DNA of 64,000 nucleotides from Syntrophaceae bacterium (lineage in GTDB: Bacteria > Desulfobacterota > Syntrophia > Syntrophales > PHBD01): contig JABLXX010000005.1 of the NCBI GenBank assembly GCA_013177825.1, positions 248,001 to 312,000 on the forward strand, written 5' to 3'. Both the position numbers and the translations under genes were made by a program. Numbering within the stretch: position 1 is the stretch's first letter; the number at the start of each line of letters is the position of its first letter. The notes beneath the pieces were generated by a model, which worked only from the letters and a program-made list of their open reading frames with translations, was not told the DNA's origin and ran no database searches. Below are positions 1 through 64,000 of the stretch, piece after piece.

Positions 1-997
1 TGAGTTCGCTCGACGCATAGAGGGACACCCACTCGACATGGGGAGCAATCCGGTTCCAGTTGACGATCATCTGCTCCGGAATCGTGGCGCCGAAAGAGAC
101 GCACTTTCTCAGCGACTTCACGTCACTCTCGATCCCCGATATCTGCAACAACCGGTTGTAGAGCGTCGGAGGAAGAACCGTGTACGTCGCCTCGTAGGTT
201 CGTATCAGCGCCGCGAGCGTTTCAGCCTGGGGCATGTAGACCAGGATGACCGTCCCGGCCAGCATGAGACAGAATGTCGCCACGGCGATGCCACCCGTGT
301 AAAACAGGGGCAGGGCCTGCAGGCCGATATCGTCCTGCCGGACATCGAGATAATATCCCGTCTGCACGGAAGAGACGGCGGCATGGTAATTCCCGTGCGT
401 CAGCATGACCCCCTTGGGAAGGGCCTCCGTTCCGCTGGTATAGGTGATGGTGGCGACGTCTTCCGTGTCGATCTCCACCTCCGGCTCCTGATCGGAAGCG
501 TGATCGAGCAGCTCCGCCATGTCGATCCATCCGTGGGGCTTCTTTTTCAGGCCGGTGACGCCGATGTATCCGGGACGGACGCCGGGCAGACCCGCCAGCA
601 CAGGATTCATGTGATCGATGAAGGTATCCTCGATGAAGAGGATCTTTGCCCCGGAGTCATTCACGACAAAGCGGATGTCATCCTCCTTGAATGTGACATT
701 GACGGGCGTGATTGCAGCGCCGATCTTGGCCAGGCCATAGATGAGAAAGAGGAATGCAGGACAGTTCAGGGAATAGACCGCAACCTTGTCACCCTTTCCG
801 ATGCCCAGGGACAGAAGGCTGTTGGCAACCCGGTTGATCGTCCGGTTCAGTTCATCCCAGGTGTATCGAAAAACCTCGCCGCCGGGGGCGGGAAAGATCA
901 AGGCCGTCCGGTTCCCGAATCTTTTTGCATTCCTGCGGAAGGCATCGCCCAGGGCAAATCGCCGCAGGAGATTCATTCTTCTGGCTTCCAGTTCCAT
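1..997 (-). CDS. Acyl-CoA synthetase (AMP-forming), C-terminus cut by window edge
   Basis: N-terminal ~332 residues of an ANL-superfamily acyl-CoA ligase, which would activate a carboxylic acid with ATP and CoA in the cytosol. The frame reads MELEARRMNLLRRF at the start, and the phosphate-binding motif TYTSGTEALPKGVM sits at about residues 180-195. The start at 997 is preceded by GGAGGGGTGCGT, a good ribosome-binding site. The A8 motif and catalytic lysine lie beyond position 1. It is the last visible gene of the BKACE operon, about 160 bp downstream of the FadH-like gene. Substrate cannot be told from sequence; free acids of the kind handled by the neighbouring β-oxidation genes are likely. 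Confidence 0.9.
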   Translation of the reverse strand, partial: MELEARRMNLLRRFALGDAFRRNAKRFGNRTALIFPAPGGEVFRYTWDELNRTINRVANSLLSLGIGKGDKVAVYSLNCPAFLFLIYGLAKIGAAITPVNVTFKEDDIRFVVNDSGAKILFIEDTFIDHMNPVLAGLPGVRPGYIGVTGLKKKPHGWIDMAELLDHASDQEPEVEIDTEDVATITYTSGTEALPKGVMLTHGNYHAAVSSVQTGYYLDVRQDDIGLQALPLFYTGGIAVATFCLMLAGTVILVYMPQAETLAALIRTYEATYTVLPPTLYNRLLQISGIESDVKSLRKCVSFGATIPEQMIVNWNRIAPHVEWVSLYASSEL

Positions 998-1155
998 ACG
1001 CACCCCTCCATGACCTGCTGGGGAAATCATGTGGAATGTCCGAGATGCTCGATTGGGAAAGGAGATCCCGCCGGATGTTCAGCCCTGCCTTTTTAAAAAA
1101 TGGTTGCCCCGTCTTGCGTTTATCTGCCCCGCTCGCAGGCGGAAGAATTCGTCGT

Positions 1156-3150
1156 TTACAGGTTTCTTCCCGCATGGAACCCCTCATGGATCGCTTCAAA
1201 GGCCTTCCGGGGAGACTTGGCGTCCCCGATGATCAACACGTCCCCGCCCAATCCCTTCCAGGCACCGTTCGGGCGAACCGAGCGCGTTCCGCAGGCAAGA
1301 ACGACCGTCCGGCAACGGATCACTTCCATCGCTCCATTCCGGGATACGACCAGTCCCTCCGGAGTCATCCTTTCGGCTTTGGTCCCCGTTCTGATCTCGA
1401 TCCCGCAGCGTTTCAGCATCCGCAGCGCGACCCAGCGCGTGGAGATCCCCATGTCGGCGGCAATCCGCGGCAGCATCTCGACAATCGTCACTTTTCCCGA
1501 CGTCTTCGTGGCCAGGTCCCGCAACGTATCCGTGTCTTCCGCTCCCGAGAGGAAGAGAAACCGCAGGGTCTGCGCATCGATCGTTCCCGCTTTCGCCATG
1601 TGAAGGGCCGTCTCCACGCCGACGGCCCCGCCCCCAATGATCACGATCTCTTCCCCCAGGGGAGGCACGTTCTGCAGTGCATCCCAGGCCTGAACGACAT
1701 GGCCGTGTTCCATGCCCTCGATGTCGGGCCGGACGGGAGATCCGCCGGTGGCGACAACGACGGCGTCGGGCCGGTTCTCCCGGATCAGACGTCTGCTCAC
1801 CGTTTTGCCCGTCCTGATCCTGACTCCCGAGCTTACGGCCTGCCTTCTGAATGCCTCCACGAGGAGCTTGAAATCTCCCTTGCCCTCCGGCGAGCCGGCC
1901 ACGCGGAACTGGCCGCCGAGGCCATCCGACTTTTCATAAAGGGTCACACGATGCCCCGCTGCGGCAGCCGTTTTTGCCGCGGAAAGTCCCGCCGGCCCTC
2001 CGCCGATGACCAGCACCTTTTTCGGACGGCCGGATGCGCCCGGCGCGTTCTCCAGCTCGTGTCCGCAGCGCGGATTCACCATGCATTCAATCGGCTGGAG
2101 GGCAAAGATGTGGTCGAAACAGCCCTGGTTGCAGGCGACGCAGGGCGTGATCTCCTCCGGCCTCCCCTCCCGAGCCTTCACCGGCAGGTCCGGGTCGGCC
2201 AGGAGCTCGCGGGCAAAACCGACCATGTCGGTCCGTCCCTGGGCAATGAGCGCCTCGGCGATGAAGGGGTTGTGGATCCGGTTGCAGGCGATGACCGGCC
2301 TGGAGGTGGCACATTTCACCCCTTGGGCGAGATAGGCAAACGCGCCCTTGGGAACTTCCGTGGTCAGCTGCGGCACCCGGCTCTCGTGCCAGCCGCCGGT
2401 GATATTGAAGGCGTCGATCCCGTGTTTCTCCAGCTCCCGGGCAAAGAGACAGACCTCCCTGTTCGTGTTCCCCCCGGGAATGAAATCGCTCCCGGAGAGG
2501 CGGATCAGGAGCGGATAATCAGGCCCCACCGCCGTGCGGACGGCATCGACCACCTCCAGGCAGAAGCGCATCCTGTTCGCGAAGGTTCCCCCGTATTCGT
2601 CCGTTCGCCGGTTGGTCAGGGGAGAGAGAAACTGGTTAAAGAGGTATCCCGAGCAGCTGATGATCTCCACGGCATCGAAGCCCGCCTCCCGGGCCCTGAG
2701 GGCCGCCCGGACATAGTTTTCGATCGTCTCGCAAATGTCTTCCCGGGTCATCGCCCGGGGCTCTTCCTTGGAAAACCCGGATACGACGGCCGACGGCGCC
2801 ATGGCCTGGCAGCCGATCAGGATCGAGTGAGCGCTCCCTCCCGCATGGTACAGCTGTGCGGATACCCGGGCGCCGTCCGCATGGAGCGCGTCGGTGAACC
2901 GTCTGAGTCCCGGGACGAACCGGTCTTCCGAAAGATTGATCATGCTCGGCGATCCGCCGTACCGGTCGATGACGCATCCCCCCACGACGATGAGCGCCGC
3001 ACCTCCCTGCGCCCGGGCCCGGTAAAAGGCGGTCAGCCTTTCCGTTACCTCGCCCTCGGGCGTGTAATTGAGGTGCATGGCCGTCATGACAATCCGGTTT
3101 TTCAACCGGAGCGTTCCGATATCGATCCCGGAAAAGAGATGGCTGAACAT
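1156..3150 (-). CDS. FadH-like NADH:flavin oxidoreductase (2,4-dienoyl-CoA reductase type)
   Basis: 664 residues, the length of E. coli FadH. An N-terminal Old Yellow Enzyme TIM barrel (about 1-340) binds FMN, a cysteine cluster (CVACNQGC then a later Cys in CMVNPRCG) should hold a 4Fe-4S, and a C-terminal Rossmann part (VLVIGGGPAGLSAA at about 380) binds FAD and NAD(P)H. Residues known as catalytic in FadH are visible by eye: the Tyr in SGYLFNQF and the His in GGWHESRVPQ. The likely role is reduction of 2,4-dienoyl-CoA intermediates from unsaturated acids. It starts 40 bp after the upstream ligase gene and has a paralogue at 26078-28087. The exact dienoyl substrate is inference. Confidence 0.85.
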   Translation of the reverse strand: MFSHLFSGIDIGTLRLKNRIVMTAMHLNYTPEGEVTERLTAFYRARAQGGAALIVVGGCVIDRYGGSPSMINLSEDRFVPGLRRFTDALHADGARVSAQLYHAGGSAHSILIGCQAMAPSAVVSGFSKEEPRAMTREDICETIENYVRAALRAREAGFDAVEIISCSGYLFNQFLSPLTNRRTDEYGGTFANRMRFCLEVVDAVRTAVGPDYPLLIRLSGSDFIPGGNTNREVCLFARELEKHGIDAFNITGGWHESRVPQLTTEVPKGAFAYLAQGVKCATSRPVIACNRIHNPFIAEALIAQGRTDMVGFARELLADPDLPVKAREGRPEEITPCVACNQGCFDHIFALQPIECMVNPRCGHELENAPGASGRPKKVLVIGGGPAGLSAAKTAAAAGHRVTLYEKSDGLGGQFRVAGSPEGKGDFKLLVEAFRRQAVSSGVRIRTGKTVSRRLIRENRPDAVVVATGGSPVRPDIEGMEHGHVVQAWDALQNVPPLGEEIVIIGGGAVGVETALHMAKAGTIDAQTLRFLFLSGAEDTDTLRDLATKTSGKVTIVEMLPRIAADMGISTRWVALRMLKRCGIEIRTGTKAERMTPEGLVVSRNGAMEVIRCRTVVLACGTRSVRPNGAWKGLGGDVLIIGDAKSPRKAFEAIHEGFHAGRNL

Positions 3151-3190
3151 GGGTCACCCTCGCAAAGGCTTCATCATGGCGGGTTGTCCG

Positions 3191-4798
3191 CTACTTGCCT
3201 TTCACATCTTTGAAAACGTCCTGATACATCTTCCTCAGCTCCCGCTTGAGGATCTTCCCGGTGGGGCTCACGGGAAGCTCATGCCCCTTGATCAGGATGA
3301 ATTTCTTGGGGATTTTGTAACCGGCCATGCGGCTCCTGGCATATTCCAGCAACGCGGCTTCCGTTAACCCTTCGGCCTTTGGAACGATCACCGCGGTCAC
3401 GCCCTCCACCCAGTAGGGATGGGGAACGCCGAAGACGGCGCTCACCAGCACGTCGGGGTGGGTGTTGAGCACGTCCTCCACCTCCAGGCATGACACGTTC
3501 TCACCCCCCGTCTTGATCATGTCCTTCAGGCGGTCCACGAAGTAGTAGTTCCCGTCTTCGCCCAGGCGGCCCACGTCGCCCGTATGCAGCCAGCCGTTCC
3601 GAAGCGTATCCGCCGTGTTCTTTGCATCCTTGTAGTATTCGGTCATGACCGACGGGCTCCTGAGCACGATTTCTCCCACCTCCCCCGGCGCAACGTCCCG
3701 GTCGTGCAGGTCGACGATGCGGATTTCCGCATCCAGCAGGGGGCGGCCGATGATGTTTCCCGCCTCGGGAAGCTTCCCATCGGTGAACCAGGTGATGGTC
3801 CCGGTGATGTTGATCTCGGTCTGGCTCCAGTGAACCGCAAAGGTCGCCCCGGGGCAGAGATCCATCCACTTCCGCAGCACGTCCAGGGGCATGGCCCCGC
3901 CGAACCAGACGCATTTCTTCAGGGAGCTCAGGTCGTACTTCTCGACGGGAAAGGACAGCAGAGCGGCGAACAGGGTGGGCGGCCAGATCAGGCTCGTGAT
4001 TTTCTCTTTCTGAATGATCTCAAGGCATTCGACAGGATCGATCCCGTACGTATAGACGACTCCCGCGCCGATCTTCGCAAAGGCGACGGAGATGGAAGAG
4101 GCCCCGACGTGAAACAGGGGGATGTTCATCATGATCTTGTCGTGCGCCTCGATCCAGGGCCCCGCGGAGGTAAGAAAGCTGGCCGCCTGCGAAAAGTAGC
4201 TGCCGTTGGAAAGCAGGGCGCCCTTGGGCGCCGCCGTGGTGCCGCTGGTGTAAATGATCGAGGCCACGTCCTTCCCGTCGATGAGGACATCCGGCTCGGT
4301 GTCGGGATATTGCTCCGAGAAGAGTGTGTCCACGTCGATCCAACCCTCCGGCAACGCGATGCCCGCCAGGTTGATCAACCCGTATTTTTCCACCGTCTTC
4401 AGTTCGCCCATGATCGGCCGCACCGCATCCAGCAGCCCGCTCTCCACGAAGAACGCCTTGGCGTCGCAATGGTTGACCTGGTAGACGATCTCCGGGCCGC
4501 GCAGCAGGAAATTCACCGGCGCATACCAGATCCCCGATTTGAAGCAGGCCCACATGAGAATGGCCATCTGGTGGCAGTTCTGGGACAAAATGGCCAGGCA
4601 GTCGCCCTTCTTCAGGCCCATGTCCTGCAGGCCGTGACAGACGCGATTGGCCGCCGCATCCATCCGGGCATATGTAAAAACCCGGTCGCGAAACATGAAC
4701 GCGATTCTCTCGGGCGATCGTTTTGCCGTACGCTTCAGGAAGTCGCCCACGGCCTGCCGGTGCAAACGATTCTGACTGAGCTTGTCGTCCTCTTTCAT
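3191..4798 (-). CDS. AMP-dependent acyl-CoA ligase
   Basis: 535 residues with all ANL core motifs: IIYTSGTTAAPKGALLSN for phosphate binding, GWLHTGDVGRLGEDG and VDRLKDMIKTGGENV in the hinge region, and the C-terminal catalytic lysine in PVSPTGKILKREL. It activates a medium/long-chain or related carboxylate to its CoA thioester. The start has GGGAGGAGCCAG immediately upstream. It lies between an acyl-CoA dehydrogenase and a FadH-like reductase in the same direction. A 247-bp gap separates it from the dehydrogenase, and a weak -24/-12-like element in that gap could give it its own promoter. Confidence 0.9.
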   Translation of the reverse strand: MKEDDKLSQNRLHRQAVGDFLKRTAKRSPERIAFMFRDRVFTYARMDAAANRVCHGLQDMGLKKGDCLAILSQNCHQMAILMWACFKSGIWYAPVNFLLRGPEIVYQVNHCDAKAFFVESGLLDAVRPIMGELKTVEKYGLINLAGIALPEGWIDVDTLFSEQYPDTEPDVLIDGKDVASIIYTSGTTAAPKGALLSNGSYFSQAASFLTSAGPWIEAHDKIMMNIPLFHVGASSISVAFAKIGAGVVYTYGIDPVECLEIIQKEKITSLIWPPTLFAALLSFPVEKYDLSSLKKCVWFGGAMPLDVLRKWMDLCPGATFAVHWSQTEINITGTITWFTDGKLPEAGNIIGRPLLDAEIRIVDLHDRDVAPGEVGEIVLRSPSVMTEYYKDAKNTADTLRNGWLHTGDVGRLGEDGNYYFVDRLKDMIKTGGENVSCLEVEDVLNTHPDVLVSAVFGVPHPYWVEGVTAVIVPKAEGLTEAALLEYARSRMAGYKIPKKFILIKGHELPVSPTGKILKRELRKMYQDVFKDVKGK

Positions 4799-4836
4799 CT
4801 GGCTCCTCCCAGAGCAGATCCGTCATTGTGGACGGA

Positions 4837-4852
4837 TGCATTTCATGAGCCG
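4837..4852 (-). promoter_or_regulatory. Weak sigma-54-like -24/-12 element
   Basis: On the minus strand CGGCTCATGAAATGCA has the invariant GG-N10-GC spacing but matches only 8 of 11 bases of TGGCAC-N5-TTGCW. It is about 40 bp upstream of the ligase start at 4798 and partly inside a GGACGG/CCGTCC inverted repeat. A match this weak is expected by chance fairly often, so this is a candidate only. Confidence 0.25.
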
Positions 4853-5045
4853 TCCGGGCAAAAAGACCGGATGGATGGCCGATCAGAAGAAAAGCGGGTT
4901 GACGCGGACCCTTTCCGAAAGGGAACGACTCGCATGAGGACAGGAAGACATCAGAAGGGCGGACGGCGTATGGGGAATCGGCACAGGGATCGGGATCCGG
5001 TTTTTTCCTTCCCAGGGCAACGGTTGTCTCACCGGCAGGATCATC

Positions 5046-6182
5046 CTAGTACCCTTCCAGCCTGGCGATGATCTCGCACATCACCTCGTCCGCCCCCCCG
5101 CCGATGGAGAGAATCCGGCCGTCCCGGTAATACCGGGAGATCAGGGTCTCGTTCATGAAGCCCATGCCGCCGAACATCTGCAGGCACCCGTCGGCAACGC
5201 GCCGGAACAGCCGGCCGCCCACCAGTTTCCCCATGGAGACCTCCCGGGTGACATCGAAACCGGCCATCTTCATCCGGACGATGTGGTAGGTCAGGTGCTT
5301 CAGGCATTCCGCCTCCGTGACCCAGCCCACCAGCCTGTGCCGGAGGACTTGCCTGCTCAGGAGCGGCTTCCCGAAAACCATGCGCTGCCGGATGTAGTCC
5401 ACGGTCATGTCGATCATGTCCCGGACGCAGACATACGTTCCGGGGAGGGTCGCAAACCGCTCGTGCTGGAACTGCTTCATCTGGTAGATGAACCCCTCCC
5501 CCTCCTCGCCGATGCGGTTTTCCACCGGGATCCGGACATCATCGAAAAACAGCTCCGCCGTATCACTGCTCCTCAGGCCGAGCTTGTCGAGCTTCTTGCT
5601 GATGACAAAGCCCGGCAGGTTCGTCGGAACCACGAAAAGACCGAAGGAGTGATAGCCCGGCTCATCGGAGGTCTTCGCCAGCAGCGTCAGGAAGTCCGCC
5701 TGGGTGCCGTTGGTGATGTACGTTTTCGACCCGTTCAGCACGTAATGGTCGCCTTTTCTGGCCGCCCTGCTCGTAATGGCGAAGACGTCCGAACCGGCGC
5801 CGGGCTCCGTCACGGCAAGGGCCGTCACGACGTCCCCGGCGATGGCCGGTTTCAGGTACTTCTCCTTCAGCCAGGGACTCCCGAACATGTCGATGGACGG
5901 GGTGGCCAGGTGGGTCTGGACCACGATGGCGGTCGACACCCCCAGGCCCCGGATATGACCGAGTTCCTCCAGAAACACGGTGTCAAACCAGTAGTCGAGT
6001 CCCTGACCTCCATACTGCGGATCGTAGCGGATCCCCAGGAAACCCAGATCCCCCATTTTCTTCAGCAGGGGATGCAGCGGAACGCCCGACTCCTCCCATT
6101 CGTCCATGAACGGGTTGATCTCCCGGTCGACGAATCGTCGAACGGATTCCCGAAAAGCTTCATGCGTCTCGTTGAAGTACAT
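5046..6182 (-). CDS. Acyl-CoA dehydrogenase
   Basis: 378 residues, the usual length of the FAD-dependent acyl-CoA dehydrogenase family, which introduces an α,β double bond and passes electrons to ETF (no ETF genes are in this window). Signature stretches are visible: ALAVTEPGAGSD around residue 135 and MFGGMGFMNETLISRYYRD near the C-terminus. The place of the MCAD-type catalytic Glu is Gly (SIGGGADEVM), whereas FQHERFAT on the earlier helix supplies a Glu as in isovaleryl-CoA dehydrogenase, so the base is probably of that type. It lies 100 bp downstream of the DUF35 pair in the BKACE operon. Confidence 0.92.
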   Translation of the reverse strand: MYFNETHEAFRESVRRFVDREINPFMDEWEESGVPLHPLLKKMGDLGFLGIRYDPQYGGQGLDYWFDTVFLEELGHIRGLGVSTAIVVQTHLATPSIDMFGSPWLKEKYLKPAIAGDVVTALAVTEPGAGSDVFAITSRAARKGDHYVLNGSKTYITNGTQADFLTLLAKTSDEPGYHSFGLFVVPTNLPGFVISKKLDKLGLRSSDTAELFFDDVRIPVENRIGEEGEGFIYQMKQFQHERFATLPGTYVCVRDMIDMTVDYIRQRMVFGKPLLSRQVLRHRLVGWVTEAECLKHLTYHIVRMKMAGFDVTREVSMGKLVGGRLFRRVADGCLQMFGGMGFMNETLISRYYRDGRILSIGGGADEVMCEIIARLEGY

Positions 6183-6284
6183 GTTCGCCCGCTCCGTTCA
6201 TTGTCATGACGATTCGCCCTCCTTTTCATGCCGGAGAGTGAACCGGACGAGAGAAATGGCCCCAAACATCCGATGCGCCGCCGA

Positions 6285-6752
6285 TTACACGTCCACCGGC
6301 TCGAAACAGGAAAGGTCATGGATATCGGCATTCTTCTCCCCGCTCCACGCCGCCTTGACCCGCACCCCCGGCTTGAGTATCCCGCGGGCTTTCGTCGTGT
6401 CCGACCAGTCGATCCCCCCGAGGAAATGAATGAAATCGCAATCCGTTCCATCCAGGCGGATCAGCCCCAGGGCATAGGGAGGCTGCCTCACCTGCCCGAA
6501 ATGGCTCTTTTTGACCAGGGTCCACGATTTCAGCGTCCCTTCCTGCGAAACGGCCGTCCACTCGTCCAGATCGCCGAAACAATCAGGACAGAAAGACTTG
6601 GCCGGCACAAAGACCTTCCCGCAGGCCCCGCACCGGGTTCCGTATATTGTTTCCTCCTTCAGCCCGTCGAAAAACCGCGTCCAGGTGGCCCCCAGGGCCC
6701 AGCGATACGGGAGAACGACGGTATTGACGATGGTTCCATATTCCTTTGTCAT
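6285..6752 (-). CDS. DUF35 / Zn-ribbon OB-fold thiolase partner protein
   Basis: 155 residues: an N-terminal helix, a zinc ribbon (CGACGKVFVPAKSFCPDC, two CxxC pairs) and an OB-fold C-terminal half. In characterised systems such proteins bind a thiolase-fold partner and help position acyl-CoA: BbsA with BbsB in toluene degradation, the archaeal thiolase/HMGS complex, and ChsH2-Ltp2 in steroid side-chain cleavage. It is the second of two consecutive DUF35 genes downstream of two thiolase genes, so it very likely pairs with one of them. The ribosome-binding site AAAGGAGG precedes the start. Confidence 0.85.
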   Translation of the reverse strand: MTKEYGTIVNTVVLPYRWALGATWTRFFDGLKEETIYGTRCGACGKVFVPAKSFCPDCFGDLDEWTAVSQEGTLKSWTLVKKSHFGQVRQPPYALGLIRLDGTDCDFIHFLGGIDWSDTTKARGILKPGVRVKAAWSGEKNADIHDLSCFEPVDV

Positions 6753-6812
6753 GGTGTGCAGCCTCCTTTGCCGGTCCGCTTCGTTATGCCGACGAACGGA
6801 ATACCCGCCATC

Positions 6813-7295
6813 CTATTCCGGGATGAGCTCGAAGTAATCGATATCGAAAATGTTTCCTTTCTTCTCCCTGCTCCAGACCACCCGGACCCGTCCCCCGGAT
6901 TTCACCCGTTTCCGGACCGTCTCGAAATCCGACAGGTCGAATCCGGCAATCCGGTGCTGGAGTCCCACGTCCGTTCCGTCCAGGTGCACCTGCACGGCGA
7001 TGAACGGCGGTTTCAGCGTCTGGCCGTAAAACATCAGGTTGGAGTAGCACCAGGTCTCGATTGTGCCCTGCTGCCCGACCTCCACCCATTCCTCGTTGTC
7101 TTCGAAGCACCGCGGGCAGAACGACCGGGGGGGGACAAAGACCCTGCTGCATTTCCCGCACCGGGTCCCCATGATCCTCTCTTCCTTCAGGTTCTCAAAA
7201 AAGCGGTGCCAGTTGCGCCCCATGGCCATCTCATAGGGAACGGTCACCTGGGCTTTCATTTCTCTGTATTTTTCCTTCGGTTTTTCATCCGCCAT
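6813..7295 (-). CDS. DUF35 / Zn-ribbon OB-fold thiolase partner protein
   Basis: 160 residues, paralogous to its downstream neighbour, with zinc-ribbon CGKCSRVFVPPRSFCPRC and an OB fold. I start it at MADEKPKEKY because AAGGAGG lies eight bases upstream; a longer reading from a TTG would include that ribosome-binding site. It follows the Cys-containing thiolase by about 55 bp. Having two different DUF35 subunits beside two different thiolases fits the two thiolases each having a dedicated partner. Confidence 0.85.
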   Translation of the reverse strand: MADEKPKEKYREMKAQVTVPYEMAMGRNWHRFFENLKEERIMGTRCGKCSRVFVPPRSFCPRCFEDNEEWVEVGQQGTIETWCYSNLMFYGQTLKPPFIAVQVHLDGTDVGLQHRIAGFDLSDFETVRKRVKSGGRVRVVWSREKKGNIFDIDYFELIPE

Positions 7296-7349
7296 GTCCG
7301 AAACCTCCTTGCGCAACCCTCATGCCGATGTGGCAATCATTCGATTTGA

Positions 7350-8516
7350 CTAAAGCTTCGCCCCGACAATGGTCACCCCGTTGAACTGATCGATGCCGCC
7401 CATGGCGTGAGACAATGCCAGTTGGGCCCCCTCGATCTGCCGGGCACCGGCCTTGCCGGTCACCTGAAGCGCCGCCTCCGCCAGCCGGATCAGACCCGAG
7501 GCGCCGATCGGATTGGTGCACAACACCCCCCCCGACGGATCGCAGGGCAACTCGCCCGTCCTGTTGAATTTTCCCTTCAGGACGTATTCGGGGGCCTCAC
7601 CCCGGGGACAGAAGCCGAAGCACTCGTAAAAAATCATTTCCTGGTACGTGAACGGGTTGTAGACCTCCGCGACGTCCAGTTCCTTCATGGGATCCCTGAT
7701 TCCCGCCTGCTCGTAGGCATGCCGGGCCGCCTCGGTGGCACTCGGCCAGATCGACTTGTTGCTCTCCCCGTAGAAGAACTCCTCCCCCCGGAATCCAAGC
7801 CCCCGGATCCAGGCCTGTTTTCTGCCTATCTTCTTCGCCGCTTCCTCCGAGGCAAAAACGACCGCACAGGCCCCGTCCGAGGTGGGACACACGTCGAACA
7901 GGCGGACCGGGTAGGTGATGATGGGGGCGTTCTTCGCCTCGTCCATGCTGATCTTGATCTTGATATGGGCGTACGGATTCTCCAGGGCGCTGTCGTGATG
8001 CGTGACGGAAATGACCGCCGCCGCTTCGTGGGCCTTGTCTTCGGGGATGTTGAACCGGTGCATCCACTCCATGGCCTGCATCGTAAAAACCCCGGGGGCG
8101 CCCGCGGAAAAGGGTTTCAGGAACCAGGGATCGGCGACGGTGCTCATGGTGGCCTGGCCGTCCCCTTCGAACATCTTTTCCATCCCCACCACCAGGACAA
8201 GATCCGCCATTCCGGAAGCCACCCAGTAAAAACCGCAATGCGCGATGGACTGGCCCGTGCTTCCGCAGCTCTCCACCTTCAGCACGGGCTTCCCCACTTC
8301 GCAGAGCGCTTCCGCAAAATAGAGATGGGTATCGGAAATGCCCTCCATCATGGACGGCATCGTCCCCGAAACAACCCCTTCGATGTCCTTCGGCGTGATC
8401 CCCGCGTCTTCGAGGGCCAGTTTTACCGCTTCCCTGACCAGGTCCGGATAGCTGACGTCGTTTCGTCGCCCGTGTCTCGTCTGGCCTGTTCCGATAACCG
8501 CCACGGCTCTTCCCAT
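7350..8516 (-). CDS. Thiolase-family protein with nucleophilic Cys (SCPx/BbsB-like)
   Basis: 388 residues of thiolase fold. The nucleophilic cysteine is present at about residue 84 in VESCGSTGQS. The usual HDAF and GHPxGASG histidines are replaced: the corresponding stretches read VAEVYNPFT and CTNPIGASG. It therefore keeps acyl transfer to Cys but has an altered deprotonation site, seen in DUF35-associated thiolases. Start chosen at MGRAVAVIG (AGGAGG eight bases upstream), three codons inside a possible GTG start. It begins 12 bp after the Cys-less thiolase and precedes both DUF35 genes. Probable role: thiolytic cleavage of an unusual β-ketoacyl-CoA together with a DUF35 subunit. Confidence 0.88.
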   Translation of the reverse strand: MGRAVAVIGTGQTRHGRRNDVSYPDLVREAVKLALEDAGITPKDIEGVVSGTMPSMMEGISDTHLYFAEALCEVGKPVLKVESCGSTGQSIAHCGFYWVASGMADLVLVVGMEKMFEGDGQATMSTVADPWFLKPFSAGAPGVFTMQAMEWMHRFNIPEDKAHEAAAVISVTHHDSALENPYAHIKIKISMDEAKNAPIITYPVRLFDVCPTSDGACAVVFASEEAAKKIGRKQAWIRGLGFRGEEFFYGESNKSIWPSATEAARHAYEQAGIRDPMKELDVAEVYNPFTYQEMIFYECFGFCPRGEAPEYVLKGKFNRTGELPCDPSGGVLCTNPIGASGLIRLAEAALQVTGKAGARQIEGAQLALSHAMGGIDQFNGVTIVGAKL

Positions 8517-8528
8517 GTTCGTCACCTC

Positions 8529-9665
8529 CTACCCTTCCAGAATAACGACGGAATGGCATTGCCCGGCAAATCCGTGGGTTCCGTGGGCCAATGCCGTCCT
8601 GACTTTCTTGTCCACCTGGTGCTCCCCCGCCCGGCCCCGGATCTGCATGGCCGCTTCGATCACGCGGTACAGACCCCGCGACACGTAGGGATTCATGGCC
8701 AGCACACCCCCGGAGGGATTGACCGGGAAGGCCCCGTACATCTGCGTTTCACCGCTGTCGATGAGCCTGCCTCCTTCTCCATCCGGACAGAATCCCAGCT
8801 TCTCGCACCAGAGCAGTTCCTGAAACGCGTAGGGCTCGCAGATCTCAGCCAGGTCGATTTCCTTTCCCGGCTCGCGGATCCCCGCCATCCGGTAAGCCCT
8901 TTCCGCTGCGACGGTCAGTTGACCGTTCAGGAGATCCCTGTCTCCCAGGTTGAAATGGTCCATGGAGGTCCCGAATCCCTTGATCCAGACGGGCTTGTCC
9001 GTGAACTTTTCCGCCACCTCACCGGCCGCGAGCAGAACCGACGCCACTCCTTCCGATTTGGGGGCGCACTCCAGGGCCTTCAGCGGGTCGCTGACCGTTT
9101 CCGAATTCAGGACGTCCTCGACGGTGAGGCGCTTTTTCACATGGGCATGGGGATTGAAAAGGGCGTTCCCCAGGTTCTTCACGGCGACTTTGGCACACTG
9201 CTCCTCCGTAACGCCGAAGCGATGCATGTATTCCCGCATCTGGAAGGCCGCCGCCGTCGTCTCGTTGATCCCCAGCGGGCGCATATAGAAGGGATCGGCG
9301 AAAAATCCCGTCAGCGTGTCGTTGTCGGGATTTTCCGAGCCTTTGACAATGGAGGTGACCAGCACCGTGTCAAAATGCCCGGACAGAATGCGCATGGCGG
9401 CATAGATGAGGGCGAACATCGAGTCTTCGGCCCGCGTACCCTCGATCATGAAGGCGCCGGAACCGTCCCAGTCGACGGCATTGGCGCAGGACAGGCCGCT
9501 GTGAAAGATATCCGAGGAGGCGATCATGACGCATCCCACCTCACTTCTTTTCAGGCCGGCCTTGTCGAGAACCTCCTTGTTGATCCGGTACGTAAAATCC
9601 ATCAGGTTGTCCCCGGACTCCACACCGGAACTCTGTGCGAACCGGGTTAAGGCCACTTTTCGCAT
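8529..9665 (-). CDS. Thiolase-fold protein lacking the nucleophilic Cys
   Basis: 378 residues, clearly thiolase superfamily along its whole length (late motifs NPSGGVLAMNP and TALAHGTHGFAGQCHSVVILEG), but the segment where the active-site Cys should be reads MIEGTRAEDSMFAL and has none. Cys-less thiolase homologues paired with DUF35 subunits include the steroid aldolase Ltp2, so a retro-aldol lyase or a non-catalytic subunit is more likely than a thiolase. The start at MRKVALTRFA has AAGGAGG upstream; 37 upstream residues of open frame look unlike the family. The same Cys-less/Cys-containing pair recurs at 34818-37164. Confidence 0.82.
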   Translation of the reverse strand: MRKVALTRFAQSSGVESGDNLMDFTYRINKEVLDKAGLKRSEVGCVMIASSDIFHSGLSCANAVDWDGSGAFMIEGTRAEDSMFALIYAAMRILSGHFDTVLVTSIVKGSENPDNDTLTGFFADPFYMRPLGINETTAAAFQMREYMHRFGVTEEQCAKVAVKNLGNALFNPHAHVKKRLTVEDVLNSETVSDPLKALECAPKSEGVASVLLAAGEVAEKFTDKPVWIKGFGTSMDHFNLGDRDLLNGQLTVAAERAYRMAGIREPGKEIDLAEICEPYAFQELLWCEKLGFCPDGEGGRLIDSGETQMYGAFPVNPSGGVLAMNPYVSRGLYRVIEAAMQIRGRAGEHQVDKKVRTALAHGTHGFAGQCHSVVILEG

Positions 9666-9792
9666 GCGAAAACCTCCTTGGCTTGATTGGAAAAGATTCA
9701 GCGGTCCCGTCGCGGCACATCGCGGGGGTCGATCCCGCCGCAGGGTTGAAGCGCGTCCGGAGATGCGCGTGCCCATCCCTCCTCAGCGGCGT

Positions 9793-10563
9793 TCATCCCT
9801 TGCCGCGGGTCTGGAAAAACAGCTTCACGGTCGCCTTCAACGCCTCCTTCTGCGTCATGACGGCCTGATGAGCCGCCTCCCACTCGAGAGCCGTCGCGAG
9901 GGACATCTCAAGGCCCGCATCCAGTCCCTCCTTGATCAGCGCCATGACGTCCGGGCACTTCCCGGCCAGCCTCCGGGCGAGGGCGTCCACGACGGCATCC
10001 AGTTCGGCCTCCGGCACGGCCCTGTAAATCAGGCCCATGCCTGCAGCCGCCCTGCCGTCGAAGACATCGCCGAGATAGGCCAGTTCCCTGGCCTTGGCCA
10101 GCCCCACGAGGCGCGTCAGAAAGTAGTTCCCCGCCGCATCGACAATGATGCCGATGTTGGAGAAATTTTCGCAAAAGACCGCGTCTTCGGCTGCGACGAC
10201 GAAATCGCACGCCAGGGCGAGGTTGGCGCCGCCGCCGATGGCTGCTCCGCGGACTTTTGCGATGACCGGCTGGGGAATCCCCCGCATGGACAGGATCAGG
10301 TCCCTGACCTTTCTCATCCCGTCCAGCCAGGCGGGCGCCGGATGCTCCTCCCGGAACAGGGTGTAATCGGCCCCCGACGAGAAATCACGGCCCATGCCTT
10401 CCATGACGACGACGTGGATGTTCCGGTCCCGGCCGATGTTCAGAAAGGCATCCCTCAACCCTTCCACGACTTCCAGGGACCAGGCGTTCTTGACGCGGGG
10501 TCTGTTGATCGTCACGGTGCAGATCGCATCCTGCGTCCGTACCAGAATTTCATTCTCGGTCAT
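9793..10563 (-). CDS. Crotonase-fold protein, atypical active site
   Basis: 256 residues of enoyl-CoA hydratase/isomerase fold with the oxyanion-hole stretch GAAIGGGANLALACD. Both glutamates that activate water in canonical hydratase are absent: the GGGCEL glutamate is Asn here, and the second stretch reads ENFSNIGIIVDAAGN instead of PE-x-LG-x-xPG. It is therefore probably not a simple hydratase and may be another crotonase reaction (isomerase, hydrolase, lyase). The start at MTENEILVR is preferred; an upstream ATG overlaps the BKACE stop (ATGATG) and would add 25 low-complexity residues. It is the second gene of the BKACE operon. Confidence 0.8.
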   Translation of the reverse strand: MTENEILVRTQDAICTVTINRPRVKNAWSLEVVEGLRDAFLNIGRDRNIHVVVMEGMGRDFSSGADYTLFREEHPAPAWLDGMRKVRDLILSMRGIPQPVIAKVRGAAIGGGANLALACDFVVAAEDAVFCENFSNIGIIVDAAGNYFLTRLVGLAKARELAYLGDVFDGRAAAGMGLIYRAVPEAELDAVVDALARRLAGKCPDVMALIKEGLDAGLEMSLATALEWEAAHQAVMTQKEALKATVKLFFQTRGKG

Positions 10564-10634
10564 TCCGGGTCTTCCTTTCTCCTGAGGAAAACGCTCTCCG
10601 GCACCGCCGTCTCCGCCCCGGGAGAGCGGGAGCA

Positions 10635-11597
10635 TCATTTCGCGGGCAGTCCCAGCATCTCACGGGCCTGTGCGACGGTGGCCACCTCGCGGTTCATCGT
10701 CTCGGCGAGACTCCGGACCCGCGCGACCAGCTGGGCGTTGCTCTTCACCTTCTCGCGCTTGCGGAAGTAGATGTTGTCCTCCATGCCGACGCGGACATGG
10801 CCGCCCATCATGATTCCCATGGCATTCATGGGAAGCTGGAACGGTCCGACGCCGATCACGGTGAAGAGCGACCGGGGAGGCAGCTCGTGAATCAGGGAAA
10901 GGACATTGGCCGGCGTCGGGAAGGAGGATGTCTGGAAACCCATGACGAACTGAACCATGTATGGAGGATCGATATTGCCCTCCCGGATCAGGTCCTGAAG
11001 GACCCAGTACTGTCCCGGATGGTACAGCTCCAGCTCCGGCTTGATCCCCCTCTCCTTCATCGTCTTGCCGTACAGGTTGATGTCGGCGTAACTGGCGGGA
11101 AGGCAGCTGTCGAAAAGAAAGCCGTCGCGGGGATTGGGCAGCGGGGGCTTCCTGTCCTTGAGCGGCATCTTCAGGACGAATGGGCCCAGGTTCAGGCTGG
11201 CCATATCGGGGGCGGGATCGGCATACAGGCAGCACATCCGCTGCTCCGTCGTCAGCCAGGGTCCGCCGCCGGTTGTGTTGTTGATGATGATGTCCGGGCA
11301 ACGTTCCCGGATCAGCCGGTTGATCCGCGAATAGTCTTCCGCATTGGACGTGGTCAGCCAGAGATTCTCCGGCACCCTGGCATGGATGTGAACGGAAACC
11401 GCACCGGCCCGATAGGCTTCATACACTTGGTCCGCCTGCTCCTCCGCCGTTTCGGGAAGGTTTTCGTTGTACTCCTTTCCCTGAACCCCGCCGGTCACGG
11501 CACAGGTGATCATCATGGGCGGCAGGCTGCCCGCCATGGTCCTGGTCATCCATTCATAGGGATTGCGAAAGTCCCACATGTAATCTTCCGGCTTCAT
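10635..11597 (-). CDS. BKACE-family β-keto acid cleavage enzyme (DUF849)
   Basis: 320 residues. BKACE enzymes (founding member Kce, 3-keto-5-aminohexanoate cleavage enzyme) condense a β-keto acid with acetyl-CoA and split it into acetoacetate plus the corresponding acyl-CoA. The zinc ligands are visible: the two His of VHIHAR near residue 80 and the Glu of VRVGMEDN near residue 275. It is the first gene of the operon, about 90 bp downstream of a sigma-54 promoter. It is nearly the same protein as the one at 37776-38738, with long identical blocks such as CPDIIINNTTGGGPWLTTEQ. The β-keto acid substrate is unknown. Confidence 0.88.
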   Translation of the reverse strand: MKPEDYMWDFRNPYEWMTRTMAGSLPPMMITCAVTGGVQGKEYNENLPETAEEQADQVYEAYRAGAVSVHIHARVPENLWLTTSNAEDYSRINRLIRERCPDIIINNTTGGGPWLTTEQRMCCLYADPAPDMASLNLGPFVLKMPLKDRKPPLPNPRDGFLFDSCLPASYADINLYGKTMKERGIKPELELYHPGQYWVLQDLIREGNIDPPYMVQFVMGFQTSSFPTPANVLSLIHELPPRSLFTVIGVGPFQLPMNAMGIMMGGHVRVGMEDNIYFRKREKVKSNAQLVARVRSLAETMNREVATVAQAREMLGLPAK

Positions 11598-11696
11598 GGC
11601 TTATCCTCCTCAAGGGCTATCATGCATTCCCCGGTTCACCGGTCTTCCCGTACCATCCGGAACGGAACCGCAACAACCGACGTTCCTTTCCAACAG

Positions 11697-11712
11697 TGCA
11701 ATGGTGATACCA
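11697..11712 (-). promoter_or_regulatory. Sigma-54 (-24/-12) promoter of the BKACE operon
   Basis: Minus-strand TGGTATCACCATTGCA has GG-N10-GC spacing and 9 of 11 matches to TGGCAC-N5-TTGCW. It lies about 100 bp before the BKACE start, in the divergent region shared with a sigma-54 activator gene, as such promoters usually do. Confidence 0.7.
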
Positions 11713-11787
11713 AGTGCCCGTATCGATATATAATGTTTATTATTGAATGGTTGCGTGATCACACAGGCCGGTTGCCGATCCCGATTA

Positions 11788-11821
11788 TGCCTATATGTCG
11801 GCTTTTGACTATATATAGGCA
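11788..11821. promoter_or_regulatory. Inverted repeat, candidate activator binding site (UAS)
   Basis: TGCCTATAT at 11788-11796 is repeated inverted as ATATAGGCA at 11813-11821 with a 16-bp gap. It is 75-110 bp upstream of the -24/-12 element and just upstream of the -35 box of the activator gene. This is where a bacterial enhancer-binding protein would bind to activate the BKACE operon and possibly repress or modulate its own gene. Cognate binding is inference. Confidence 0.55.
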
Positions 11822-11825
11822 AAAT

Positions 11826-11854
11826 TTGACTTCTCTTTACGGCACGGATATACA
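11826..11854 (+). promoter_or_regulatory. Sigma-70-type promoter of the activator gene
   Basis: TTGACT at 11826-11831 and TATACA at 11849-11854 are separated by 17 bp, about 35 bp upstream of the ATG at 11889. Confidence 0.5.
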
Positions 11855-11888
11855 ATGGATCCGGACATGTTCAGAAAGGGGTCGGGGC

Positions 11889-14800
11889 ATGGAAAGGACG
11901 AGGCAGAGTCTTGAAAGGCTGACCGAGGAAGAAAAGGCCATCCTGTATCGCTTTCTGGCCTTTGCCGATGCATTTTCCGTGGACTGGTTCGTGGGCCGGG
12001 AAAACATGCTTCCGTCCCGGTTGTTCTCCGTGGTCACATTCCTCGTTCAGCGCCACTGGATCCGGAAACACGGGTCTGCCGAAGGCCATTACGAGTGGAC
12101 GGCCACGGCACCGCGGCAGGAAATCCTGAAACTGGTCCCGGCCGAACAGATGTCCCAGTACTACCGCGAAGCCATCGACACCTACGCGAAACACCGCCCC
12201 CACGGCGACGATGAGGTTGTTAAAATCGCGAATCTCTGCATGCTGGCGGGAATCGAAGACAAAGACGTTGACGTGATTTATCAGGCCGCCTGCATCGAGG
12301 AGAACCGTCACAAAATATCGTCGGCCATCGGACTGTACGACCAACTGCTGGATTTCGTCGAGAAACTGCTGGATCGCGCCCCGGAGGACAAATCAGGAAA
12401 TCTCCGTGCGATGTTCATCCGGACGGTGGAACGGCGGGCCTCCCTGTCTCCTTTCTATCCGAACCTGAAGAAGCTTTATTCCAGCCTGTGCAGGGCCCTG
12501 GAAATCGCCGACGGCACGGGAGACAAAAATTCACAGACTTCCATCCATCTGCTGATGGGGCAGAATTACTGGATGTCTTTTCAATACGGCGAGGCGGAGA
12601 AGCACTTCGACAGGGCGTGGCAGTTGATCCGGAAAACGAAGAACAACAGCCTGTTCCGGATGGGTCTGCAGTCTCAGGGGCTGTCCTTCTGGATGCGCGG
12701 CAACTTTTCCAGGGCGATCCGCTATTACGAGCGATCGATCGGCATGATCGATTCGCCGGCGGCGGACGACTTTTCGATGCTCGCCTCCCTCCAGCTGGCC
12801 CTTTGCTACACCCAGGTGGGCATGCCGCAGAGAGGACTGGGGCTGTCCGAGAGCGTGTACCGCCATGCGGAAAAGACAAGCAACCATCCGCTGGCTGCGT
12901 TCGCCCTCTCCACGACGGGCCTGATTCTCCTGGAGATGAAGGAATACAAGAACAGCCACGTATACTTCAGCATGGCCCTGGACATTTCGAAGAAGGAGGC
13001 CATCCCCATGGCCGAGATCATCTCCGCGCTCGGCCTCGCAAACATCGAGTGCATCCAGGGCAACGACGACACCGCGGCGCAGTTGTTCAGGATCATCTAC
13101 AAAATCAGGAAATCAAGCTGGTACCACACCTTCAACATCACGCCCGCCTTCGAGACCGGACTGATGCTGTACCAGAAAGGGTTTCATTTCGCAGAGCTGG
13201 CACCCGTCATCGATTACGTCGGCAAAATCACGAAAGAGCAGGTGAACCCGCTTCTGTACGGCATCATCCGCCGGCTGCAGATCCAGTTCCAGGCCCAAAA
13301 TGATCCCGCCGCCCTGAAAGAAAGAATTGCGAACCTGATCGAACTGGAAAACCACGTCAGGCAGGTCGGCGAAACCTTTGAGCTCGCGAAGATCAGAATC
13401 GAAATCGCCCGATTGAATCTCCGCCTCAACCAGTGGCCGGAAGCCGAGAAATACGGGAGGAAGGCATGGGCCTTCCTGAAACCCATCGCCAGATCCGCCT
13501 ACCCTTCCGATTTGATGCGAGTCATCCCCGATGAAGAGCTTTCCGGAGAGAACCACCTGTTTGACGCGGTCATCGAGATGGGGGAAGCCCTCGGCACCCA
13601 GAAGGCCGTCGCCCCCCTGCTGACAGGCATCGTCACCTTCCTCTCCAGGTTGACCGGAGCGGAGCGGGCGGCTCTCTTCGTTCCGGATCGGGACACGCAG
13701 GATCTCAGGATGGTGGCGTCCCGAAACCTCGCCCAGGACCAGCTCTCCGACCCGCAATTCAAGATTCCCATGGACATGATGCGCTCAAAAATCGCCGGAG
13801 GCGACGGGAAGATCGCTCATTTCAAAACGGAGCATAAAAGCAGGATCGGATTTCACGACGTGATCATCGCCCCCCTGCAGTTGGACCGGAAGATTGTCGG
13901 CGTCCTCTATCAGGAAAGCAGATTCTTCTCGTTCAACACGGGCTCCAGCGACATGCGGCTTCTCTCGGCCCTGGTACCCCAGATCGCCGTCGCCATGGAC
14001 CGTGCCCAGGCTCACCAGGAAATTGCGCGGCTGAACGATGAATTGAACCGGCGGAACCGGTCGCACCAGGAGGAAAAGGCGGATGCCGCCCCACTCCACG
14101 GAATCGTCGGCCGCCACCCTTCCATGCTCAAGCTTTACCAGGTGATCAGAAAATTCGCGCCCACGCCGTTGACGGTTACAATCTACGGGGAAACGGGCGT
14201 CGGAAAAGAACTGGTTGCCAGGGCCATTCACCTGGAAAGCACCCGAAGCAAGGGGCCCTTCGTCCGGGTAAATTGCGCCGCCCTTTCGGAGAGCCTGATC
14301 GAAAGCGAACTCTTCGGTCACGACAAAGGGGCGTTCACGGGGGCCATCAAAACCAAAGCCGGTCGGTTCGAACTGGCCCATAACGGTACGATTTTTCTGG
14401 ATGAAATATCCGAGATGCCGCTCCAGACACAAAGCAAGCTGCTGAGAGTGATTCAGGAGAAGGAATTCCAGCGCGTCGGAGGCACGGAGACGCTGTACTC
14501 CGACTTCCGCCTGATTGCCGCGACCAACAAGGATCTGAAACAGGAAATGAACCGCGGCAATTTCCGGTCCGACCTTTTCTACCGCCTGAACGTGGCCCCT
14601 GTCACCCTGATTCCCCTTCGGGAGAGAAGCTCGGACATCCCCCTCCTGGCGACCCACTTCGCCAGACTCTACTGCCAGAAATACGACAAGGTCTTCGAAG
14701 GGATTTCAGAGCACGAGATGGAGAAATTCATGTCTTACCCGTGGCCGGGCAACGTGCGCGAGCTTTCCAACATGATCGAGCAGTCCATTTTGTTGCACGG

Positions 14801-15044
14801 TCCAGGGATCACATTCCCGGAAATACAGAGCGCGGATCCGGTGGTGAATGCGGGCGACATGACGCACCAGAGGCTGGAGGACGTGGAACGGACCCACATC
14901 ATCGGCATCCTGAAATGCACGAACGGGAAGATCAGCGGTAAGAACAGCGCCTCATCCCTGCTGGGACTGAAAAGGAGCACCTTGATCCACCGGATGAAGA
15001 AACTCGGCATTTCCATCGACAGGGTCCTGAAAGCCGATTCCTGA
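11889..15044 (+). CDS. Sigma-54-dependent transcriptional activator, TPR-GAF-AAA+-HTH
   Basis: 1051 residues. After an N-terminal helical region, TPR-like repeats occupy roughly residues 200-520 (for example [16 protein letters not shown]), a GAF domain about 570-705, and the AAA+ core about 735-960. The core has Walker A GETGVGKE near 767, the sigma-54 contact loop GAFTGA near 814 and Walker B GTIFLDE near 837. The C-terminus is a Fis-type helix-turn-helix ([20 protein letters not shown]). There is no receiver domain, so input probably comes as a small molecule in the GAF and/or a partner on the TPRs. It is divergent from the BKACE operon and very likely activates it. The start at [11 protein letters not shown] has an AAAGGGG upstream; the frame is open further upstream through the promoter region but that is not coding-like. 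Confidence 0.93.
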
Positions 15045-15122
15045 TCCGGTCTGCCCCTCCTCGAATCTGCGGGCCGGGGCCTTCTCCGGAGCGGCCGCTG
15101 CTCGAATCCCGATATTTGGACG

Positions 15123-15156
15123 GACGCCGAAAGAGTGCGATCGGCGTCGGATTTTT
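15123..15156 (+). terminator. Rho-independent terminator after the activator gene
   Basis: GACGCCGA pairs with TCGGCGTC (15141-15148), followed by GGATTTTT. It lies 80 bp after the stop of the activator, before the convergent ligase gene. Confidence 0.65.
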
Positions 15157-15215
15157 CTCCGGCGCCGTCGCCGCCCCTTTCCTTCACCTGTAAACGATCC
15201 GGATGCCGTACGCCG

Positions 15216-16883
15216 CTAGTCTGCCGCCTGCATGATCTTCCGGAGTTCCCGCTTGAGCACCTTGCCCACGGCGCTCATGGGCAATGCGTCCATGAACCGG
15301 ATGATCTTCGGAACCTTGTATGGCGACACCTTCTCCTTCATGAAACCGGCGATCTTCTCCCGCATCGCCTCGTCCCCCGTCCGGCCCGGCTTCAGAACGA
15401 CGGCGCAGGCCACGATCTCCGAGCCGGGGCGCCTCGGATCCGGCAGGCCGATCGTCGCTGCGATGTCGATGTCCGGATGGCCGATCAGTACGTCGTCCAC
15501 CTCGCGGGTAAAGACCTTGAAGCCGGATACGCTCACCATGTCCTTCAGGCGATCCACGATGAAGAAGTACCCGTCCTCATCCATCACCGCCACGTCCCCC
15601 GTGTAGATCCAGCCATCCCGGAGAGTATTGGCCGTTTCTTCCGGTTTGTTGTGATATCCCCGGGAGAAGACCTGGGGACCCCGGGCCACCAGCTCCCCTG
15701 GTTCTCCGACGGCGGCGAGTTTTCCCGTTCCCGGATCGACCAGCTTCACCTCCGTGTCGCTGACGGGCATGCCGACGGACCCGATTTTCTTCACACCGTC
15801 CCGGGGCAGGGCCACGAGGATCGGACTGGTCTCCGTCATGCCGCAGACCTCGATCAGCTTTCCCCTGCCGACAATTTCTTCGAACTCCCGGATGTTCTCG
15901 GCCGGAAAGGCGGAAGCACCGCTGACGAAGAAATGGACCCCCGAAAAATCAAGCCTCCGGAACTCCTCCAGCTTCATCAGCTCGAGGAAAATGGTGGGGA
16001 CGTTTACGATGACGGTCGGTTTGTGCGTCTCGATGGCCTTGACGATGTACTGGAGGTCCCGGGGATTGGGAATGGCAATGAGCGTGCTGCCCATCGCCAG
16101 GTTCCACATGACGATGAAATTCCCCGCCTGGTGGAACATGGGGAAGGCGGACAGCACGACGTGCTCCCCCATCTGCAGCTGTACCCAGGGATTCAGCTGC
16201 ACGATGTGGTGGACGATGTTGTTGTTCGTGAGGAGCGCCCCCTTCGGCGGTCCCGTGGTCCCGCCGGTGTACATCATGAGGCAGGGGGCGTTAGGGTCGA
16301 TCTTCACCTCCACCGGGTCGGCCGGCATGGGTCCGATGGCATCCTTGAAGCTGAGCGTGTCGACCCGGGGAATCGGAGTCACCGGAGAAGCGGGGATGTC
16401 CTGGGGCATGTAATCGAAAATGGAGGCGACCACGACGATCTTCACGCCGGTTTTTTCAACGGCCTTGGCGACCACGGGAAACAGCAGATCCACGGTGACA
16501 AGGATCTTCGCTCCCGAATCGTTCAACTGGTAGGCAAGCTCCTCCGCGCTCAGGAGCGGGCTCACTCCCGTAAAGACGCAGCCCGCCTTCTGGATGCCGG
16601 CGGATCCGATGTAGCTGGCAGGGATGTTGGGGAGATGGGAGCCGACCACATCGCCGGGGCGGCATCCCGCTTCGATCAGAAACCGGGCGAATTGATTGGA
16701 GAGCCCGTCCAGTTCGCGGTATGTGATCGCCGTCCCCATGTAATGGACGGCAACCCTGGAGGGGACCTCCCGGAAGGCCTTCTTCAATGCATCGGCATAG
16801 GCCAGGGATGGGTATTCGAGCTTCTCCGGAACCGTTTTGTCGTAATGCTTCAGCCAGGGCTTCGCCGCGTACACATCTTCCAT
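15216..16883 (-). CDS. Long-chain acyl-CoA ligase
   Basis: 555 residues with MMYTGGTTGPPKGALLTN, GWIYTGDVAVMDEDG, VDRLKDMVSVSGFKV and the C-terminal catalytic lysine in MSAVGKVLKREL. It activates a fatty acid to acyl-CoA in the cytosol. The start at MEDVYAAKPWL is preceded by AAGGAGGGTGAC; the frame is open 63 codons further upstream but without ligase-like sequence. It stands alone between a convergent activator gene and the propionyl-CoA synthetase gene, more than 400 bp from the latter. Confidence 0.92.
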   Translation of the reverse strand: MEDVYAAKPWLKHYDKTVPEKLEYPSLAYADALKKAFREVPSRVAVHYMGTAITYRELDGLSNQFARFLIEAGCRPGDVVGSHLPNIPASYIGSAGIQKAGCVFTGVSPLLSAEELAYQLNDSGAKILVTVDLLFPVVAKAVEKTGVKIVVVASIFDYMPQDIPASPVTPIPRVDTLSFKDAIGPMPADPVEVKIDPNAPCLMMYTGGTTGPPKGALLTNNNIVHHIVQLNPWVQLQMGEHVVLSAFPMFHQAGNFIVMWNLAMGSTLIAIPNPRDLQYIVKAIETHKPTVIVNVPTIFLELMKLEEFRRLDFSGVHFFVSGASAFPAENIREFEEIVGRGKLIEVCGMTETSPILVALPRDGVKKIGSVGMPVSDTEVKLVDPGTGKLAAVGEPGELVARGPQVFSRGYHNKPEETANTLRDGWIYTGDVAVMDEDGYFFIVDRLKDMVSVSGFKVFTREVDDVLIGHPDIDIAATIGLPDPRRPGSEIVACAVVLKPGRTGDEAMREKIAGFMKEKVSPYKVPKIIRFMDALPMSAVGKVLKRELRKIMQAAD

Positions 16884-17306
16884 GTCACCCTCCTTGATGA
16901 ATAAAACCGATAGGGGTTTGCAGGAATTGCAGACGCCGTGAACTCTCACTGGCGCAGCAGCCGCGCGTCCAACCGAAATGCCGGTACGATCCGTGTGCCA
17001 AAGAACTTCGAAGAGTTGCAATGATAAGGATTTTCCTGCGGCGAGGCAAGGTTTTCTGCCTGCAGGATTCAATTAAAAATGACGGCCGGATGAAGCCCGA
17101 CCGATTCCGGAATGGCATGAACGGGCCACCCCTCCGCTCTCGCTTCGGGATGGCCCGTCATTGCCGCACATTCAGAAGAGGAATGATGATCCCGTGCCTC
17201 CCGCGTCCCGGTCTTCCCCTTCAGGACGCGGCGAGACCCGGCAGTCCAAAACGCCCGTGCCGCATTCGGTCACGGCTGCAGGGCGTCCGACGATCCCCGT
17301 GAAGGA
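16884..17306. other. 423-bp intergenic stretch
   Basis: No convincing gene. It must hold the promoter of the ligase gene at 15216-16883 (none recognised) and holds one hairpin at 17121-17158. Short open frames on both strands lack ribosome-binding sites and family resemblance. Confidence 0.6.
17121..17158 (-). terminator. Hairpin downstream of the propionyl-CoA synthetase gene
   Basis: ACGGGCCA (17121-17128) pairs with TGGCCCGT (17151-17158), with further pairing inside the loop. There is no U-run after it on the minus strand, so it is a factor-independent terminator only if weak, or an mRNA 3' end structure. Confidence 0.35.
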
Positions 17307-19205
17307 TCAGGATTTCGCATAGCCCATCTCTTTCGCGGAATCGGTAATGGCATCCAGGACAGAGGGGTCATCGATGGTCGAAGGCACCGCGTATTCCTTG
17401 CCATCCACGATCTTGCGCATGGTACTCCGCAGGATCTTGCCCGATCTTGTCTTCGGAAGGGCCTTCACGACCGCCGCCTGCTTGAAGCAGGCCAGCGCCC
17501 CGAGCTCCGAGCGCACCATCCGGACGAGCTCTTCCACGATTTCCTCCGGCTTGTGCTCAACGCCCGCCTTCAGCACGACGAAGCCGACGGGAACCTGGCC
17601 CTTGAGCTTGTCATCGGCCCCCAGGACCGCGCACTCCGCCACATCCTTGTGCCGGGAGACGATCTCCTCCATGGAGCCCGTGGAAAGGCGGTGCCCCGCC
17701 ACGTTGATCACGTCGTCGATGCGGCCCATGATGAAGATATAACCGTCCCGGTCGATAAATCCGCCGTCTCCGGTGACGTAATACCCGGGCCTTTCCGTGA
17801 CGTACTCCAGGAAGCGCCCGTCATCCTGCCAGAGTGTCGGAAGACATCCGGGAGGCAGGGGCAGCTTGATCACCACGGCCCCCTCTTCGCCCCTGGGAAG
17901 CTCGTTCCCCTCGGAGTCCAGGATCTGGACATTGTACCCCGGGACGGACTTGGTCGGCGAGCCCGCCTTGACGGGAAACGGCTCGACGCCCATGCAGTTC
18001 GCCGCGATGGGCCAACCCGTCTCCGTCTGCCACCAGTGATCGATGACGGGCCGTTTCAGCATGTCGCTGGCCCAGTGATACGTGTCCGGGTCGAGACGCT
18101 CCCCCGCCAGGAAGAGATAGCGCAGGGAGGAAATGTCGAATTTTTTCAGGTGCTCGGCATTCGGATCTTCTTTCTTGATCGCCCGGAATGCCGTGGGTGC
18201 CGTGAACAGCACGGACACGCCGTGCTGCGAGATCACCCGCCAGAAGGCCCCGGGATCCGGCGTCCCCACCGGCTTCCCCTCGTAGAGAACGGTCGTGCAC
18301 CCGTGAAGCAGCGGGGCATAAACAATATAGGAGTGGCCGACGACCCAGCCGACGTCGGAGGCCGCCCAGAAGACCTCGCCGGGCTTCACGTCGTAGATGT
18401 ACTTCATCGACCACTTCAGGGCGACAGCGTACCCGCCGTTGTCCCGGACCACGCCTTTCGGCTTTCCCGTCGTACCCGAGGTATAAAGGATGTACAGGGG
18501 GTCCGTCGCCGCGACGGGCGTGCAGGGAACCGCCTTGGCTCCGTCGACCAGGGCGTTCCAGTCCAGGTCCCTGCCCGCGGTCATGGCGGCCTCCACCTGG
18601 GGCCGCTGGTAGATGATGCAATTCTGTGGCTTGTGTCCGGCGATCCGGACCGCTTCATCGAGAAGCGGCTTGTAGGGAAGCACCTTGCTGCCTTCGATTC
18701 CGCAGGATGCCGAGACGATGACCTTCGGTTTGGCGTCGTCGATGCGGATGGCCAGCTCCGTGGGTGCGAAGCCGCCGAAAACGACGGAGTGCACCGCCCC
18801 GATGCGCGCGCAGGCCAGCATGGCCACGACGGCTTCGGGAATCATGGGCATGTAGATGATGACCGTCTCTCCCTTTGCCACGCCCAGGCCGGAGAGAGCG
18901 CCGGCAAACTTCGACACCTTTCCCAAGAGCTCCCCGTACGTGATTTTCCGGACCGTGTTTGTGACGGGGCTGTCATAGATGATCGCCGCCTGCTCCCCCC
19001 GTCCGGACTCGACATGATGGTCCAGCGCGTTGTAGCAGGTGTTCAGCTCTCCTCCGACAAACCACCGGTAAAAGGGGGCCCGGGTGTCATCGAGAACGCC
19101 GTTCCATTTCTTGAACCACTGAATCTCCTGTGCCGCTTTGCCCCAGAACGCTTCGGGCCGCTCAATGGATTCTCCGTAAACCGCTTCATACTTGCTGACT
19201 GACAT
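17307..19205 (-). CDS. prpE: Propionyl-CoA/acetyl-CoA synthetase (PrpE/Acs type)
   Basis: 632 residues, the PrpE/Acs length. N-terminal SIERPEAFWGKAAQEIQW is the acetyl-CoA synthetase N-terminal domain; YMPMIPEAVVAMLACARIGA and VVFGGFAPTEL are typical of PrpE and Acs. The phosphate-binding motif is ILYTSGTTGKPKG, and the catalytic lysine is in KTRSGKILRSTMR, the site usually controlled by acetylation. It makes propionyl-CoA or acetyl-CoA from the free acid via the acyl-AMP. The short RxAPFYRWFVGGELNTCYN N-terminus resembles PrpE more than Acs, but substrate preference cannot be settled by eye. Confidence 0.85.
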   Translation of the reverse strand: MSVSKYEAVYGESIERPEAFWGKAAQEIQWFKKWNGVLDDTRAPFYRWFVGGELNTCYNALDHHVESGRGEQAAIIYDSPVTNTVRKITYGELLGKVSKFAGALSGLGVAKGETVIIYMPMIPEAVVAMLACARIGAVHSVVFGGFAPTELAIRIDDAKPKVIVSASCGIEGSKVLPYKPLLDEAVRIAGHKPQNCIIYQRPQVEAAMTAGRDLDWNALVDGAKAVPCTPVAATDPLYILYTSGTTGKPKGVVRDNGGYAVALKWSMKYIYDVKPGEVFWAASDVGWVVGHSYIVYAPLLHGCTTVLYEGKPVGTPDPGAFWRVISQHGVSVLFTAPTAFRAIKKEDPNAEHLKKFDISSLRYLFLAGERLDPDTYHWASDMLKRPVIDHWWQTETGWPIAANCMGVEPFPVKAGSPTKSVPGYNVQILDSEGNELPRGEEGAVVIKLPLPPGCLPTLWQDDGRFLEYVTERPGYYVTGDGGFIDRDGYIFIMGRIDDVINVAGHRLSTGSMEEIVSRHKDVAECAVLGADDKLKGQVPVGFVVLKAGVEHKPEEIVEELVRMVRSELGALACFKQAAVVKALPKTRSGKILRSTMRKIVDGKEYAVPSTIDDPSVLDAITDSAKEMGYAKS

Positions 19206-19425
19206 TCCATCTTTCTCCTTCTTTTTTTATATATTTCCAGCGGCGCACGGGAAAAAACCGTCATCTGTGCAACTCTGCATCTCGGGACGCTTCCGTTCCA
19301 TGCGGCGCCGGAACACTCGCAAGACTCCGTCGGGGCGGTTTCTTTGCAGGGACCGCCCTGACGCCGGCATATCAACGGCCGTTTCTCCAACGTAGCGGCC
19401 GTCGCCGCGCCAATACGGAAAAGCG

Positions 19426-19454
19426 GCCCCTTCCTCCGCGAGCGGAGAAGGGGC
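19426..19454 (-). terminator. Strong hairpin, probable terminator
   Basis: On the minus strand GCCCCTTCTCCGC pairs with GCGGAGGAAGGGGC around a two-base loop, followed by CGCTTTTCC. It is between the FabK-like gene and the propionyl-CoA synthetase gene. Confidence 0.5.
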
Positions 19455-19553
19455 TTGCATTCAACCATACAGGGGGGTGAGTCGGGTCAAAATGAAGGAG
19501 GGACATTCGGATGCGCTTTGCAGAAGCTCGTGAGAAAGTATGGAATGCCACCA

Positions 19554-19582
19554 TGGACTCCGCCGGAGGTCGGCGGAGTCCA
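19554..19582. repeat. Perfect 11-bp inverted repeat (hairpin)
   Basis: TGGACTCCGCC (19554-19564) and GGCGGAGTCCA (19572-19582) with a 7-bp loop. No U-run follows on either strand. It could be an mRNA end structure or a dispersed palindromic element. Confidence 0.5.
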
Positions 19583-19639
19583 CACCTGTTCGTGCCGTCT
19601 TCACCCGGTATGTCGAACACGGGATTGTGAAACAGAGTC

Positions 19640-19661
19640 GGACCCGGCGGATTCCGGGTCC
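19640..19661 (-). terminator. Hairpin just after the FabK-like gene
   Basis: GGACCCGG (19640-19647) pairs with CCGGGTCC (19654-19661), 17 bp past the stop codon at 19678 on the minus strand. The following sequence is only moderately U-rich. Confidence 0.45.
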
Positions 19662-19677
19662 AACGATGGCGTGGATA

Positions 19678-20712
19678 CTACATCATGGCGTATCGATCCG
19701 CAAGGACGGACTTCGCTTCCTGGACGATCCGCTCCATGAGTTCGGCTACCGTCGGCTCGTCCTGGATCAGGCCCGTCACCTGACCCATGGGCAGGAGCCC
19801 CCCTACCGTATCCCCCCGCTCCGTCGCCGCCAGGATCAGCTTGTAGGCATTGGCGAAATAGGCGAGCTGGCGGGCGCTTTTCCATCCCGAGAGCAGGACA
19901 CCGAAGAACAGTTTCCAATAAGGGAGTCGCAACTGTCTGGCAATGATCTGTGAGTTGAAAAAGGCGGCCGGCAGGTTCAGTCTCTTTTTCAGCATCGCCC
20001 GGGAGATCCTGTTTTCCATGACCCGGCAGGGGATGCCGTCAAAGCGGGTGGAATACAGCGTACTGTAGATGTCCTTTTCAATGGATATCTTCTTGTAGTT
20101 TGCATGCAGGGTGCTTTCCCGGGTCGTCATGAAGCGGGTCCCCATGGCAACGGCGGATGCCCCGAGGGACAGGGCGGCCGCCAGTCCGCGTCCGTCGGCA
20201 AAACCGCCGGCGGCAACGACGGGAATTTCCAGCATGTCCACCAGGTGGGGGATCAGGACGAGCGAGGTCGCATCCCCGCCGTGACCGGCCGCCTCGTGAC
20301 CCGTCGCGATGACCCCGTCGGCCCCCTGCTCCTGGGCGCGACGGGCATGAAGATCGTTCACAACGGTGGAGAGCACCTTGCCCCCGTAGGCATGGACCTC
20401 GCGAATCAGCCAGTCTCCCTTCCCGAGGGCGTAGTTGATTACGGGAACCCGCTCCTCGATCAGGACGCGGGCATTGTCCCGCGCACCGGGAAGCACCAGC
20501 GGGGCATTGGCTCCAAAAGGCTTGTCCGTCAGACTCCGGATTTCCCGGATCGCCTCCCGCGTCTCGTCGGGATTGAAAGGCCCGGTGGCGAGGATCCCCA
20601 GGCCGCCGGCATTGGATACGGCGGCGACCATCTTCGGAACACTGATCCAGCTCATGCCGGACAGGATGAGGGGATATTGGATCCCCAGCATCTCCGTGAT
20701 TTTCGTCTTCAT
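19678..20712 (-). CDS. FMN-dependent nitronate monooxygenase / FabK-like reductase
   Basis: 344 residues of TIM-barrel flavoprotein. Visible signatures are the N-terminal MLGIQYPLILSGMSWIS, the conserved His in GHEAAGHGGD, FMN phosphate-binding AAGGFADGRGL and GASAVAMGTRF. The family covers nitronate monooxygenases and FabK-type enoyl reductases. In an apparently anaerobic β-oxidation operon, an acyl-CoA-linked reductase role is more plausible than nitronate oxidation, but this is inference. It is the last gene of operon B, 74 bp after the enoyl-CoA hydratase gene with a hairpin in between. A paralogue is at 29463-30470. Confidence 0.82.
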   Translation of the reverse strand: MKTKITEMLGIQYPLILSGMSWISVPKMVAAVSNAGGLGILATGPFNPDETREAIREIRSLTDKPFGANAPLVLPGARDNARVLIEERVPVINYALGKGDWLIREVHAYGGKVLSTVVNDLHARRAQEQGADGVIATGHEAAGHGGDATSLVLIPHLVDMLEIPVVAAGGFADGRGLAAALSLGASAVAMGTRFMTTRESTLHANYKKISIEKDIYSTLYSTRFDGIPCRVMENRISRAMLKKRLNLPAAFFNSQIIARQLRLPYWKLFFGVLLSGWKSARQLAYFANAYKLILAATERGDTVGGLLPMGQVTGLIQDEPTVAELMERIVQEAKSVLADRYAMM

Positions 20713-20739
20713 GCTTGGACTTCTCCTGAATATGGAATA

Positions 20740-20760
20740 GCCCCGGCATCACGCCGGGGC
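20740..20760 (-). repeat. Intercistronic hairpin in operon B
   Basis: GCCCCGGC (20740-20747) pairs with GCCGGGGC (20753-20760) between the hydratase and FabK-like genes. There is no U-run, so it may lower or stabilise expression of one side rather than terminate. Confidence 0.5.
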
Positions 20761-20786
20761 CTTGTCCTGAAACGGATGCCTGTTAT

Positions 20787-21572
20787 TTACTTCCCCTTGA
20801 AGACGGGGAACCGCTTCTCTACAAACGCACCGGCCCCCTCCCGGAGGTCTTCCGTCAGGAACAGGTCCCCGACCAGGCCGGCCTCGAACACCAGACCGTC
20901 CTCCAGGGACATCTCCACGCCCTGGTTGATGGCCTTCTTGCCGGCCTCCACGGCGAGAGGGGCATTGGAGAGAATCGAGCCGGCCAGTTTCTTCGCCTCG
21001 GCCATCAAGTCTTTCGCAGGGACGACCTTTTCCAGAAGCCCCATCTGGAAAGCGTCCTGGGCCGTGAAGAAATCCCCCGACAGCACCATGAGCTTGGCGC
21101 GTCCCTTCCCCAGCAGCCGTCCCAGGCGTTGCGTGCCACCGGCGCCGGGAATCAACCCCAGCTTTACCTCGGGAACCCCGATGATGACCGTGTCCGCGGC
21201 GATCCGGATATCGCAGGCCGACGCCAGCTCACACCCGCCTCCCAGGGCCAGGCCGTTGATGGCGGCGATGACGACCAGCCGGGACTTCTCGATTTTCGTG
21301 AAACAGGCCTGCATTTTTCTCGCGCTGTCAAAGGCAATGTCCTTCCGGCCGAAGACGTCCTTGAATCCCTTGATGTCCGCCCCGGCGACGAAGGCCCGCT
21401 CCCCGGCGCCCGTGATGATGGCCACCCCGATGTCCTTCCGGCCTTCCAGCTCGTCGAATACCGCCTCCAGGTCCGCCACCACGGGCATCCCCAGGGCGTT
21501 CATCTTCGGATTGTCGATGGTCACGACCGCCAGGCGGCCTTCCACTTCATACCGTACATACTTTCTGTCCAC
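20787..21572 (-). CDS. Enoyl-CoA hydratase (crotonase)
   Basis: 261 residues, typical length. Both catalytic glutamates are in place: GLALGGGCELASACD and IGVPEVKLGLIPGAGGTQRLGR. It hydrates 2-enoyl-CoA to (S)-3-hydroxyacyl-CoA. It follows the acyl-CoA dehydrogenase gene by 42 bp, in the usual order of a β-oxidation operon; no 3-hydroxyacyl-CoA dehydrogenase of the S-specific type is seen in this operon. Confidence 0.93.
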   Translation of the reverse strand: MDRKYVRYEVEGRLAVVTIDNPKMNALGMPVVADLEAVFDELEGRKDIGVAIITGAGERAFVAGADIKGFKDVFGRKDIAFDSARKMQACFTKIEKSRLVVIAAINGLALGGGCELASACDIRIAADTVIIGVPEVKLGLIPGAGGTQRLGRLLGKGRAKLMVLSGDFFTAQDAFQMGLLEKVVPAKDLMAEAKKLAGSILSNAPLAVEAGKKAINQGVEMSLEDGLVFEAGLVGDLFLTEDLREGAGAFVEKRFPVFKGK

Positions 21573-21614
21573 GTTCTTCCTCCTGTCGAGTATTTCACGA
21601 TCTTGCGGCTGCCG

Positions 21615-22766
21615 TCACGCACCGCCCTTCCGGATCAGCTCCTGGGCGATGATAAGCTTCTGGATCTGGGTCGTTCCGGCGCCGAATTCGATGCCTTTCA
21701 TGTCGCGGTACATCCTCTCCACGGGAAACTCGCTGATGAAGCCGTATCCGCCGAGAATCTGCACAGCCTTGTCCACGGTGCGCATCCCCACCTGGGAGCA
21801 GAACAGCTTGGCATAGGAGGCCTCCAGGCGGACCCGTCCGCCCTGGTCGGCGGTGGTGGCCGCCCAATAGGCCATGAGCCGGGCCGCGTGGATCTCCGTC
21901 GCCATCTCCGCCAGCATCTCCTGGATCATCTGGAAGCTGATGATGGGCAGTCCGAACTGGATCCGTTCCTGGGCGTAGCGGAAGGCGACGTCGAAAGCCC
22001 CCTGGGCCACGCCGATGGGGCAGATGGAGTAGACGATCCGCTCCCGGTCCAGGCCGTTCATGAGGACCCGGATGCCGCCGTTTTCCTCCCCGACGAGGTT
22101 CTCCGCGGGCACTTCGCAATCCTCGAAAACAAGCTCCCCCGTCGGCGATCCTTTCACGCCCATCTTCTTCAGCGTCTTGCCGCTGGAGAACCCCTTGAAC
22201 CCTCTCTCGACGATGAAGGCCGAAATGCCCTTCGGGCCCGCATCCGGATTTGTCTTGGCGTACACGAGCACGACATCGCAGACGGGACCGTTGGTGATAA
22301 ACATCTTTGTTCCGTTCAGGATGTAGCGGTCGCCCTTCCGGACGGCCCGCGTCTTCATGGAAAGGGCGTCCGAGCCGGCCTCCGGTTCGGTGATGGCGAT
22401 GGCGCCGATCTTTTTGCCCTCGATCAGGTCGGGAAGGTATTTTTTCTTCTGCGCATCGTTTCCGTTGCGGCAGATGTTCTCCGTGCAGAGAATCGCGTGG
22501 GAACCGAAGGTGTTCGCCGTGGAGGCGCATCCCCGTCCGAGTTCCTCCATGGCCAGCACACAGGACATGATGCCCTCGCCGCTGCCGCCGTGCTCCTGGG
22601 GGATGGAGATGCCGAACAGGCCGAGATCCGCCATGGCCTTGAAATTTTCCGTCGGGAAAATCCCGTCCTGATCCACCTCCGGCGCCCGCGGGATAATCAC
22701 TTCATCGACGAACTTGTGCAGGGTCGCCTTGAAGATCTTCTGGTCTTCGTTCAACTGGAAATCCAT
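21615..22766 (-). CDS. Acyl-CoA dehydrogenase
   Basis: 383 residues. FAD-binding and family motifs AIAITEPEAGSDALSMKTRA and ILGGYGFISEFPVERMYRDMKGIEFGAGTTQIQ are present. The MCAD-type catalytic Glu position is Ala (FGAGTTQIQ), while GLDRERIVYS keeps the Glu used by isovaleryl- and long-chain acyl-CoA dehydrogenases, hinting at branched or long substrates. It is the second gene of operon B, after the dienoyl-CoA isomerase-like gene. Confidence 0.93.
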   Translation of the reverse strand: MDFQLNEDQKIFKATLHKFVDEVIIPRAPEVDQDGIFPTENFKAMADLGLFGISIPQEHGGSGEGIMSCVLAMEELGRGCASTANTFGSHAILCTENICRNGNDAQKKKYLPDLIEGKKIGAIAITEPEAGSDALSMKTRAVRKGDRYILNGTKMFITNGPVCDVVLVYAKTNPDAGPKGISAFIVERGFKGFSSGKTLKKMGVKGSPTGELVFEDCEVPAENLVGEENGGIRVLMNGLDRERIVYSICPIGVAQGAFDVAFRYAQERIQFGLPIISFQMIQEMLAEMATEIHAARLMAYWAATTADQGGRVRLEASYAKLFCSQVGMRTVDKAVQILGGYGFISEFPVERMYRDMKGIEFGAGTTQIQKLIIAQELIRKGGA

Positions 22767-22812
22767 GTTCTTCCATCCTTTCTTCGCCCTGGTCCGGACC
22801 GGGACCGGGCAT

Positions 22813-23619
22813 CTATTTTCCCTTGTAGACGGGCACCCGCTTTTCCATGAACGCCATGGCGGCCTCGATCATGTCTTCGGAGGGAACGACGGCGGCGTTC
22901 TTCTGGGCGGTGTATTCCAGGCCGGCGTGGATTCCCTTGTCCCTGCTGTACAGGAACACGTCCTTCGTTCCCTGCACGGCCAGGGGCGAATAGGATGCGA
23001 TCTGCTGCGCCAGGTTCCTCGCCCCCGCGACCACGTCCTGTCGATCCTCGAAAATCCCGGTGATGAACCCCATCTTCAGGGCCTCTTCGGCTCCGAAATC
23101 CCGGCCCGTCAGGGCGAGGTCGCGGAACCAGCCGTGGCCGATGATATGGGGAAGCCGCTGCAGGGTTCCCACGTCGGCAATGAAGGCCACCCGCACTTCC
23201 CGGATGCTGAAAACGGCGTCCCGGGAGGCGATGCGGATGTCGCATGCGGACAGGAGATCGACTCCACCTCCGAGGCAGTGGCCGTGCACCGCGGCGATGA
23301 CGGGCTTCCGGCAGCGCTCGATCCAGTCCATGCCCTCCTGGGCCTTGCGTATCGTGAGGCGAAGGTCCTCCCGCTGACCGGCGTTCTTCTGGCCGTAAAA
23401 CGTTGCCAGCTCACTCAGATCGGTCCCCGATGTAAAACTCTTCCCCTCCGCCCGCATCACCACGACGCGCACGTCGGGATCTTCGTCGAATGCCTTGAAG
23501 TGCTTCCCGAGTTCGTCATAAAAATTCAATCCCATGGAATTGCGCTTCTCCGGGCGATCCAGAATCAGCCAGGCAATGTGCCCCTCGCGCTCGACCCGGA
23601 AAGGATCTTTTTTCTCCAT
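22813..23619 (-). CDS. Δ3,5-Δ2,4-dienoyl-CoA isomerase-like crotonase
   Basis: 268 residues of crotonase fold. The active-site residues match the ECH1 dienoyl-CoA isomerase pattern rather than hydratase: Asp in LGGGVDLLSACD, Glu in FSIREVRV and Asp in IADVGTLQRLPHIIG. ECH1 moves the 3,5 double bonds of dienoyl-CoA to 2,4, making substrates for a FadH-type reductase; two FadH-like genes are in this window. The start at MEKKDPFRVER has AAGGAGGGGGAC upstream; 22 more codons are open but run into the promoter region. It is the first gene behind a sigma-54 promoter. Confidence 0.85.
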   Translation of the reverse strand: MEKKDPFRVEREGHIAWLILDRPEKRNSMGLNFYDELGKHFKAFDEDPDVRVVVMRAEGKSFTSGTDLSELATFYGQKNAGQREDLRLTIRKAQEGMDWIERCRKPVIAAVHGHCLGGGVDLLSACDIRIASRDAVFSIREVRVAFIADVGTLQRLPHIIGHGWFRDLALTGRDFGAEEALKMGFITGIFEDRQDVVAGARNLAQQIASYSPLAVQGTKDVFLYSRDKGIHAGLEYTAQKNAAVVPSEDMIEAAMAFMEKRVPVYKGK

Positions 23620-23923
23620 CGTCCCCCTCCTTGAAGCAGAAAATGCGGTTCCGAACGCAGTCCGTGCAGCAAAAGACATGCCCACCCCACAGGAAGAACG
23701 GCGGCCGATCCGCTGCGGAGCGAGAAAGCCTCTGCATTAACGGGGTTTGAGGGGGTGATGGAAACGGGATGATGGATTGCGCGGAGAAGCAGAGCGGGGT
23801 CCCGGGCCGGCGACTGGATGAAGACCATCCATTTCCGGTCGGGGCAAGAGGTCCATCCCTACCCAACTTCAATGGAATCAAAGGCATGCCGGTGGATGAA
23901 ATCGAATCAGCCCACGGTCCGAT
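23620..23923. other. 304-bp regulatory stretch between operon B and the response-regulator gene
   Basis: It contains the sigma-54 element at 23668-23683 and, 130 bp further upstream, a short inverted repeat TGGATG-N5-CATCCA at 23815-23831 that could be an activator site. No gene seen. Confidence 0.55.
23668..23683 (-). promoter_or_regulatory. Sigma-54 (-24/-12) promoter of operon B
   Basis: Minus-strand GGGCATGTCTTTTGCT has GG-N10-GC spacing and 9 of 11 matches to TGGCAC-N5-TTGCW. It lies about 50 bp upstream of the isomerase start, with a sigma-54 response-regulator gene directly behind it. Confidence 0.7.
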
Positions 23924-25279
23924 TTAATCCGGCAGAGACTTGAGAATCCTGCGCAGCCTCTGCCTCGTGATGCCCAGGACGTCCGATGCCTTCGTCCGGT
24001 TATTCTTGTGACGGGCCAGAATGCTCTCGGTATAGTTCTTGATAAGCAGATCCAGGGGCATATCCTCGATATATTTGACATTTGACGCTTCCGGGCCGTT
24101 GTGCCTCCCCGAGATCTCCAGGGGAACATCCTGCAGGCCGATTTCCGTGTCGTCGCTCAACAGCACGGCCCGCTCGATCACGTTCCGCAGCTCCCGGACA
24201 TTTCCGGGCCAGGGATAGCGGATCAGGGAATCCATCGCCTCTCTGCTGAACCGGCGGCCGCTTTTTCCCAGCAGACGGCCGTACAGATCCAGGAAATGGT
24301 CGGTCAGGAGGGGGATGTCCTCCCTTCGCTCACGCAACGGAGGGATATTGAAGGCGATGACATTCAGGCGGTAGTAAAGGTCTTCCCGGAACCGGCCCTC
24401 TTCGACCCGCTTCATCAGGTTCCGGTTCGTCGCGGCAATGATTCGCACATCCACGTTGATCTTCTTGGTCCCGCCCACCCGCTGCAGCTCGCGCTCTTCC
24501 AGGAAGCGCAGGAGCTTGATCTGGGTCGCCGGGCTGATTTCTCCGATCTCGTCGAGAAAGAGCGTTCCCTGATCGGCAAGCTCGAAAACCCCCTTCTTCT
24601 GCTTGACCGCACCCGTGAAGGCCCCTTTCTCATGCCCGAAAAGCTCACTTTCCAGCACCCCCTCCGAGAGCATGGCGCAGTTCACCGCCACCAGCGGATG
24701 ATTCGCCCGCTGCCCACTGTAGTGGATGGCGTTGGCGAACAACTCCTTTCCCGTCCCGCTTTCTCCCTGAATGAGGACCGTGGAACGGCTTCCGATGGCC
24801 ACCCGCTGGCTCATGTCGATGATCGGCTTCATCGTCGGGCTGCAGGTGATGATTTTGCTGAAGCTGTAAAGCTCCTTCTTCGTCGACCGCATGTGGTCGA
24901 CTTCGGCCTCGACCTTGCGGGACGCCAGGCACCGCGCGACGATGATCTTCAGCTCATCGATGTCGAAGGGCTTGGCGACGTAATCATAGGCCCCGGACTT
25001 CATGGCCTCCACGGCCCCCTTGATCCCGCTGTAGGCCGTCATCACGATGATGGGGGTCTTGGCGTCCACCTGTCTGATTTTCTGCAATACCTGAATGCCG
25101 TCGATGTCCGGGAGCTTGACATCCAGGAGGATCAGATCCGGGCCGTTTTCCTCGTAGGACAGAAGCGCATCCTTTCCCGTGGCTGCCGTCAGGATGTCAT
25201 ATCCTTCCCGGGAAAGGGCTTTCCGGAGGGATTCGGCAATCAGTTGTGTATCATCGACGATGAGAATGGTTGACTTCAT
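23924..25279 (-). CDS. NtrC-family sigma-54 response regulator
   Basis: 451 residues: receiver domain 1-120 with phospho-acceptor Asp53 (LILLDVKLPD) and Lys103 (VAKPFD), AAA+ domain about 145-380 with Walker A GESGTGKE at 172-179 and GAFTGA at 219-224, and a C-terminal helix-turn-helix (ASDVLGITRQRLRRIL). It binds upstream sites and activates sigma-54 promoters on phosphorylation. No kinase is adjacent; the nearest is at 39077-40735. The promoter at 23668-23683 is the obvious candidate target. It follows the PP2C-like gene by 49 bp on the same strand. Confidence 0.95.
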   Translation of the reverse strand: MKSTILIVDDTQLIAESLRKALSREGYDILTAATGKDALLSYEENGPDLILLDVKLPDIDGIQVLQKIRQVDAKTPIIVMTAYSGIKGAVEAMKSGAYDYVAKPFDIDELKIIVARCLASRKVEAEVDHMRSTKKELYSFSKIITCSPTMKPIIDMSQRVAIGSRSTVLIQGESGTGKELFANAIHYSGQRANHPLVAVNCAMLSEGVLESELFGHEKGAFTGAVKQKKGVFELADQGTLFLDEIGEISPATQIKLLRFLEERELQRVGGTKKINVDVRIIAATNRNLMKRVEEGRFREDLYYRLNVIAFNIPPLRERREDIPLLTDHFLDLYGRLLGKSGRRFSREAMDSLIRYPWPGNVRELRNVIERAVLLSDDTEIGLQDVPLEISGRHNGPEASNVKYIEDMPLDLLIKNYTESILARHKNNRTKASDVLGITRQRLRRILKSLPD

Positions 25280-25328
25280 GACGACTCCTGGTCATCGGAT
25301 GCCTGTCCCGTCGGACAGGGAGTGCCGT

Positions 25329-26078
25329 TTACGGAAAAAACGACGGGGCCGCGATCTCCCTGACGGCACCGGACAGTCTCTCCGGCTTCACGACCACGAC
25401 GCCGATATCGTCAAGCCCTCGATCGATCCGGCGGGCAGACTCGCATATGCTCTCCATCATGTCTACCGGTGTTCCGCATTCCCTCATCAGGCCGCCGATG
25501 AATGCCGCCGTCGTCCGGCCGGAAGAGCGCGCCAGGGATGCCAGACCGTCGGAAGCGATCAGAAAAAGATCCTCCTCCCGGAACGACGCCTCTTCGGCCT
25601 GAAACAGGCTCGCCGTCCGGCCGACCAGGCAGTGGTTGGTCCGGCTGATCTGAGCGACTTCTCCCGTCGACGGCGTGAGCAGAAAGATCAGGCTGTCTCC
25701 CGCATGCAGGACGGCATACCGGTTGCCCTCTCCCAGAACCACGGCGGAGAACGTCGTGCCGTCATGGTAGGTCGTCTCGCGAACCAGGAGGTTGGTGGCG
25801 GACACCAGGTCCGTGAAGCCGCTGTCGAGGAACGACCAGGCCTTCCCCGGTTTCATCAGATCGGCCATCCCCGCCCGGAACCGCTTCAGGAACGCGGAAG
25901 ACGCCTCCGGGTTTCGTGCCGGACCGTCGGCAACGGCCACGATGCGCCTTTGCCCGTCAACCAGGACCGCGTCTCCGATCCCTTCCCAGTCCGCCTTGTC
26001 CGATCCGGGAATCAGGAGAACCGACAGGATGCCGGGCACGTCGTATTTCACCGGTCCGTTGCCGTTGCGTCCCGCCAT
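25329..26078 (-). CDS. PP2C-like (PPM) phosphatase domain protein
   Basis: 249 residues. The metal-dependent PP2C pattern is recognisable: GDAVLVDG then VAVADGPA near the N-terminus, AVLHAGDSLIFLL in the middle, LFLIASDGLASLA, and a final DDIGVVVV. Such proteins dephosphorylate Ser/Thr phosphoproteins, including anti-sigma antagonists. The start codon shares its A with the TAA stop of the upstream FadH-like gene (TAATG), which points to translational coupling. It sits directly before an NtrC-type regulator gene, so it may belong to that signalling unit; the substrate is unknown. No membrane segments. Confidence 0.7.
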   Translation of the reverse strand: MAGRNGNGPVKYDVPGILSVLLIPGSDKADWEGIGDAVLVDGQRRIVAVADGPARNPEASSAFLKRFRAGMADLMKPGKAWSFLDSGFTDLVSATNLLVRETTYHDGTTFSAVVLGEGNRYAVLHAGDSLIFLLTPSTGEVAQISRTNHCLVGRTASLFQAEEASFREEDLFLIASDGLASLARSSGRTTAAFIGGLMRECGTPVDMMESICESARRIDRGLDDIGVVVVKPERLSGAVREIAAPSFFP

Positions 26079-28087
26079 TACAGGTTCCGAGCCTCTGCAT
26101 ACCCCTCGGCGATGGCGTCGCTGAATTTCCTGGGTGCTTTTGCGTCACCGACCACGATCACTTCGACGCCCAGGGGCCGAAGCTCTTCCACCAGGCCGTT
26201 CACGGACCTGGACCCCACGGCCATCACGACCGTATCCGCCTCGATGCGCTCCTGTCCCGCACCCGTCTCGACGACGACGGCATCATCGAGGATCTCGACC
26301 AGCCTAGTCCCGGTGCGAAGCTCCACCCCGTGCCGCTTCAGGCTCTGCATGAGCACCCAGCGGGTCGAGGGTCCCACGTTGGCCCCGATGCGGTCCACCA
26401 TGTCGATCACGGTGATCCGGCGGCCGTTGCAGACCCCCAGAGATTGCAGCTTCTCCGTGGTTTCCGCGCCGTGGCAGGCAAGAAACATGAATGTCTCCGG
26501 GTCCGGCAACCCGTCCGTGGCGATCCATTCCGCCGTCTCGCAACCGACCGCGTTTCCGCCGACAACGACGACCCGTTTCCCGATGCGGGCAACATCCCCC
26601 CGGAGCACGTCCCAGGCATCCGCGACGTGGGGTTTGTCCATGCCCGGAACGCGGATGGCGATCGGCTCCGCCCCGGTGGCCACGACCACGACGTCGGGCT
26701 GTTCCCGCTTCACGTCCTCGGCCGTCAGGGAACGGCCGAACCGGATTTCCACGTTCGTCCGCCCGAGCCGCCTCGCCATGCCGTCCCGGATGTGGAGAAG
26801 TTCCTCCTTGGACGGCGGACCCGCAGCAACCGGGATCTGGCCTCCCAGGCTCTCTTCCTTTTCGAAAATCGTAACGGCATGGCCGCGCCCTGAAGCAGTC
26901 AATGCAAACTGCATCCCCGCAGGGCCGCCTCCGGCGACAAACACCTTCTTCCGTTGCGGGGATTTCGCAGCCGGCGGTTCTCCCTCGTGCCCGACGGTCG
27001 GATTCACGGCGCAGAAAATCCCCCTGCCGAGGAAGATGCTGTCGAAGCAGCCCTGGTTGCAGGAGACGCAGCGGATGATCTCGTCGAACCGGCCCTCCCG
27101 GACCTTGCGGGGCAGATCCGGATCGGCGATCAGCGGCCGCCCCCAGCAGATCATGTCGGCCGCCCCCGACCGGAGGACCCGCTCCGCAACATCGGGGTCG
27201 CCCAGGCGGTTGGAGGCGAACACGGGTACGGAGACTTTTTCACGGATGCCCCGGGCCAGGTAAGCGTAAGCACCGGGGGGAACGCCCTGCGTCAGCTGGG
27301 GAACGAGCGTCTCATGCCAGCCGCCCGTCACGTTGACCGCGTCAACACCCGCCTTCTCAGCCTCTGCGCAAAAAAGGGCCGATTCGGCGTTCGTATTGCT
27401 GCCCTCCATGAAGTCGTTCCCGGCCACCCGGATGCCCAGGGCGATATCGGGACCGACGGCCGTCCGCACCCGGCGGATCAGCTCCAGGCCGAAGCGCATC
27501 CGGTTCTCCCAGGATCCGCCGTAGCCGTCGGTGCGGAGGTTCGTCAGCGGGGACAGGAACTGGCTGACCAGGTATCCCGTGCAGGCGATGATCTCGACGA
27601 AATCAAATCCCGCAGCAACGGCCCGCTCGGCCGCGCGGGCAAAGGAAACCTGGACGCGGTCGATGTCCTCCTCCGTCATGGCCTTGGGAACGTCCCCGGT
27701 GAGCCGGCTCCGCACGGCGGAAGGCGCCAGGGGCGGCTCTCCCGTAAAGAGCCGGGTCGGGGCATTTCTTCCCATGTGGAAGAGCTGAACGCCGATCTTC
27801 GCCTTCGTATCCCTGTGCAGCTCGGCATTGAGCGCCGAGAGGATCTTCATGTTCCTGTCGTCGAACAGGCCGGGCATGACCGGAGCCCCGCCATAGAGAT
27901 CGACCGCCAGGGGACCGACGATCATCAGTCCCACGCCCCCGTGGGCCCGGGTCCTGTAAAACGCGGAATACCGGTCGCTGAACGTGTAATCGTCCGTGTA
28001 ATGAAGGCCCATGGCAGGCATCACCGCGCGATTTTCCACGGCCAGCCGATTGATCCGGATGGGCTCGAACAGCCGGATGTGTTTCAT
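26078..28087 (-). CDS. FadH-like NADH:flavin oxidoreductase (2,4-dienoyl-CoA reductase type)
   Basis: 669 residues, paralogous to 1156-3150. OYE barrel with TGYLVSQF and GGWHETLVPQ (catalytic Tyr and His positions of FadH), Fe-S cysteines in CVSCNQGC, and an FAD/NAD module from VFVAGGGPAGMQFA at about 335 residues before the C-terminus. It probably reduces dienoyl-CoA produced from unsaturated acids. It overlaps the PP2C-like gene by one base downstream and lies 24 bp after the thioesterase gene. Confidence 0.85.
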   Translation of the reverse strand: MKHIRLFEPIRINRLAVENRAVMPAMGLHYTDDYTFSDRYSAFYRTRAHGGVGLMIVGPLAVDLYGGAPVMPGLFDDRNMKILSALNAELHRDTKAKIGVQLFHMGRNAPTRLFTGEPPLAPSAVRSRLTGDVPKAMTEEDIDRVQVSFARAAERAVAAGFDFVEIIACTGYLVSQFLSPLTNLRTDGYGGSWENRMRFGLELIRRVRTAVGPDIALGIRVAGNDFMEGSNTNAESALFCAEAEKAGVDAVNVTGGWHETLVPQLTQGVPPGAYAYLARGIREKVSVPVFASNRLGDPDVAERVLRSGAADMICWGRPLIADPDLPRKVREGRFDEIIRCVSCNQGCFDSIFLGRGIFCAVNPTVGHEGEPPAAKSPQRKKVFVAGGGPAGMQFALTASGRGHAVTIFEKEESLGGQIPVAAGPPSKEELLHIRDGMARRLGRTNVEIRFGRSLTAEDVKREQPDVVVVATGAEPIAIRVPGMDKPHVADAWDVLRGDVARIGKRVVVVGGNAVGCETAEWIATDGLPDPETFMFLACHGAETTEKLQSLGVCNGRRITVIDMVDRIGANVGPSTRWVLMQSLKRHGVELRTGTRLVEILDDAVVVETGAGQERIEADTVVMAVGSRSVNGLVEELRPLGVEVIVVGDAKAPRKFSDAIAEGYAEARNL

Positions 28088-28111
28088 GACGGAATCCCCT
28101 TCCCCTGCCGG

Positions 28112-28591
28112 CTACGCCTTTGCCCACGGGATGACAAAGCCGTCGGGAATCCTTCTCGCCTGCCAGGTCCCATGGACGATGGCAACCACTTCCTCCTGCG
28201 CATCCTTGAGCTCCAGGTCGAGGGGGATGTCCGCTTTGTCCTTCTCCCTCAGCTCCGCATCGATCCGGGCGACGTCTTCCTCCGAGATCTCGGCGACCAG
28301 GGTGACGTCGGTCAGGGCGGGGCGGCGATAGCGGATGGAGACTTCCTTCGCGATGGGAACATATTTCATGTAGTCGAAGGCGGCCCCGAACAGCGCACCG
28401 CCGATCACCTCTCCCAGTCCGAAAAGGGCACCAGCGTACATGATGCCGACGTGGTTCACGTTCCCCTGGATGGGCATCAGCATCTTGACGTATCGGTCGC
28501 GCATTTCGACCACCCGGACGCCCGTCCGCTTGATGGCTTCGATGCCGTTGCATGAAAAGTCGGCCACGTTTTTGTACTTCTCTTCGATCAT
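28112..28591 (-). CDS. Hot-dog-fold thioesterase-like protein (PaaI/DUF4442 type)
   Basis: 159 residues. The stretch NHVGIMYAGALFGLGEVIGGALFG resembles the helix of PaaI/DUF4442 hot-dog thioesterases, followed by a β-rich half (KEVSIRYRRPALTDVTLVAEI). It may release free acids and CoA from stalled acyl-CoA. The start at MIEEKYKN is chosen because AAGGAG is seven bases upstream; an ATG six codons earlier would overlap the upstream hydratase stop. It begins two bases after that stop. Confidence 0.7.
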   Translation of the reverse strand: MIEEKYKNVADFSCNGIEAIKRTGVRVVEMRDRYVKMLMPIQGNVNHVGIMYAGALFGLGEVIGGALFGAAFDYMKYVPIAKEVSIRYRRPALTDVTLVAEISEEDVARIDAELREKDKADIPLDLELKDAQEEVVAIVHGTWQARRIPDGFVIPWAKA

Positions 28592-28593
28592 CG

Positions 28594-29400
28594 TCATCTC
28601 CTTTTCCAATCCGGTTTTCGCCCTTCCATCAGGGCCTTCACCCCTTCCTGAAAATCTTCGCCGCGGAGGAGAGCGCTCTGGAGCGTGACTTCCATGCCCA
28701 GGTGGGTCATGAGGTCGACTCCGTCTCCGCCCCTGACGATCCGCTTGACCGCGCCCACGGCCACGGGACCCATGGCGATGATGTCCTTTGCCATCCGCTC
28801 CGCTTCCTCCAGCAGGGAGTCACCCGGACATATACCATTGATCAGTCCGAATTCAAGCGCCTGGGCGGCCGTATATGTTCGTCCCGTCATCAGGATTTCC
28901 ATGGCCTTGGCGGCTCCGACAACCCGGGTCAGGCGGGCCGTCCCTCCCAGGTCCGGAACGACGCCGAACTTGAGCTCCGGCATGCTCCAGAGACAGTCGT
29001 CGCTCATCAGGCGGATGTCGCAAGCCAGGGTCAGCTCCAGCCCCAGCCCCAGCACGCGGTGCTGCATGGCGCAGATGATCGGAATCTCGATGGCCTCCAG
29101 GCGGTTGATGTAATGCTGATAACGGGAAATGTCGGCCCGGATGGACGCCCCCCCGGCGGCCGAATCGGCCATGAAGCGCCCGACGAGAGCGGCCAGGGAA
29201 CTGAAATCGACCCCGGCGGAAAAAACCTTGCCTTCTCCCTTCAGGATGACGACCCGGACCTCGGGATCGATGATCAGATCCTCGACCATCCGCGAGATCG
29301 TCTCGATCATCTCGAAGGTGATGGCGTTCCGCTGCTCCGGACGATTCAGGGTCAAATAGAAAATGGCGCCTTTTTTTTCACCGCGTACAAAGTCGTTCAC
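28594..29400 (-). CDS. Enoyl-CoA hydratase/isomerase
   Basis: 268 residues of crotonase fold with both catalytic glutamates (HRVLGLGLELTLACD and WSMPELKFGVVPDLGGTARLTR). It fits hydration of a 2-enoyl-CoA, although PDLGG-type crotonases also include isomerases. It lies between the FabK-like and thioesterase genes in operon C. Confidence 0.88.
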   Translation of the reverse strand: MNDFVRGEKKGAIFYLTLNRPEQRNAITFEMIETISRMVEDLIIDPEVRVVILKGEGKVFSAGVDFSSLAALVGRFMADSAAGGASIRADISRYQHYINRLEAIEIPIICAMQHRVLGLGLELTLACDIRLMSDDCLWSMPELKFGVVPDLGGTARLTRVVGAAKAMEILMTGRTYTAAQALEFGLINGICPGDSLLEEAERMAKDIIAMGPVAVGAVKRIVRGGDGVDLMTHLGMEVTLQSALLRGEDFQEGVKALMEGRKPDWKRR

Positions 29401-29462
29401 GATCAGCCTCCCCGCTTATGGTTCACCTCATTGCCGTTCCCGGCTCGTCACGCCCGCCCCCG

Positions 29463-30470
29463 TCATGCATGTGCGGCGCCGGCGCGGGTTCCCGTTCCCG
29501 GCTCTTCCATGTTCCGGACCCGTGAGAGAATCGCATGGGCCCCTTCCACGATGTCGGCCACGACATCGGCGATCGGCTTCACGTCGTGAATGAGGGCGGC
29601 TCCCAGACTGCAGGCGACGGGTACGCCGTCGGGGTCTCCCTTGGCGTAGGTATCCCGGCTCACCTGCCCCCCCACGACCGTCAGCAGCTCGAGGAGCGAC
29701 GCCCCCCGCGCCTCCATCTCCAGAACCCGCTCCGTCGCCGCGTTCTTATAACACCGAAAGGGGTTTTTCAGGGAACGCATAATGAGGGTCGTGTCTTTTT
29801 CCGTGATCTCGAGATACCGCTTCTTGATGCTCTCGCACATGGTGCTTTCCTCCGTGACCACAAAACGGGTCCCCATGAGGACGCCGTCCGCCCCCAGGCA
29901 GAGGGCCGAAGCAAAGCCCCGGGCGTCGGCGATGCCGCCGGCGGCGACGACCGGAACGGGCAGTTCGTCGACGGCCCTCGGCAGGATGATCGACAGCGGC
30001 ACATCGTCCATCCCGGGATGCCCGCCGCATTCAAAGCCGACGATGATGATCCCGTCGACGCCGCCGGCGACGGCCTTCTTCGCGAACCGGATCGAAGGCA
30101 CCTTATGGAAGACCTTGACGCCGGCCTCCTTCAGGATCGGAACCATGAACGCCGGATCGCTTCCCGCCGTTTCGACGGCGGCCACCTTCTCTTCCGCGGC
30201 GATCCCGGCAAAGGTCAACGAGCGCTCACCCCGCCCGGTATCCGGCAGCATGCTGATGTTCACCCCGAAAGGCCGGTCCGTCAGGCGGCGCGTTTTCCGG
30301 ATCTCCTCCCGCAGGGCCTCCGGCGAGGGGAACGTCTCCGCCGTGAGAAAAGCCATGATCCCCGCATTGGCGGCCGCAGCCGTAAACTCCGCTGTAGACA
30401 GCAACTGCATCCCGCCCATCATGATGGGATGGGGTATGCCGAGCATTTCCGTCAACCTTGTTTTAAACAT
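29463..30470 (-). CDS. FMN-dependent nitronate monooxygenase / FabK-like reductase
   Basis: 335 residues, same family as 19678-20712: MLGIPHPIMMGGMQLLS, the His in GFECGGHPGMDD, AAGGIADARG and GADGVLMGTRF. I start it at MFKTRLTEM, six bases after GGGAG; up to nine more codons are open. It is placed between ligase and hydratase genes. Two copies of this family each beside β-oxidation genes support a role on acyl-CoA. Confidence 0.8.
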   Translation of the reverse strand: MFKTRLTEMLGIPHPIMMGGMQLLSTAEFTAAAANAGIMAFLTAETFPSPEALREEIRKTRRLTDRPFGVNISMLPDTGRGERSLTFAGIAAEEKVAAVETAGSDPAFMVPILKEAGVKVFHKVPSIRFAKKAVAGGVDGIIIVGFECGGHPGMDDVPLSIILPRAVDELPVPVVAAGGIADARGFASALCLGADGVLMGTRFVVTEESTMCESIKKRYLEITEKDTTLIMRSLKNPFRCYKNAATERVLEMEARGASLLELLTVVGGQVSRDTYAKGDPDGVPVACSLGAALIHDVKPIADVVADIVEGAHAILSRVRNMEEPGTGTRAGAAHA

Positions 30471-30535
30471 TCTCATCTCCCTGCCGATAATGAGCATCCG
30501 TTCCTGAAATCACTCCGGGCCATGCCTGCCGGCCT

Positions 30536-30564
30536 CTTTCCCGCCGGCAAAACCGGCGGGAAAG
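30536..30564 (-). repeat. Intercistronic 12-bp hairpin in operon C
   Basis: CTTTCCCGCCGG (30536-30547) pairs with CCGGCGGGAAAG (30553-30564) between the ligase and FabK-like genes. No U-run follows, so it may be a partial terminator or an mRNA stabiliser. Confidence 0.5.
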
Positions 30565-30582
30565 GGGCTTCGCAAACGGCGG

Positions 30583-32253
30583 TCACGGCTTCTGTTTCAT
30601 GGCCATTTCCCTGAGTTCACGGCGAAGAATCTTGCCCACTGCCGACTTGGGCAGGCCTTCGACGATTTCGTAGATTTTCGGGACTTTATAGGCAGCCAGT
30701 TTCTGCCGGCAGAACTGGTCCAGCTCCGCCGACGTGACGATTTCACCGGGACGGGGAACCACGTACGCCTTCACGGTCTCCCCCCGGTAGTCGTGGGGAA
30801 CTCCGACGGTGCAGGCCTCCAGCACTTTCGGATGCTGGTACAGGACTTCGTCGATGTCCCGCGGATAGATGTTGTATCCCCCCGCGATGATCATGTCTTT
30901 CTTGCGATCCACGATGTAGAGGAAGCCGTCTTCGTCCATCCGGCCGATGTCCCCCGTGTAGAACCAGCCGTCCCGCAGGGACTGCGCCGTCTCTTCCGGC
31001 ATGTCGTAATAGCCCTTGCACTGCTGCGGCCCCTTGAAGAGGATTTCCCCGGATTCTCCGACGGGCATGTCGACGGTGCCCGTATCCAGATCGACGATCC
31101 GGATATCCGTGTTGGGCAGCGGAACCCCGACGCTCCCCGGTTTCAGCTTGCCGCGCCAGGGCGTCATGTGGGTGATGGACGTCGACTCCGTCATCCCGTA
31201 CCCCTCCACGATCGAAGCCCCCGTGGCATCCTGAAGCGCCTGGATGGTCTCCACGGAGAGCGGCGCCGCCCCGGAGAAGAAGCCCTTGATGAAGGACAGG
31301 TCCGCCTTCTTGAACTCCGGCAGAGCCATGACGCCCACATAGATCGTCGGGACCGCCAGGAAGATCGACGGTTTGTATTTCAGCGTCATCTCCATCACGG
31401 CCTTGGGCTCCGGCCTCGGGACCAGAATGGCCGTCCATCCCTTGTAGATGCTCAGGTTCATCACCAGGTTGAAACCGGCCATGTGGAAAAAGGGAAAGAT
31501 GGCCAGCTCGCTATCCAGTCCGTCTTTCAGATCGAAAAACCAGGCCCCGAGGATCTGATTGATGGACGAAATGTTGCGATGGGTGATGATCGCGCCCTTG
31601 GAAACACCCGTGGTCCCGCCGGTATAGGGAATCAGGGCCAGATCGTCCATTTTGGGACTCTCCAGGGTCACGCCCGGCGTGGCATTCTTCATCAGATCCA
31701 GGAACGGGAGGAAACCGTCCATCCTGTCGTCGGAGCGGTACATTCCCTTCTTGACGAACGGAAAAAGCTGCTTCGCCGGGAAAGGAAGATAATCGCTGAT
31801 GTGGGCGGTGATGACCGTCTTGAGAGGCGTTTTCGGCTTCAACGCCATCACGCGCGGGACAATCAGATCGAGGACAACGGCGGCCGTCGCGCCGGAGAGG
31901 TTGACCTGATGAACGATCTCCTCTTCCGTGTAAAGAGGATTGCAGGGAACGGCGACGGCACCGGCCCGCCAGATTCCGTAATAGGCAATCACGATCTGGG
32001 GGATGTTGGGCAGGAGCAGGGCAACCCGGTCTCCCGGCCCGACACCGATTTTTCTCAATGATTTTGCAAAAGTCGTCGCCAACGCATCGAGTTCGGAAAA
32101 GGAAATCCTTTTCCCCATGAAGATGAGGGCGTCCCTCCGGGGAAAACGCCGGGCCGTGCGCGAGAGATATTCCGGCATCGTCAGATCCTCGAAGATCACT
32201 TCCCGTGGGACGCCCTGCATATACTCCTTGTGCCAAAGACGCTCTTCCATCAT
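30583..32253 (-). CDS. Long-chain acyl-CoA ligase
   Basis: 556 residues with IPYTGGTTGVSKGAIITH, GWFYTGDIGRMDEDG, VDRKKDMIIAGGYNI and the catalytic lysine in KSAVGKILRREL. FadD-like. It follows a very similar ligase gene after only 10 bp, suggesting tandem duplication followed by divergence in substrate range. Confidence 0.93.
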   Translation of the reverse strand: MMEERLWHKEYMQGVPREVIFEDLTMPEYLSRTARRFPRRDALIFMGKRISFSELDALATTFAKSLRKIGVGPGDRVALLLPNIPQIVIAYYGIWRAGAVAVPCNPLYTEEEIVHQVNLSGATAAVVLDLIVPRVMALKPKTPLKTVITAHISDYLPFPAKQLFPFVKKGMYRSDDRMDGFLPFLDLMKNATPGVTLESPKMDDLALIPYTGGTTGVSKGAIITHRNISSINQILGAWFFDLKDGLDSELAIFPFFHMAGFNLVMNLSIYKGWTAILVPRPEPKAVMEMTLKYKPSIFLAVPTIYVGVMALPEFKKADLSFIKGFFSGAAPLSVETIQALQDATGASIVEGYGMTESTSITHMTPWRGKLKPGSVGVPLPNTDIRIVDLDTGTVDMPVGESGEILFKGPQQCKGYYDMPEETAQSLRDGWFYTGDIGRMDEDGFLYIVDRKKDMIIAGGYNIYPRDIDEVLYQHPKVLEACTVGVPHDYRGETVKAYVVPRPGEIVTSAELDQFCRQKLAAYKVPKIYEIVEGLPKSAVGKILRRELREMAMKQKP

Positions 32254-32263
32254 TGCAGAATCC

Positions 32264-33967
32264 TCAATTTGCGGCCGCTGCCGTCTTCTCGGCTCCCTGC
32301 GAAGCGTTGCTCTTCCGCTTCATCTCCATGTCCCTGAGCTCCCGCCGCAGGATCTTGCCGACGGCGCTCTTCGGCATCTCGCTGATGAACGCCACCTGCC
32401 TCGGAACCTTGTACGGGCTGAGCTTCTCCCGACAGAAGGCGATGACCTCCTCCGCCGTTACGGTTTCACCCGGTTTCAGCACGACATAGGCCTTGACGGT
32501 CTCCCCCCGGTAGTCATCCGGGACGCCGATGGTGCAGGCCTCCAGGATCTTCGGGTGCTCGTAGAGAACTTCGTCGACCTCCTTGGGATAGACATTGAAG
32601 CCGCCGGTGATGATCACGTCCTTCTTCCGGTCTACGATGCTGAGGAAGCCGTCCTCGTCCACGACGCCGATATCGCCCGTGTACATCCAGCCGTCCCGGA
32701 GGACGTTGGCCGTCTCGTCGGGATTCTTGAGGTATTCCTTCATCACCTGGGGGCCTTTCAGGCAGATCTCTCCGGACTCGCCGATCCCCATCTCCCGTGT
32801 TCCCGAATCCACGTCGACGATCTTCATGTCCGTACTCGGGAAGGGGATCCCGACGGTGCCCACCCGGATGGGCTTGCGCCAGGGTGTACCGGTCACGATC
32901 CCGGCCTCGGTCATCCCGTACAGCTCGAGCATCGTGGACCCGGTCAATTCCTTGAGCTGATTGATGATCTCGATGGGAAGCGGCGCGGCTCCGGAGAAAA
33001 ACCCCTTGATGAAGGAAACGTCCGAATTCCGGAACTTCTTCTCCCGGAGAAGCGCCGTGTAGATCGTTGGGACGGCGCCGATGAAATTCGGCTTCCCGCT
33101 CCGGATGGCATCCGCCAGAAGGGGCGGCTCCGGCCTGGGGATGAGGACGTTTGTCAGCTTCATGCAGAGGCACAGGTGAGAACAGAAATGGCCGGCGATG
33201 TGGAAGGTCGGGAAGATGAACAGCAGACGATCCCCGGGCTCGATGTCGTACATGTGGGCCGCAAGCTGCTGCACGTTCGTGGACAGGCCGGCATGGGTGT
33301 GGACCACCCCCTTGCTGACGCCCGTGGTCCCGCCGGAATACATCACGACGGCCGTTTCCTCCCAGCGGGCCGCGTTTTTCACGGGCGTGCCCGGCGCCTT
33401 TTCGATCAGGCTCAGGAACTCGTGCATTCCCTGCTCGGACGGGATCTTCCGGAACATGTCCTTCTTGAGAATGGGAAAGAGCTGCTTTTTCGGGAAGGGC
33501 AGGTAGTCGCTGATGTGACAGGCGATGATGTCTTTCAGCCGGGTGGCGGCCCGGATCCTCTCGATCTTGGGCAGCACGAGGTCCAGGGTGAGCGCCATCT
33601 TCGACTCGGAATTGGAGATCTGGTACTCCAGCTCCCGGTCCGTGTAGAGAGGGTTCAGCATGACGGGAATCGCCCCCAGCCTCATGACGGCCAGGTTGGC
33701 GATGAGGACCTGGGGGATGTTGGGAAGCAGGATGGCCATCCTGTCCCCGCGCCGGAGGCCGAGGCCGGTCAGGGCGTTGGCGAAACGATTCACCAGGCCG
33801 TCGAACTCCTCGAAGGACAGGCTCTTCCCCATGTAGTAAATGGCCGGCAGTTTCGGATATTGTTTGGCGTCGTCGGCCAGTATCTCCGGCATGGTCTTCT
33901 TCTGGACCTTGATCTCGGGAGGTACGCTGGGATGGTTCTGCTTGTGCCAGACTCTTTGAAACGACAT
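32264..33967 (-). CDS. Long-chain acyl-CoA ligase
   Basis: 567 residues with VMYSGGTTGVSKGVVHTH, GWMYTGDIGVVDEDG, VDRKKDVIITGGFNV and KSAVGKILRREL. It is closely related to the next gene. The start at MSFQRVWHKQ has GAAAGGAG upstream; an ATG five codons earlier overlaps that site. It is the first gene of operon C. Confidence 0.93.
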   Translation of the reverse strand: MSFQRVWHKQNHPSVPPEIKVQKKTMPEILADDAKQYPKLPAIYYMGKSLSFEEFDGLVNRFANALTGLGLRRGDRMAILLPNIPQVLIANLAVMRLGAIPVMLNPLYTDRELEYQISNSESKMALTLDLVLPKIERIRAATRLKDIIACHISDYLPFPKKQLFPILKKDMFRKIPSEQGMHEFLSLIEKAPGTPVKNAARWEETAVVMYSGGTTGVSKGVVHTHAGLSTNVQQLAAHMYDIEPGDRLLFIFPTFHIAGHFCSHLCLCMKLTNVLIPRPEPPLLADAIRSGKPNFIGAVPTIYTALLREKKFRNSDVSFIKGFFSGAAPLPIEIINQLKELTGSTMLELYGMTEAGIVTGTPWRKPIRVGTVGIPFPSTDMKIVDVDSGTREMGIGESGEICLKGPQVMKEYLKNPDETANVLRDGWMYTGDIGVVDEDGFLSIVDRKKDVIITGGFNVYPKEVDEVLYEHPKILEACTIGVPDDYRGETVKAYVVLKPGETVTAEEVIAFCREKLSPYKVPRQVAFISEMPKSAVGKILRRELRDMEMKRKSNASQGAEKTAAAAN

Positions 33968-34314
33968 GATATCTCCTTTCATGGCGAAGATTGAGATATC
34001 GAATCATGCGTGGCGACAGGTTTCGCGATGCTCACGACAGGATCACGACCCCGGGGATGGAGAAGCGTTCCGCTCATGGGAACGCCTTTGACAAAATTCG
34101 GATCTTTACCGGGGTTACGATCAGGCATCGGGACATGTTCGCTCGAACCAACCGTCAGAACCTGTTCATGCTTATTCGTTGAATCTCATGAGTAGAAGAA
34201 CGAAAATGATACCTGTGATTACAGGCCCTCCCCGCGATGTTCCGATCCCGTCCGGGGTCGTCCTCCGCTCGGAGGAGCCCCGGACGGGGCAAGGGTCGTT
34301 GACGGCAATCCGGA
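33968..34314. other. 347-bp intergenic stretch upstream of operon C
   Basis: It should contain the operon C promoter. I looked for a -24/-12 element on the minus strand and found none with correct spacing. It contains the hairpin at 34247-34288 and no credible gene. Confidence 0.5.
34247..34288 (-). terminator. Large hairpin after operon D
   Basis: CCCGTCCGGGG (34247-34257) pairs with CCCCGGACGGG (34278-34288), and inner TCCTCC/GGAGGA extends the stem. It is 27 bp past the stop of the last DUF35 gene. There is no U-run, so Rho-assisted termination or 3'-end protection is likely. Confidence 0.5.
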
Positions 34315-34797
34315 TCACAGCACGGCGAAGTGCTTGATGTCCATCAGGTTGCCCGTTCTTTTTTCCTCAAAGACGGCTTTGACGCGAGCGCCTACTTTCA
34401 CCTTCTCCGGATCGGTGCTGTCCAGGAAGTGAGTCAGGCAGGTATCCGCGCCGTCCAGTTTCACAAAGGCCCAGGTGTACGGAACGGGGCGCTGTATTCC
34501 CGTGCTGGGGTCCACGAACCCGAACTGGACGATCGTGCAGACGTAAACGGTCCCCTCGTCCGAAACGGGAATGATATCGTCCAGCGTCAGCCCCTTGAAG
34601 CAATGACCGCAGACCGGCCGCGGGGGAACATATACCCGCTGGCACCCGGGACACTTGATACCGACGATCTTCCTTTTGTCCCTGAGTTGCTGGAGAAAAT
34701 AAGAGCCGTGCTTTCCGACGCTCCAGTTGAAAGGCTGGCTGGCTTCGCCCGAAGAGATGGAAAGAAGTTCCATTTCTTCCTGCTTTTTTTCGTTCAT
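34315..34797 (-). CDS. DUF35 / Zn-ribbon OB-fold thiolase partner protein
   Basis: 160 residues: zinc ribbon CPGCQRVYVPPRPVCGHC followed by an OB fold (VYVCTIVQFGFVDPST). It is the last gene of operon D, 20 bp after the Cys-containing thiolase gene, with GGGAGGAGG before the start. It most likely forms a complex with that thiolase, as BbsA does with BbsB. Confidence 0.85.
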   Translation of the reverse strand: MNEKKQEEMELLSISSGEASQPFNWSVGKHGSYFLQQLRDKRKIVGIKCPGCQRVYVPPRPVCGHCFKGLTLDDIIPVSDEGTVYVCTIVQFGFVDPSTGIQRPVPYTWAFVKLDGADTCLTHFLDSTDPEKVKVGARVKAVFEEKRTGNLMDIKHFAVL

Positions 34798-34817
34798 GAC
34801 CTCCTCCCGATAGGTAA

Positions 34818-36014
34818 TTACGCTGGCTTCTTCTTTCCCAGAAGCATGATGTCACCCCAGTAGCAGCCGCCGAAGCCCGTGGCGAAGGCGAGATTGACGT
34901 CCCCGCCCTTGACCTGGCGGGCGCCCGCCCTGCCCATGACCTGCAGTGCCGCCTCGCCGACCCGGATCAGGGCCGTCGCCCCGATGGCATTGGAAGACAT
35001 GACGCCGCCGGACGGATTGATCGGAAGCTCGCCGTCCATGTCGGTGACCCCGTCCCAGAGGAGCCTGGGGCCCTCGCCATAGGCGCAGAAGCCGATGTCT
35101 TCGATCCACTTCAAGCCCGCATAGGAGTACGGAAGGTACAGTTCGCAGACGTCGATTTCCTTCAGGGGCTCCTTGACGCCGGCCTTCTTGAAGACCGCCT
35201 TCGAGGCCTCGGCGATGGTGGTGTTGCGATCCATGTCCACGTCACCGGCATAGACGAAATTGTGCCGGTTCGCCGTAGCGTGAACCCAGGCCGGGACAGG
35301 GGCGATCTTCTCCGCCTTCCCTTCCGCGGCAAAGATGACCGCCGCGGCTCCGTCGGTCCGGGGGCACATGTCGCTCATCCGGAGCGGATAGGCGAGCATG
35401 GCGTTCTGCTCCGAGCCGACGATCAGGTCGACCAGCTTCTCGGGCGGGATCCCTTTCATCCATTCCTGGTGAAGGTGCGCATAGGGGTTGTTCAGCGCAT
35501 GGAGCCGCTCCCGGACGGCCACCCGCGCCCCGTCGCGCTCGGTGGCCCCATAGTTGTGCATGTATTTGCTGGCCTCGATGGCCAGACCGGCGACGGCGCC
35601 GCCGAGGGTCGGCCTTTCCCAGACCGGATGAAAGGCGGTGATGATGGCGCCGGTCGTATCCGATTCGGAATTCTTTTCCCAGCCGATCGCCAGGACCCTG
35701 TCGAACATGCCCGATGCAACGTGATAATAGGCGCACATGGCGACGGTCGTTCCCGTCGTTCCTCCCGTGCAAACCTTGATGACCGGCTTCATCACGGCGC
35801 CGGATCCTTCCGCGGACCACATGTCGACGTAGTTGATCCCCTCGAAGTGATCCATGTTGCCGATGACGATGGCGTCGATATCCCGAATGGTCAGTTCCGC
35901 ATCCGCGAGCGCGGTGACGACGGCCTCGTTGATCAGTTCCACGCCGTTGACGTCTTTCCGGGAACTTCGCTGATAGGTCTGACCAAAACCGACAATGGCT
36001 ACCCGTTTGCCCAT
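34818..36014 (-). CDS. Thiolase-family protein with nucleophilic Cys
   Basis: 398 residues. Cys82 in IKVCTGGTTGTT is the nucleophile position. Later motifs are altered as in its counterpart at 7350-8516: CELYLPYSYAG for HDAF and SSNAIGATALIR for GHPxGATG. The start at MGKRVAIVGFG has AAGGAGGAA upstream; an open extension of 25 residues overlaps the previous gene and is not thiolase-like. It is separated by 13 bp from the Cys-less thiolase gene. Confidence 0.87.
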   Translation of the reverse strand: MGKRVAIVGFGQTYQRSSRKDVNGVELINEAVVTALADAELTIRDIDAIVIGNMDHFEGINYVDMWSAEGSGAVMKPVIKVCTGGTTGTTVAMCAYYHVASGMFDRVLAIGWEKNSESDTTGAIITAFHPVWERPTLGGAVAGLAIEASKYMHNYGATERDGARVAVRERLHALNNPYAHLHQEWMKGIPPEKLVDLIVGSEQNAMLAYPLRMSDMCPRTDGAAAVIFAAEGKAEKIAPVPAWVHATANRHNFVYAGDVDMDRNTTIAEASKAVFKKAGVKEPLKEIDVCELYLPYSYAGLKWIEDIGFCAYGEGPRLLWDGVTDMDGELPINPSGGVMSSNAIGATALIRVGEAALQVMGRAGARQVKGGDVNLAFATGFGGCYWGDIMLLGKKKPA

Positions 36015-36027
36015 AAATAGTTCCTCC

Positions 36028-37164
36028 TTACGCTCCCACGACATACACGCAGTGAGCCTGGCCACAGGGACCGTTGATCCCGTGAGCAAGTGCCGTCTTT
36101 GCTCCCTTCACCTGCCGCTTTCCCGCCTCGCCTCTGACCTGAAGGGTTGCCTCGATCAGACGCAGCATTCCGGCCACGAATACCGGGTGGCTGGAAATGA
36201 CGCCCCCGGACGGATTGACCGGCAGCTCGCCCTTCATTCCCGTGGCGTTCTCCCGGATGAGTTCGTATCCCTTTCCCTCGGGAGCAAACCCCAGCCCCTC
36301 GTACCACATGAGTTCCATGTAGGAGTAAGCGTCATAGACCTCCGCCACGTCCAGATCCTTGAGCGGATTCTTGATGCCGGCCATCTTGTAGGCCTTCTTC
36401 GCCGCCTCTTTCAGGGCCCTGGACTTGGCCAGGTCGCGGTAGCCCAGCGTGAAGGCGTCAGAGCAGTGCGCTACGCCCTTGATCCAGACGGGGTCCTTCT
36501 TGAAACGCTTCAGCCCTTTTTTGTTGGACAGGACCATCGCCGCGGCTCCGTCGCCGATGGGCGAGCAGTCCAGGAGTTTCAGCGGCTCGGCGATCTTCCG
36601 GGAGGCCATGACGTCCCCGACGGTGATCTTCATCGGAAGCTGGGCGTAGGGATTGCTTTTCGCGTTGCCGTGATTCTTGACGGAAACGCGGGCAAAGTCC
36701 TCTTCGGTCGCCCCGCTCATGGTCATGTAGGACCGGGCCTGCAGGGCAGCGGCCGACGTCGCGTCGATCCCCAGGCCCCGCTGGTAGATGGGGTCGAACA
36801 TGGCGTTCGTAATGAGGTTCATGATGCTTTCGGACCCCTTCATATGGGAAACGACCAGCGTCGTATCGAACGAGCCGGAGAGAATGCGCATCATGCCGTA
36901 AAGGGCGCCGAACGTCCCGTCCCCCTCCACCGTGGAGACGTCCTTCCCCCAGGAGCCGGCCGCCTCCTGAACCGCCATGGACGAGATGGTCCGGCCGTCC
37001 CAGAAGTCGTTGGACACGGTGACTACGTTGTCGATGTCGCCGACCTCCGCGCCGGCATCGGCCAGCGCCCTGGAGGCCGCTTCAAACACCATTTCCTCGA
37101 ACGTATCGATCTTGCTGCGGGTGCAGGCAGTCTGACCCACACCGACAATTGCGATTTTGCTCAT
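36028..37164 (-). CDS. Thiolase-fold protein lacking the nucleophilic Cys
   Basis: 378 residues, same length as the counterpart at 8529-9665. The nucleophile segment reads VEGDGTFGALYGMMR with no cysteine, while the fold signatures NPSGGVISSHPV and TALAHGINGPCGQAHCVYVVGA are kept. Possible aldolase (Ltp2-like) or structural partner of the adjacent thiolase. It begins 17 bp after the upstream DUF35 gene. Confidence 0.82.
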   Translation of the reverse strand: MSKIAIVGVGQTACTRSKIDTFEEMVFEAASRALADAGAEVGDIDNVVTVSNDFWDGRTISSMAVQEAAGSWGKDVSTVEGDGTFGALYGMMRILSGSFDTTLVVSHMKGSESIMNLITNAMFDPIYQRGLGIDATSAAALQARSYMTMSGATEEDFARVSVKNHGNAKSNPYAQLPMKITVGDVMASRKIAEPLKLLDCSPIGDGAAAMVLSNKKGLKRFKKDPVWIKGVAHCSDAFTLGYRDLAKSRALKEAAKKAYKMAGIKNPLKDLDVAEVYDAYSYMELMWYEGLGFAPEGKGYELIRENATGMKGELPVNPSGGVISSHPVFVAGMLRLIEATLQVRGEAGKRQVKGAKTALAHGINGPCGQAHCVYVVGA

Positions 37165-37181
37165 ATCTCCTCCATGACTCC

Positions 37182-37640
37182 CTATGCCGGCGTAAAGTGT
37201 TTGATATCGGCAATCGTGCCTTCACGCTGCTCGGCAAAGACCGCCTTGACCTTCATGCCCGTTTTCAGCTTCGCAAAGTCCGTATCGTCGATCAGATGAA
37301 GAATGGCGCCGTCGGCCCCATCGAGTTTGATGAGCCCGTAGGCCAGCGGAGCCTTCCGCGGCTGCATCTCGTGGCTGTAGTGAACCACTGTGAAGGATTC
37401 CAGAACTCCTTTGTCGCTCACCTTGACCCATTCTTCCGTCGGGACGAAGCACTCGCCGCACGATTTCACAGGGGGAACATAAACCCGTTTGCACCCGGGG
37501 CACCGGGTGCCCCAGATTTCCTTCTTATCCCGGATGGCGACCAGAAAACGGCTGCCCGTTTTCCCGACGTTCCAGAGATAGGGGACCTTGATGCGGCCCG
37601 TATAAACCATGTTCTCAACTTTATCTTTCCAGTCGGTCAT
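37182..37640 (-). CDS. DUF35 / Zn-ribbon OB-fold thiolase partner protein
   Basis: 152 residues with zinc ribbon CPGCKRVYVPPVKSCGEC and an OB fold (LESFTVVHYSHEM). It is directly upstream of the Cys-less thiolase gene, so the gene order DUF35, Cys-less thiolase, Cys-thiolase, DUF35 suggests two cognate pairs. Confidence 0.85.
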   Translation of the reverse strand: MTDWKDKVENMVYTGRIKVPYLWNVGKTGSRFLVAIRDKKEIWGTRCPGCKRVYVPPVKSCGECFVPTEEWVKVSDKGVLESFTVVHYSHEMQPRKAPLAYGLIKLDGADGAILHLIDDTDFAKLKTGMKVKAVFAEQREGTIADIKHFTPA

Positions 37641-37775
37641 ACAAAACCTCCATCCTGCGGCCGGGCTTCGGTTCGCCGGAACCTGCCCGGCCGTGTCTCC
37701 TGGGTATGAACTTGGCGCCCGCGAATCCGTACGATGGCACCGGGTCCGCGAAGACGCGCCTTCACCGCATGACGG

Positions 37776-38738
37776 TCACTTCTTGGGCAGACCGAGCATC
37801 TCCCGGGCCTGGGCGACCGTCGCCACCTCGCGGTTCATGATCTCGGCCATCTGCTTGACCCGCGTCACGAGCTGGGCATTGCTCTTCACTTTCTCGCCCT
37901 TCTTGAAATACAGGTTGTCCTCCATGCCAACGCGGACGTGGCCGCCCAGCATGATGCCCATGGCGTTCATGGGAATCTGGAAGCTCCCCACGCCGATCAC
38001 GGCAAACATGGAGTCGGGGGGCATTTCGTTGATGAAGGACAGGACATTGGCGGGGGTCGGGTAGGAGGACGTCTGGAACCCCATGACGAACTGGATCATG
38101 TATGGAGTATCGATGCTGCCCTCCCGGATCAGGTCCTGCAGCACCCAGTACTGCCCCGGATGGTAGATCTCCACTTCCGGTTTGATTCCCTTCTCCTTCA
38201 TCGTCTTGGCATATAGATTGACATCGGTGTAAGAGCAGGGGATGCAGGCGTCGAACACAAAGCCGTCTCTGGGATTGGCAATGGGGGGCTTCCGGTCTTT
38301 CAGGGGCATCTTCAGCATGAAGGGCCCCAGGTTCAGACTCGCCATGTCCGGGGGAGTGGAGGCGTACAGGCAGCACATCCTCTGCTCCGTCGTCAGCCAG
38401 GGCCCGCCGCCCGTCGTGTTGTTGATGATGATGTCGGGGCAGCGCTCACGGATCAGTTTGTTGATCCGCGCATAATCCTCGGCGTTGGACGAGGTCATCG
38501 AAAGATTATCCGGCACCCGGGCGTGGATGTGAACGGAGACGGCTCCGGCCTTGTATGCCTCGTAGACCTGGTCCGCCTGCTCTTCCGCCGTCTCCGGCAG
38601 GTTCATGTTGAATTCCTTGCCCTGGACGCCACCGGTAATGGCACAGGTGATCATCATCGGCGGGAAATTTCCCGTCACGTTCCTGGTCATCCACTCGTAC
38701 GGATTTCGATAATCCCAGATGTAATCCTCCTTCTTCAT
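37776..38738 (-). CDS. BKACE-family β-keto acid cleavage enzyme (DUF849)
   Basis: 320 residues, very similar along its whole length to 10635-11597. Zinc ligands are the two His in VHIHAR and the Glu in VRVGMEDN. The expected reaction is β-keto acid + acetyl-CoA to acetoacetate + acyl-CoA. It is the first gene of operon D, about 85 bp downstream of a sigma-54 promoter, as its paralogue is. Differences cluster in short stretches, so the two may share the same substrate class. Confidence 0.88.
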   Translation of the reverse strand: MKKEDYIWDYRNPYEWMTRNVTGNFPPMMITCAITGGVQGKEFNMNLPETAEEQADQVYEAYKAGAVSVHIHARVPDNLSMTSSNAEDYARINKLIRERCPDIIINNTTGGGPWLTTEQRMCCLYASTPPDMASLNLGPFMLKMPLKDRKPPIANPRDGFVFDACIPCSYTDVNLYAKTMKEKGIKPEVEIYHPGQYWVLQDLIREGSIDTPYMIQFVMGFQTSSYPTPANVLSFINEMPPDSMFAVIGVGSFQIPMNAMGIMLGGHVRVGMEDNLYFKKGEKVKSNAQLVTRVKQMAEIMNREVATVAQAREMLGLPKK

Positions 38739-39076
38739 AGGTCACCTCCAGTTCATGATTTTGTCGAGTCTGCTCCGGCGGCCGGCGGCCGGACCGGAGC
38801 CTTGCGGAAAACACGCTCACCGCGAAGTCAAGAGCAAGGGGCATGCCGCTTCCGAGACACGAACGGCCGGGCGCGTCTTTGCACGGATTCTCGAATAGAT
38901 GTGGATTTAAAGGAGGGAATCTTCCGGCGGCGGGACAGGACCGGCTGTATGAATATGGACCATCTCCGCCGGATCCGACGCTACAGATGTCGGCAGATGG
39001 AGTGTAACAAATCAATATTACTGACGGTCATGCGGTTCGGATGAATCCGGTCCACGGGGTGGATGGAAACGATCCA
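38739..39076. other. 338-bp regulatory stretch upstream of operon D
   Basis: It holds the sigma-54 element at 38833-38848, a leader hairpin GCTCCGG/CCGGAGC at 38772-38800, and a loosely spaced inverted repeat TCCGGCGG (38923-38930) / CCGCCGGA (38966-38973) at a distance suitable for an activator site. No gene seen. Confidence 0.5.
38833..38848 (-). promoter_or_regulatory. Sigma-54 (-24/-12) promoter of operon D
   Basis: Minus-strand CGGCATGCCCCTTGCT has GG-N10-GC spacing and 9 of 11 matches to TGGCAC-N5-TTGCW. It stands at nearly the same distance from the BKACE start as the element at 11697-11712 does in operon A. Confidence 0.7.
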
Positions 39077-40735
39077 TCAAGCGACAGGCAGGGTGATACG
39101 GAAATTCGTTCCCCGTTTTTCATGGCTTTCGACCTCGATCATGCCGTTGTGATCCTGGATGATCCGGTGGGATACAGCCAGACCGAGGCCGGTTCCGACC
39201 TTCTTCGTGGTGAAGAACGGATCGAAGATTTTATTGAGATGATTGACGGGAATGCCGATTCCGTTATCCTTGAAATTGATTACGATTCTCTTGTCCTGAT
39301 CGGGCTGGTTCCGGACGGTTGTTGCACGGATGACGATTTCGCCCTGCTCGCCGATCGCCTCGAGCGCGTTGAGCGTCAGATTGAGGAAGACCTGGCGAAG
39401 CCGCTGCGGGTCCGCTTTGATGGAAATGGCGCGACAGTCGAAGTCCTTCCGGATCGTGATGCGTCTCTTGACGGCCTCCTTGTTCAAGAGTGCGATCGTC
39501 GATCCCAGGAGGTCGATGATATCGATGTCTTCCATCTGCAACTGGAGCGGCCGTGCAAGGTCGAGGACCTCCCGGAGCATCTTCTCCAGCCGATCCACCT
39601 CTCCGATGATGCTCTGCAGGTCCTTCTTCTGGGGGCTGTCTTCCTCGTACTCCATCTCCAGATTCTGAACCGTCGTGGCAATTCCGGACAGGGGATTGCG
39701 AATCTCATGGGCGATGACGGACGCGACATGGCCCAGGGCGGCAAACTTCTCGACTCGTACCAGGTAATCATCCATCCGCTTTTTCTCAGTAACGTCCGTT
39801 ACTTCCGTCACAACGCCCAGTGTTTCCTGATCCGCGTCCACAATGGCGAAGCAGCTCAGGTTCAGGACCAGCCGTTTGCCGTCGTTGCGCCGGTACGTCC
39901 TTTCGTAATGGCTGATGTTCTCCTGGCGTTTGAATACGTTGTACAGCCGGTTCCGTTCGTCATCGTCGAGATCCGACAGTTCCTGGGCAAGAATCTTGCG
40001 GGCTTCGTCTTCCGTGATCCCCAGGATCTCCTCCGCCTTGGGGTTGAAATGAAGGATGTTGCCCATGATGTCGCTGATGACGATGCCGTCGACGGAGCAC
40101 TTGATCACCCCTTCAAGGAGGACCTGCTTCTCATGCAATTTGTTGTAAAGACGTGCATTTTCGATGACGATGGATGCCTGGTTGGCAAAGATGACGAGGG
40201 CCTCGATTTCATCCTGGGTGATATCGATGCGCGTCCGGTAACGGTCCGCGCCGATAAAACCCATGATCTTCCCTTTGTGCTTCAGGGGGACGTAAATCAG
40301 GCTCATCCGCTCCTGTCCCTGGCGGATGTGAATCTGATTGATGGCCTGGTCCAGGGGGGTGGCATGGGGGTCATCCGACGCATTCTGGATGAACAGGGGA
40401 ACACCGGAGCGAATGACACGCGTTTCATAACAGTCGTGACGCTCGATGCTCAAGGGGGTCGCCCGGGCGTGCCTTTCTCCCTCTTTTGTAAAGCCTTTCA
40501 GGCATTGACACTTCAGCTTCGCTCCATCGTCGCTCAGGAGCATGATGACCGCCCGGTCGAAATGGAGGGCGGCCATCGCACGATCCAGAATCTCGTGAAA
40601 AACCTGTTCAAGATCGGGAGCTTTGGTCAAGAGGGATGTGAGGTCGTGGATGTGGTTGAGAAGGGAGTTCTTCAGGGCGAGCTTGTCGGTGAGCCTCTGG
40701 TTTTGAGCTGCGTGATCCGCATTCAATCCCCTCAC
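39077..40735 (-). CDS. Cytosolic GAF-PAS sensor histidine kinase (NtrB-like)
   Basis: 552 residues without membrane segments. A GAF domain spans about 30-195, a PAS domain about 205-320, HisKA has the phospho-acceptor His343 in IAHEIRNPLSG, and the ATPase domain shows NLTLNALEAIGEQG, FKDNGIGIP and GTGLGLAVS. It senses an intracellular signal and phosphorylates a response regulator. The start is a GTG with a weak site (GAGG); no better start was found downstream before the GAF. No response regulator is adjacent; the NtrC-type one at 23924-25279 is the only candidate in the window. Confidence 0.92.
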   Translation of the reverse strand: MRGLNADHAAQNQRLTDKLALKNSLLNHIHDLTSLLTKAPDLEQVFHEILDRAMAALHFDRAVIMLLSDDGAKLKCQCLKGFTKEGERHARATPLSIERHDCYETRVIRSGVPLFIQNASDDPHATPLDQAINQIHIRQGQERMSLIYVPLKHKGKIMGFIGADRYRTRIDITQDEIEALVIFANQASIVIENARLYNKLHEKQVLLEGVIKCSVDGIVISDIMGNILHFNPKAEEILGITEDEARKILAQELSDLDDDERNRLYNVFKRQENISHYERTYRRNDGKRLVLNLSCFAIVDADQETLGVVTEVTDVTEKKRMDDYLVRVEKFAALGHVASVIAHEIRNPLSGIATTVQNLEMEYEEDSPQKKDLQSIIGEVDRLEKMLREVLDLARPLQLQMEDIDIIDLLGSTIALLNKEAVKRRITIRKDFDCRAISIKADPQRLRQVFLNLTLNALEAIGEQGEIVIRATTVRNQPDQDKRIVINFKDNGIGIPVNHLNKIFDPFFTTKKVGTGLGLAVSHRIIQDHNGMIEVESHEKRGTNFRITLPVA

Positions 40736-40773
40736 GACGTACCTCGCTACGGAAGCCGCTGAGAACGAATTCA

Positions 40774-40808
40774 GGGCGGGAAGCCTTCCGCCGGAAGATT
40801 TCCCGCCC
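40774..40808 (-). terminator. Hairpin after the long acyl-CoA dehydrogenase gene
   Basis: GGGCGGGAA (40774-40782) pairs with TTCCCGCCC (40800-40808), with a second stem CTTCCG/CGGAAG in the loop. It is about 90 bp past the stop at 40898 and upstream of the kinase gene. No long U-run. Confidence 0.45.
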
Positions 40809-40897
40809 TTTCTCGAGATCCGGAATTGCCGTCCATCGATACCGCACTATGAACCGGATGGCAACCCCCGTTCATGAACAATCGCCTTCTTTATGCT

Positions 40898-42763
40898 CTA
40901 ACCCGCAAAACTCTCCTCCGGGATCTCGATCATGGAGAGATCTTCACTCTTGATCGCCTTTACGGCAGCATCCACTTCCGGCAGGACATGGTTGATGAAG
41001 TATTTTGCCTCTTCGACCTTGCCGATGTAGAAAGCCGCCTCGGAGTCGCTCCCGGCGAGGGCTGCGAGTTTCGCCTTGTCTTTGCCGTCGACCTTCTTCG
41101 CAGCGCAGATGGACTCCAGCTTTTCCTCGGCCACGCCGGCTTCCCACAGGAGGAGCCAGGCCATCACGATCTTGCCCATCATCATCATGAAGGGGTACGC
41201 GTTGCTGATGGGAACCATGAACTTGCCGGACTTGACGCTGCCGGCGAAATACATCGCCATCTCCGCCAGGGTGTTCACCGCCTGCTGCACGTCGGCGGCC
41301 AGCGGCTTCAGGGTTTCATTCGCCTGGTACTTCGCCACGGTCGCGTTCATCTCGCCGAGCAGGCTCATGAAATAGAGGCCCTTCTTCTGGCCCAGTTTCC
41401 GGCCCACCAGGTCCAGCGCCTGGATGCCGTTCGTTCCCTCGTAAATCGAGGCGATCTTGATGTCCCGCATGATCTGCTCCACGGGATACTCGGCGCAATA
41501 GCCGTACCCGCCGTAGGTCTGGATAGCGAGCTCCGTCACCCGGAAGGCGATGTCCGAACAGTAGGCCTTGCAGAGCGGCGTCAGGACTTCCATGATTCCC
41601 CTGTACTTCTCGCGGTCCGCTTCCGACTCCATGCCCTCCTCGCGGTCCAGGCAATAGGCCGTGTAGTACAGCAAGGCACGCATCCCGTCGACATGCGCCT
41701 TCATCCACAGGAGCATCCGCCGGACGTCGGCGTGCTGGATGATCGGGACCCGGGGGGCCTCCGGATTCTTCATGTTGAGAAGCGAAGAACCCTGCAGGCG
41801 TTCTTTTGAATACTGGAGGGCGTGAAGGTAGGACATGGATGCGGCGGCCAGCGACTGGAGCCCCACGCCGATGCGGGCCTCGTTCATCATCTGGAACATC
41901 ACCTTGATTCCTTCGCGCTCTTTGCCCAGGAGCTCCGCGTAGCAGTCGCCGTTGTCGCCGAAATTCATGACGCAGGTGGAGCTTCCGTGGAGTCCCATTT
42001 TATGCTCGATTCCGCCGATCGAAAAATCGTTGCGACGGCCCAGCGTCCCGTCGTCGTTGACGACGTACTTGGGAACCAGGAAAATGGAGATGCCGGACGT
42101 TCCCGCCGGATCGCCTTCAATCCGGGCCAGGACGGGATGGATGATGTTTTCCGTCAGGTCATGATCGCCACCGGTGATGAACTGTTTCGTTCCCTGGAGG
42201 CGGAACGTGCCGTCGGGCTTCCGGATCGCCTTGCATTTCAGGGCGCCCACGTCGGACCCGGCGGAAGGCTCCGTCAGCGCCATCGTGCCGCCCCAGATTC
42301 CGGCGTACATCTTTTCCATATACTTATTCTTCTGGGCGTCCGTGCCGAAGACTTCAATGAGGTGGGCGGCCGCCTGTGCCGGCTCCGGATAGATGAAAAA
42401 TGAAAAGTTATGGATGAACCACTCCTTGGCCGCCAGGGTGATCGCATAAGGAAATCCCTGGCCGCCCGCTTCCTGCGACACGCCCATGTTGATCCAGCCG
42501 CCGTCCCGGTATACATCGTAGCAGCGGCGGAAGGACGGCGGCACATAGACCTGGCCTTCTTCCAGCCGGCAGCCTTCCCGGTCTCCCGACGCCAGGGTCG
42601 GGAAGATGACGTCCACCGCCATGCGCTCCGCTTCCTTCAGCACCATCTCGAACGTGTCCTGCGAAAAGTCCGACCACTTCGACATCCCGCACAGGTCTTC
42701 CGTCTTGAGCAATTCCTGCAGGACAAATATCTGATCCCGTCGATCCAAAATCAAACTCGCCAT
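40898..42763 (-). CDS. Long acyl-CoA dehydrogenase (about 600-residue class)
   Basis: 621 residues, the longer acyl-CoA dehydrogenase class (DmdC-like) with an extra C-terminal helical domain. Motifs: MALTEPSAGSDVGALKC, QFITGGDHDLTENIIH and IYEGTNGIQALDLVGRKL, the last containing the classic catalytic Glu. It oxidises an acyl-CoA to enoyl-CoA with ETF as acceptor. The start at MASLILDRRDQ has TGTGGAGG upstream; 61 further open codons are not family-like. A strong terminator separates it from the MaoC gene upstream, so it is probably transcribed on its own. Confidence 0.92.
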   Translation of the reverse strand: MASLILDRRDQIFVLQELLKTEDLCGMSKWSDFSQDTFEMVLKEAERMAVDVIFPTLASGDREGCRLEEGQVYVPPSFRRCYDVYRDGGWINMGVSQEAGGQGFPYAITLAAKEWFIHNFSFFIYPEPAQAAAHLIEVFGTDAQKNKYMEKMYAGIWGGTMALTEPSAGSDVGALKCKAIRKPDGTFRLQGTKQFITGGDHDLTENIIHPVLARIEGDPAGTSGISIFLVPKYVVNDDGTLGRRNDFSIGGIEHKMGLHGSSTCVMNFGDNGDCYAELLGKEREGIKVMFQMMNEARIGVGLQSLAAASMSYLHALQYSKERLQGSSLLNMKNPEAPRVPIIQHADVRRMLLWMKAHVDGMRALLYYTAYCLDREEGMESEADREKYRGIMEVLTPLCKAYCSDIAFRVTELAIQTYGGYGYCAEYPVEQIMRDIKIASIYEGTNGIQALDLVGRKLGQKKGLYFMSLLGEMNATVAKYQANETLKPLAADVQQAVNTLAEMAMYFAGSVKSGKFMVPISNAYPFMMMMGKIVMAWLLLWEAGVAEEKLESICAAKKVDGKDKAKLAALAGSDSEAAFYIGKVEEAKYFINHVLPEVDAAVKAIKSEDLSMIEIPEESFAG

Positions 42764-42910
42764 ATATCCTCCACAATACAACAGGTTTCCCGGCCGTCTG
42801 CAATTTGCTCCCGTTCCGGTCCGCAGCCGCGGACATCCGCCTGGCGGATCCATGCTCCGGATATGGCATACGGCGGATGAAAATTGAACTTCTCCCGGGA
42901 GCGTCGTTTC

Positions 42911-42958
42911 AGAAGAAAAAGGCGTCACCGCTCCCGGATGCGGCACGGGAGCGGTGAC
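42911..42958 (-). terminator. Rho-independent terminator ending the TetR-headed operon
   Basis: On the minus strand GTCACCGCTCCC pairs with GGGAGCGGTGAC (12-bp perfect stem) followed by GCCTTTTTCTTCT. It is 10 bp after the stop of the MaoC gene. Confidence 0.85.
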
Positions 42959-42968
42959 AAGGGGGTTC

Positions 42969-43421
42969 CTAGGAAACGGCCGCCACGAACGATCCCATGA
43001 TCTTGACGCTGCCGGTGGCGTCCGCGGCCTGGACCTCGCAGCGGATCCTCTTCTCGCCCGCCTCCTCGAACTTCTCGACGACCGTGCCGGTCACGATGAT
43101 CGTCGCCCTGTCCTTGGAGCTCGGATCGTCCAGATCCATGGGTTCCGTCATCGCGGAGAACCGGACGCCGAACTTGCGCAGATTCTTGTCGTCGATCCAC
43201 TCCGTGATGGCGCGTCCCGTAATGCCCATCACGAGCATCCCGTGGGAGATGACCCGCGGCATGCCGAACATCTTGGCGAACGTCTCGTCGTGGTGCAGGG
43301 GGTTGAAGTCTCCCGACGCCCCCGCATAGCGGACCAGATGCGTGCGTGTAAGGGGATCCGATGTGAACGTCGGCATGGCATCGCCGACGTTGATGCTTTC
43401 ATACGTCAATGCTTTCGTCAT
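42969..43421 (-). CDS. MaoC-like (R)-enoyl-CoA hydratase subunit, catalytic half
   Basis: 150 residues of hot-dog fold. The hydratase-2 motif YAGASGDFNPLHHDETFA contains the catalytic Asp and His. It hydrates 2-enoyl-CoA to (R)-3-hydroxyacyl-CoA, the stereoisomer needed by the SDR dehydrogenases of this operon. Together with the preceding gene (the non-catalytic half) it should form a heteromeric hydratase, as in HadAB or ChsH1-ChsH2. It is the last gene of the operon. Confidence 0.9.
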   Translation of the reverse strand: MTKALTYESINVGDAMPTFTSDPLTRTHLVRYAGASGDFNPLHHDETFAKMFGMPRVISHGMLVMGITGRAITEWIDDKNLRKFGVRFSAMTEPMDLDDPSSKDRATIIVTGTVVEKFEEAGEKRIRCEVQAADATGSVKIMGSFVAAVS

Positions 43422-43430
43422 GGCCTCCTC

Positions 43431-43904
43431 CTATCTCTCAACCAGGGTCGTCCGATTCCGGATCACGATCTCGCCCCGCTGATTTTTGATTTCCGTCTCC
43501 AGAACCGTGAATTCCATGAATTTCCCGGGCTTGCCCTTTTTCTCCTTGTCGTACATGTCGACCACCTTGGTCACCCCGGTCACGACGTCACCCGGATAAA
43601 TCGGCGCCAGGTATTCATATTCCTCCTCGCCGTGAAGCAGCCGGCCCAGGTTGATGCTGAGCGCCTGAATCATGGGCATCAGTCCCTCCCCGCCCCACAG
43701 GGCGAAGCACGTCTGGAACGTAGGGGAAGGAATAACGTCCTTGTAGCCCGCCGCTTTCGCCGCCGCGCTGTCGGCATAGATCTGCTTGATCTGGCTTTTG
43801 TTCTCCTTTTGCGAGATGGCGATGGCGAACTCGGCGATCTTCCCCTTTTCCACTTCGTAGACGTAGGGTGGAAACTCCAGTCCCAATTTAGATTTGTCTG
43901 CCAT
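43431..43904 (-). CDS. MaoC-like hydratase subunit, N-terminal-type half
   Basis: 157 residues resembling the N-terminal hot-dog domain of MaoC dehydratases (FAS1-type): YEVEKGKIAEFAIAISQ, PSPTFQTCFALWGGEG, LLHGEEEYEYLAPIYPGDV. It lacks the GDxNPLH catalytic motif, which the next gene has, so the two form a split hydratase. The start at MADKSKLGLEF has GGGAGG upstream; an open extension of 93 residues overlaps the racemase gene region and is spurious. Nine bp separate it from its partner. Confidence 0.85.
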   Translation of the reverse strand: MADKSKLGLEFPPYVYEVEKGKIAEFAIAISQKENKSQIKQIYADSAAAKAAGYKDVIPSPTFQTCFALWGGEGLMPMIQALSINLGRLLHGEEEYEYLAPIYPGDVVTGVTKVVDMYDKEKKGKPGKFMEFTVLETEIKNQRGEIVIRNRTTLVER

Positions 43905-43987
43905 GTGAACCTCCCATTCTGTTTGATCTTCTTTTGTGTTTTCCCGGCGACGGGAACGGGAGGGCGAGGACGCCCCCCTTCTCCTCG

Positions 43988-45169
43988 TTACGAGAAGAGT
44001 CCCGTCTTTTCGAATCCGTCGATTTCCTCCTCGCCGTAACCCAGTTCGAGGAGAACCGTCCTGTTGTGTGTTCCCGCTTTCACTCCCGTACGGCCGTAGG
44101 CGGCGGGCGTCGCCGAAAACCGGATCGGACAGGCGGGCTGCCTGACGGTGCGGCCGTCGGGCAGCGCAGCCTCGGCCACCCATCCCCGCTCCTTCGCCAG
44201 ATCGCTGTCAAACGCCTCCGACAGCGACAGGACAGGCTCCATACAGGCATCCGCCGCGGCAAAGATCGCCTCCCATTCCCGGCGCGTCTTCCCCGCAAAA
44301 ATCGCCCGGACCTCTTCCTTCACCTTCGCGCAGTCCGGCGGCGCAATCCCGCCGGCAATCAGGTCCGGCCGGCCGATGGCCTTGCAGAAGGAACTGAAGA
44401 ACTGGGGCTCGATGCCCCCGAAGCCGAAATACTCGCCGTCTGCCGTCCGGTAGAAATCGTAAAGGGAGCCGCCGTTCAGGATGAAGCCTTCCCTTTTCAG
44501 CTCCTCCCCTGCCGCCAGGCAGGCCGCGGCGGCCATGGCATTGAAGGCGGCCGCTCCGTCCGTCATGGAGATGTCGATATACTGGCCCGTCCCCGTTTTC
44601 TGCCGATGGATGACGGCGGCCAGGATGGCGATGAGGGAGTGGTTGGAGCCCGACGCCACGTCGGCGACCTGCATGGGAAGCGGAACGGGGCCCTCCTCTT
44701 TTCGCCCTCCGTAGCCCATGAGCCCCGAGAGGGACAGGTAGTTGATGTCGTGGCCGGCCCTGTCCTTCAGCGGTCCCGTCTGGCCGTAACCCGTCAGGGA
44801 GCAGTAGATCAGGGCAGGGAACTTCTCCGCCAGCTGATCGTAGGCCAGGCCGAATTTCGCCATGACCCCGGGACGGAACTGCTCGATGATGACGTCGTAA
44901 CGATCCAGCAGTCGGTGAACGACCCGGACCGCCCGCTGATCCTTGAGATTCAGCGTCAGGGAACGCTTGCCGCGCCCCAGGTAGGCCGAAGCGACGGACA
45001 GGTCGGTGCCCGGCAGGAACGGCGGCATGAAGGCCGTCAGGTCCGGCCGGCTTCCGGAGACCACGGAAAGGACGTCCGCTCCCAGATCGGCGAGGGTCAT
45101 CGTGGCGTAGGGCCCCGGCAACAGCGTCGTAAAATCCAGAATCTTCAACCCTTCCAACGGTCCCGGCAT
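43988..45169 (-). CDS. α-Methylacyl-CoA racemase (CaiB/BaiF family)
   Basis: 393 residues. The three active-site residues of α-methylacyl-CoA racemase are visible with the right spacing: His140 in AGHDINYLSLSG, Asp170 in QVADVASGS and Glu254 in GGIEPQF (His126, Asp156, Glu241 in the mycobacterial enzyme). CoA-transferases of the same family have an Asp nucleophile elsewhere and lack the GHDINY signature. It interconverts (2R)- and (2S)-methylacyl-CoA so that a stereospecific acyl-CoA dehydrogenase can act. It is preceded by the acyl-CoA dehydrogenase gene (13-bp gap). This implies α-methyl-branched substrates. Confidence 0.87.
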   Translation of the reverse strand: MPGPLEGLKILDFTTLLPGPYATMTLADLGADVLSVVSGSRPDLTAFMPPFLPGTDLSVASAYLGRGKRSLTLNLKDQRAVRVVHRLLDRYDVIIEQFRPGVMAKFGLAYDQLAEKFPALIYCSLTGYGQTGPLKDRAGHDINYLSLSGLMGYGGRKEEGPVPLPMQVADVASGSNHSLIAILAAVIHRQKTGTGQYIDISMTDGAAAFNAMAAAACLAAGEELKREGFILNGGSLYDFYRTADGEYFGFGGIEPQFFSSFCKAIGRPDLIAGGIAPPDCAKVKEEVRAIFAGKTRREWEAIFAAADACMEPVLSLSEAFDSDLAKERGWVAEAALPDGRTVRQPACPIRFSATPAAYGRTGVKAGTHNRTVLLELGYGEEEIDGFEKTGLFS

Positions 45170-45182
45170 GGAATCGCCCCTC

Positions 45183-46325
45183 CTACAGGCCCATGAACCG
45201 GGCGATGATGGTCTTCATGATCTCGTTCGTGCCGGCGAAAATCCGGGTCACCCGGAGATCCCGCCAGGCGCGGGAGATGGGATACTCGTCGCAGTAACCA
45301 TAGCCGCCGTGGAGCTGCAGGCACCGGTCGGCGACGCGGTTGGCCATGTCGCTGATCCAGTACTTGGCCATGGACGTCTCGATGATGATCTGCTTCCCTT
45401 CCATGTGGTCCGCCACCAGCTTGTCGACGAAGGTCCGGCCGATCTTGATCTCCGTGGCCATCTCCACGATCTCGAACTGGCTGTGTTGAAACTTGGAAAT
45501 CGGCTTACCGAAAACCGGCCGCTCCTGGCAGTACTTGATGGTGAACTCGAGCATGAACTCGGCCGCAGCGACGGCTCCGATCGACAGGACCAGGCGCTCC
45601 TGCTGGAGCTTCTGCATGAGCTTCAGGAAGCCCGTGCCCTTGTCCCCGAGGCGGTTGCTCTTCGGGATCCGGCAGTCCGTAAAATACAGCTCCGATGTAT
45701 CCTGGCTGTGCCAGCCGGCCTTCTTGAGCTGCCGGCCCTTCTCGAACCCGGGCGTACCGGTCTCGACGAGGAAAAGATCCACGGCCTTGTGGGGATTGCT
45801 TTCCGCCGGGTCCTTTGCGGCCACGACACACAGATCGCAGTTGATCCCGTTCGAGATGAAGGTTTTCTGACCGTTGAGGATGAAGGAATCCCCGCTCTCC
45901 GCGGCGGTCATCTTCATGGCCGCCAGGTCGCTCCCCGCATTGGGCTCCGTCATGGCAACCGCCGTGATGCAGTCGCCGCTGACGCAGCCGGGGAGGTACT
46001 TCTGCTTGTGCTCCTCGGAACCATAGGAAAGAATATAGGGAACGATGATGTCGCTGTGCAGCGCGGCGGTGAGACCCCAGAAATTCGCCCGGGCCATTTC
46101 CTCGTTGACGATCACCGAGTACAGAAAATCCGCCCCCGGTCCGCCGTACTCCACGGGAACCGATGTCCCCAGAAATCCCTGCTGTCCCATCTTCTGCCAT
46201 GCGCTCTTGGGAACGATGCCGGCCTCCTCCCACTCTTCGACGTGGGGGATCAGCTCGTTCGCGACAAACTTGCGCAGGGTATCGCGGAACATCTTGTGTT
46301 CATCCGTGTAATTGAGAATATCCAT
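45183..46325 (-). CDS. Acyl-CoA dehydrogenase
   Basis: 380 residues with AVAMTEPNAGSDLAAMK, LHGGYGYCDEYPISRAWRDLRV and IFAGTNEIMKTII. The MCAD-type Glu position is Ala (FAGTNEI), but LQQERLVLS keeps the Glu used in isovaleryl-/branched-chain-type enzymes. That fits the neighbouring α-methylacyl-CoA racemase and a 2-methylacyl-CoA substrate. It has a good ribosome-binding site (AAGGAG). A long hairpin lies in the 140-bp gap to the upstream thiolase gene. Confidence 0.93.
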   Translation of the reverse strand: MDILNYTDEHKMFRDTLRKFVANELIPHVEEWEEAGIVPKSAWQKMGQQGFLGTSVPVEYGGPGADFLYSVIVNEEMARANFWGLTAALHSDIIVPYILSYGSEEHKQKYLPGCVSGDCITAVAMTEPNAGSDLAAMKMTAAESGDSFILNGQKTFISNGINCDLCVVAAKDPAESNPHKAVDLFLVETGTPGFEKGRQLKKAGWHSQDTSELYFTDCRIPKSNRLGDKGTGFLKLMQKLQQERLVLSIGAVAAAEFMLEFTIKYCQERPVFGKPISKFQHSQFEIVEMATEIKIGRTFVDKLVADHMEGKQIIIETSMAKYWISDMANRVADRCLQLHGGYGYCDEYPISRAWRDLRVTRIFAGTNEIMKTIIARFMGL

Positions 46326-46407
46326 ACGTTGTCTCCTTGACGAAAAGCCGATGGTTCAGAATGCAACGTCAATCGCTGCGGATACCGTATCTCTCACGTC
46401 CGGGTTG

Positions 46408-46449
46408 CCTGCCGGGGCGAAGGGGACGGGCCCCTTCACCTCCGGCAGG
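46408..46449 (-). repeat. Intercistronic hairpin between thiolase and dehydrogenase genes
   Basis: CCTGCCGG (46408-46415) pairs with CCGGCAGG (46442-46449), with inner GAAGGGG/CCCCTTC pairing. No U-run; likely an mRNA processing or stability element inside the operon. Confidence 0.5.
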
Positions 46450-46465
46450 ACGTAACGGATGGGAA

Positions 46466-47674
46466 CTATTTACCGAGTTTGCCGATAATGGAGATGGCGC
46501 ACACGTTCTGGTGGGGGAACCCGCCCAGGTTGTGCGTCAAGCCGTAACGGGGATCCTTCAACTGGCGTTCCCCCGCCTTGCCCTGCAGCTGCAGGTACAT
46601 CTCGTAGATCATCCGGAGCCCCGAGGCCCCGATGGGATGGCCGAAACACTTGAGGCCACCGTCGATCTGCGCCGGCACCTTGCCGTCCCGGTCGTACATG
46701 CCGTCCAGGGCGTCCTTCCAGGCCTGGCCCGGCTCGGAGATGTGGAGATCTTCGTAGCTGACCAGCTCCGTGATGGAAAAGCAGTCGTGGAGCTCAATCA
46801 TGCTGAGCTCTTCCTTCGGATTGGTGATGCCGGCCTCTTTGTATGCGGCGGTGCTGCACTTGCTCGCCGTAACGAAATGATCACCGGCCCACTCGTTGAA
46901 GCCGCCTTCATAGCCGTTGCTGACGGACAACTGGACCGCCTTGACGGTGATGAGGTCTTTTTTCCCGAGCTTCTTGGCGATTTCCGGGGTCGTCACGATC
47001 GCACAGGCCGATCCGTCGGAGACGCCGCAGCAGTCAAACAGGCCCAGGGGCCAGGCAATGATCGGGGCGCCCATGATCTGTTCCATCGTGACGGCCTTCC
47101 GCAGGTGGGCCTTGGGATTCAGGGCACCGTTGGCGTGGCTCTTCATCGAAACGTGGGCGATGGCCCGCTTGATGTCGTCGTTCTTGATCCGGTTCTTGGC
47201 CACATAGGCCGACGCGAGCTGGGCGAACAGGCCCGGCGCCGTCGCATTGGGAAACCACTGCCAGACCAGGCTGCCCGCCGTAGCCCCCCACGCGGGGAGA
47301 CCGCCGTACCCCGTATCCTTCAGCTTCTCGACGCCCAGCGCCAGACAGATGTCGTAGGCGCCCGAGGCGACGCCGTATACCGCCCCGCGGAATGCCTCGG
47401 TCCCCGTGGCGCAATAGTTCTCCATCCTCGAAACGGGGATGTTGGGCAGGCGGAGGGCGACGCTCATGGACGGCGAGCCCTTGCCGACGTTGACCTCATC
47501 CATGCAGACCCCGAACCAGGCGGCCTGGATTTCCTTCTTTTCGATCCCCGCATCGGCGATCGCTTCCTGAAAGGCCTCGACCATCAGGCCCTCCGCTCCC
47601 ATATCCCATCGCTCTCCGAACCGGGTGCAACCCATGCCGATGATCGCGACTTTGTCTCTAATTCCCGAAGCCAT
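46466..47674 (-). CDS. SCPx-type thiolase (3-ketoacyl-CoA thiolase)
   Basis: 402 residues with a complete thiolase active site: nucleophile Cys88 in ENYCATGTEAFRGA, His in IELHDCFSITEL, and GHPIGASGLRM. The C-terminus LTHNLGGFPHQNVCAISIIG is typical of the SCPx/lipid-transfer thiolases. It performs the final thiolytic step, releasing acetyl- or propionyl-CoA (SCPx handles 2-methyl-3-ketoacyl-CoA). Unlike the thiolases of operons A and D it keeps all catalytic residues and has no separate DUF35 gene beside it, though the upstream fusion gene carries one. Confidence 0.92.
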   Translation of the reverse strand: MASGIRDKVAIIGMGCTRFGERWDMGAEGLMVEAFQEAIADAGIEKKEIQAAWFGVCMDEVNVGKGSPSMSVALRLPNIPVSRMENYCATGTEAFRGAVYGVASGAYDICLALGVEKLKDTGYGGLPAWGATAGSLVWQWFPNATAPGLFAQLASAYVAKNRIKNDDIKRAIAHVSMKSHANGALNPKAHLRKAVTMEQIMGAPIIAWPLGLFDCCGVSDGSACAIVTTPEIAKKLGKKDLITVKAVQLSVSNGYEGGFNEWAGDHFVTASKCSTAAYKEAGITNPKEELSMIELHDCFSITELVSYEDLHISEPGQAWKDALDGMYDRDGKVPAQIDGGLKCFGHPIGASGLRMIYEMYLQLQGKAGERQLKDPRYGLTHNLGGFPHQNVCAISIIGKLGK

Positions 47675-47693
47675 GGTAGTACCTCCCCAATCG

Positions 47694-50408
47694 TTAGAAT
47701 TTGAACAGCTTGCCGATGAGCTGGGATTTCATCATGTCGCCGCTCACCTTCAGTTTGCCGGCGGAGAAGGCCTTCATGCCGTCCAGTTTGCCGGTGATGA
47801 GATCGACAAAGTCCGCGTCGGCCATGCCAATGGTGGTGGTGGCGCCGTCGACCTTTCCCGTCGATACCTTGCAGGCACCGTCCTTCACGACGACATACCA
47901 GTCGCCGCCCGACGGGCCGGAGATGTTGAACTGGAAGACCACGTCCTTGCCGGCGGCCGCGGCTGCGTTGAAGGCAGACGGCATCTTGTCGAAGATCGAC
48001 TTGACGTCCATTGCTCCATCGCTCTTGGGCGCCTCGCTGCCCGCCGGTGCCGGCGGCATGAGGAACGTCATGATGGCCGCGTTCAGCTCTCCGTAGTATT
48101 TCGCGCCGGCCATGCTGTTGATCTTTTCCCAGTTGTCGCGGATGTCCTCCGGCGTCGGCACTTTCCCGCCGTCGCCCAGCGTGATCCCGGGGCCGGTCAT
48201 GATGGCCGCGCGGCTGTAGTACCCGGCGCCCACGTTGAAAACGCTTCCGTTTTCCTTGCAGTCCTCGGAGCAGAGATAAATGGTGAGGCCGGCGACGTAA
48301 TCGGGGCTCATCTTCTTGAACATCTCAGGCGGCATGACGTCTTCCGTCAGCCGGGACGCCGCGATCGGCGCGACCGTGTTGACGAGTATGTTGTACTTCC
48401 CGCCCTCCGCCTTGAGCGTGTTCATGAAGCCCACCAGCCCCAGCTTGGCCGAGGAATAGTTGGTCTGGCCGAAGTTGCCGTACAGGCCCGCTGCGGACGT
48501 CGTCATGACGATCCGGCCGTACCCGTTTTCCCGCATGGCCTTGAAGGCCGGGCGCGTCACGTTGTAGGCGCCGTTCAGGTGGACCGCCAGGACGGCCGCC
48601 CAGTGCTCCGGCTCCATCTTGAGAATGCCCTTGTCGCGGAGGATGCCCGCGTTGTTGATGAGGATGTCGACCTTGCCGAAAGCATCGAGGGCCGTCTTCA
48701 CGATTCCCTCGCCGCCCTGGGGCGTGGCCACGTTGTCGTAATTGGCGACGGCCTCGCCTCCCAATGCCTTGATTTCATTGACGACCAGGTCGGCAGGCCC
48801 GGCTGCACCCGCTCCCGATCCGTCCCGAGCACCGCCGAAGTCGTTCACCACGACCTTCGCACCGCGGCGACCCAGTTCCAATGCATAGGCTCTTCCCAAA
48901 CCGGCGCCGGCGCCCGTCACGATGGCCACCCTGCCCTGGAAGTCGACCTCGGGAATCCAGTCGGTCTCCGGTACTGGCTTCCAGAAATACTGGGAGAATC
49001 CGCGCGCCTTGTCGGCAACCCTTCGGCGGAAGGACAGCGTCACGGGCATGCCGACCTTGAGGTCGTTCAGCTCGCAGTCGGTGAAGTCGGCCACGAAGCG
49101 GCCGCCGCCCTCAAACTGCACCAGGCCGTAGATCGCGGGCGGATCGACCGACACCGCCAGAAGGTCGCCGGTGAAGCTCTTGATTCGCGCCGGAACGCCG
49201 GCGAATTCGTAGTCTTCCATGGGCCCCACGTGGCCGCAGGCGGGGTTCACGCAGATGTCCGCCGGCGGGAACTGGGGCGTCCCGCAGGCCGTGCACTTGC
49301 CGCCGACCATGCCGAGGATCATCTTGCGGTTCCGCCAGAGGGCCGTCATGGCCGTCTGGACCGGTGCCTCCGCCCGGATGCCCGTCTCCGGATCGATCAG
49401 CTCGCGGAACTTGAGGAACTTCATGTAGTTGTCCGTTGTTTTCTTCTTGGCCAGCGAACCCTTCACGCCCGCCCGCGCGGCGAGCTTCGTGATGTTCTCC
49501 GTCACCTTGAAGTACATGGCGTCGCATCCCTGGCCGAAGCCGGCCACCAGGATTCCGTCGCCCGGCTTGGCCGTCTCGAGGGCCGATACGAACATCAGAA
49601 GGGCGTGGGCCGTGCCGGTTTCCCCGCAGACTTCGTGCATCGTGTCTACGAGTTTGTCGCCGGTGGCGCCGAGCTTCTTGGCGATGGACCGGTGCTCGGC
49701 CTTGAAGATGCACGGGAAGACGAGTTTCTGGACGTCGTCCATGGTGATCTTCAGCTTCTTCATGAGACCGCCGACCGCCTCGGGGATGAACTTGGAGTAG
49801 CCTTCCTCACGGAGCCAGCGCTCTTCCCAGGTGTAGTCGAACTCGGACCAGGAACCGCGAAAATGGTCCACGAAGTCGTAAGTCACGCTGTAGGAGCCCT
49901 TGAATTCCGCCACGACGTCATCGCTGCCGACCATCAGGGCCGCCGCGCCGTCTCCGAACCACATTTCATAGAAGCCGGCCGTCCTGGTGTGGCGCTTGTC
50001 CGAAGCGGCGACCAGAATGGTCTTGCGGTTGCCCGCTTTCGCAACGTCGAGGGCCGTGAGCAGGCCCGTGGTCCCTGCCCGCTGAGAGGACGTGAAGTCC
50101 GCCGTGTTGATGTCGCTCCGCAGGTTCAGCGCCGTCACCAGGATTCCCGCGTTCTGTCGGTCACTGAAGGGGAGAGTCGTCGAGCAGAGATAACCTGCGT
50201 CGATCTTCTTCTTGTCCTTGCCGATCAGGCAGTCCTGGGCCGCCGCGACCGCCATGGTAAGGCTGTCTTCGTCATAGTTGCACATGGAGCGCTCGCCCTG
50301 GGCGACGCTGATGAGCGCCGGGGCGAACCAGCCCATGGCCTGGTAGATCGCCATCCGGTCCAATCTCAGGCGAGGGATATAGGCTCCAAATGATGTGATA
50401 CCGATCAT
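47694..50408 (-). CDS. HMGS-like / DUF35 / SDR (MFE-2) / SCP2 four-domain fusion protein
   Basis: 904 residues. About 1-340 is an HMG-CoA-synthase-like condensing fold (ITSFGAYIPRLRL, MWFGDGAAALMVG). About 355-465 is a DUF35 module with zinc cysteines 372, 375, 386 and 391. About 485-735 is an MFE-2-type short-chain dehydrogenase with TGAGAGLG 498-505, NNAG 585-588, Ser638, Tyr651 and Lys655. About 800-904 is an SCP2 lipid-carrier domain ending KLFKF. By eye the condensing domain lacks its catalytic residues: STTLP replaces the Glu region, SSQRAGT (108-109) the Cys, and FPCIF the His. The SDR should oxidise (R)-3-hydroxyacyl-CoA. The start at MIGITSFGAY has GAAGGAGG upstream. Confidence 0.88.
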   Translation of the reverse strand: MIGITSFGAYIPRLRLDRMAIYQAMGWFAPALISVAQGERSMCNYDEDSLTMAVAAAQDCLIGKDKKKIDAGYLCSTTLPFSDRQNAGILVTALNLRSDINTADFTSSQRAGTTGLLTALDVAKAGNRKTILVAASDKRHTRTAGFYEMWFGDGAAALMVGSDDVVAEFKGSYSVTYDFVDHFRGSWSEFDYTWEERWLREEGYSKFIPEAVGGLMKKLKITMDDVQKLVFPCIFKAEHRSIAKKLGATGDKLVDTMHEVCGETGTAHALLMFVSALETAKPGDGILVAGFGQGCDAMYFKVTENITKLAARAGVKGSLAKKKTTDNYMKFLKFRELIDPETGIRAEAPVQTAMTALWRNRKMILGMVGGKCTACGTPQFPPADICVNPACGHVGPMEDYEFAGVPARIKSFTGDLLAVSVDPPAIYGLVQFEGGGRFVADFTDCELNDLKVGMPVTLSFRRRVADKARGFSQYFWKPVPETDWIPEVDFQGRVAIVTGAGAGLGRAYALELGRRGAKVVVNDFGGARDGSGAGAAGPADLVVNEIKALGGEAVANYDNVATPQGGEGIVKTALDAFGKVDILINNAGILRDKGILKMEPEHWAAVLAVHLNGAYNVTRPAFKAMRENGYGRIVMTTSAAGLYGNFGQTNYSSAKLGLVGFMNTLKAEGGKYNILVNTVAPIAASRLTEDVMPPEMFKKMSPDYVAGLTIYLCSEDCKENGSVFNVGAGYYSRAAIMTGPGITLGDGGKVPTPEDIRDNWEKINSMAGAKYYGELNAAIMTFLMPPAPAGSEAPKSDGAMDVKSIFDKMPSAFNAAAAAGKDVVFQFNISGPSGGDWYVVVKDGACKVSTGKVDGATTTIGMADADFVDLITGKLDGMKAFSAGKLKVSGDMMKSQLIGKLFKF

Positions 50409-50478
50409 TGTTTTACCTCCTTCATTCACATGTGTTGCTTTCGTGATTTTCGAATCGTTCGTCCCGAAGGATCCCGCC

Positions 50479-51747
50479 TCAGAATTTGAACAGCTTCTCC
50501 AGGAGCTGCGACTTCATCAGGTCCCCTTCTATTTTGAGCTTCCCGGACGTATAGGCCTTCATGGCGTTCATTTTTCCGTTCATGAGGTCAATGTAATCGG
50601 CCGCCGCCATCTTCAACGTGCAGCCGGGGCTCGCATGGGTGCCGGCCGCCACGGTCAGGGCGCCGCCCTTGATCTCCGCATACCAGTCGCCGCCGCCGTC
50701 GCCGGCGATGCAGTACTGAAAGACAACGTCCGTCGTGGCCGCACCCGCCTGGAAGGCACCGGGCATGGCGGCGAAGACATCTTTCACCGCGGTGAATCCG
50801 CCGCTGCTCTTCGGGGCTTCCTTCTTCCCCTCCAGGGCCGCGAGGACATCGCCGAGAACGAGTTCGTTCAGGTTGCTATATTCCCTGGCACCCTTCAGAT
50901 CGGCGATCTTCGCCCAGTTGACGGACACGTCCTCAACGGTGGGGATCTTCGTTCCGCCGCCGAGAACAACGCCGGGGGCCGTCATGATGGCGGCGCGATT
51001 GTAGAAGCCGGCGCCGCAATTGTAGATGTGGCCTGTGTCCGCGCACTCCTCCGAGCAAAGATAAAGGACGATGGGGGACACGTACTCCGGTTTCAGCTTG
51101 TCCAGCATGTCCGGCGGCAGGACGTCTTCCGTCAGCCGCGAGGCGGCGATCGGGGCGATGGTGTTCACCTTGAAGTTGAACTTCCCGCCTTCCAGCTTCA
51201 GGGTGTTCATGAAGCCCACGAGACCCAGTTTGGCCGAGCTGTAGTTCGTCTGGCCGAAATTGCCGTACAGTCCCGCCGCGGAGGTCGTCATGACGATCCG
51301 CCCGAATCCGTTTTCTTTCATGGCGGCGAAGGCCGGGCGTGTCACGTTGTAGGCCCCCGTCAGATGGACATCGAGAACGATCTGCCAGTTCTCAGGCTCC
51401 AGCTTGAGGAGTCCCTTGTCGCGGAGAATGCCCGCGTTGTTGATCAGGATGTCCACCTTTCCGAAGGCGTCGACGGCCGTTTTCACGATGTTCGCGCCGC
51501 CTTCCGCAGTCGCCACGCTGTCGTAGTTGGCAACCGCCTCTCCTCCCAGCGCCTTGATCTCCTCGACGACCTTGTCCGCTGGAGCTGCGGCGCCGGTTCC
51601 CGAACCGTCACGGGCCCCTCCAAAGTCGTTGACGACAACCTTCGCTCCACGTTTGCCCAGTTCCAGGGCATACACACGGCCCAGGCCGCCGCCTGCTCCG
51701 GTTACGATGGCCACGCGACCATCAAAACGAATGCTGCTAGCTCCCAT
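50479..51747 (-). CDS. MFE-2-type (R)-3-hydroxyacyl-CoA dehydrogenase with SCP2 domain
   Basis: 422 residues: SDR domain 1-270 with TGAGGGLG at 16-23, VNDFGGARDGSG (typical of peroxisomal multifunctional enzyme 2), NNAG near 103, catalytic Ser156, Tyr169 and Lys173; then an SCP2 domain about 315-422. It oxidises (R)-3-hydroxyacyl-CoA with NAD, the SCP2 domain holding or transferring the acyl chain. It is closely similar to residues 485-904 of the downstream fusion, so one arose by duplication of the other. The start at MGASSIRFDG is seven bases after GGAG. Confidence 0.92.
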   Translation of the reverse strand: MGASSIRFDGRVAIVTGAGGGLGRVYALELGKRGAKVVVNDFGGARDGSGTGAAAPADKVVEEIKALGGEAVANYDSVATAEGGANIVKTAVDAFGKVDILINNAGILRDKGLLKLEPENWQIVLDVHLTGAYNVTRPAFAAMKENGFGRIVMTTSAAGLYGNFGQTNYSSAKLGLVGFMNTLKLEGGKFNFKVNTIAPIAASRLTEDVLPPDMLDKLKPEYVSPIVLYLCSEECADTGHIYNCGAGFYNRAAIMTAPGVVLGGGTKIPTVEDVSVNWAKIADLKGAREYSNLNELVLGDVLAALEGKKEAPKSSGGFTAVKDVFAAMPGAFQAGAATTDVVFQYCIAGDGGGDWYAEIKGGALTVAAGTHASPGCTLKMAAADYIDLMNGKMNAMKAYTSGKLKIEGDLMKSQLLEKLFKF

Positions 51748-51834
51748 AGTCATTCTCCTTTTCTGCAAAATGCGTGCTGCAAGCGTTCTGTTATATTCTT
51801 CGGACGGCCCATCCCGAGGACAGGCGCATCCTTG

Positions 51835-52476
51835 TCATTCCCGCGCGTAATCCGACCCCTGGGCAAACGCCGGAATATGGATGAACTTCAGCGTCTCCTT
51901 GACCAGCTGGATGTAGTTCTCCCGGCTCATGTTCACCATGGGACGGAAAAGGCTCTCGCCCGACACGAAATTGTGGATCGAATTCATCAGGGCCAGAACT
52001 TCCATCCTCACATGAGGAGGAAGGTTTCTCTTGTCTTTCGCCAACCCCATGGATCGGGCGACATCCGCCGTGAACTCTGGAATCTTGAAGTCGAGCCCGT
52101 CGCCTTCCCGCGTCATGCCGAAATAGCGGAACAGAATCAGATTGGAACATTCGGGATGGTCAAAGAGGTAGTCCGTCATCATCTCGATGGAGATGGCCAG
52201 GCGGTCGTTCCGCGGCATGCCGTGGATGATCTTTTCGACCTCGATCAGTTTCTGGCCGAGATCGCTGCAGATGTCGAGAACGACGGCCTCGTAGAGATCG
52301 CCCTTCTCCCCCCAGTGATAATGAAGCGTGGAGATGTCGATGGCGACTTCCCGGGCGATCATGCGGGTCGTCGTGCCGTGGAAGCCGTTCTGCCCGAAGA
52401 GCCGGCGGGCCACCGCCAGAATCCTCCCTTTCATCGATGTGGGGTCTTTCCGGGCTTTCTCTAGAATCGTGGCCAT
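51835..52476 (-). CDS. TetR-family transcriptional regulator
   Basis: 213 residues. The N-terminal DNA-binding domain is clear (RILAVARRLFGQNGFHGTTTRMIAREVAIDISTLHYHWGEKGDLYEAV, residues about 18-62), with a helical ligand domain after it. TetR proteins usually repress and are released by ligand, in this setting probably an acyl-CoA. It is the first gene of the branched-chain β-oxidation operon (88 bp before the SDR-SCP2 gene). A strong sigma-70 promoter and four direct repeats lie upstream, so autoregulation of the whole operon is likely. Confidence 0.93.
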   Translation of the reverse strand: MATILEKARKDPTSMKGRILAVARRLFGQNGFHGTTTRMIAREVAIDISTLHYHWGEKGDLYEAVVLDICSDLGQKLIEVEKIIHGMPRNDRLAISIEMMTDYLFDHPECSNLILFRYFGMTREGDGLDFKIPEFTADVARSMGLAKDKRNLPPHVRMEVLALMNSIHNFVSGESLFRPMVNMSRENYIQLVKETLKFIHIPAFAQGSDYARE

Positions 52477-52507
52477 CTCAGGTTTCCGTCAACGCATCCA
52501 GCATACC

Positions 52508-52553
52508 GTTCCATTACCCTGTTCCATCTGGCTATTCCATATGCTTGTTCCAT
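52508..52553. repeat. Four direct repeats with 13-bp period, candidate TetR operator
   Basis: [GA]TTCCAT recurs at 52508, 52521, 52534 and 52547, each start exactly 13 bp from the next, with unrelated 6-bp spacers. The array lies between the -10 box and the start codon of the TetR gene, where bound protein would block transcription. Confidence 0.7.
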
Positions 52554-52565
52554 CAAATGATGGGT

Positions 52566-52594
52566 AGAGTATTCAGAAAGGTTTTTCTTGTCAA
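52566..52594 (-). promoter_or_regulatory. Sigma-70 promoter of the TetR-headed operon
   Basis: On the minus strand TTGACA (52594-52589), a 17-bp spacer and TACTCT (52571-52566). The -35 is perfect. Transcription would begin near 52559, right at the direct repeats. Confidence 0.65.
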
Positions 52595-53028
52595 GAAATT
52601 TGTACAAAAATTTTCCCGGCATCCTATCTATATGTATTCGTGATTGGTTTATGAATGGCGATTCGGAGCCGCCGGCCGGTCACGATCTTCCCTCTTCATA
52701 GCGGCGACGGGAGGCGTCGCATCGGTGTACGTAAGAAAGGTTTCGACCCGGCGGGATCTGAAACATTGTCAGATGGAAGAGAGCAGGCTCATTCTGACAA
52801 CGGCATGCTCAACAACAGGAAAGAACAATGGTTCTTATGATCCGTGCTGCCTGTAAAGCCGGAGAGAGGCCGTCATGATACGATATACCCTGCACGGAGT
52901 ATCCGGCTGCCCGCCCGGGTTCGCCTGCAGCCGTCAATCCGCGCCTGTTCGCCTGCCGGATAAAGGAAAATACACACTACTATCGGGTTGTTGTTTACGA
53001 ATGGGCTCTCTGCCTGCACCTCATGCGA

Positions 53029-53057
53029 TTGACAATCTTCATCGGCTCTCATATGGT
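53029..53057 (+). promoter_or_regulatory. Sigma-70 promoter of the FlgO/CsgG-like gene
   Basis: TTGACA (53029-53034), 17-bp spacer, TATGGT (53052-53057); the ATG is 36 bp downstream of the -10 box, with AGGAG before it. Confidence 0.6.
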
Positions 53058-53092
53058 GCAGCAAATCCACCCAAAACCCAGGAGCGGAACCC

Positions 53093-54190
53093 ATGAAAAA
53101 ACGTTTCGAAGGCAGCCGTCGTATCCTGTTCTTCCTGATCGCAATGGTCTTCATTTTCCCGGCATTCCCGGCGCTCTCATACGAGCGGGAGATTGCCAAC
53201 CTCTCATCCATCCTTGCCGCAGATATGGCGAAGTCCGGCAAGAAGACCATTGCGGTGGTCGACTTCACCGATCTTCAGGGACGGGTGAACGAGCTGGGGA
53301 GATTCATCGCGGAAGAGATTTCCGGGAATCTGACCTCGCAGTCCCACGACTTCGATGTCCTCGACCGGAATCACATGAAACGCATCCTCGAAGAGCAGAA
53401 GCTCTCCCTGACCGGCCTGATGGATCCCAATGCGATCAAGAAAATCGGCAAGCTGGCGGGAGCCGATATCATTGTCACCGGGACCATCACCCCGTTCGGC
53501 GACAGCATTCGCGTATCCTGCAAGGCCATCGATACGGAAACCGCGAAGGTAACGGCATCCGCCCGCGGGGACATCGCCAAAACGGTGACCATCGCCGATC
53601 TCTTGAAACTCGGCATCGTCGGTGATTCTCAACCGGCTGCCGTTTCCGCCCGGCCGGCAGGCCGGAATGACGGTGCCGTCAGACCCGTTGAGCCGAAGAG
53701 GAATGTTCCCGCCGGAAACATAACCTGGGATTTTGAGACAGGCGACCTGCACGGCTGGCAGAGCACCGGAACCGCGTTCAATACTCAGCCGACCTACGGG
53801 GACAACCCGACAGCCCGTCATCGCGGCCAGCCTTCCCTTCACCAGGGGGATTACTGGATCGGCGGCTATGAAAACCGGCACTCCCCCTCCGATCCGCCCG
53901 GGCACATTCAGGGTGACGGCCCCCAGGGAACCCTGACGTCCGATCCGTTCACGATCGCCACTCCCTCCATCAGTTTTCTGATCGGCGGCGGGTGCGACAT
54001 CAATACAGAACGGGTCGAGCTCATCGTAAACGGCCAGATCGTCCAGAGGGCAACGGGAAGATGCACGGAGACGATGGAGCGTATGACCTGGGACGTCAGG
54101 ACCTACCAGGGCCAATCGGCACAGATCCGGCTGATCGACTTCTCCGGCGGCGGCTGGGGGCACATCAATTTCGATGACGTGAGATTTTAG
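53093..54190 (+). CDS. Secreted FlgO/CsgG-like protein with C-terminal lectin-like domain
   Basis: 365 residues. A signal peptide (RRILFFLIAMVFIFPAFPALSYE) leads to a periplasmic domain like FlgO/CsgG (TIAVVDFTDLQGRVNELGRFIAEE, FDVLDRNHMKRILEEQKL, GADIIVTGTI) over about residues 35-180. After a Pro/Arg-rich linker the C-terminal part (about 210-365) begins ITWDFETGDLHGWQSTGTAF and ends in a Trp/Gly-rich β pattern seen in carbohydrate-binding regions next to GH32-like enzymes. Role unknown; the combination suggests an outer-membrane or surface-polymer function. It has its own promoter and terminator. Confidence 0.75.
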   Translation: MKKRFEGSRRILFFLIAMVFIFPAFPALSYEREIANLSSILAADMAKSGKKTIAVVDFTDLQGRVNELGRFIAEEISGNLTSQSHDFDVLDRNHMKRILEEQKLSLTGLMDPNAIKKIGKLAGADIIVTGTITPFGDSIRVSCKAIDTETAKVTASARGDIAKTVTIADLLKLGIVGDSQPAAVSARPAGRNDGAVRPVEPKRNVPAGNITWDFETGDLHGWQSTGTAFNTQPTYGDNPTARHRGQPSLHQGDYWIGGYENRHSPSDPPGHIQGDGPQGTLTSDPFTIATPSISFLIGGGCDINTERVELIVNGQIVQRATGRCTETMERMTWDVRTYQGQSAQIRLIDFSGGGWGHINFDDVRF

Positions 54191-54245
54191 CGGTCTCCTG
54201 GATTCAATCCGATTGACGAAATAACCATCCGAAGCAACCGTTGCG

Positions 54246-54280
54246 GACGGGGTCAGCCGAAAGGCGGCCCCCGTTTTTTT
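54246..54280 (+). terminator. Rho-independent terminator
   Basis: ACGGGG pairs with CCCCGT around an AGCC-GAAA-GGC inner stem-loop, followed by seven T. It is 57 bp after the stop of the secreted-protein gene. Confidence 0.85.
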
Positions 54281-54332
54281 ATCCTGTACGGGGACCCCTG
54301 TGAGATACAGTCGTCCTTTCCAGAGACCGCCA

Positions 54333-54366
54333 GGGTCAAGAGGGGCGTGATTGCCCCTCTTGACCC
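54333..54366 (-). terminator. Perfect 14-bp hairpin between convergent genes
   Basis: GGGTCAAGAGGGGC (54333-54346) and GCCCCTCTTGACCC (54353-54366) with a 6-bp loop. It is 29 bp past the stop of the SMP-30-like gene. No U-run on either side, so it is a transcript-end structure rather than a classic terminator. Confidence 0.5.
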
Positions 54367-54394
54367 GGTTGAACCTCATCCATCCAGATTGTTT

Positions 54395-55294
54395 TCAGGG
54401 CCGCCCCGCACCGCGCACAGTCACTTTCACGGCCCAGATGGCGGCCTCACGGGCACCTTTCCGCAGGTGTTCCTGGAAATCGGGAGCGACGCACAGGAAC
54501 AGCGTCCGGCGGTCGGGTCCACCCAGCGCACAGGCAAACACGGCTAGATTCCCCGTGGAAATTTCGTCCAGCACCAGGCCCCCTTCCGCCACGTGAAGCA
54601 CCCTGTTGCCAATTGCATCGGCAATCCACACGGCTCCCTCGGCATCCATCGCTCCTCCGTCGGGCGCCACCTTGGCCTGGGGGAACACCTCCGCCAGTTC
54701 CTGCCCCCTGGGAAGGGGGCCAAAGACGGCCCAGTCGCGCCTCGGTCCCAGGGTGCCGTCGGCCTGGATGTCAAAGGCCGAGATCCGGTTGCCGAAGGTT
54801 TCGTTGACGATCAGGGTCCGGCCGTCGGGTGTGATCATGACTGCGTTGGGGAAATACAGGTTTTCCGCCGCCACGCTGACTTTGCCGTTGGGTTCCACGA
54901 GAGCAAGCTTGGCGGTTTTGAGAGGGGCACCACCCATCAGGTCGAATCCGAAGTTGCCGACATAAGCCCGGCCCTGTCCATCGACGACCATGTCATTGCA
55001 CGGGCCGTCTGCAATGCCGGACAGGTCCGCGTGCACGGCAAGCGATCCGTCCGGTTCGCGCCGCAACAGTTTTTTGTCGAGCATGGAGACGATCAGCAGG
55101 CGGCCGTCCGGCAGCCAGCCCAGGCCGGACGGCTGTTGGGTGATCGTGGCGATCTTCTCCACCTTGCCATCCATGTCGGCGGCGATCACCTGCTGGGTGT
55201 AGAAGTCCGAAATCCACAGACGGCCGTTATGCCATCGGGGCGCCTCCAGATAATCATAGCCGGAAATCAATGTGGTAAAATTGTGCGTCGTCAT
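54395..55294 (-). CDS. SMP-30/gluconolactonase-like β-propeller
   Basis: 299 residues. Family signatures: YLEAPRWHNGRLWISDF (metal-ligand Glu), DGPCNDMVVDGQGRAYVGN (Asn ligand), PNAVMITPDGRTLIV, and PDGGAMDAEGAVWIAD (Asp ligand). These calcium- or zinc-dependent six-bladed propellers hydrolyse lactones or similar esters; substrate unknown. The start at MTTHNFTTLIS is ten bases after AGGAGG. It follows the enoate-reductase-type gene by 32 bp and is probably co-transcribed with it. Confidence 0.85.
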   Translation of the reverse strand: MTTHNFTTLISGYDYLEAPRWHNGRLWISDFYTQQVIAADMDGKVEKIATITQQPSGLGWLPDGRLLIVSMLDKKLLRREPDGSLAVHADLSGIADGPCNDMVVDGQGRAYVGNFGFDLMGGAPLKTAKLALVEPNGKVSVAAENLYFPNAVMITPDGRTLIVNETFGNRISAFDIQADGTLGPRRDWAVFGPLPRGQELAEVFPQAKVAPDGGAMDAEGAVWIADAIGNRVLHVAEGGLVLDEISTGNLAVFACALGGPDRRTLFLCVAPDFQEHLRKGAREAAIWAVKVTVRGAGRP

Positions 55295-55326
55295 GACTCG
55301 GAGACCTCCTTTCAAGGTTAGAGCAT

Positions 55327-57246
55327 TTATGCGTTCATCCCCGCAAGGTAGCCTGCCTCGATTGCATCAATAACTTTGCCGACTTTGACCGCATCGCCGA
55401 CTGACACAACCTTATACGGCTTGCCGGAGAGTTTCGACTCCAATCCGCCATCGTGGATGCTACCCGAAGCGACAATCACCGTGTCGGCGGTTATCGATTC
55501 CGCGGCGTTGTCCCTGACCACGAGAACCCCATCCACCAGCACCTCTTTAACGGTCGTATTTACAAGGATCTTCACCTTGCCTCTTTCCAGATCCTGCAGC
55601 AGGGCGCTCCTGTTTATGGCTTGTATTTCCGTGGCGATGTCGGGGAGCATTTCGATCAGTGTAACCGACTTGCCGTGGTTGACCAGATGATTGGCGGTTT
55701 CGGCGCCTACCATACCGCCTCCGATTACGACCGCTCTGGCACCGACAAAGACCTTCCCCGCGAGAACGTCATACGCATTGACGACGTTCGGTTTTGTAAT
55801 ACCCGGAATCTCTGGCGTTGCCGGGATGCCACCCGTTGCATTGATGACGACATCCGGTTTTTCTTCATCGATCAATTCGGGTGTAACATCGGCATTCAAC
55901 GTGACGTTGACTTTGAATTTCTCCAATTGTTTGATCTGGTATTCTACAAAGTTTCCGATTTCGCCCTTGTTGGGTGGCACGCTCGCCAGGTAAAAAAGTC
56001 CGCCCAACCTGGCTTCTTTTTCAAACAGGCTGACCTTATGACCGGCTTTTGCAGCTGTTGCCGCGGCTTCCATCCCGGCGGGGCCACCTCCAATGACCAC
56101 AACCTTTTTCGCCTTCTCCGCGGGTTTTATGATCCATTCTGCTTCTCTGCCGAGCATTGGATTCAAGACGCACTTGATGGGTTGATCCATGAACAATATC
56201 CCGATGCAACCCTCATTACAGGCTATGCACGGGCGAATCTCATCGAACAGCCCGGCCTCTGCCTTTTTCGGAAATTCGGGATCGGCGAGCGATGCCCTGC
56301 CCATGGCGACAAAATCCGCTTTCCCGCTGGCAATGATAGACTCCGCAACAAATGGGTCATTGATCCTACCCACCGTGATAACCGGTATTCTGACGGCTTT
56401 CTTTACCTCTTCAGCATAGCCGGCAAGCCATCCATGCGGCACGGAGGAAGCTGGAACAATTTTATCTGCACTCGCATAAACGCCTGCCGAGACATGCAAA
56501 ACATCAATCCCGGCCTCTTCCAACATAACAGCAATGGCTTTTGTATCTTCGATTGTTCTTCCGCCGGGGACAAACTCGTCGCAGGAAATCCTGAACCCGA
56601 CACCGAAATCTTTTCCACATTTCGCTCTGATATTGGACACAATCTTCAATGGGAAGCGCATCCTGTTTAAAAGATGTCCACCATATTCATCCGTTCTCTT
56701 GTTCGAATACGGAGACATAAATTCTGAAATCAGGTATCCATGGGCTCCATGTATCTCGACGCCGTCGAATCCCGCTTTTTTTGCCCTTAAAGCCGTATCA
56801 CCGAATTGCCCCACGATCTTCTCTATCTCATCCACCGGCAGTTCCTTGGGTAACTCCTGCATGGTCGGACATGGGATCGGGGAGGGCGCCAGAGGCTGAC
56901 AACCCGTGATGGCACTCGCTGTCTGTCTTCCACAATGGTATATTTGTGCAAATATCTTGCTCTTGTACTGATGAACGATCCTGGTTAATTCGGCATGGTT
57001 GGCGAGCTGGCTGTCATTCCACAAGCCGGCTACGCAGGAAAACCCTTTACCTGACGGATCAACCGCATAATCCTCCGTTATGATGAGCCCCCATCCCCCT
57101 TTTGCCTTAGCCTCATGATATGCGATGTACCTTTCGGTTGCAGTGCCATCTTGATTGCAATAATTGGTAACCATGGGAGATACAACGAGTCTGTTCGGAA
57201 TCTCGACACTTCCTATCTTCAATGGACTAAACAATCTCTTAAACAT
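55327..57246 (-). CDS. Enoate-reductase/FadH-type flavoprotein with Fe-S cluster
   Basis: 639 residues: OYE barrel with the HGAHGYLISEFMSP signature, Fe-S cysteines in CIACNEGC, and an FAD/NAD module starting VVVIGGGPAGMEAAATAAKAGH near 375. Here the FadH-type SGYL/GWHE pattern of the two other copies is replaced by HGAHGYL and SAGVYASADK, closer to enoate reductase/BaiCD-type enzymes. It therefore likely reduces an α,β-unsaturated acid, ketone or CoA ester. Its base composition is visibly more AT-rich than the rest of the window, as is the stretch upstream, suggesting acquisition from elsewhere. Ribosome-binding site AAAGGAGGAG. Confidence 0.87.
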   Translation of the reverse strand: MFKRLFSPLKIGSVEIPNRLVVSPMVTNYCNQDGTATERYIAYHEAKAKGGWGLIITEDYAVDPSGKGFSCVAGLWNDSQLANHAELTRIVHQYKSKIFAQIYHCGRQTASAITGCQPLAPSPIPCPTMQELPKELPVDEIEKIVGQFGDTALRAKKAGFDGVEIHGAHGYLISEFMSPYSNKRTDEYGGHLLNRMRFPLKIVSNIRAKCGKDFGVGFRISCDEFVPGGRTIEDTKAIAVMLEEAGIDVLHVSAGVYASADKIVPASSVPHGWLAGYAEEVKKAVRIPVITVGRINDPFVAESIIASGKADFVAMGRASLADPEFPKKAEAGLFDEIRPCIACNEGCIGILFMDQPIKCVLNPMLGREAEWIIKPAEKAKKVVVIGGGPAGMEAAATAAKAGHKVSLFEKEARLGGLFYLASVPPNKGEIGNFVEYQIKQLEKFKVNVTLNADVTPELIDEEKPDVVINATGGIPATPEIPGITKPNVVNAYDVLAGKVFVGARAVVIGGGMVGAETANHLVNHGKSVTLIEMLPDIATEIQAINRSALLQDLERGKVKILVNTTVKEVLVDGVLVVRDNAAESITADTVIVASGSIHDGGLESKLSGKPYKVVSVGDAVKVGKVIDAIEAGYLAGMNA

Positions 57247-57859
57247 ACTCTCTCTCCTCCTTTCCTATAATCGTTGAGATATCTGTTTCTATTGCCAAAC
57301 TCGTTTATTCCGTGTTGGACATGATAATGATTCTTGGACCTGAGTTTGACCGGAATCGTGTAAAAAAGCGCCGGAATTCAGAATGGATTACTATATCCTC
57401 ATGGATACAGCCGCGAACGAAGGCCAGCAGTATTTTCCTGACACAGTTCGGAACGTTTCTGGTTATTGAGATTGTTTGGAGGAAAAAACTATTGGACTAT
57501 TTCAACAATTGATCATTCTTCCGTAAAGGATCCAACCTGTCAACGGATTCATGGAAGCAGAACGGTTGCGGAGAGTGAATCAAGTAGATTAGTAAATTCG
57601 ATAGGTTGAAGAATGCATGTTTTTTTCAGAAAGTCAAGCATTAACAATATTAAGCAAATTACCAACATCCAGATCCCATCCATTGCATGGGGAGTGTTGT
57701 TGAGGAGAGGTTTCTCCCGGTAGGCCTGTCCCCCGAAAACGGGTCCATTCTTTTTCAAAAGGAGAGGGGCACGGGATGTAGGGGAGAGTGTGGGGACAGG
57801 TAAGAAAAAACCAAAAGAATGGGTTGCGAAAAACATCCGCAACCCATTGGCTTTATTAT
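57247..57859. other. 613-bp AT-richer intergenic stretch
   Basis: Between the flavoprotein gene and tRNA-Glu. Several short open frames exist on both strands (for example 57312-57512) but none has a ribosome-binding site or family resemblance. It contains the tRNA terminator at its right end. I recognise no mobile-element remnant. Confidence 0.55.
57805..57848 (-). terminator. Rho-independent terminator after tRNA-Glu
   Basis: AATGGGTTGCG (57818-57828) pairs with CGCAACCCATT (57838-57848); on the minus strand the stem is followed by CTTTTGGTTTTTTC. It begins 12 bp after the tRNA 3' end. Confidence 0.8.
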
Positions 57860-57935
57860 TGGCGTCCCCACAGGGAGTCGAACCCTGGTTACCGGCGTGA
57901 AAGGCCGGTGTCCTAGGCCACTAGACGATGGGGAC
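57860..57935 (-). tRNA. tRNA-Glu (anticodon UUC)
   Basis: 76 nt including an encoded CCA. The acceptor stem is GTCCCCA/TGGGGAC, the T arm has GGTTCGACTCC, and the anticodon stem-loop CCGGC-CTTTCAC-GCCGG gives anticodon TTC, reading GAA and GAG. Confidence 0.96.
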
Positions 57936-58175
57936 GTTCTGTCCGGTAAGAGGCGCCATATATCCGGATGGACAGAGGTTGTCAAGGAACAATTGCCCGA
58001 CCGGCGGCGTAATGGGATAGAATCAACCTGTCCGCTAGGAACCGTTCTTCATGTCATCGAAAATGATCGGGATTTCTATCACAATTATGCGCCCGTTTAA
58101 GGGCACAGGATGAAAACTGTGACTTTTCTGCGGCATGGGCTGTATACATTTTAAAAATCGGAACAAAAGAGAATC

Positions 58176-58796
58176 ATGTACAGCGATCAACACATCATTC
58201 GTCTTCTAAAAAAAATGCCAGACGTTCAGGCAACGGATGATTTTACAGCACGCGTCATGGCGGCCGTGAATCAGGAACAGCAGGGAAGCTTCGTGAACAT
58301 GCGGGATCTCTTCTCCAGACACCGGACTGCTGCATACAGCAAATCCCCGCCGTTTCAGACGGAGGGACACATTATGGATCTCGTGTGGCATTTCCTCATC
58401 GCCGGATTCATGTATGCAATCATTGGGACATTCATGCTGATCGGTTTTTCGGGCATCAAGTACATAACAACGCTTTCGGGGTGGATCTCATTTCAGCCGT
58501 ATTTATGGCTGGCAAGCGCATTGACATTCCTGGCCTGCGGCATTGTTCTCCACAGGGACTTGAGCCACGGGATGACCCTGGTGCGGTTTTACGTGGCCTT
58601 TCACATTGTCTTGACGGTCATCAACGGAATTTTCATCAGCCTGTCGTCGGCCCTTCCCCTCACCATCATGTACACCGTTCTTTTCGCTACGCCGATCGTT
58701 CTTGTCGGCAGTTCCCTTTTTACAAATAAACTGCAAATCACAAAGCTTTTCAGCCAAGGAGAGATCTTGAACCATGCGATGCACCAAAAGTCATAA
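58176..58796 (+). CDS. Four-helix membrane protein at the head of the pseudopilin operon
   Basis: 206 residues. A soluble N-terminal part (MYSDQHIIRLLKKMPDVQATDDFTARVMAAV) resembles the cytoplasmic start of anti-sigma-like proteins but has no zinc motif. Four hydrophobic segments follow at about 72-96, 108-125, 136-158 and 161-180. I do not recognise a family. Its last 23 bases overlap the first pseudopilin gene, so it is probably translated with the pilin genes and may be a regulator or assembly factor. Ribosome-binding site is weak (AAGAGA). Confidence 0.7.
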   Translation: MYSDQHIIRLLKKMPDVQATDDFTARVMAAVNQEQQGSFVNMRDLFSRHRTAAYSKSPPFQTEGHIMDLVWHFLIAGFMYAIIGTFMLIGFSGIKYITTLSGWISFQPYLWLASALTFLACGIVLHRDLSHGMTLVRFYVAFHIVLTVINGIFISLSSALPLTIMYTVLFATPIVLVGSSLFTNKLQITKLFSQGEILNHAMHQKS

Positions 58797-59232
58797 TGCC
58801 GGCTTCTCCCTGATTGAACTGGTTGTCACGATGCTGGTCATGGCAATCCTGTTTGCTATCGTGATGAACAGCGTAGGCACCGATCAATCCAACCTGAGAG
58901 CGGAGATAAACAACCTGAAGGCTGCCCTGCGCTACACACAGCAGTTGTCTATCGCATCGGACAATACCGTCACATACGGCATCACCGTGACGGGCACCGG
59001 CTACACCCTTGTCCGAACCGGCGGGTCCGGAAACGTTCCCCTTCTGCCGGGGGAGAATACTTCGACCCACGCATTCAGCGGCGGGGTCAGTTCGTCGGGA
59101 GGTGCCTTCAACTTCACCGAATGGGGCGGACTGGCAACGGGAAGTTCCACGTCGACAACCCTGACAAAGAGCGGCAGCGGATCGAAAACGATCAATCTCA
59201 TTAGTGAAACGGGGTATGCTTATGAATCATGA
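58774..59232 (+). CDS. Minor pseudopilin, GspH/FimT-like
   Basis: 152 residues. The type IV prepilin leader is clear: short basic start, cleavage at NAG|FSLIELVVTMLVMAILFAIVM with Glu5 of the mature protein. The remainder is a β-rich Thr/Ser/Gly domain (TVTYGITVTGTGYTLVRTG), as in GspH. It would be cleaved and methylated by a prepilin peptidase and act in a pilus tip or secretion pseudopilus. It has AAGGAG at a suitable distance and is first in an H-I-J-K-like order. Confidence 0.85.
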   Translation: MRCTKSHNAGFSLIELVVTMLVMAILFAIVMNSVGTDQSNLRAEINNLKAALRYTQQLSIASDNTVTYGITVTGTGYTLVRTGGSGNVPLLPGENTSTHAFSGGVSSSGGAFNFTEWGGLATGSSTSTTLTKSGSGSKTINLISETGYAYES

Positions 59233-59890
59233 CAGGAGACGGGAAAAAGGCTTTACCCTGGTAGAAACCATTATTTCCCTGGTGATCATCGCAGTCGTGG
59301 CGACGATGCTTTTCACCTATTCGGCATCGAAAGCTAACACCGGCAGCCCGACCGCGATCCAGTGGTCCCAATCCGCCAACAATATTCACGCGATCATGGA
59401 AAGGATAACGGCGGATTACCAGGGCTACCCCCGATGGAAGCCGAACACGGCCTATATATTGGGTAGCCGCGTCACCCCGATCCGAAGGGACGGCTACTTC
59501 TACCAGCCCAAGACCGCCTGCACGAGCGGCACGGCGGAACCCTCGACCTGGGATCACACCACCCCCATAAGTGAATCATCCGACGTCGGCACGGGTTGTA
59601 CCTGGCGACCGACAGCCGGTACACCTGCCAACCCCAACCCGATCATGCCCCTGGTAGAACTTAGGGAAAGGATTGCCGGGGGAATGGCCAACGTCAGCGG
59701 AGAAGGTCAAACCGTTTATTACAACAATGATCCGTCGACGGGCATGCAATACACGATCCTGAACAATCGCTATATCGACCCGAACGTCAGCTGGGACACG
59801 GCAAGCGCAACCGCGACGGGATTTTTGAAAGTGACCATCCAGACGAGCGGCAACGAGAGATTGACCTCGATTTTTACAGGAGAACTCTAA
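59222..59890 (+). CDS. Minor pseudopilin (GspI/PilV-like) with embedded binding module
   Basis: 222 residues. Prepilin leader RRREKG|FTLVETIISLVIIAVVATMLF. Between about residues 68 and 125 there is an inserted module, YPRWKPNTAYILGSRVTP...GYFYQ...TSGTAEPSTW, matching the W..nt.Y..G..V...g..Y......SGt.EP.W pattern known from CBM5/12-like domains and phage tail fibres. Start chosen at MNHDRRREKG, after GGGGT, overlapping the previous stop by 11 bp; a GTG six codons earlier is possible. This suggests surface or carbohydrate binding by the pilus tip. Confidence 0.8.
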   Translation: MNHDRRREKGFTLVETIISLVIIAVVATMLFTYSASKANTGSPTAIQWSQSANNIHAIMERITADYQGYPRWKPNTAYILGSRVTPIRRDGYFYQPKTACTSGTAEPSTWDHTTPISESSDVGTGCTWRPTAGTPANPNPIMPLVELRERIAGGMANVSGEGQTVYYNNDPSTGMQYTILNNRYIDPNVSWDTASATATGFLKVTIQTSGNERLTSIFTGEL

Positions 59891-59918
59891 CCCTCATCAT
59901 AAGCCGAGCAGGTGCGAC

Positions 59919-60437
59919 GTGATAAAAAATGCCAGGAACAAGAGATTGGACGCCCGCGGATTCACCCTCATCGAAGTGATCGCCACCCTCGTGCTGATCA
60001 CGATCATCGCGGCTATGGCGGGCTTGGGAATCGTTGAAATCACGAAGCAGTATCTATTTGCGCAAAAGGCCGGAGAGACCGCCCAGGTGTCTCAAGTCGC
60101 CATGGCCCGCATGGTCAAGGAACTGACCCTGATCCGCAGCGGCACATCGAGCGGCTCGACATCAATAACCTTCAACACGCCCGCCGCCGCGGGAAGAACG
60201 ATCAGCTGGACGGGAGGCAACTCCGGCAGCTTCGTGAAACCCATTATGATGAACAACCAGCCCCTGATCGAAAACGTGCAGAACTTGACGCTTCAATATT
60301 TTAACTCGTATGACGACACGGTGTTAACACGTCCCTACAGCCAGACCGACACGGTCCTGATCGGAATCTCCTTCACGGTCACCGGCGCGGACGGCATAAC
60401 GAGCACTTTCACAGGCAGGGCATTCGTCAGAAACTGA
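59919..60437 (+). CDS. Minor pseudopilin, GspJ/PilW-like
   Basis: 172 residues with prepilin leader DARG|FTLIEVIATLVLITIIAAMAGLG (mature Glu5) and a C-terminal β domain with a typical GspJ-like end (VLIGISFTVTGADGITSTFTGRAFVRN). The start is GTG with a weak site (GAGCAGG), 28 bp after the previous gene. Confidence 0.83.
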   Translation: MIKNARNKRLDARGFTLIEVIATLVLITIIAAMAGLGIVEITKQYLFAQKAGETAQVSQVAMARMVKELTLIRSGTSSGSTSITFNTPAAAGRTISWTGGNSGSFVKPIMMNNQPLIENVQNLTLQYFNSYDDTVLTRPYSQTDTVLIGISFTVTGADGITSTFTGRAFVRN

Positions 60438-60448
60438 GGTTTAAAACC

Positions 60449-62377
60449 ATGAAAAACGGAAAGATTTCGCAGGATGGAAGCGCGCTGATCGTCCTGATCA
60501 TCACGATGATCATCATGGGAGTGCTCGGCACAAGCATGTACCTGCTGACAACAACGGGTACCTTCGGCAGCCTGTTCGCCAACAAGGCAAACCGGGCCCT
60601 GTTGCTCGCCGAATCGGGAATCCGCTACGACCAGAGCGCTCTCCTGGCCGATGGGACCTACACGGTCAACCTGAATAGCGGCAATGACCAGTTTGTCATC
60701 AACAAGTCTACGGACAGCGGCACGGGAGTCAAAACGACCATATCCACCGGCATCGCCGATGCAAGCGGTGTCTGGGCCGTGCGGAGGAAGCTGACGTACG
60801 TGTCAAGCGGATCGGGAGGAGGCTCGGGAACCGGAGCGCCGACGGCCGTTCCAACGGGGACCATCGCAGGAGGCACCGGAAATTCCACGGGTACTTTCAC
60901 ACTCGGAAATTATTACGGAAATGAAGGGGCCGTGAAAGTCACGGGGGTCAAGGGGGATGTCGACAATCCTTACTCATACCCCGAAGCATATGGCGCCCCC
61001 ACATGGACAACGAATCCGTTTTGCCAGGCTTGGCTCAATTCAGGAAAATATCTCAGTTATGATGTTCAATTGAAACTTTCTGAAGAGCATGACAGGGCTC
61101 CGGCCACATGGGTTCTTGGCCAGCATTACAATTATGACGCCGTAGTGCGAGACTGGGGCGGAAATGATTTGTTGTGTAATGATAGAAATCATGGATGCAC
61201 GGGTGGGGATTATTTTTCCGGATGGGCAAATGTTGTCTATGTTTTCAATCTGGGAGGCCTCTTCAGAATGGTCGGACTCAACCCTCAGACCACTGCATAT
61301 GGGCTTTCATTTTATCGCACTTCGACGCTGGCGAATGATGGCACGGACGAATATATGAGGCCGTCAACTTTGGGCGAGAATGAGCCGGCGATCATGCTCT
61401 TTTCGAGAGACGGGGGAGCAAACACGGGGCAGCAAAGCCGCTGGCTCGCCTATATGCCGTTGAGCGTGAACAACTTCGTGGTCGATGATGAAGACTTCCT
61501 GAAGCGCTGGAATACGCTCCTGGCCCGTGTGATCGAAGCCGCTTCCATCAAACTGTCGGCAAGCAGCGCACCCAACATCAACGTCGGCGACCAGGTGACC
61601 GGGGGAACAGGCTCGGGAACGATCATCAAGAAGATCAACGACAGTGACGGGAGAGTGGTCCTGCTTCTGAACAACGTCAGCGGTTCATTCACTTCACCTG
61701 TAACCGTAGGCGGAACGAATTACAGTACATATAATGGTTGGGGAGATGCCGCCAGTGTTCCTGCATGGCAATCTGGAATTTTATACCATGTTGGTGACTG
61801 GGTAATCTATAACAATGTAACATATCAGTGTATTCTTGAACATACATCTAAAAACTCGAATCCAGGCCGCATTCGTCCCCCAAATTCAACCTACTGGCTA
61901 CAGGACACGCCGCCTTCATTCTATCGTTCCCGGGACAATTACATCTGGGCTTTTTACGCCGACACGGATAACCATCAGACCTATAACGCCACGGCAACGG
62001 ACGACACACGGCGAGAGAAAGACCTGTTCCCAAACGATCTAACAAACTTCACCCCTCCATTCCCCCTGATCGACGTTCAGGCCTGGGATGCTGCAAACGA
62101 CGATTTCACTTTGGTCACGTGGGCTTACTTGAATACCTCTGCCGATTCATCGCTGCGGCGCCTGGGAACGGGCAAAGAATTGAACGCCATCATCCGGACG
62201 AACAAATGGACAACCGGGTCGTACCCGACAAGCTGCTCATCCTGGTCGTCGGAGATCGGCATCGTCGCGAAAGGAACCGAAGCGATGCAGTATGCCTATG
62301 ATGATCTTGCATACCGTGTTCTGTTTGGCGCCGGCAGTGGCGGTGGAACGCCGTCCGCAGGTTACTATACCTACTAA
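60449..62377 (+). CDS. PilX/GspK-like large pilus protein with CBM5/12-like module
   Basis: 642 residues. The N-terminus (QDGSALIVLIITMIIMGVLGTSMYLL) is the PilX-type hydrophobic segment, in which the usual leader Gly precedes Ser and no Glu5 is seen, as in GspK/PilX. A long extracellular part follows, with a Gly/Thr-rich linker near 120-150. At about 438-486 there is a module like CBM5/12: AWQSGILYHVGDWVIYNNVTY, then C, then YW. It is probably a tip adhesin carried by the smaller pseudopilins. It closes the H-I-J-K-like gene order, 11 bp after the preceding gene. Confidence 0.8.
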   Translation: MKNGKISQDGSALIVLIITMIIMGVLGTSMYLLTTTGTFGSLFANKANRALLLAESGIRYDQSALLADGTYTVNLNSGNDQFVINKSTDSGTGVKTTISTGIADASGVWAVRRKLTYVSSGSGGGSGTGAPTAVPTGTIAGGTGNSTGTFTLGNYYGNEGAVKVTGVKGDVDNPYSYPEAYGAPTWTTNPFCQAWLNSGKYLSYDVQLKLSEEHDRAPATWVLGQHYNYDAVVRDWGGNDLLCNDRNHGCTGGDYFSGWANVVYVFNLGGLFRMVGLNPQTTAYGLSFYRTSTLANDGTDEYMRPSTLGENEPAIMLFSRDGGANTGQQSRWLAYMPLSVNNFVVDDEDFLKRWNTLLARVIEAASIKLSASSAPNINVGDQVTGGTGSGTIIKKINDSDGRVVLLLNNVSGSFTSPVTVGGTNYSTYNGWGDAASVPAWQSGILYHVGDWVIYNNVTYQCILEHTSKNSNPGRIRPPNSTYWLQDTPPSFYRSRDNYIWAFYADTDNHQTYNATATDDTRREKDLFPNDLTNFTPPFPLIDVQAWDAANDDFTLVTWAYLNTSADSSLRRLGTGKELNAIIRTNKWTTGSYPTSCSSWSSEIGIVAKGTEAMQYAYDDLAYRVLFGAGSGGGTPSAGYYTY

Positions 62378-62474
62378 GAACGATGCGACCGGCGGCACCA
62401 GGGTATCGAAGAACAATGGCCTGATGGAATAAAAACATTCGCAGGCATAAACAGAATCAGGGAGGTAGTTCAGA

Positions 62475-62696
62475 ATGAAACGGTTCATTGTACTAGCAAT
62501 CAGCTTGTCATTTCTTCTCACGACGTCGCTATCCGCACAACCGACGACAACGACGCCCGCGGACAAAGGCGCTGCGGTCACCAAAGGGCAGGCGTCATCC
62601 GTCGAGACAAAAGAGAAAAAGAATCTGAAGACTGTCAAGAAGAACAAAAGGGGGGGAAAGACCGGCGCACCGGGACTGAAGACTGTCGTCCGGTAA
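62475..62696 (+). CDS. Small secreted cationic protein
   Basis: 73 residues. Signal peptide MKRFIVLAISLSFLLTTSLSAQ, then a Thr/Ala stretch and a strongly basic tail (KEKKNLKTVKKNKRGGK). The ribosome-binding site CAGGGAGG is good and a strong terminator follows, which supports a real gene despite its size. Mature form would be about 50 residues; function unknown. It lies about 100 bp after the pilus operon and may share its transcript. Confidence 0.65.
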   Translation: MKRFIVLAISLSFLLTTSLSAQPTTTTPADKGAAVTKGQASSVETKEKKNLKTVKKNKRGGKTGAPGLKTVVR

Positions 62697-62765
62697 GCAT
62701 CGGGGGCATGCTGTTTTCCGAAAGGTGCGGATTTCCCGGATGAAACCGGTTGCTATTGCGATACG

Positions 62766-62803
62766 AGGTGGGACGGATTTCAAATCCGTCCCACCTTTTT
62801 TTT
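62766..62803 (+). terminator. Strong Rho-independent terminator
   Basis: GGTGGGACGGATTT (62767-62780) pairs with AAATCCGTCCCACC (62782-62795), followed by eight T. It ends the small-protein/pilus transcript and may also act for the convergent FecR gene. Confidence 0.9.
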
Positions 62804-62825
62804 CTGCAGTTCATGCCGGGATGCT

Positions 62826-64000
62826 TCAGATGGACAGGAAGCGGTACAGGTCGTCGGGTGTATTGTATATCCCGTCGGGCCCGGCGGAGATCACAAGGGC
62901 CACATCCGGTCGATATCGAATATAGAGATAGCTGTGTCCCCACGGATCTTTCACATCTCCGCCCGGTATCTTCTTGTCGGGCAGGGGGTCGGGAAATGTT
63001 GCACTCGCTACAATTCCCTTCTGATACAGGGACATGATGATAGAGCCCATTTCATTCTCGGCCCTTGTCTTCTGACTGTACTCAACGAGTGACAACCACC
63101 ACCGCAATTCCCGCCAAGTCCGCTCGAAGCGTTCAAACAGCGTATGATTGGCGTCCAGCGAGGGGGCGCTTTCCGAAAGCATTTTCATTTCCGCGGCACT
63201 CAGCTCTCTTATCTCCACGGCCTTTTCATTTCTCAACAACTGAATCGCCTGCCCCTGTTTGACTTCGTGCCATTCCGCGGAGGTCTGCGCCTGGGCCGTT
63301 TCCGGATCGGTAACGTTCAAGACGCCTGTAAGCACGGATACATCGGTGATGACGGCATCGGGTTGGTGATCTACGGAAAAGATTGTTCCCCGAACTCCGC
63401 ATGTTGCATTCGGGGTCGACACCTCGATCTTGAAGATCGTTTTGTCTTTGAATCTCTTCAACTTTGCCGAGACGATGTTTACGAATATCTTGCCTTTGGC
63501 GACAAAGCCCTGGATCCGGCTTGTCTTTTTGGGTTTTTCCTCCAGCCTGACCGTGCTGTTTTTCGCAATCCGGACGATCATCCCCTCATCCGTCAGGAGA
63601 TCGACCGTGGAGTCGGAGCCCGTCTCGATGATGATTCTGGATCCGGCGGCGATAACGGTGCCCTCCTTCAGCGGGGTCCATTCTCCATCGACTTGGAAAG
63701 TGAGTCCCTTGCCTTTTGCCTGATCGCCCGTATACTCGGTCTGGTACTTCATGTAGGCGCGGCCTTCAACTTTCGTTACGACATACTCGTTATCGTTGAT
63801 GATTCCCAAACCCGGTATCGGAACGGCAAAAAAGAACGCAACAGCGATCAAAAGGAGGGCAAGGCCGGCCTTTATTTTGAATGTTCTGCTTTCCAGCAGA
63901 CCTCTTATCTTCGAAGTCTCGGCCAGGGTCTCACGCCGGTCGAACCCCTCCTCGCGCCGGTCGAACCCTGCCAGACGCCGGTCAGCCCCCTCCTGACGCC
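62826..64000 (-). CDS. FecR-domain membrane protein with GspG-like C-terminus, 5' end beyond window
   Basis: At least 391 residues; the frame stays open to the window edge, so the true N-terminus is outside. From the edge it reads heptad-like repeats (DRRLAGF, DRREEGF), a transmembrane segment (IKAGLALLLIAVAFFFAVPIPG), then a FecR-type β domain (TVIAAGSRIIIETGSDSTVDLL, MIVRIAKNSTVRLEEKP, TCGVRGTIFSV). The C-terminus KDPWGHSYLYIRYRPDVALVISAGPDGIYNTPDDLY resembles the end of the major pseudopilin GspG (DPWG-x-x-Y and a GADG-type loop). Possibly a surface-linked sensor or scaffold for the neighbouring pilus system. An internal TTG could be taken for the start but lies inside the membrane segment. 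Confidence 0.8.
   Translation of the reverse strand, partial: RQEGADRRLAGFDRREEGFDRRETLAETSKIRGLLESRTFKIKAGLALLLIAVAFFFAVPIPGLGIINDNEYVVTKVEGRAYMKYQTEYTGDQAKGKGLTFQVDGEWTPLKEGTVIAAGSRIIIETGSDSTVDLLTDEGMIVRIAKNSTVRLEEKPKKTSRIQGFVAKGKIFVNIVSAKLKRFKDKTIFKIEVSTPNATCGVRGTIFSVDHQPDAVITDVSVLTGVLNVTDPETAQAQTSAEWHEVKQGQAIQLLRNEKAVEIRELSAAEMKMLSESAPSLDANHTLFERFERTWRELRWWLSLVEYSQKTRAENEMGSIIMSLYQKGIVASATFPDPLPDKKIPGGDVKDPWGHSYLYIRYRPDVALVISAGPDGIYNTPDDLYRFLSI
63934..64000. repeat. 21-bp tandem repeat within the FecR-protein gene
   Basis: Three units starting CGCCGGTC at 63934, 63955 and 63976 and the start of a fourth at 63997, exactly 21 bp apart. On the minus strand they encode a seven-residue repeat (DRRxxGF/A). 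The array continues outside the window. Confidence 0.85.

Follow-up and report, generated by a model that had tools for sequence, protein, structure and literature searches.

A set of five genes, encoding a BKACE (DUF849) protein, two thiolase-fold subunits (A and B) and two DUF35 proteins, recurs across many anaerobic bacteria, and both the gene set and its linkage to BKACE are firm. We give an even chance to the reading that A, B and the two DUF35 proteins form a heteromeric, DUF35-scaffolded aldol-lyase of the Ltp3/Ltp4 kind with BKACE acting on its product. For its parts, the A/B/DUF35 proteins are probably an aldol-lyase-like enzyme of that kind, as judged from sequence; BKACE very probably works in the same step sequence; and BKACE may well take the direct product of the aldol-lyase, a proposal that we place just short of even.

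Two gene sets in one window

The window (the whole stretch of DNA analysed, 64,000 nucleotides) corresponds to C5:248001-312000 of a 4.24-Mb draft genome. The sequence-only reading had placed BKACE, DUF35, a Cys-less thiolase, a second thiolase and DUF35 at 34315-38738, and a real five-gene set with all of these genes was found there in that order on the minus strand, read from 38738 to 34315 (copy 2; Table 1). The intergenic gaps are 135, 17, 13 and 20 bp in transcription order, and each of the five genes has a GGAGG-type ribosome site upstream. Downstream lie two acyl-CoA ligases, a nitronate monooxygenase-like flavoprotein, an enoyl-CoA hydratase (ECH) and an OYE-type reductase. The genome is close to the MAG HGW-Deltaproteobacteria-19, with 99% identity in BKACE, and Syntrophaceae and Smithellaceae MAGs are among the other named relatives. 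A gene nearby (47694-50408) encodes an HMGS-like+DUF35+SDR+SCP2 fusion.

Table 1. Genes of the two sets and their neighbours, in window positions
Feature	Position	Strand	Basis
BKACE (DUF849), copy 2, 320 aa	37776..38738	-	PF05853 279.5 bits (cut-off 24.8)
DUF35 2b (zinc ribbon + OB fold), 152 aa, C4 zinc ribbon	37182..37640	-	PF01796 55.8 bits (cut-off 27.1), PF12172 29.1 bits
Thiolase-fold subunit B2 (Cys-less, Ltp4/PRK07937-like), 378 aa	36028..37164	-	PF22691 138.7 bits; B clade; residues
Thiolase-fold subunit A2 (Ltp3/PRK08313-like), 398 aa	34818..36014	-	PF22691 99.5 bits; residues
DUF35 2a, 160 aa, C4 zinc ribbon	34315..34797	-	PF01796 49.1 bits (cut-off 27.1)
Acyl-CoA ligase 3' of copy 2, 332 bp gap	32264..33982	-	Ligase homology, neighbourhood
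Second acyl-CoA ligase, 10 bp past the first	30583..32253	-	Position
BKACE, copy 1, 320 aa	10635..11597	-	PF05853 277.4 bits
ECH between BKACE and B1	9793..10563	-	PF00378 180.5 bits
Thiolase-fold subunit B1	8529..9665	-	PF22691 109.5 bits; tree
Thiolase-fold subunit A1; Cys one residue before canonical column, YNPF motif	7350..8525	-	PF22691 123.2 bits
DUF35 1b, start probably ATG at 7295	6813..7295	-	NCBIfam BbsA model weak, 25.6 bits; PF01796 match C5:254873-255088
DUF35 1a	6285..6752	-	PF01796 44.1 bits
Acyl-CoA dehydrogenase 3' of copy 1	5046..6182	-	Homology, neighbourhood
Acyl-CoA ligase 3' of copy 1	3191..4798	-	Homology, neighbourhood

A related set (copy 1) is read on the minus strand from 11597 to 6285 in the order BKACE, ECH, B, A, DUF35, DUF35; L025 and L026 have a MaoC hydratase at the position of its ECH, and an OYE-type reductase is also found downstream, after the acyl-CoA dehydrogenase and ligase. 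The earlier description of copy 2 as the same cassette repeated was borne out as far as the existence of a related set goes, but not as to sameness: an ECH is inserted in copy 1, and amino acid identity between the copies is 82.5% for BKACE, 42.1% for B, 39.8% for A and 32-41% for the DUF35 proteins. Simple duplication of one cassette was ruled out by this difference between BKACE and A/B. In the tree, A1/B1 and A2/B2 occupy different subclades, both of them well supported and both containing relatives from other families. The two sets are alike in kind, not in descent; the unequal identities place the A/B pairs in two old subclasses and mark BKACE alone as recently duplicated or exchanged (moved).

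Co-occurrence of the genes across genomes

A profile of B was searched against 149 genomes of the class, and 95 of them gave matches, every one a member of the same order; A subunits and other thiolases are among the weaker matches. Neighbourhoods were picked by B alone; these covered 44 genomes of the order, with 103 B genes. A adjoins B on the same strand in 102 of the 103 cases, at least one DUF35 gene lies near 101 and at least two lie near 65. BKACE was found within 6 kb of 57 of the 103 B genes, against 1.31 expected from BKACE density, so that the linkage is not chance; the corresponding Poisson value is not usable as a probability because the genomes are related. For about 45% of the A/B cassettes the 6-kb range contains no BKACE; some of these are cut by contig ends, but the same holds for 18 of the 39 complete ones. 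The five-gene set was seen 39 times, spread over at least 27 genomes within the order, with many contigs ending early, and it was also found in an Actinomycetota MAG (L019), in a Zymogenaceae MAG (L015) and in other classes of the phylum. This genome carries the A/B pair with DUF35 at seven places; a BKACE lies within 6 kb at four of them and at a somewhat greater distance at a fifth (C11).

Four architectures were distinguished: BKACE-(ECH or MaoC)-B-A-DUF35(-DUF35) (I); BKACE-DUF35-B-A-DUF35-ligase (II), in which an acyl-CoA ligase again follows the cassette as in copy 2; BKACE-acyl-CoA dehydrogenase-B-A-DUF35-DUF35 (III); and B-A-(SCP2 protein)-DUF35-BKACE-ligase (IV). The SCP2-containing protein of architecture IV has a weak DUF35 match and is not an HMG-CoA synthase, and a neighbour labelled PPase in the cassettes has weak similarity only. 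A 1106-aa open frame in L030 that had appeared as a 'fusion' with B was rejected, as the extension contains no domain and is overlapped by an ECH frame. Among 108 B genes, a hydratase lies within 8 kb of 50 and is not always near, CoA-transferase homologues lie near 21, and no neighbourhood holds a carboxyltransferase homologue; no biotin-dependent carboxylase was found inside a cassette, and the genome's three carboxyltransferase homologues are located far from the cassettes.

The earlier proposal that the five genes make up one functional system is supported by this recurrence, in at least 27 genomes and in other classes, and by a fusion that links its parts (below); the co-occurrence survey that it had called for gave the BKACE counts above.

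Residues and kinship of the thiolase-fold subunits

A and B were compared (phmmer, MAFFT) with BbsB, archaeal acetoacetyl-CoA thiolase (AACT) and SCP2-thiolase; Ltp2 stood outside this alignment, and its motif was taken from PMC12329534. The nucleophile column, Cys in all three references, is Gly in every A examined and never Cys in any B examined. HDCF/HDAF is replaced by Y-x-P-F/Y (Y-N-P-F, Y-L-P-Y and similar) in nearly all A and by Y-D-A-Y/F or C/T-E-P-Y in most B, and A has Asn where GHP has its His; A2 accordingly has Gly, YLPY and Asn at these places. The sequence-only reading had called the A protein of copy 2 a Cys-thiolase, a label that does not stand: the canonical column has Gly, and where copy 2 shows a Cys most of its (class 2) relatives have Thr. 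The nucleophilic Cys and the HDCF motif of BbsAB and SCP2-thiolase are missing from A and B, as is the His of GHP from A, and a canonical thiolase is ruled out by their catalytic residues. In CtSal, an aldolase, Gly takes the place of the nucleophile and the Tyr of YDCY serves as base (PMC12329534); A keeps a Tyr at this first motif position. This residue pattern favours an aldolase, and is not proof of one.

AlphaFold models (mean pLDDT 68.5 for A and 78.3 for B) support only the SCP2-thiolase fold, with 7pxp, 6hsp and 6esq among the best Foldseek matches of both subunits. These matches, the BbsAB plan of a DUF35 protein with a thiolase fold in anaerobes, and the conserved Cys of A1 one position before the canonical one would agree with a true thiolase like the benzoylsuccinyl-CoA thiolase BbsAB, in which the Cys subunit and one DUF35 thiolyse bulky 2-substituted beta-ketoacyl-CoA, with a structural role for the Cys-less subunit. 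We regard this as very unlikely given the Gly at the nucleophile column, the lost motifs and the Thr of most class 2 relatives; moreover, scores stay far under the equivalog cut-offs, at 102-153 bits for BbsB (cut-off 750) and at most 27 bits for BbsA (cut-off 250). BbsB also keeps Cys, HDAF and GHP, BbsAB has one thiolase subunit, and BKACE is absent there.

The closest kinship lies with actinobacterial pairs. A relatives were found on actinobacterial replicons at about 40% identity, and A and B form a clade with the Tsukamurella and S. clavuligerus pairs apart from BbsB, SCP2-thiolase and AACT (SH-aLRT 98; B clade 100, A clade 74), within which the tree topologies of A and B mirror one another. 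In both Tsukamurella and S. clavuligerus, B and then A follow a 309-339 aa protein that carries two DUF35 OB domains; B exceeds the PRK07937 cut-off in both and A that of PRK08313 in Tsukamurella. A P450, a steroid thiolase and an F420-dependent oxidoreductase are also encoded on the Tsukamurella segment. Successive gene numbers in M. tuberculosis run from an F420-dependent oxidoreductase (Rv3520c) through a conserved protein (Rv3521) and ltp4 (Rv3522) to ltp3 (Rv3523) (PMC6429209), and by gene order and family names we equated the Tsukamurella-type segment with the Rv3521-ltp4-ltp3 type. Published work describes Ltp3 and Ltp4 as aldol-lyases that are required for sterol side chains with a C24 branch (PMC6273163; PMC4761994), their chemistry itself being based on genetics in the cited literature.

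The present sets share with Ltp3/Ltp4 and the tandem-DUF35 protein Rv3521 two adjacent thiolase-fold genes, two DUF35 domains, the same residue losses and one clade apart from thiolases. They differ in that the DUF35 proteins are two separate genes, BKACE is added (and partly fused in relatives), the hosts are anaerobic Syntrophales, and the window proteins fall below the NCBIfam cut-offs (A 358-380 bits against 514 for PRK08313, B 170-189 bits against 419 for PRK07937). With Ltp2-ChsH2 and Sal-Shy they share a thiolase fold lacking the nucleophilic Cys, a DUF35 partner and an adjacent hydratase, whereas those systems have one thiolase-fold protein, a DUF35 fused to MaoC and steroid substrates; here there are two such proteins, and some relatives carry a DUF35-BKACE fusion. 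The earlier statement that no described pathway is known to join BKACE with such a set therefore needs dividing: a dual DUF35/dual thiolase-fold set alone is already known as the Rv3521/ltp4/ltp3 type, and a literature search for BKACE joined with DUF35 or thiolase-fold sets found none.

BKACE, its DUF35 fusion and a putative route

In both BKACE copies the PF05853 match spans the full profile (1-274 of 274). The HxH metal site, the Arg and the C-terminal Glu-Asp are present (H70, H72, R269, E273 and D274, invariant in A3 and aligned with 2y7d). Characterised BKACEs (Kce, 3,5-dioxohexanoate and 3-oxoadipate cleavage) resemble the window BKACE in profile and in metal and catalytic motifs, but the latter misses all of their equivalog cut-offs (229 of 382, 189 of 430 and 184 of 350 bits, respectively) and has DUF35 and A/B partners. 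A quick tree, built without bootstrap, divides the cassette BKACEs into three clades with long, fully supported stems between them, which makes it probable that BKACE became linked to A/B on more than one occasion.

Each of the four window DUF35 proteins has four Cys and the zinc ribbon and OB fold of the DUF35/ChsH2 C-terminal type. In architecture IV, DUF35 and BKACE share a single chain with no stop between them in ten proteins of 480-481 aa (zinc ribbon near 44-70, OB 79-143, BKACE 198-477), two further fusions occur in genomes of other classes (G344 and G411), and in the unfused relatives L031, L165 and L166 DUF35 lies immediately upstream of BKACE. DUF35 binds the thiolase-fold partners in Ltp2-ChsH2, Sal-Shy, BbsAB and the archaeal thiolase/HMGCS complex (PMC12329534); since DUF35 is the partner-binding part in these complexes, the fused DUF35 would, by analogy, place BKACE physically at the A/B complex.

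This fusion, the three deeply separated clades and the linkage beyond expectation all weigh against a plain acyl-CoA catabolism neighbourhood, in which BKACE would serve general acetoacetate or beta-keto acid salvage uncoupled from A/B. BKACE is numerous (the genome holds 13, next to 17 Thiolase_C_1 and 15 DUF35 matches), and eight of the 13, like most of 20 relatives from outside the order, have no A/B in reach; all told, we consider such an uncoupled role improbable. A biosynthetic complex forming C-C bonds (PhlACB or a condensation like that of thiolase/HMG-CoA synthase), with BKACE reversed to supply beta-keto acids, appears quite improbable: PhlC and the archaeal thiolase/HMGCS complex share the fold group with DUF35 and the HMGS-like fusion gene lies close by, but the neighbours are catabolic in type (ligases, acyl-CoA dehydrogenases, hydratases and enoate reductases).

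For the preferred reading, an Ltp3/Ltp4-like aldol-lyase followed by BKACE, we infer complex formation, retro-aldol chemistry, step order and substrate. A branched acid would be activated by acyl-CoA ligase, and acyl-CoA dehydrogenase and a hydratase (ECH or MaoC) would yield a beta-hydroxyacyl-CoA, these early steps being supplied by the genes near the cassettes. The intermediate would bear a carboxymethyl-type branch at its beta carbon (3-hydroxy-3-R-glutaryl-CoA type), and retro-aldol cleavage by A/B/DUF35 would give acetyl- or propionyl-CoA and a free beta-keto acid, R-CO-CH2-COO-. Kept in proximity through DUF35, BKACE would then convert this acid and acetyl-CoA to R-CO-SCoA and acetoacetate, so that the chain would be re-thioesterified without ATP, as would suit a syntrophic anaerobe; the CoA-transferase homologues near some B genes could recycle the acetoacetate.

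The Ltp3-Ltp4 scheme, as reviewed, comprises carboxylation of the branch, hydration and cleavage by the heteromeric aldol-lyase, leaving a carboxylate that needs thioesterification (PMC6678751). For a methyl branch this product would, by deduction, be R-CO-CH2-COO-, formally a beta-keto acid, and the BKACE reaction (beta-keto acid + acetyl-CoA -> acyl-CoA + acetoacetate; PMC6365646) is such an ATP-free thioesterification. The second carboxylate is the weak point of the scheme: with no carboxyltransferase near the cassettes, it would have to be made elsewhere or already belong to the substrate (ring cleavage, dicarboxylic acids); failing both, the scheme is wrong.

BKACE could also act after some other step, for instance on a beta-keto acid formed by carboxylation of a released methyl ketone, with A/B/DUF35 still an aldol-lyase. 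From a beta-methyl beta-hydroxyacyl-CoA, retro-aldol cleavage releases a methyl ketone, anaerobes are known to have ketone carboxylases, and the absence of an acyl-CoA carboxylase near the cassettes would agree with this course; we judge it unlikely, as no ketone carboxylase was noticed among the neighbours by their annotation.

As a tentative proposal, the new assembly would be a two-subunit aldol-lyase that passes a free beta-keto acid via a shared DUF35 to BKACE, serving syntrophic anaerobes as a general module for shortening branched acids. It offers a hypothesis of function for many genes annotated as 'thiolase domain-containing protein', 'OB-fold protein' or BKACE in uncultured syntrophs, with the fused DUF35-BKACE protein, for example that at G102:C15:54935-56374, as a handle for examining a complex. 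BKACE becomes a possible thioesterification step following Ltp3/Ltp4-type cleavage, which points to a way in which branched chains could be shortened without ATP cost.

A multidomain protein beside a thiolase

The 904-aa protein and its thiolase neighbour (table) resemble the archaeal thiolase/HMGCS/DUF35 plan, to which a multifunctional beta-oxidation enzyme seems to have been fused. A tandem duplication likely accounts for the similarity between the C-terminal half of the 904-aa protein and the adjoining SDR+SCP2-type protein. The right end of the window (56000-64000) has a G+C content of 49-54%, down from about 60%, a drop which suggests that this end has a different origin.

Features in the window and in L029, a gene neighbourhood
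Feature	Position	Strand	Remark
Thiolase, normal catalytic motifs	46466-47674		Adjoins 904-aa protein
HMG-CoA synthase-like part, DUF35 OB domain, SDR and SCP2 in one 904-aa chain	47694-50408	-	
SDR+SCP2-type protein	50479-51750	-	Similar to C-terminal half of 47694-50408
Gene of ~290 aa, no Pfam match	L029:7805-8686		3' of DUF35 in some cassettes

BKACE genes and cassette components

The window's own genome carries 13 BKACE genes, the highest count listed in a search of 149 genomes of the class. Genes similar to the ~290-aa cassette gene were found in 15 of the 108 neighbourhoods around B genes, and its product is weakly similar to a PP2C/SpoIIE-like protein encoded in the window (25329-26078). 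The DUF35 part of the single-chain DUF35-BKACE fusions (e.g. L128:6936-8375) has lost the fourth zinc-ribbon cysteine (CDKD), whereas all four are present in the unfused relative, L031.

Paired A/B cassettes

Two different A/B cassettes lie ~7-9 kb from each other in many genomes (neighbourhoods L081, L083, L088, L110, L114, L117, L118, L121-L126, L128, L129 and L163), as if their reactions were used together.
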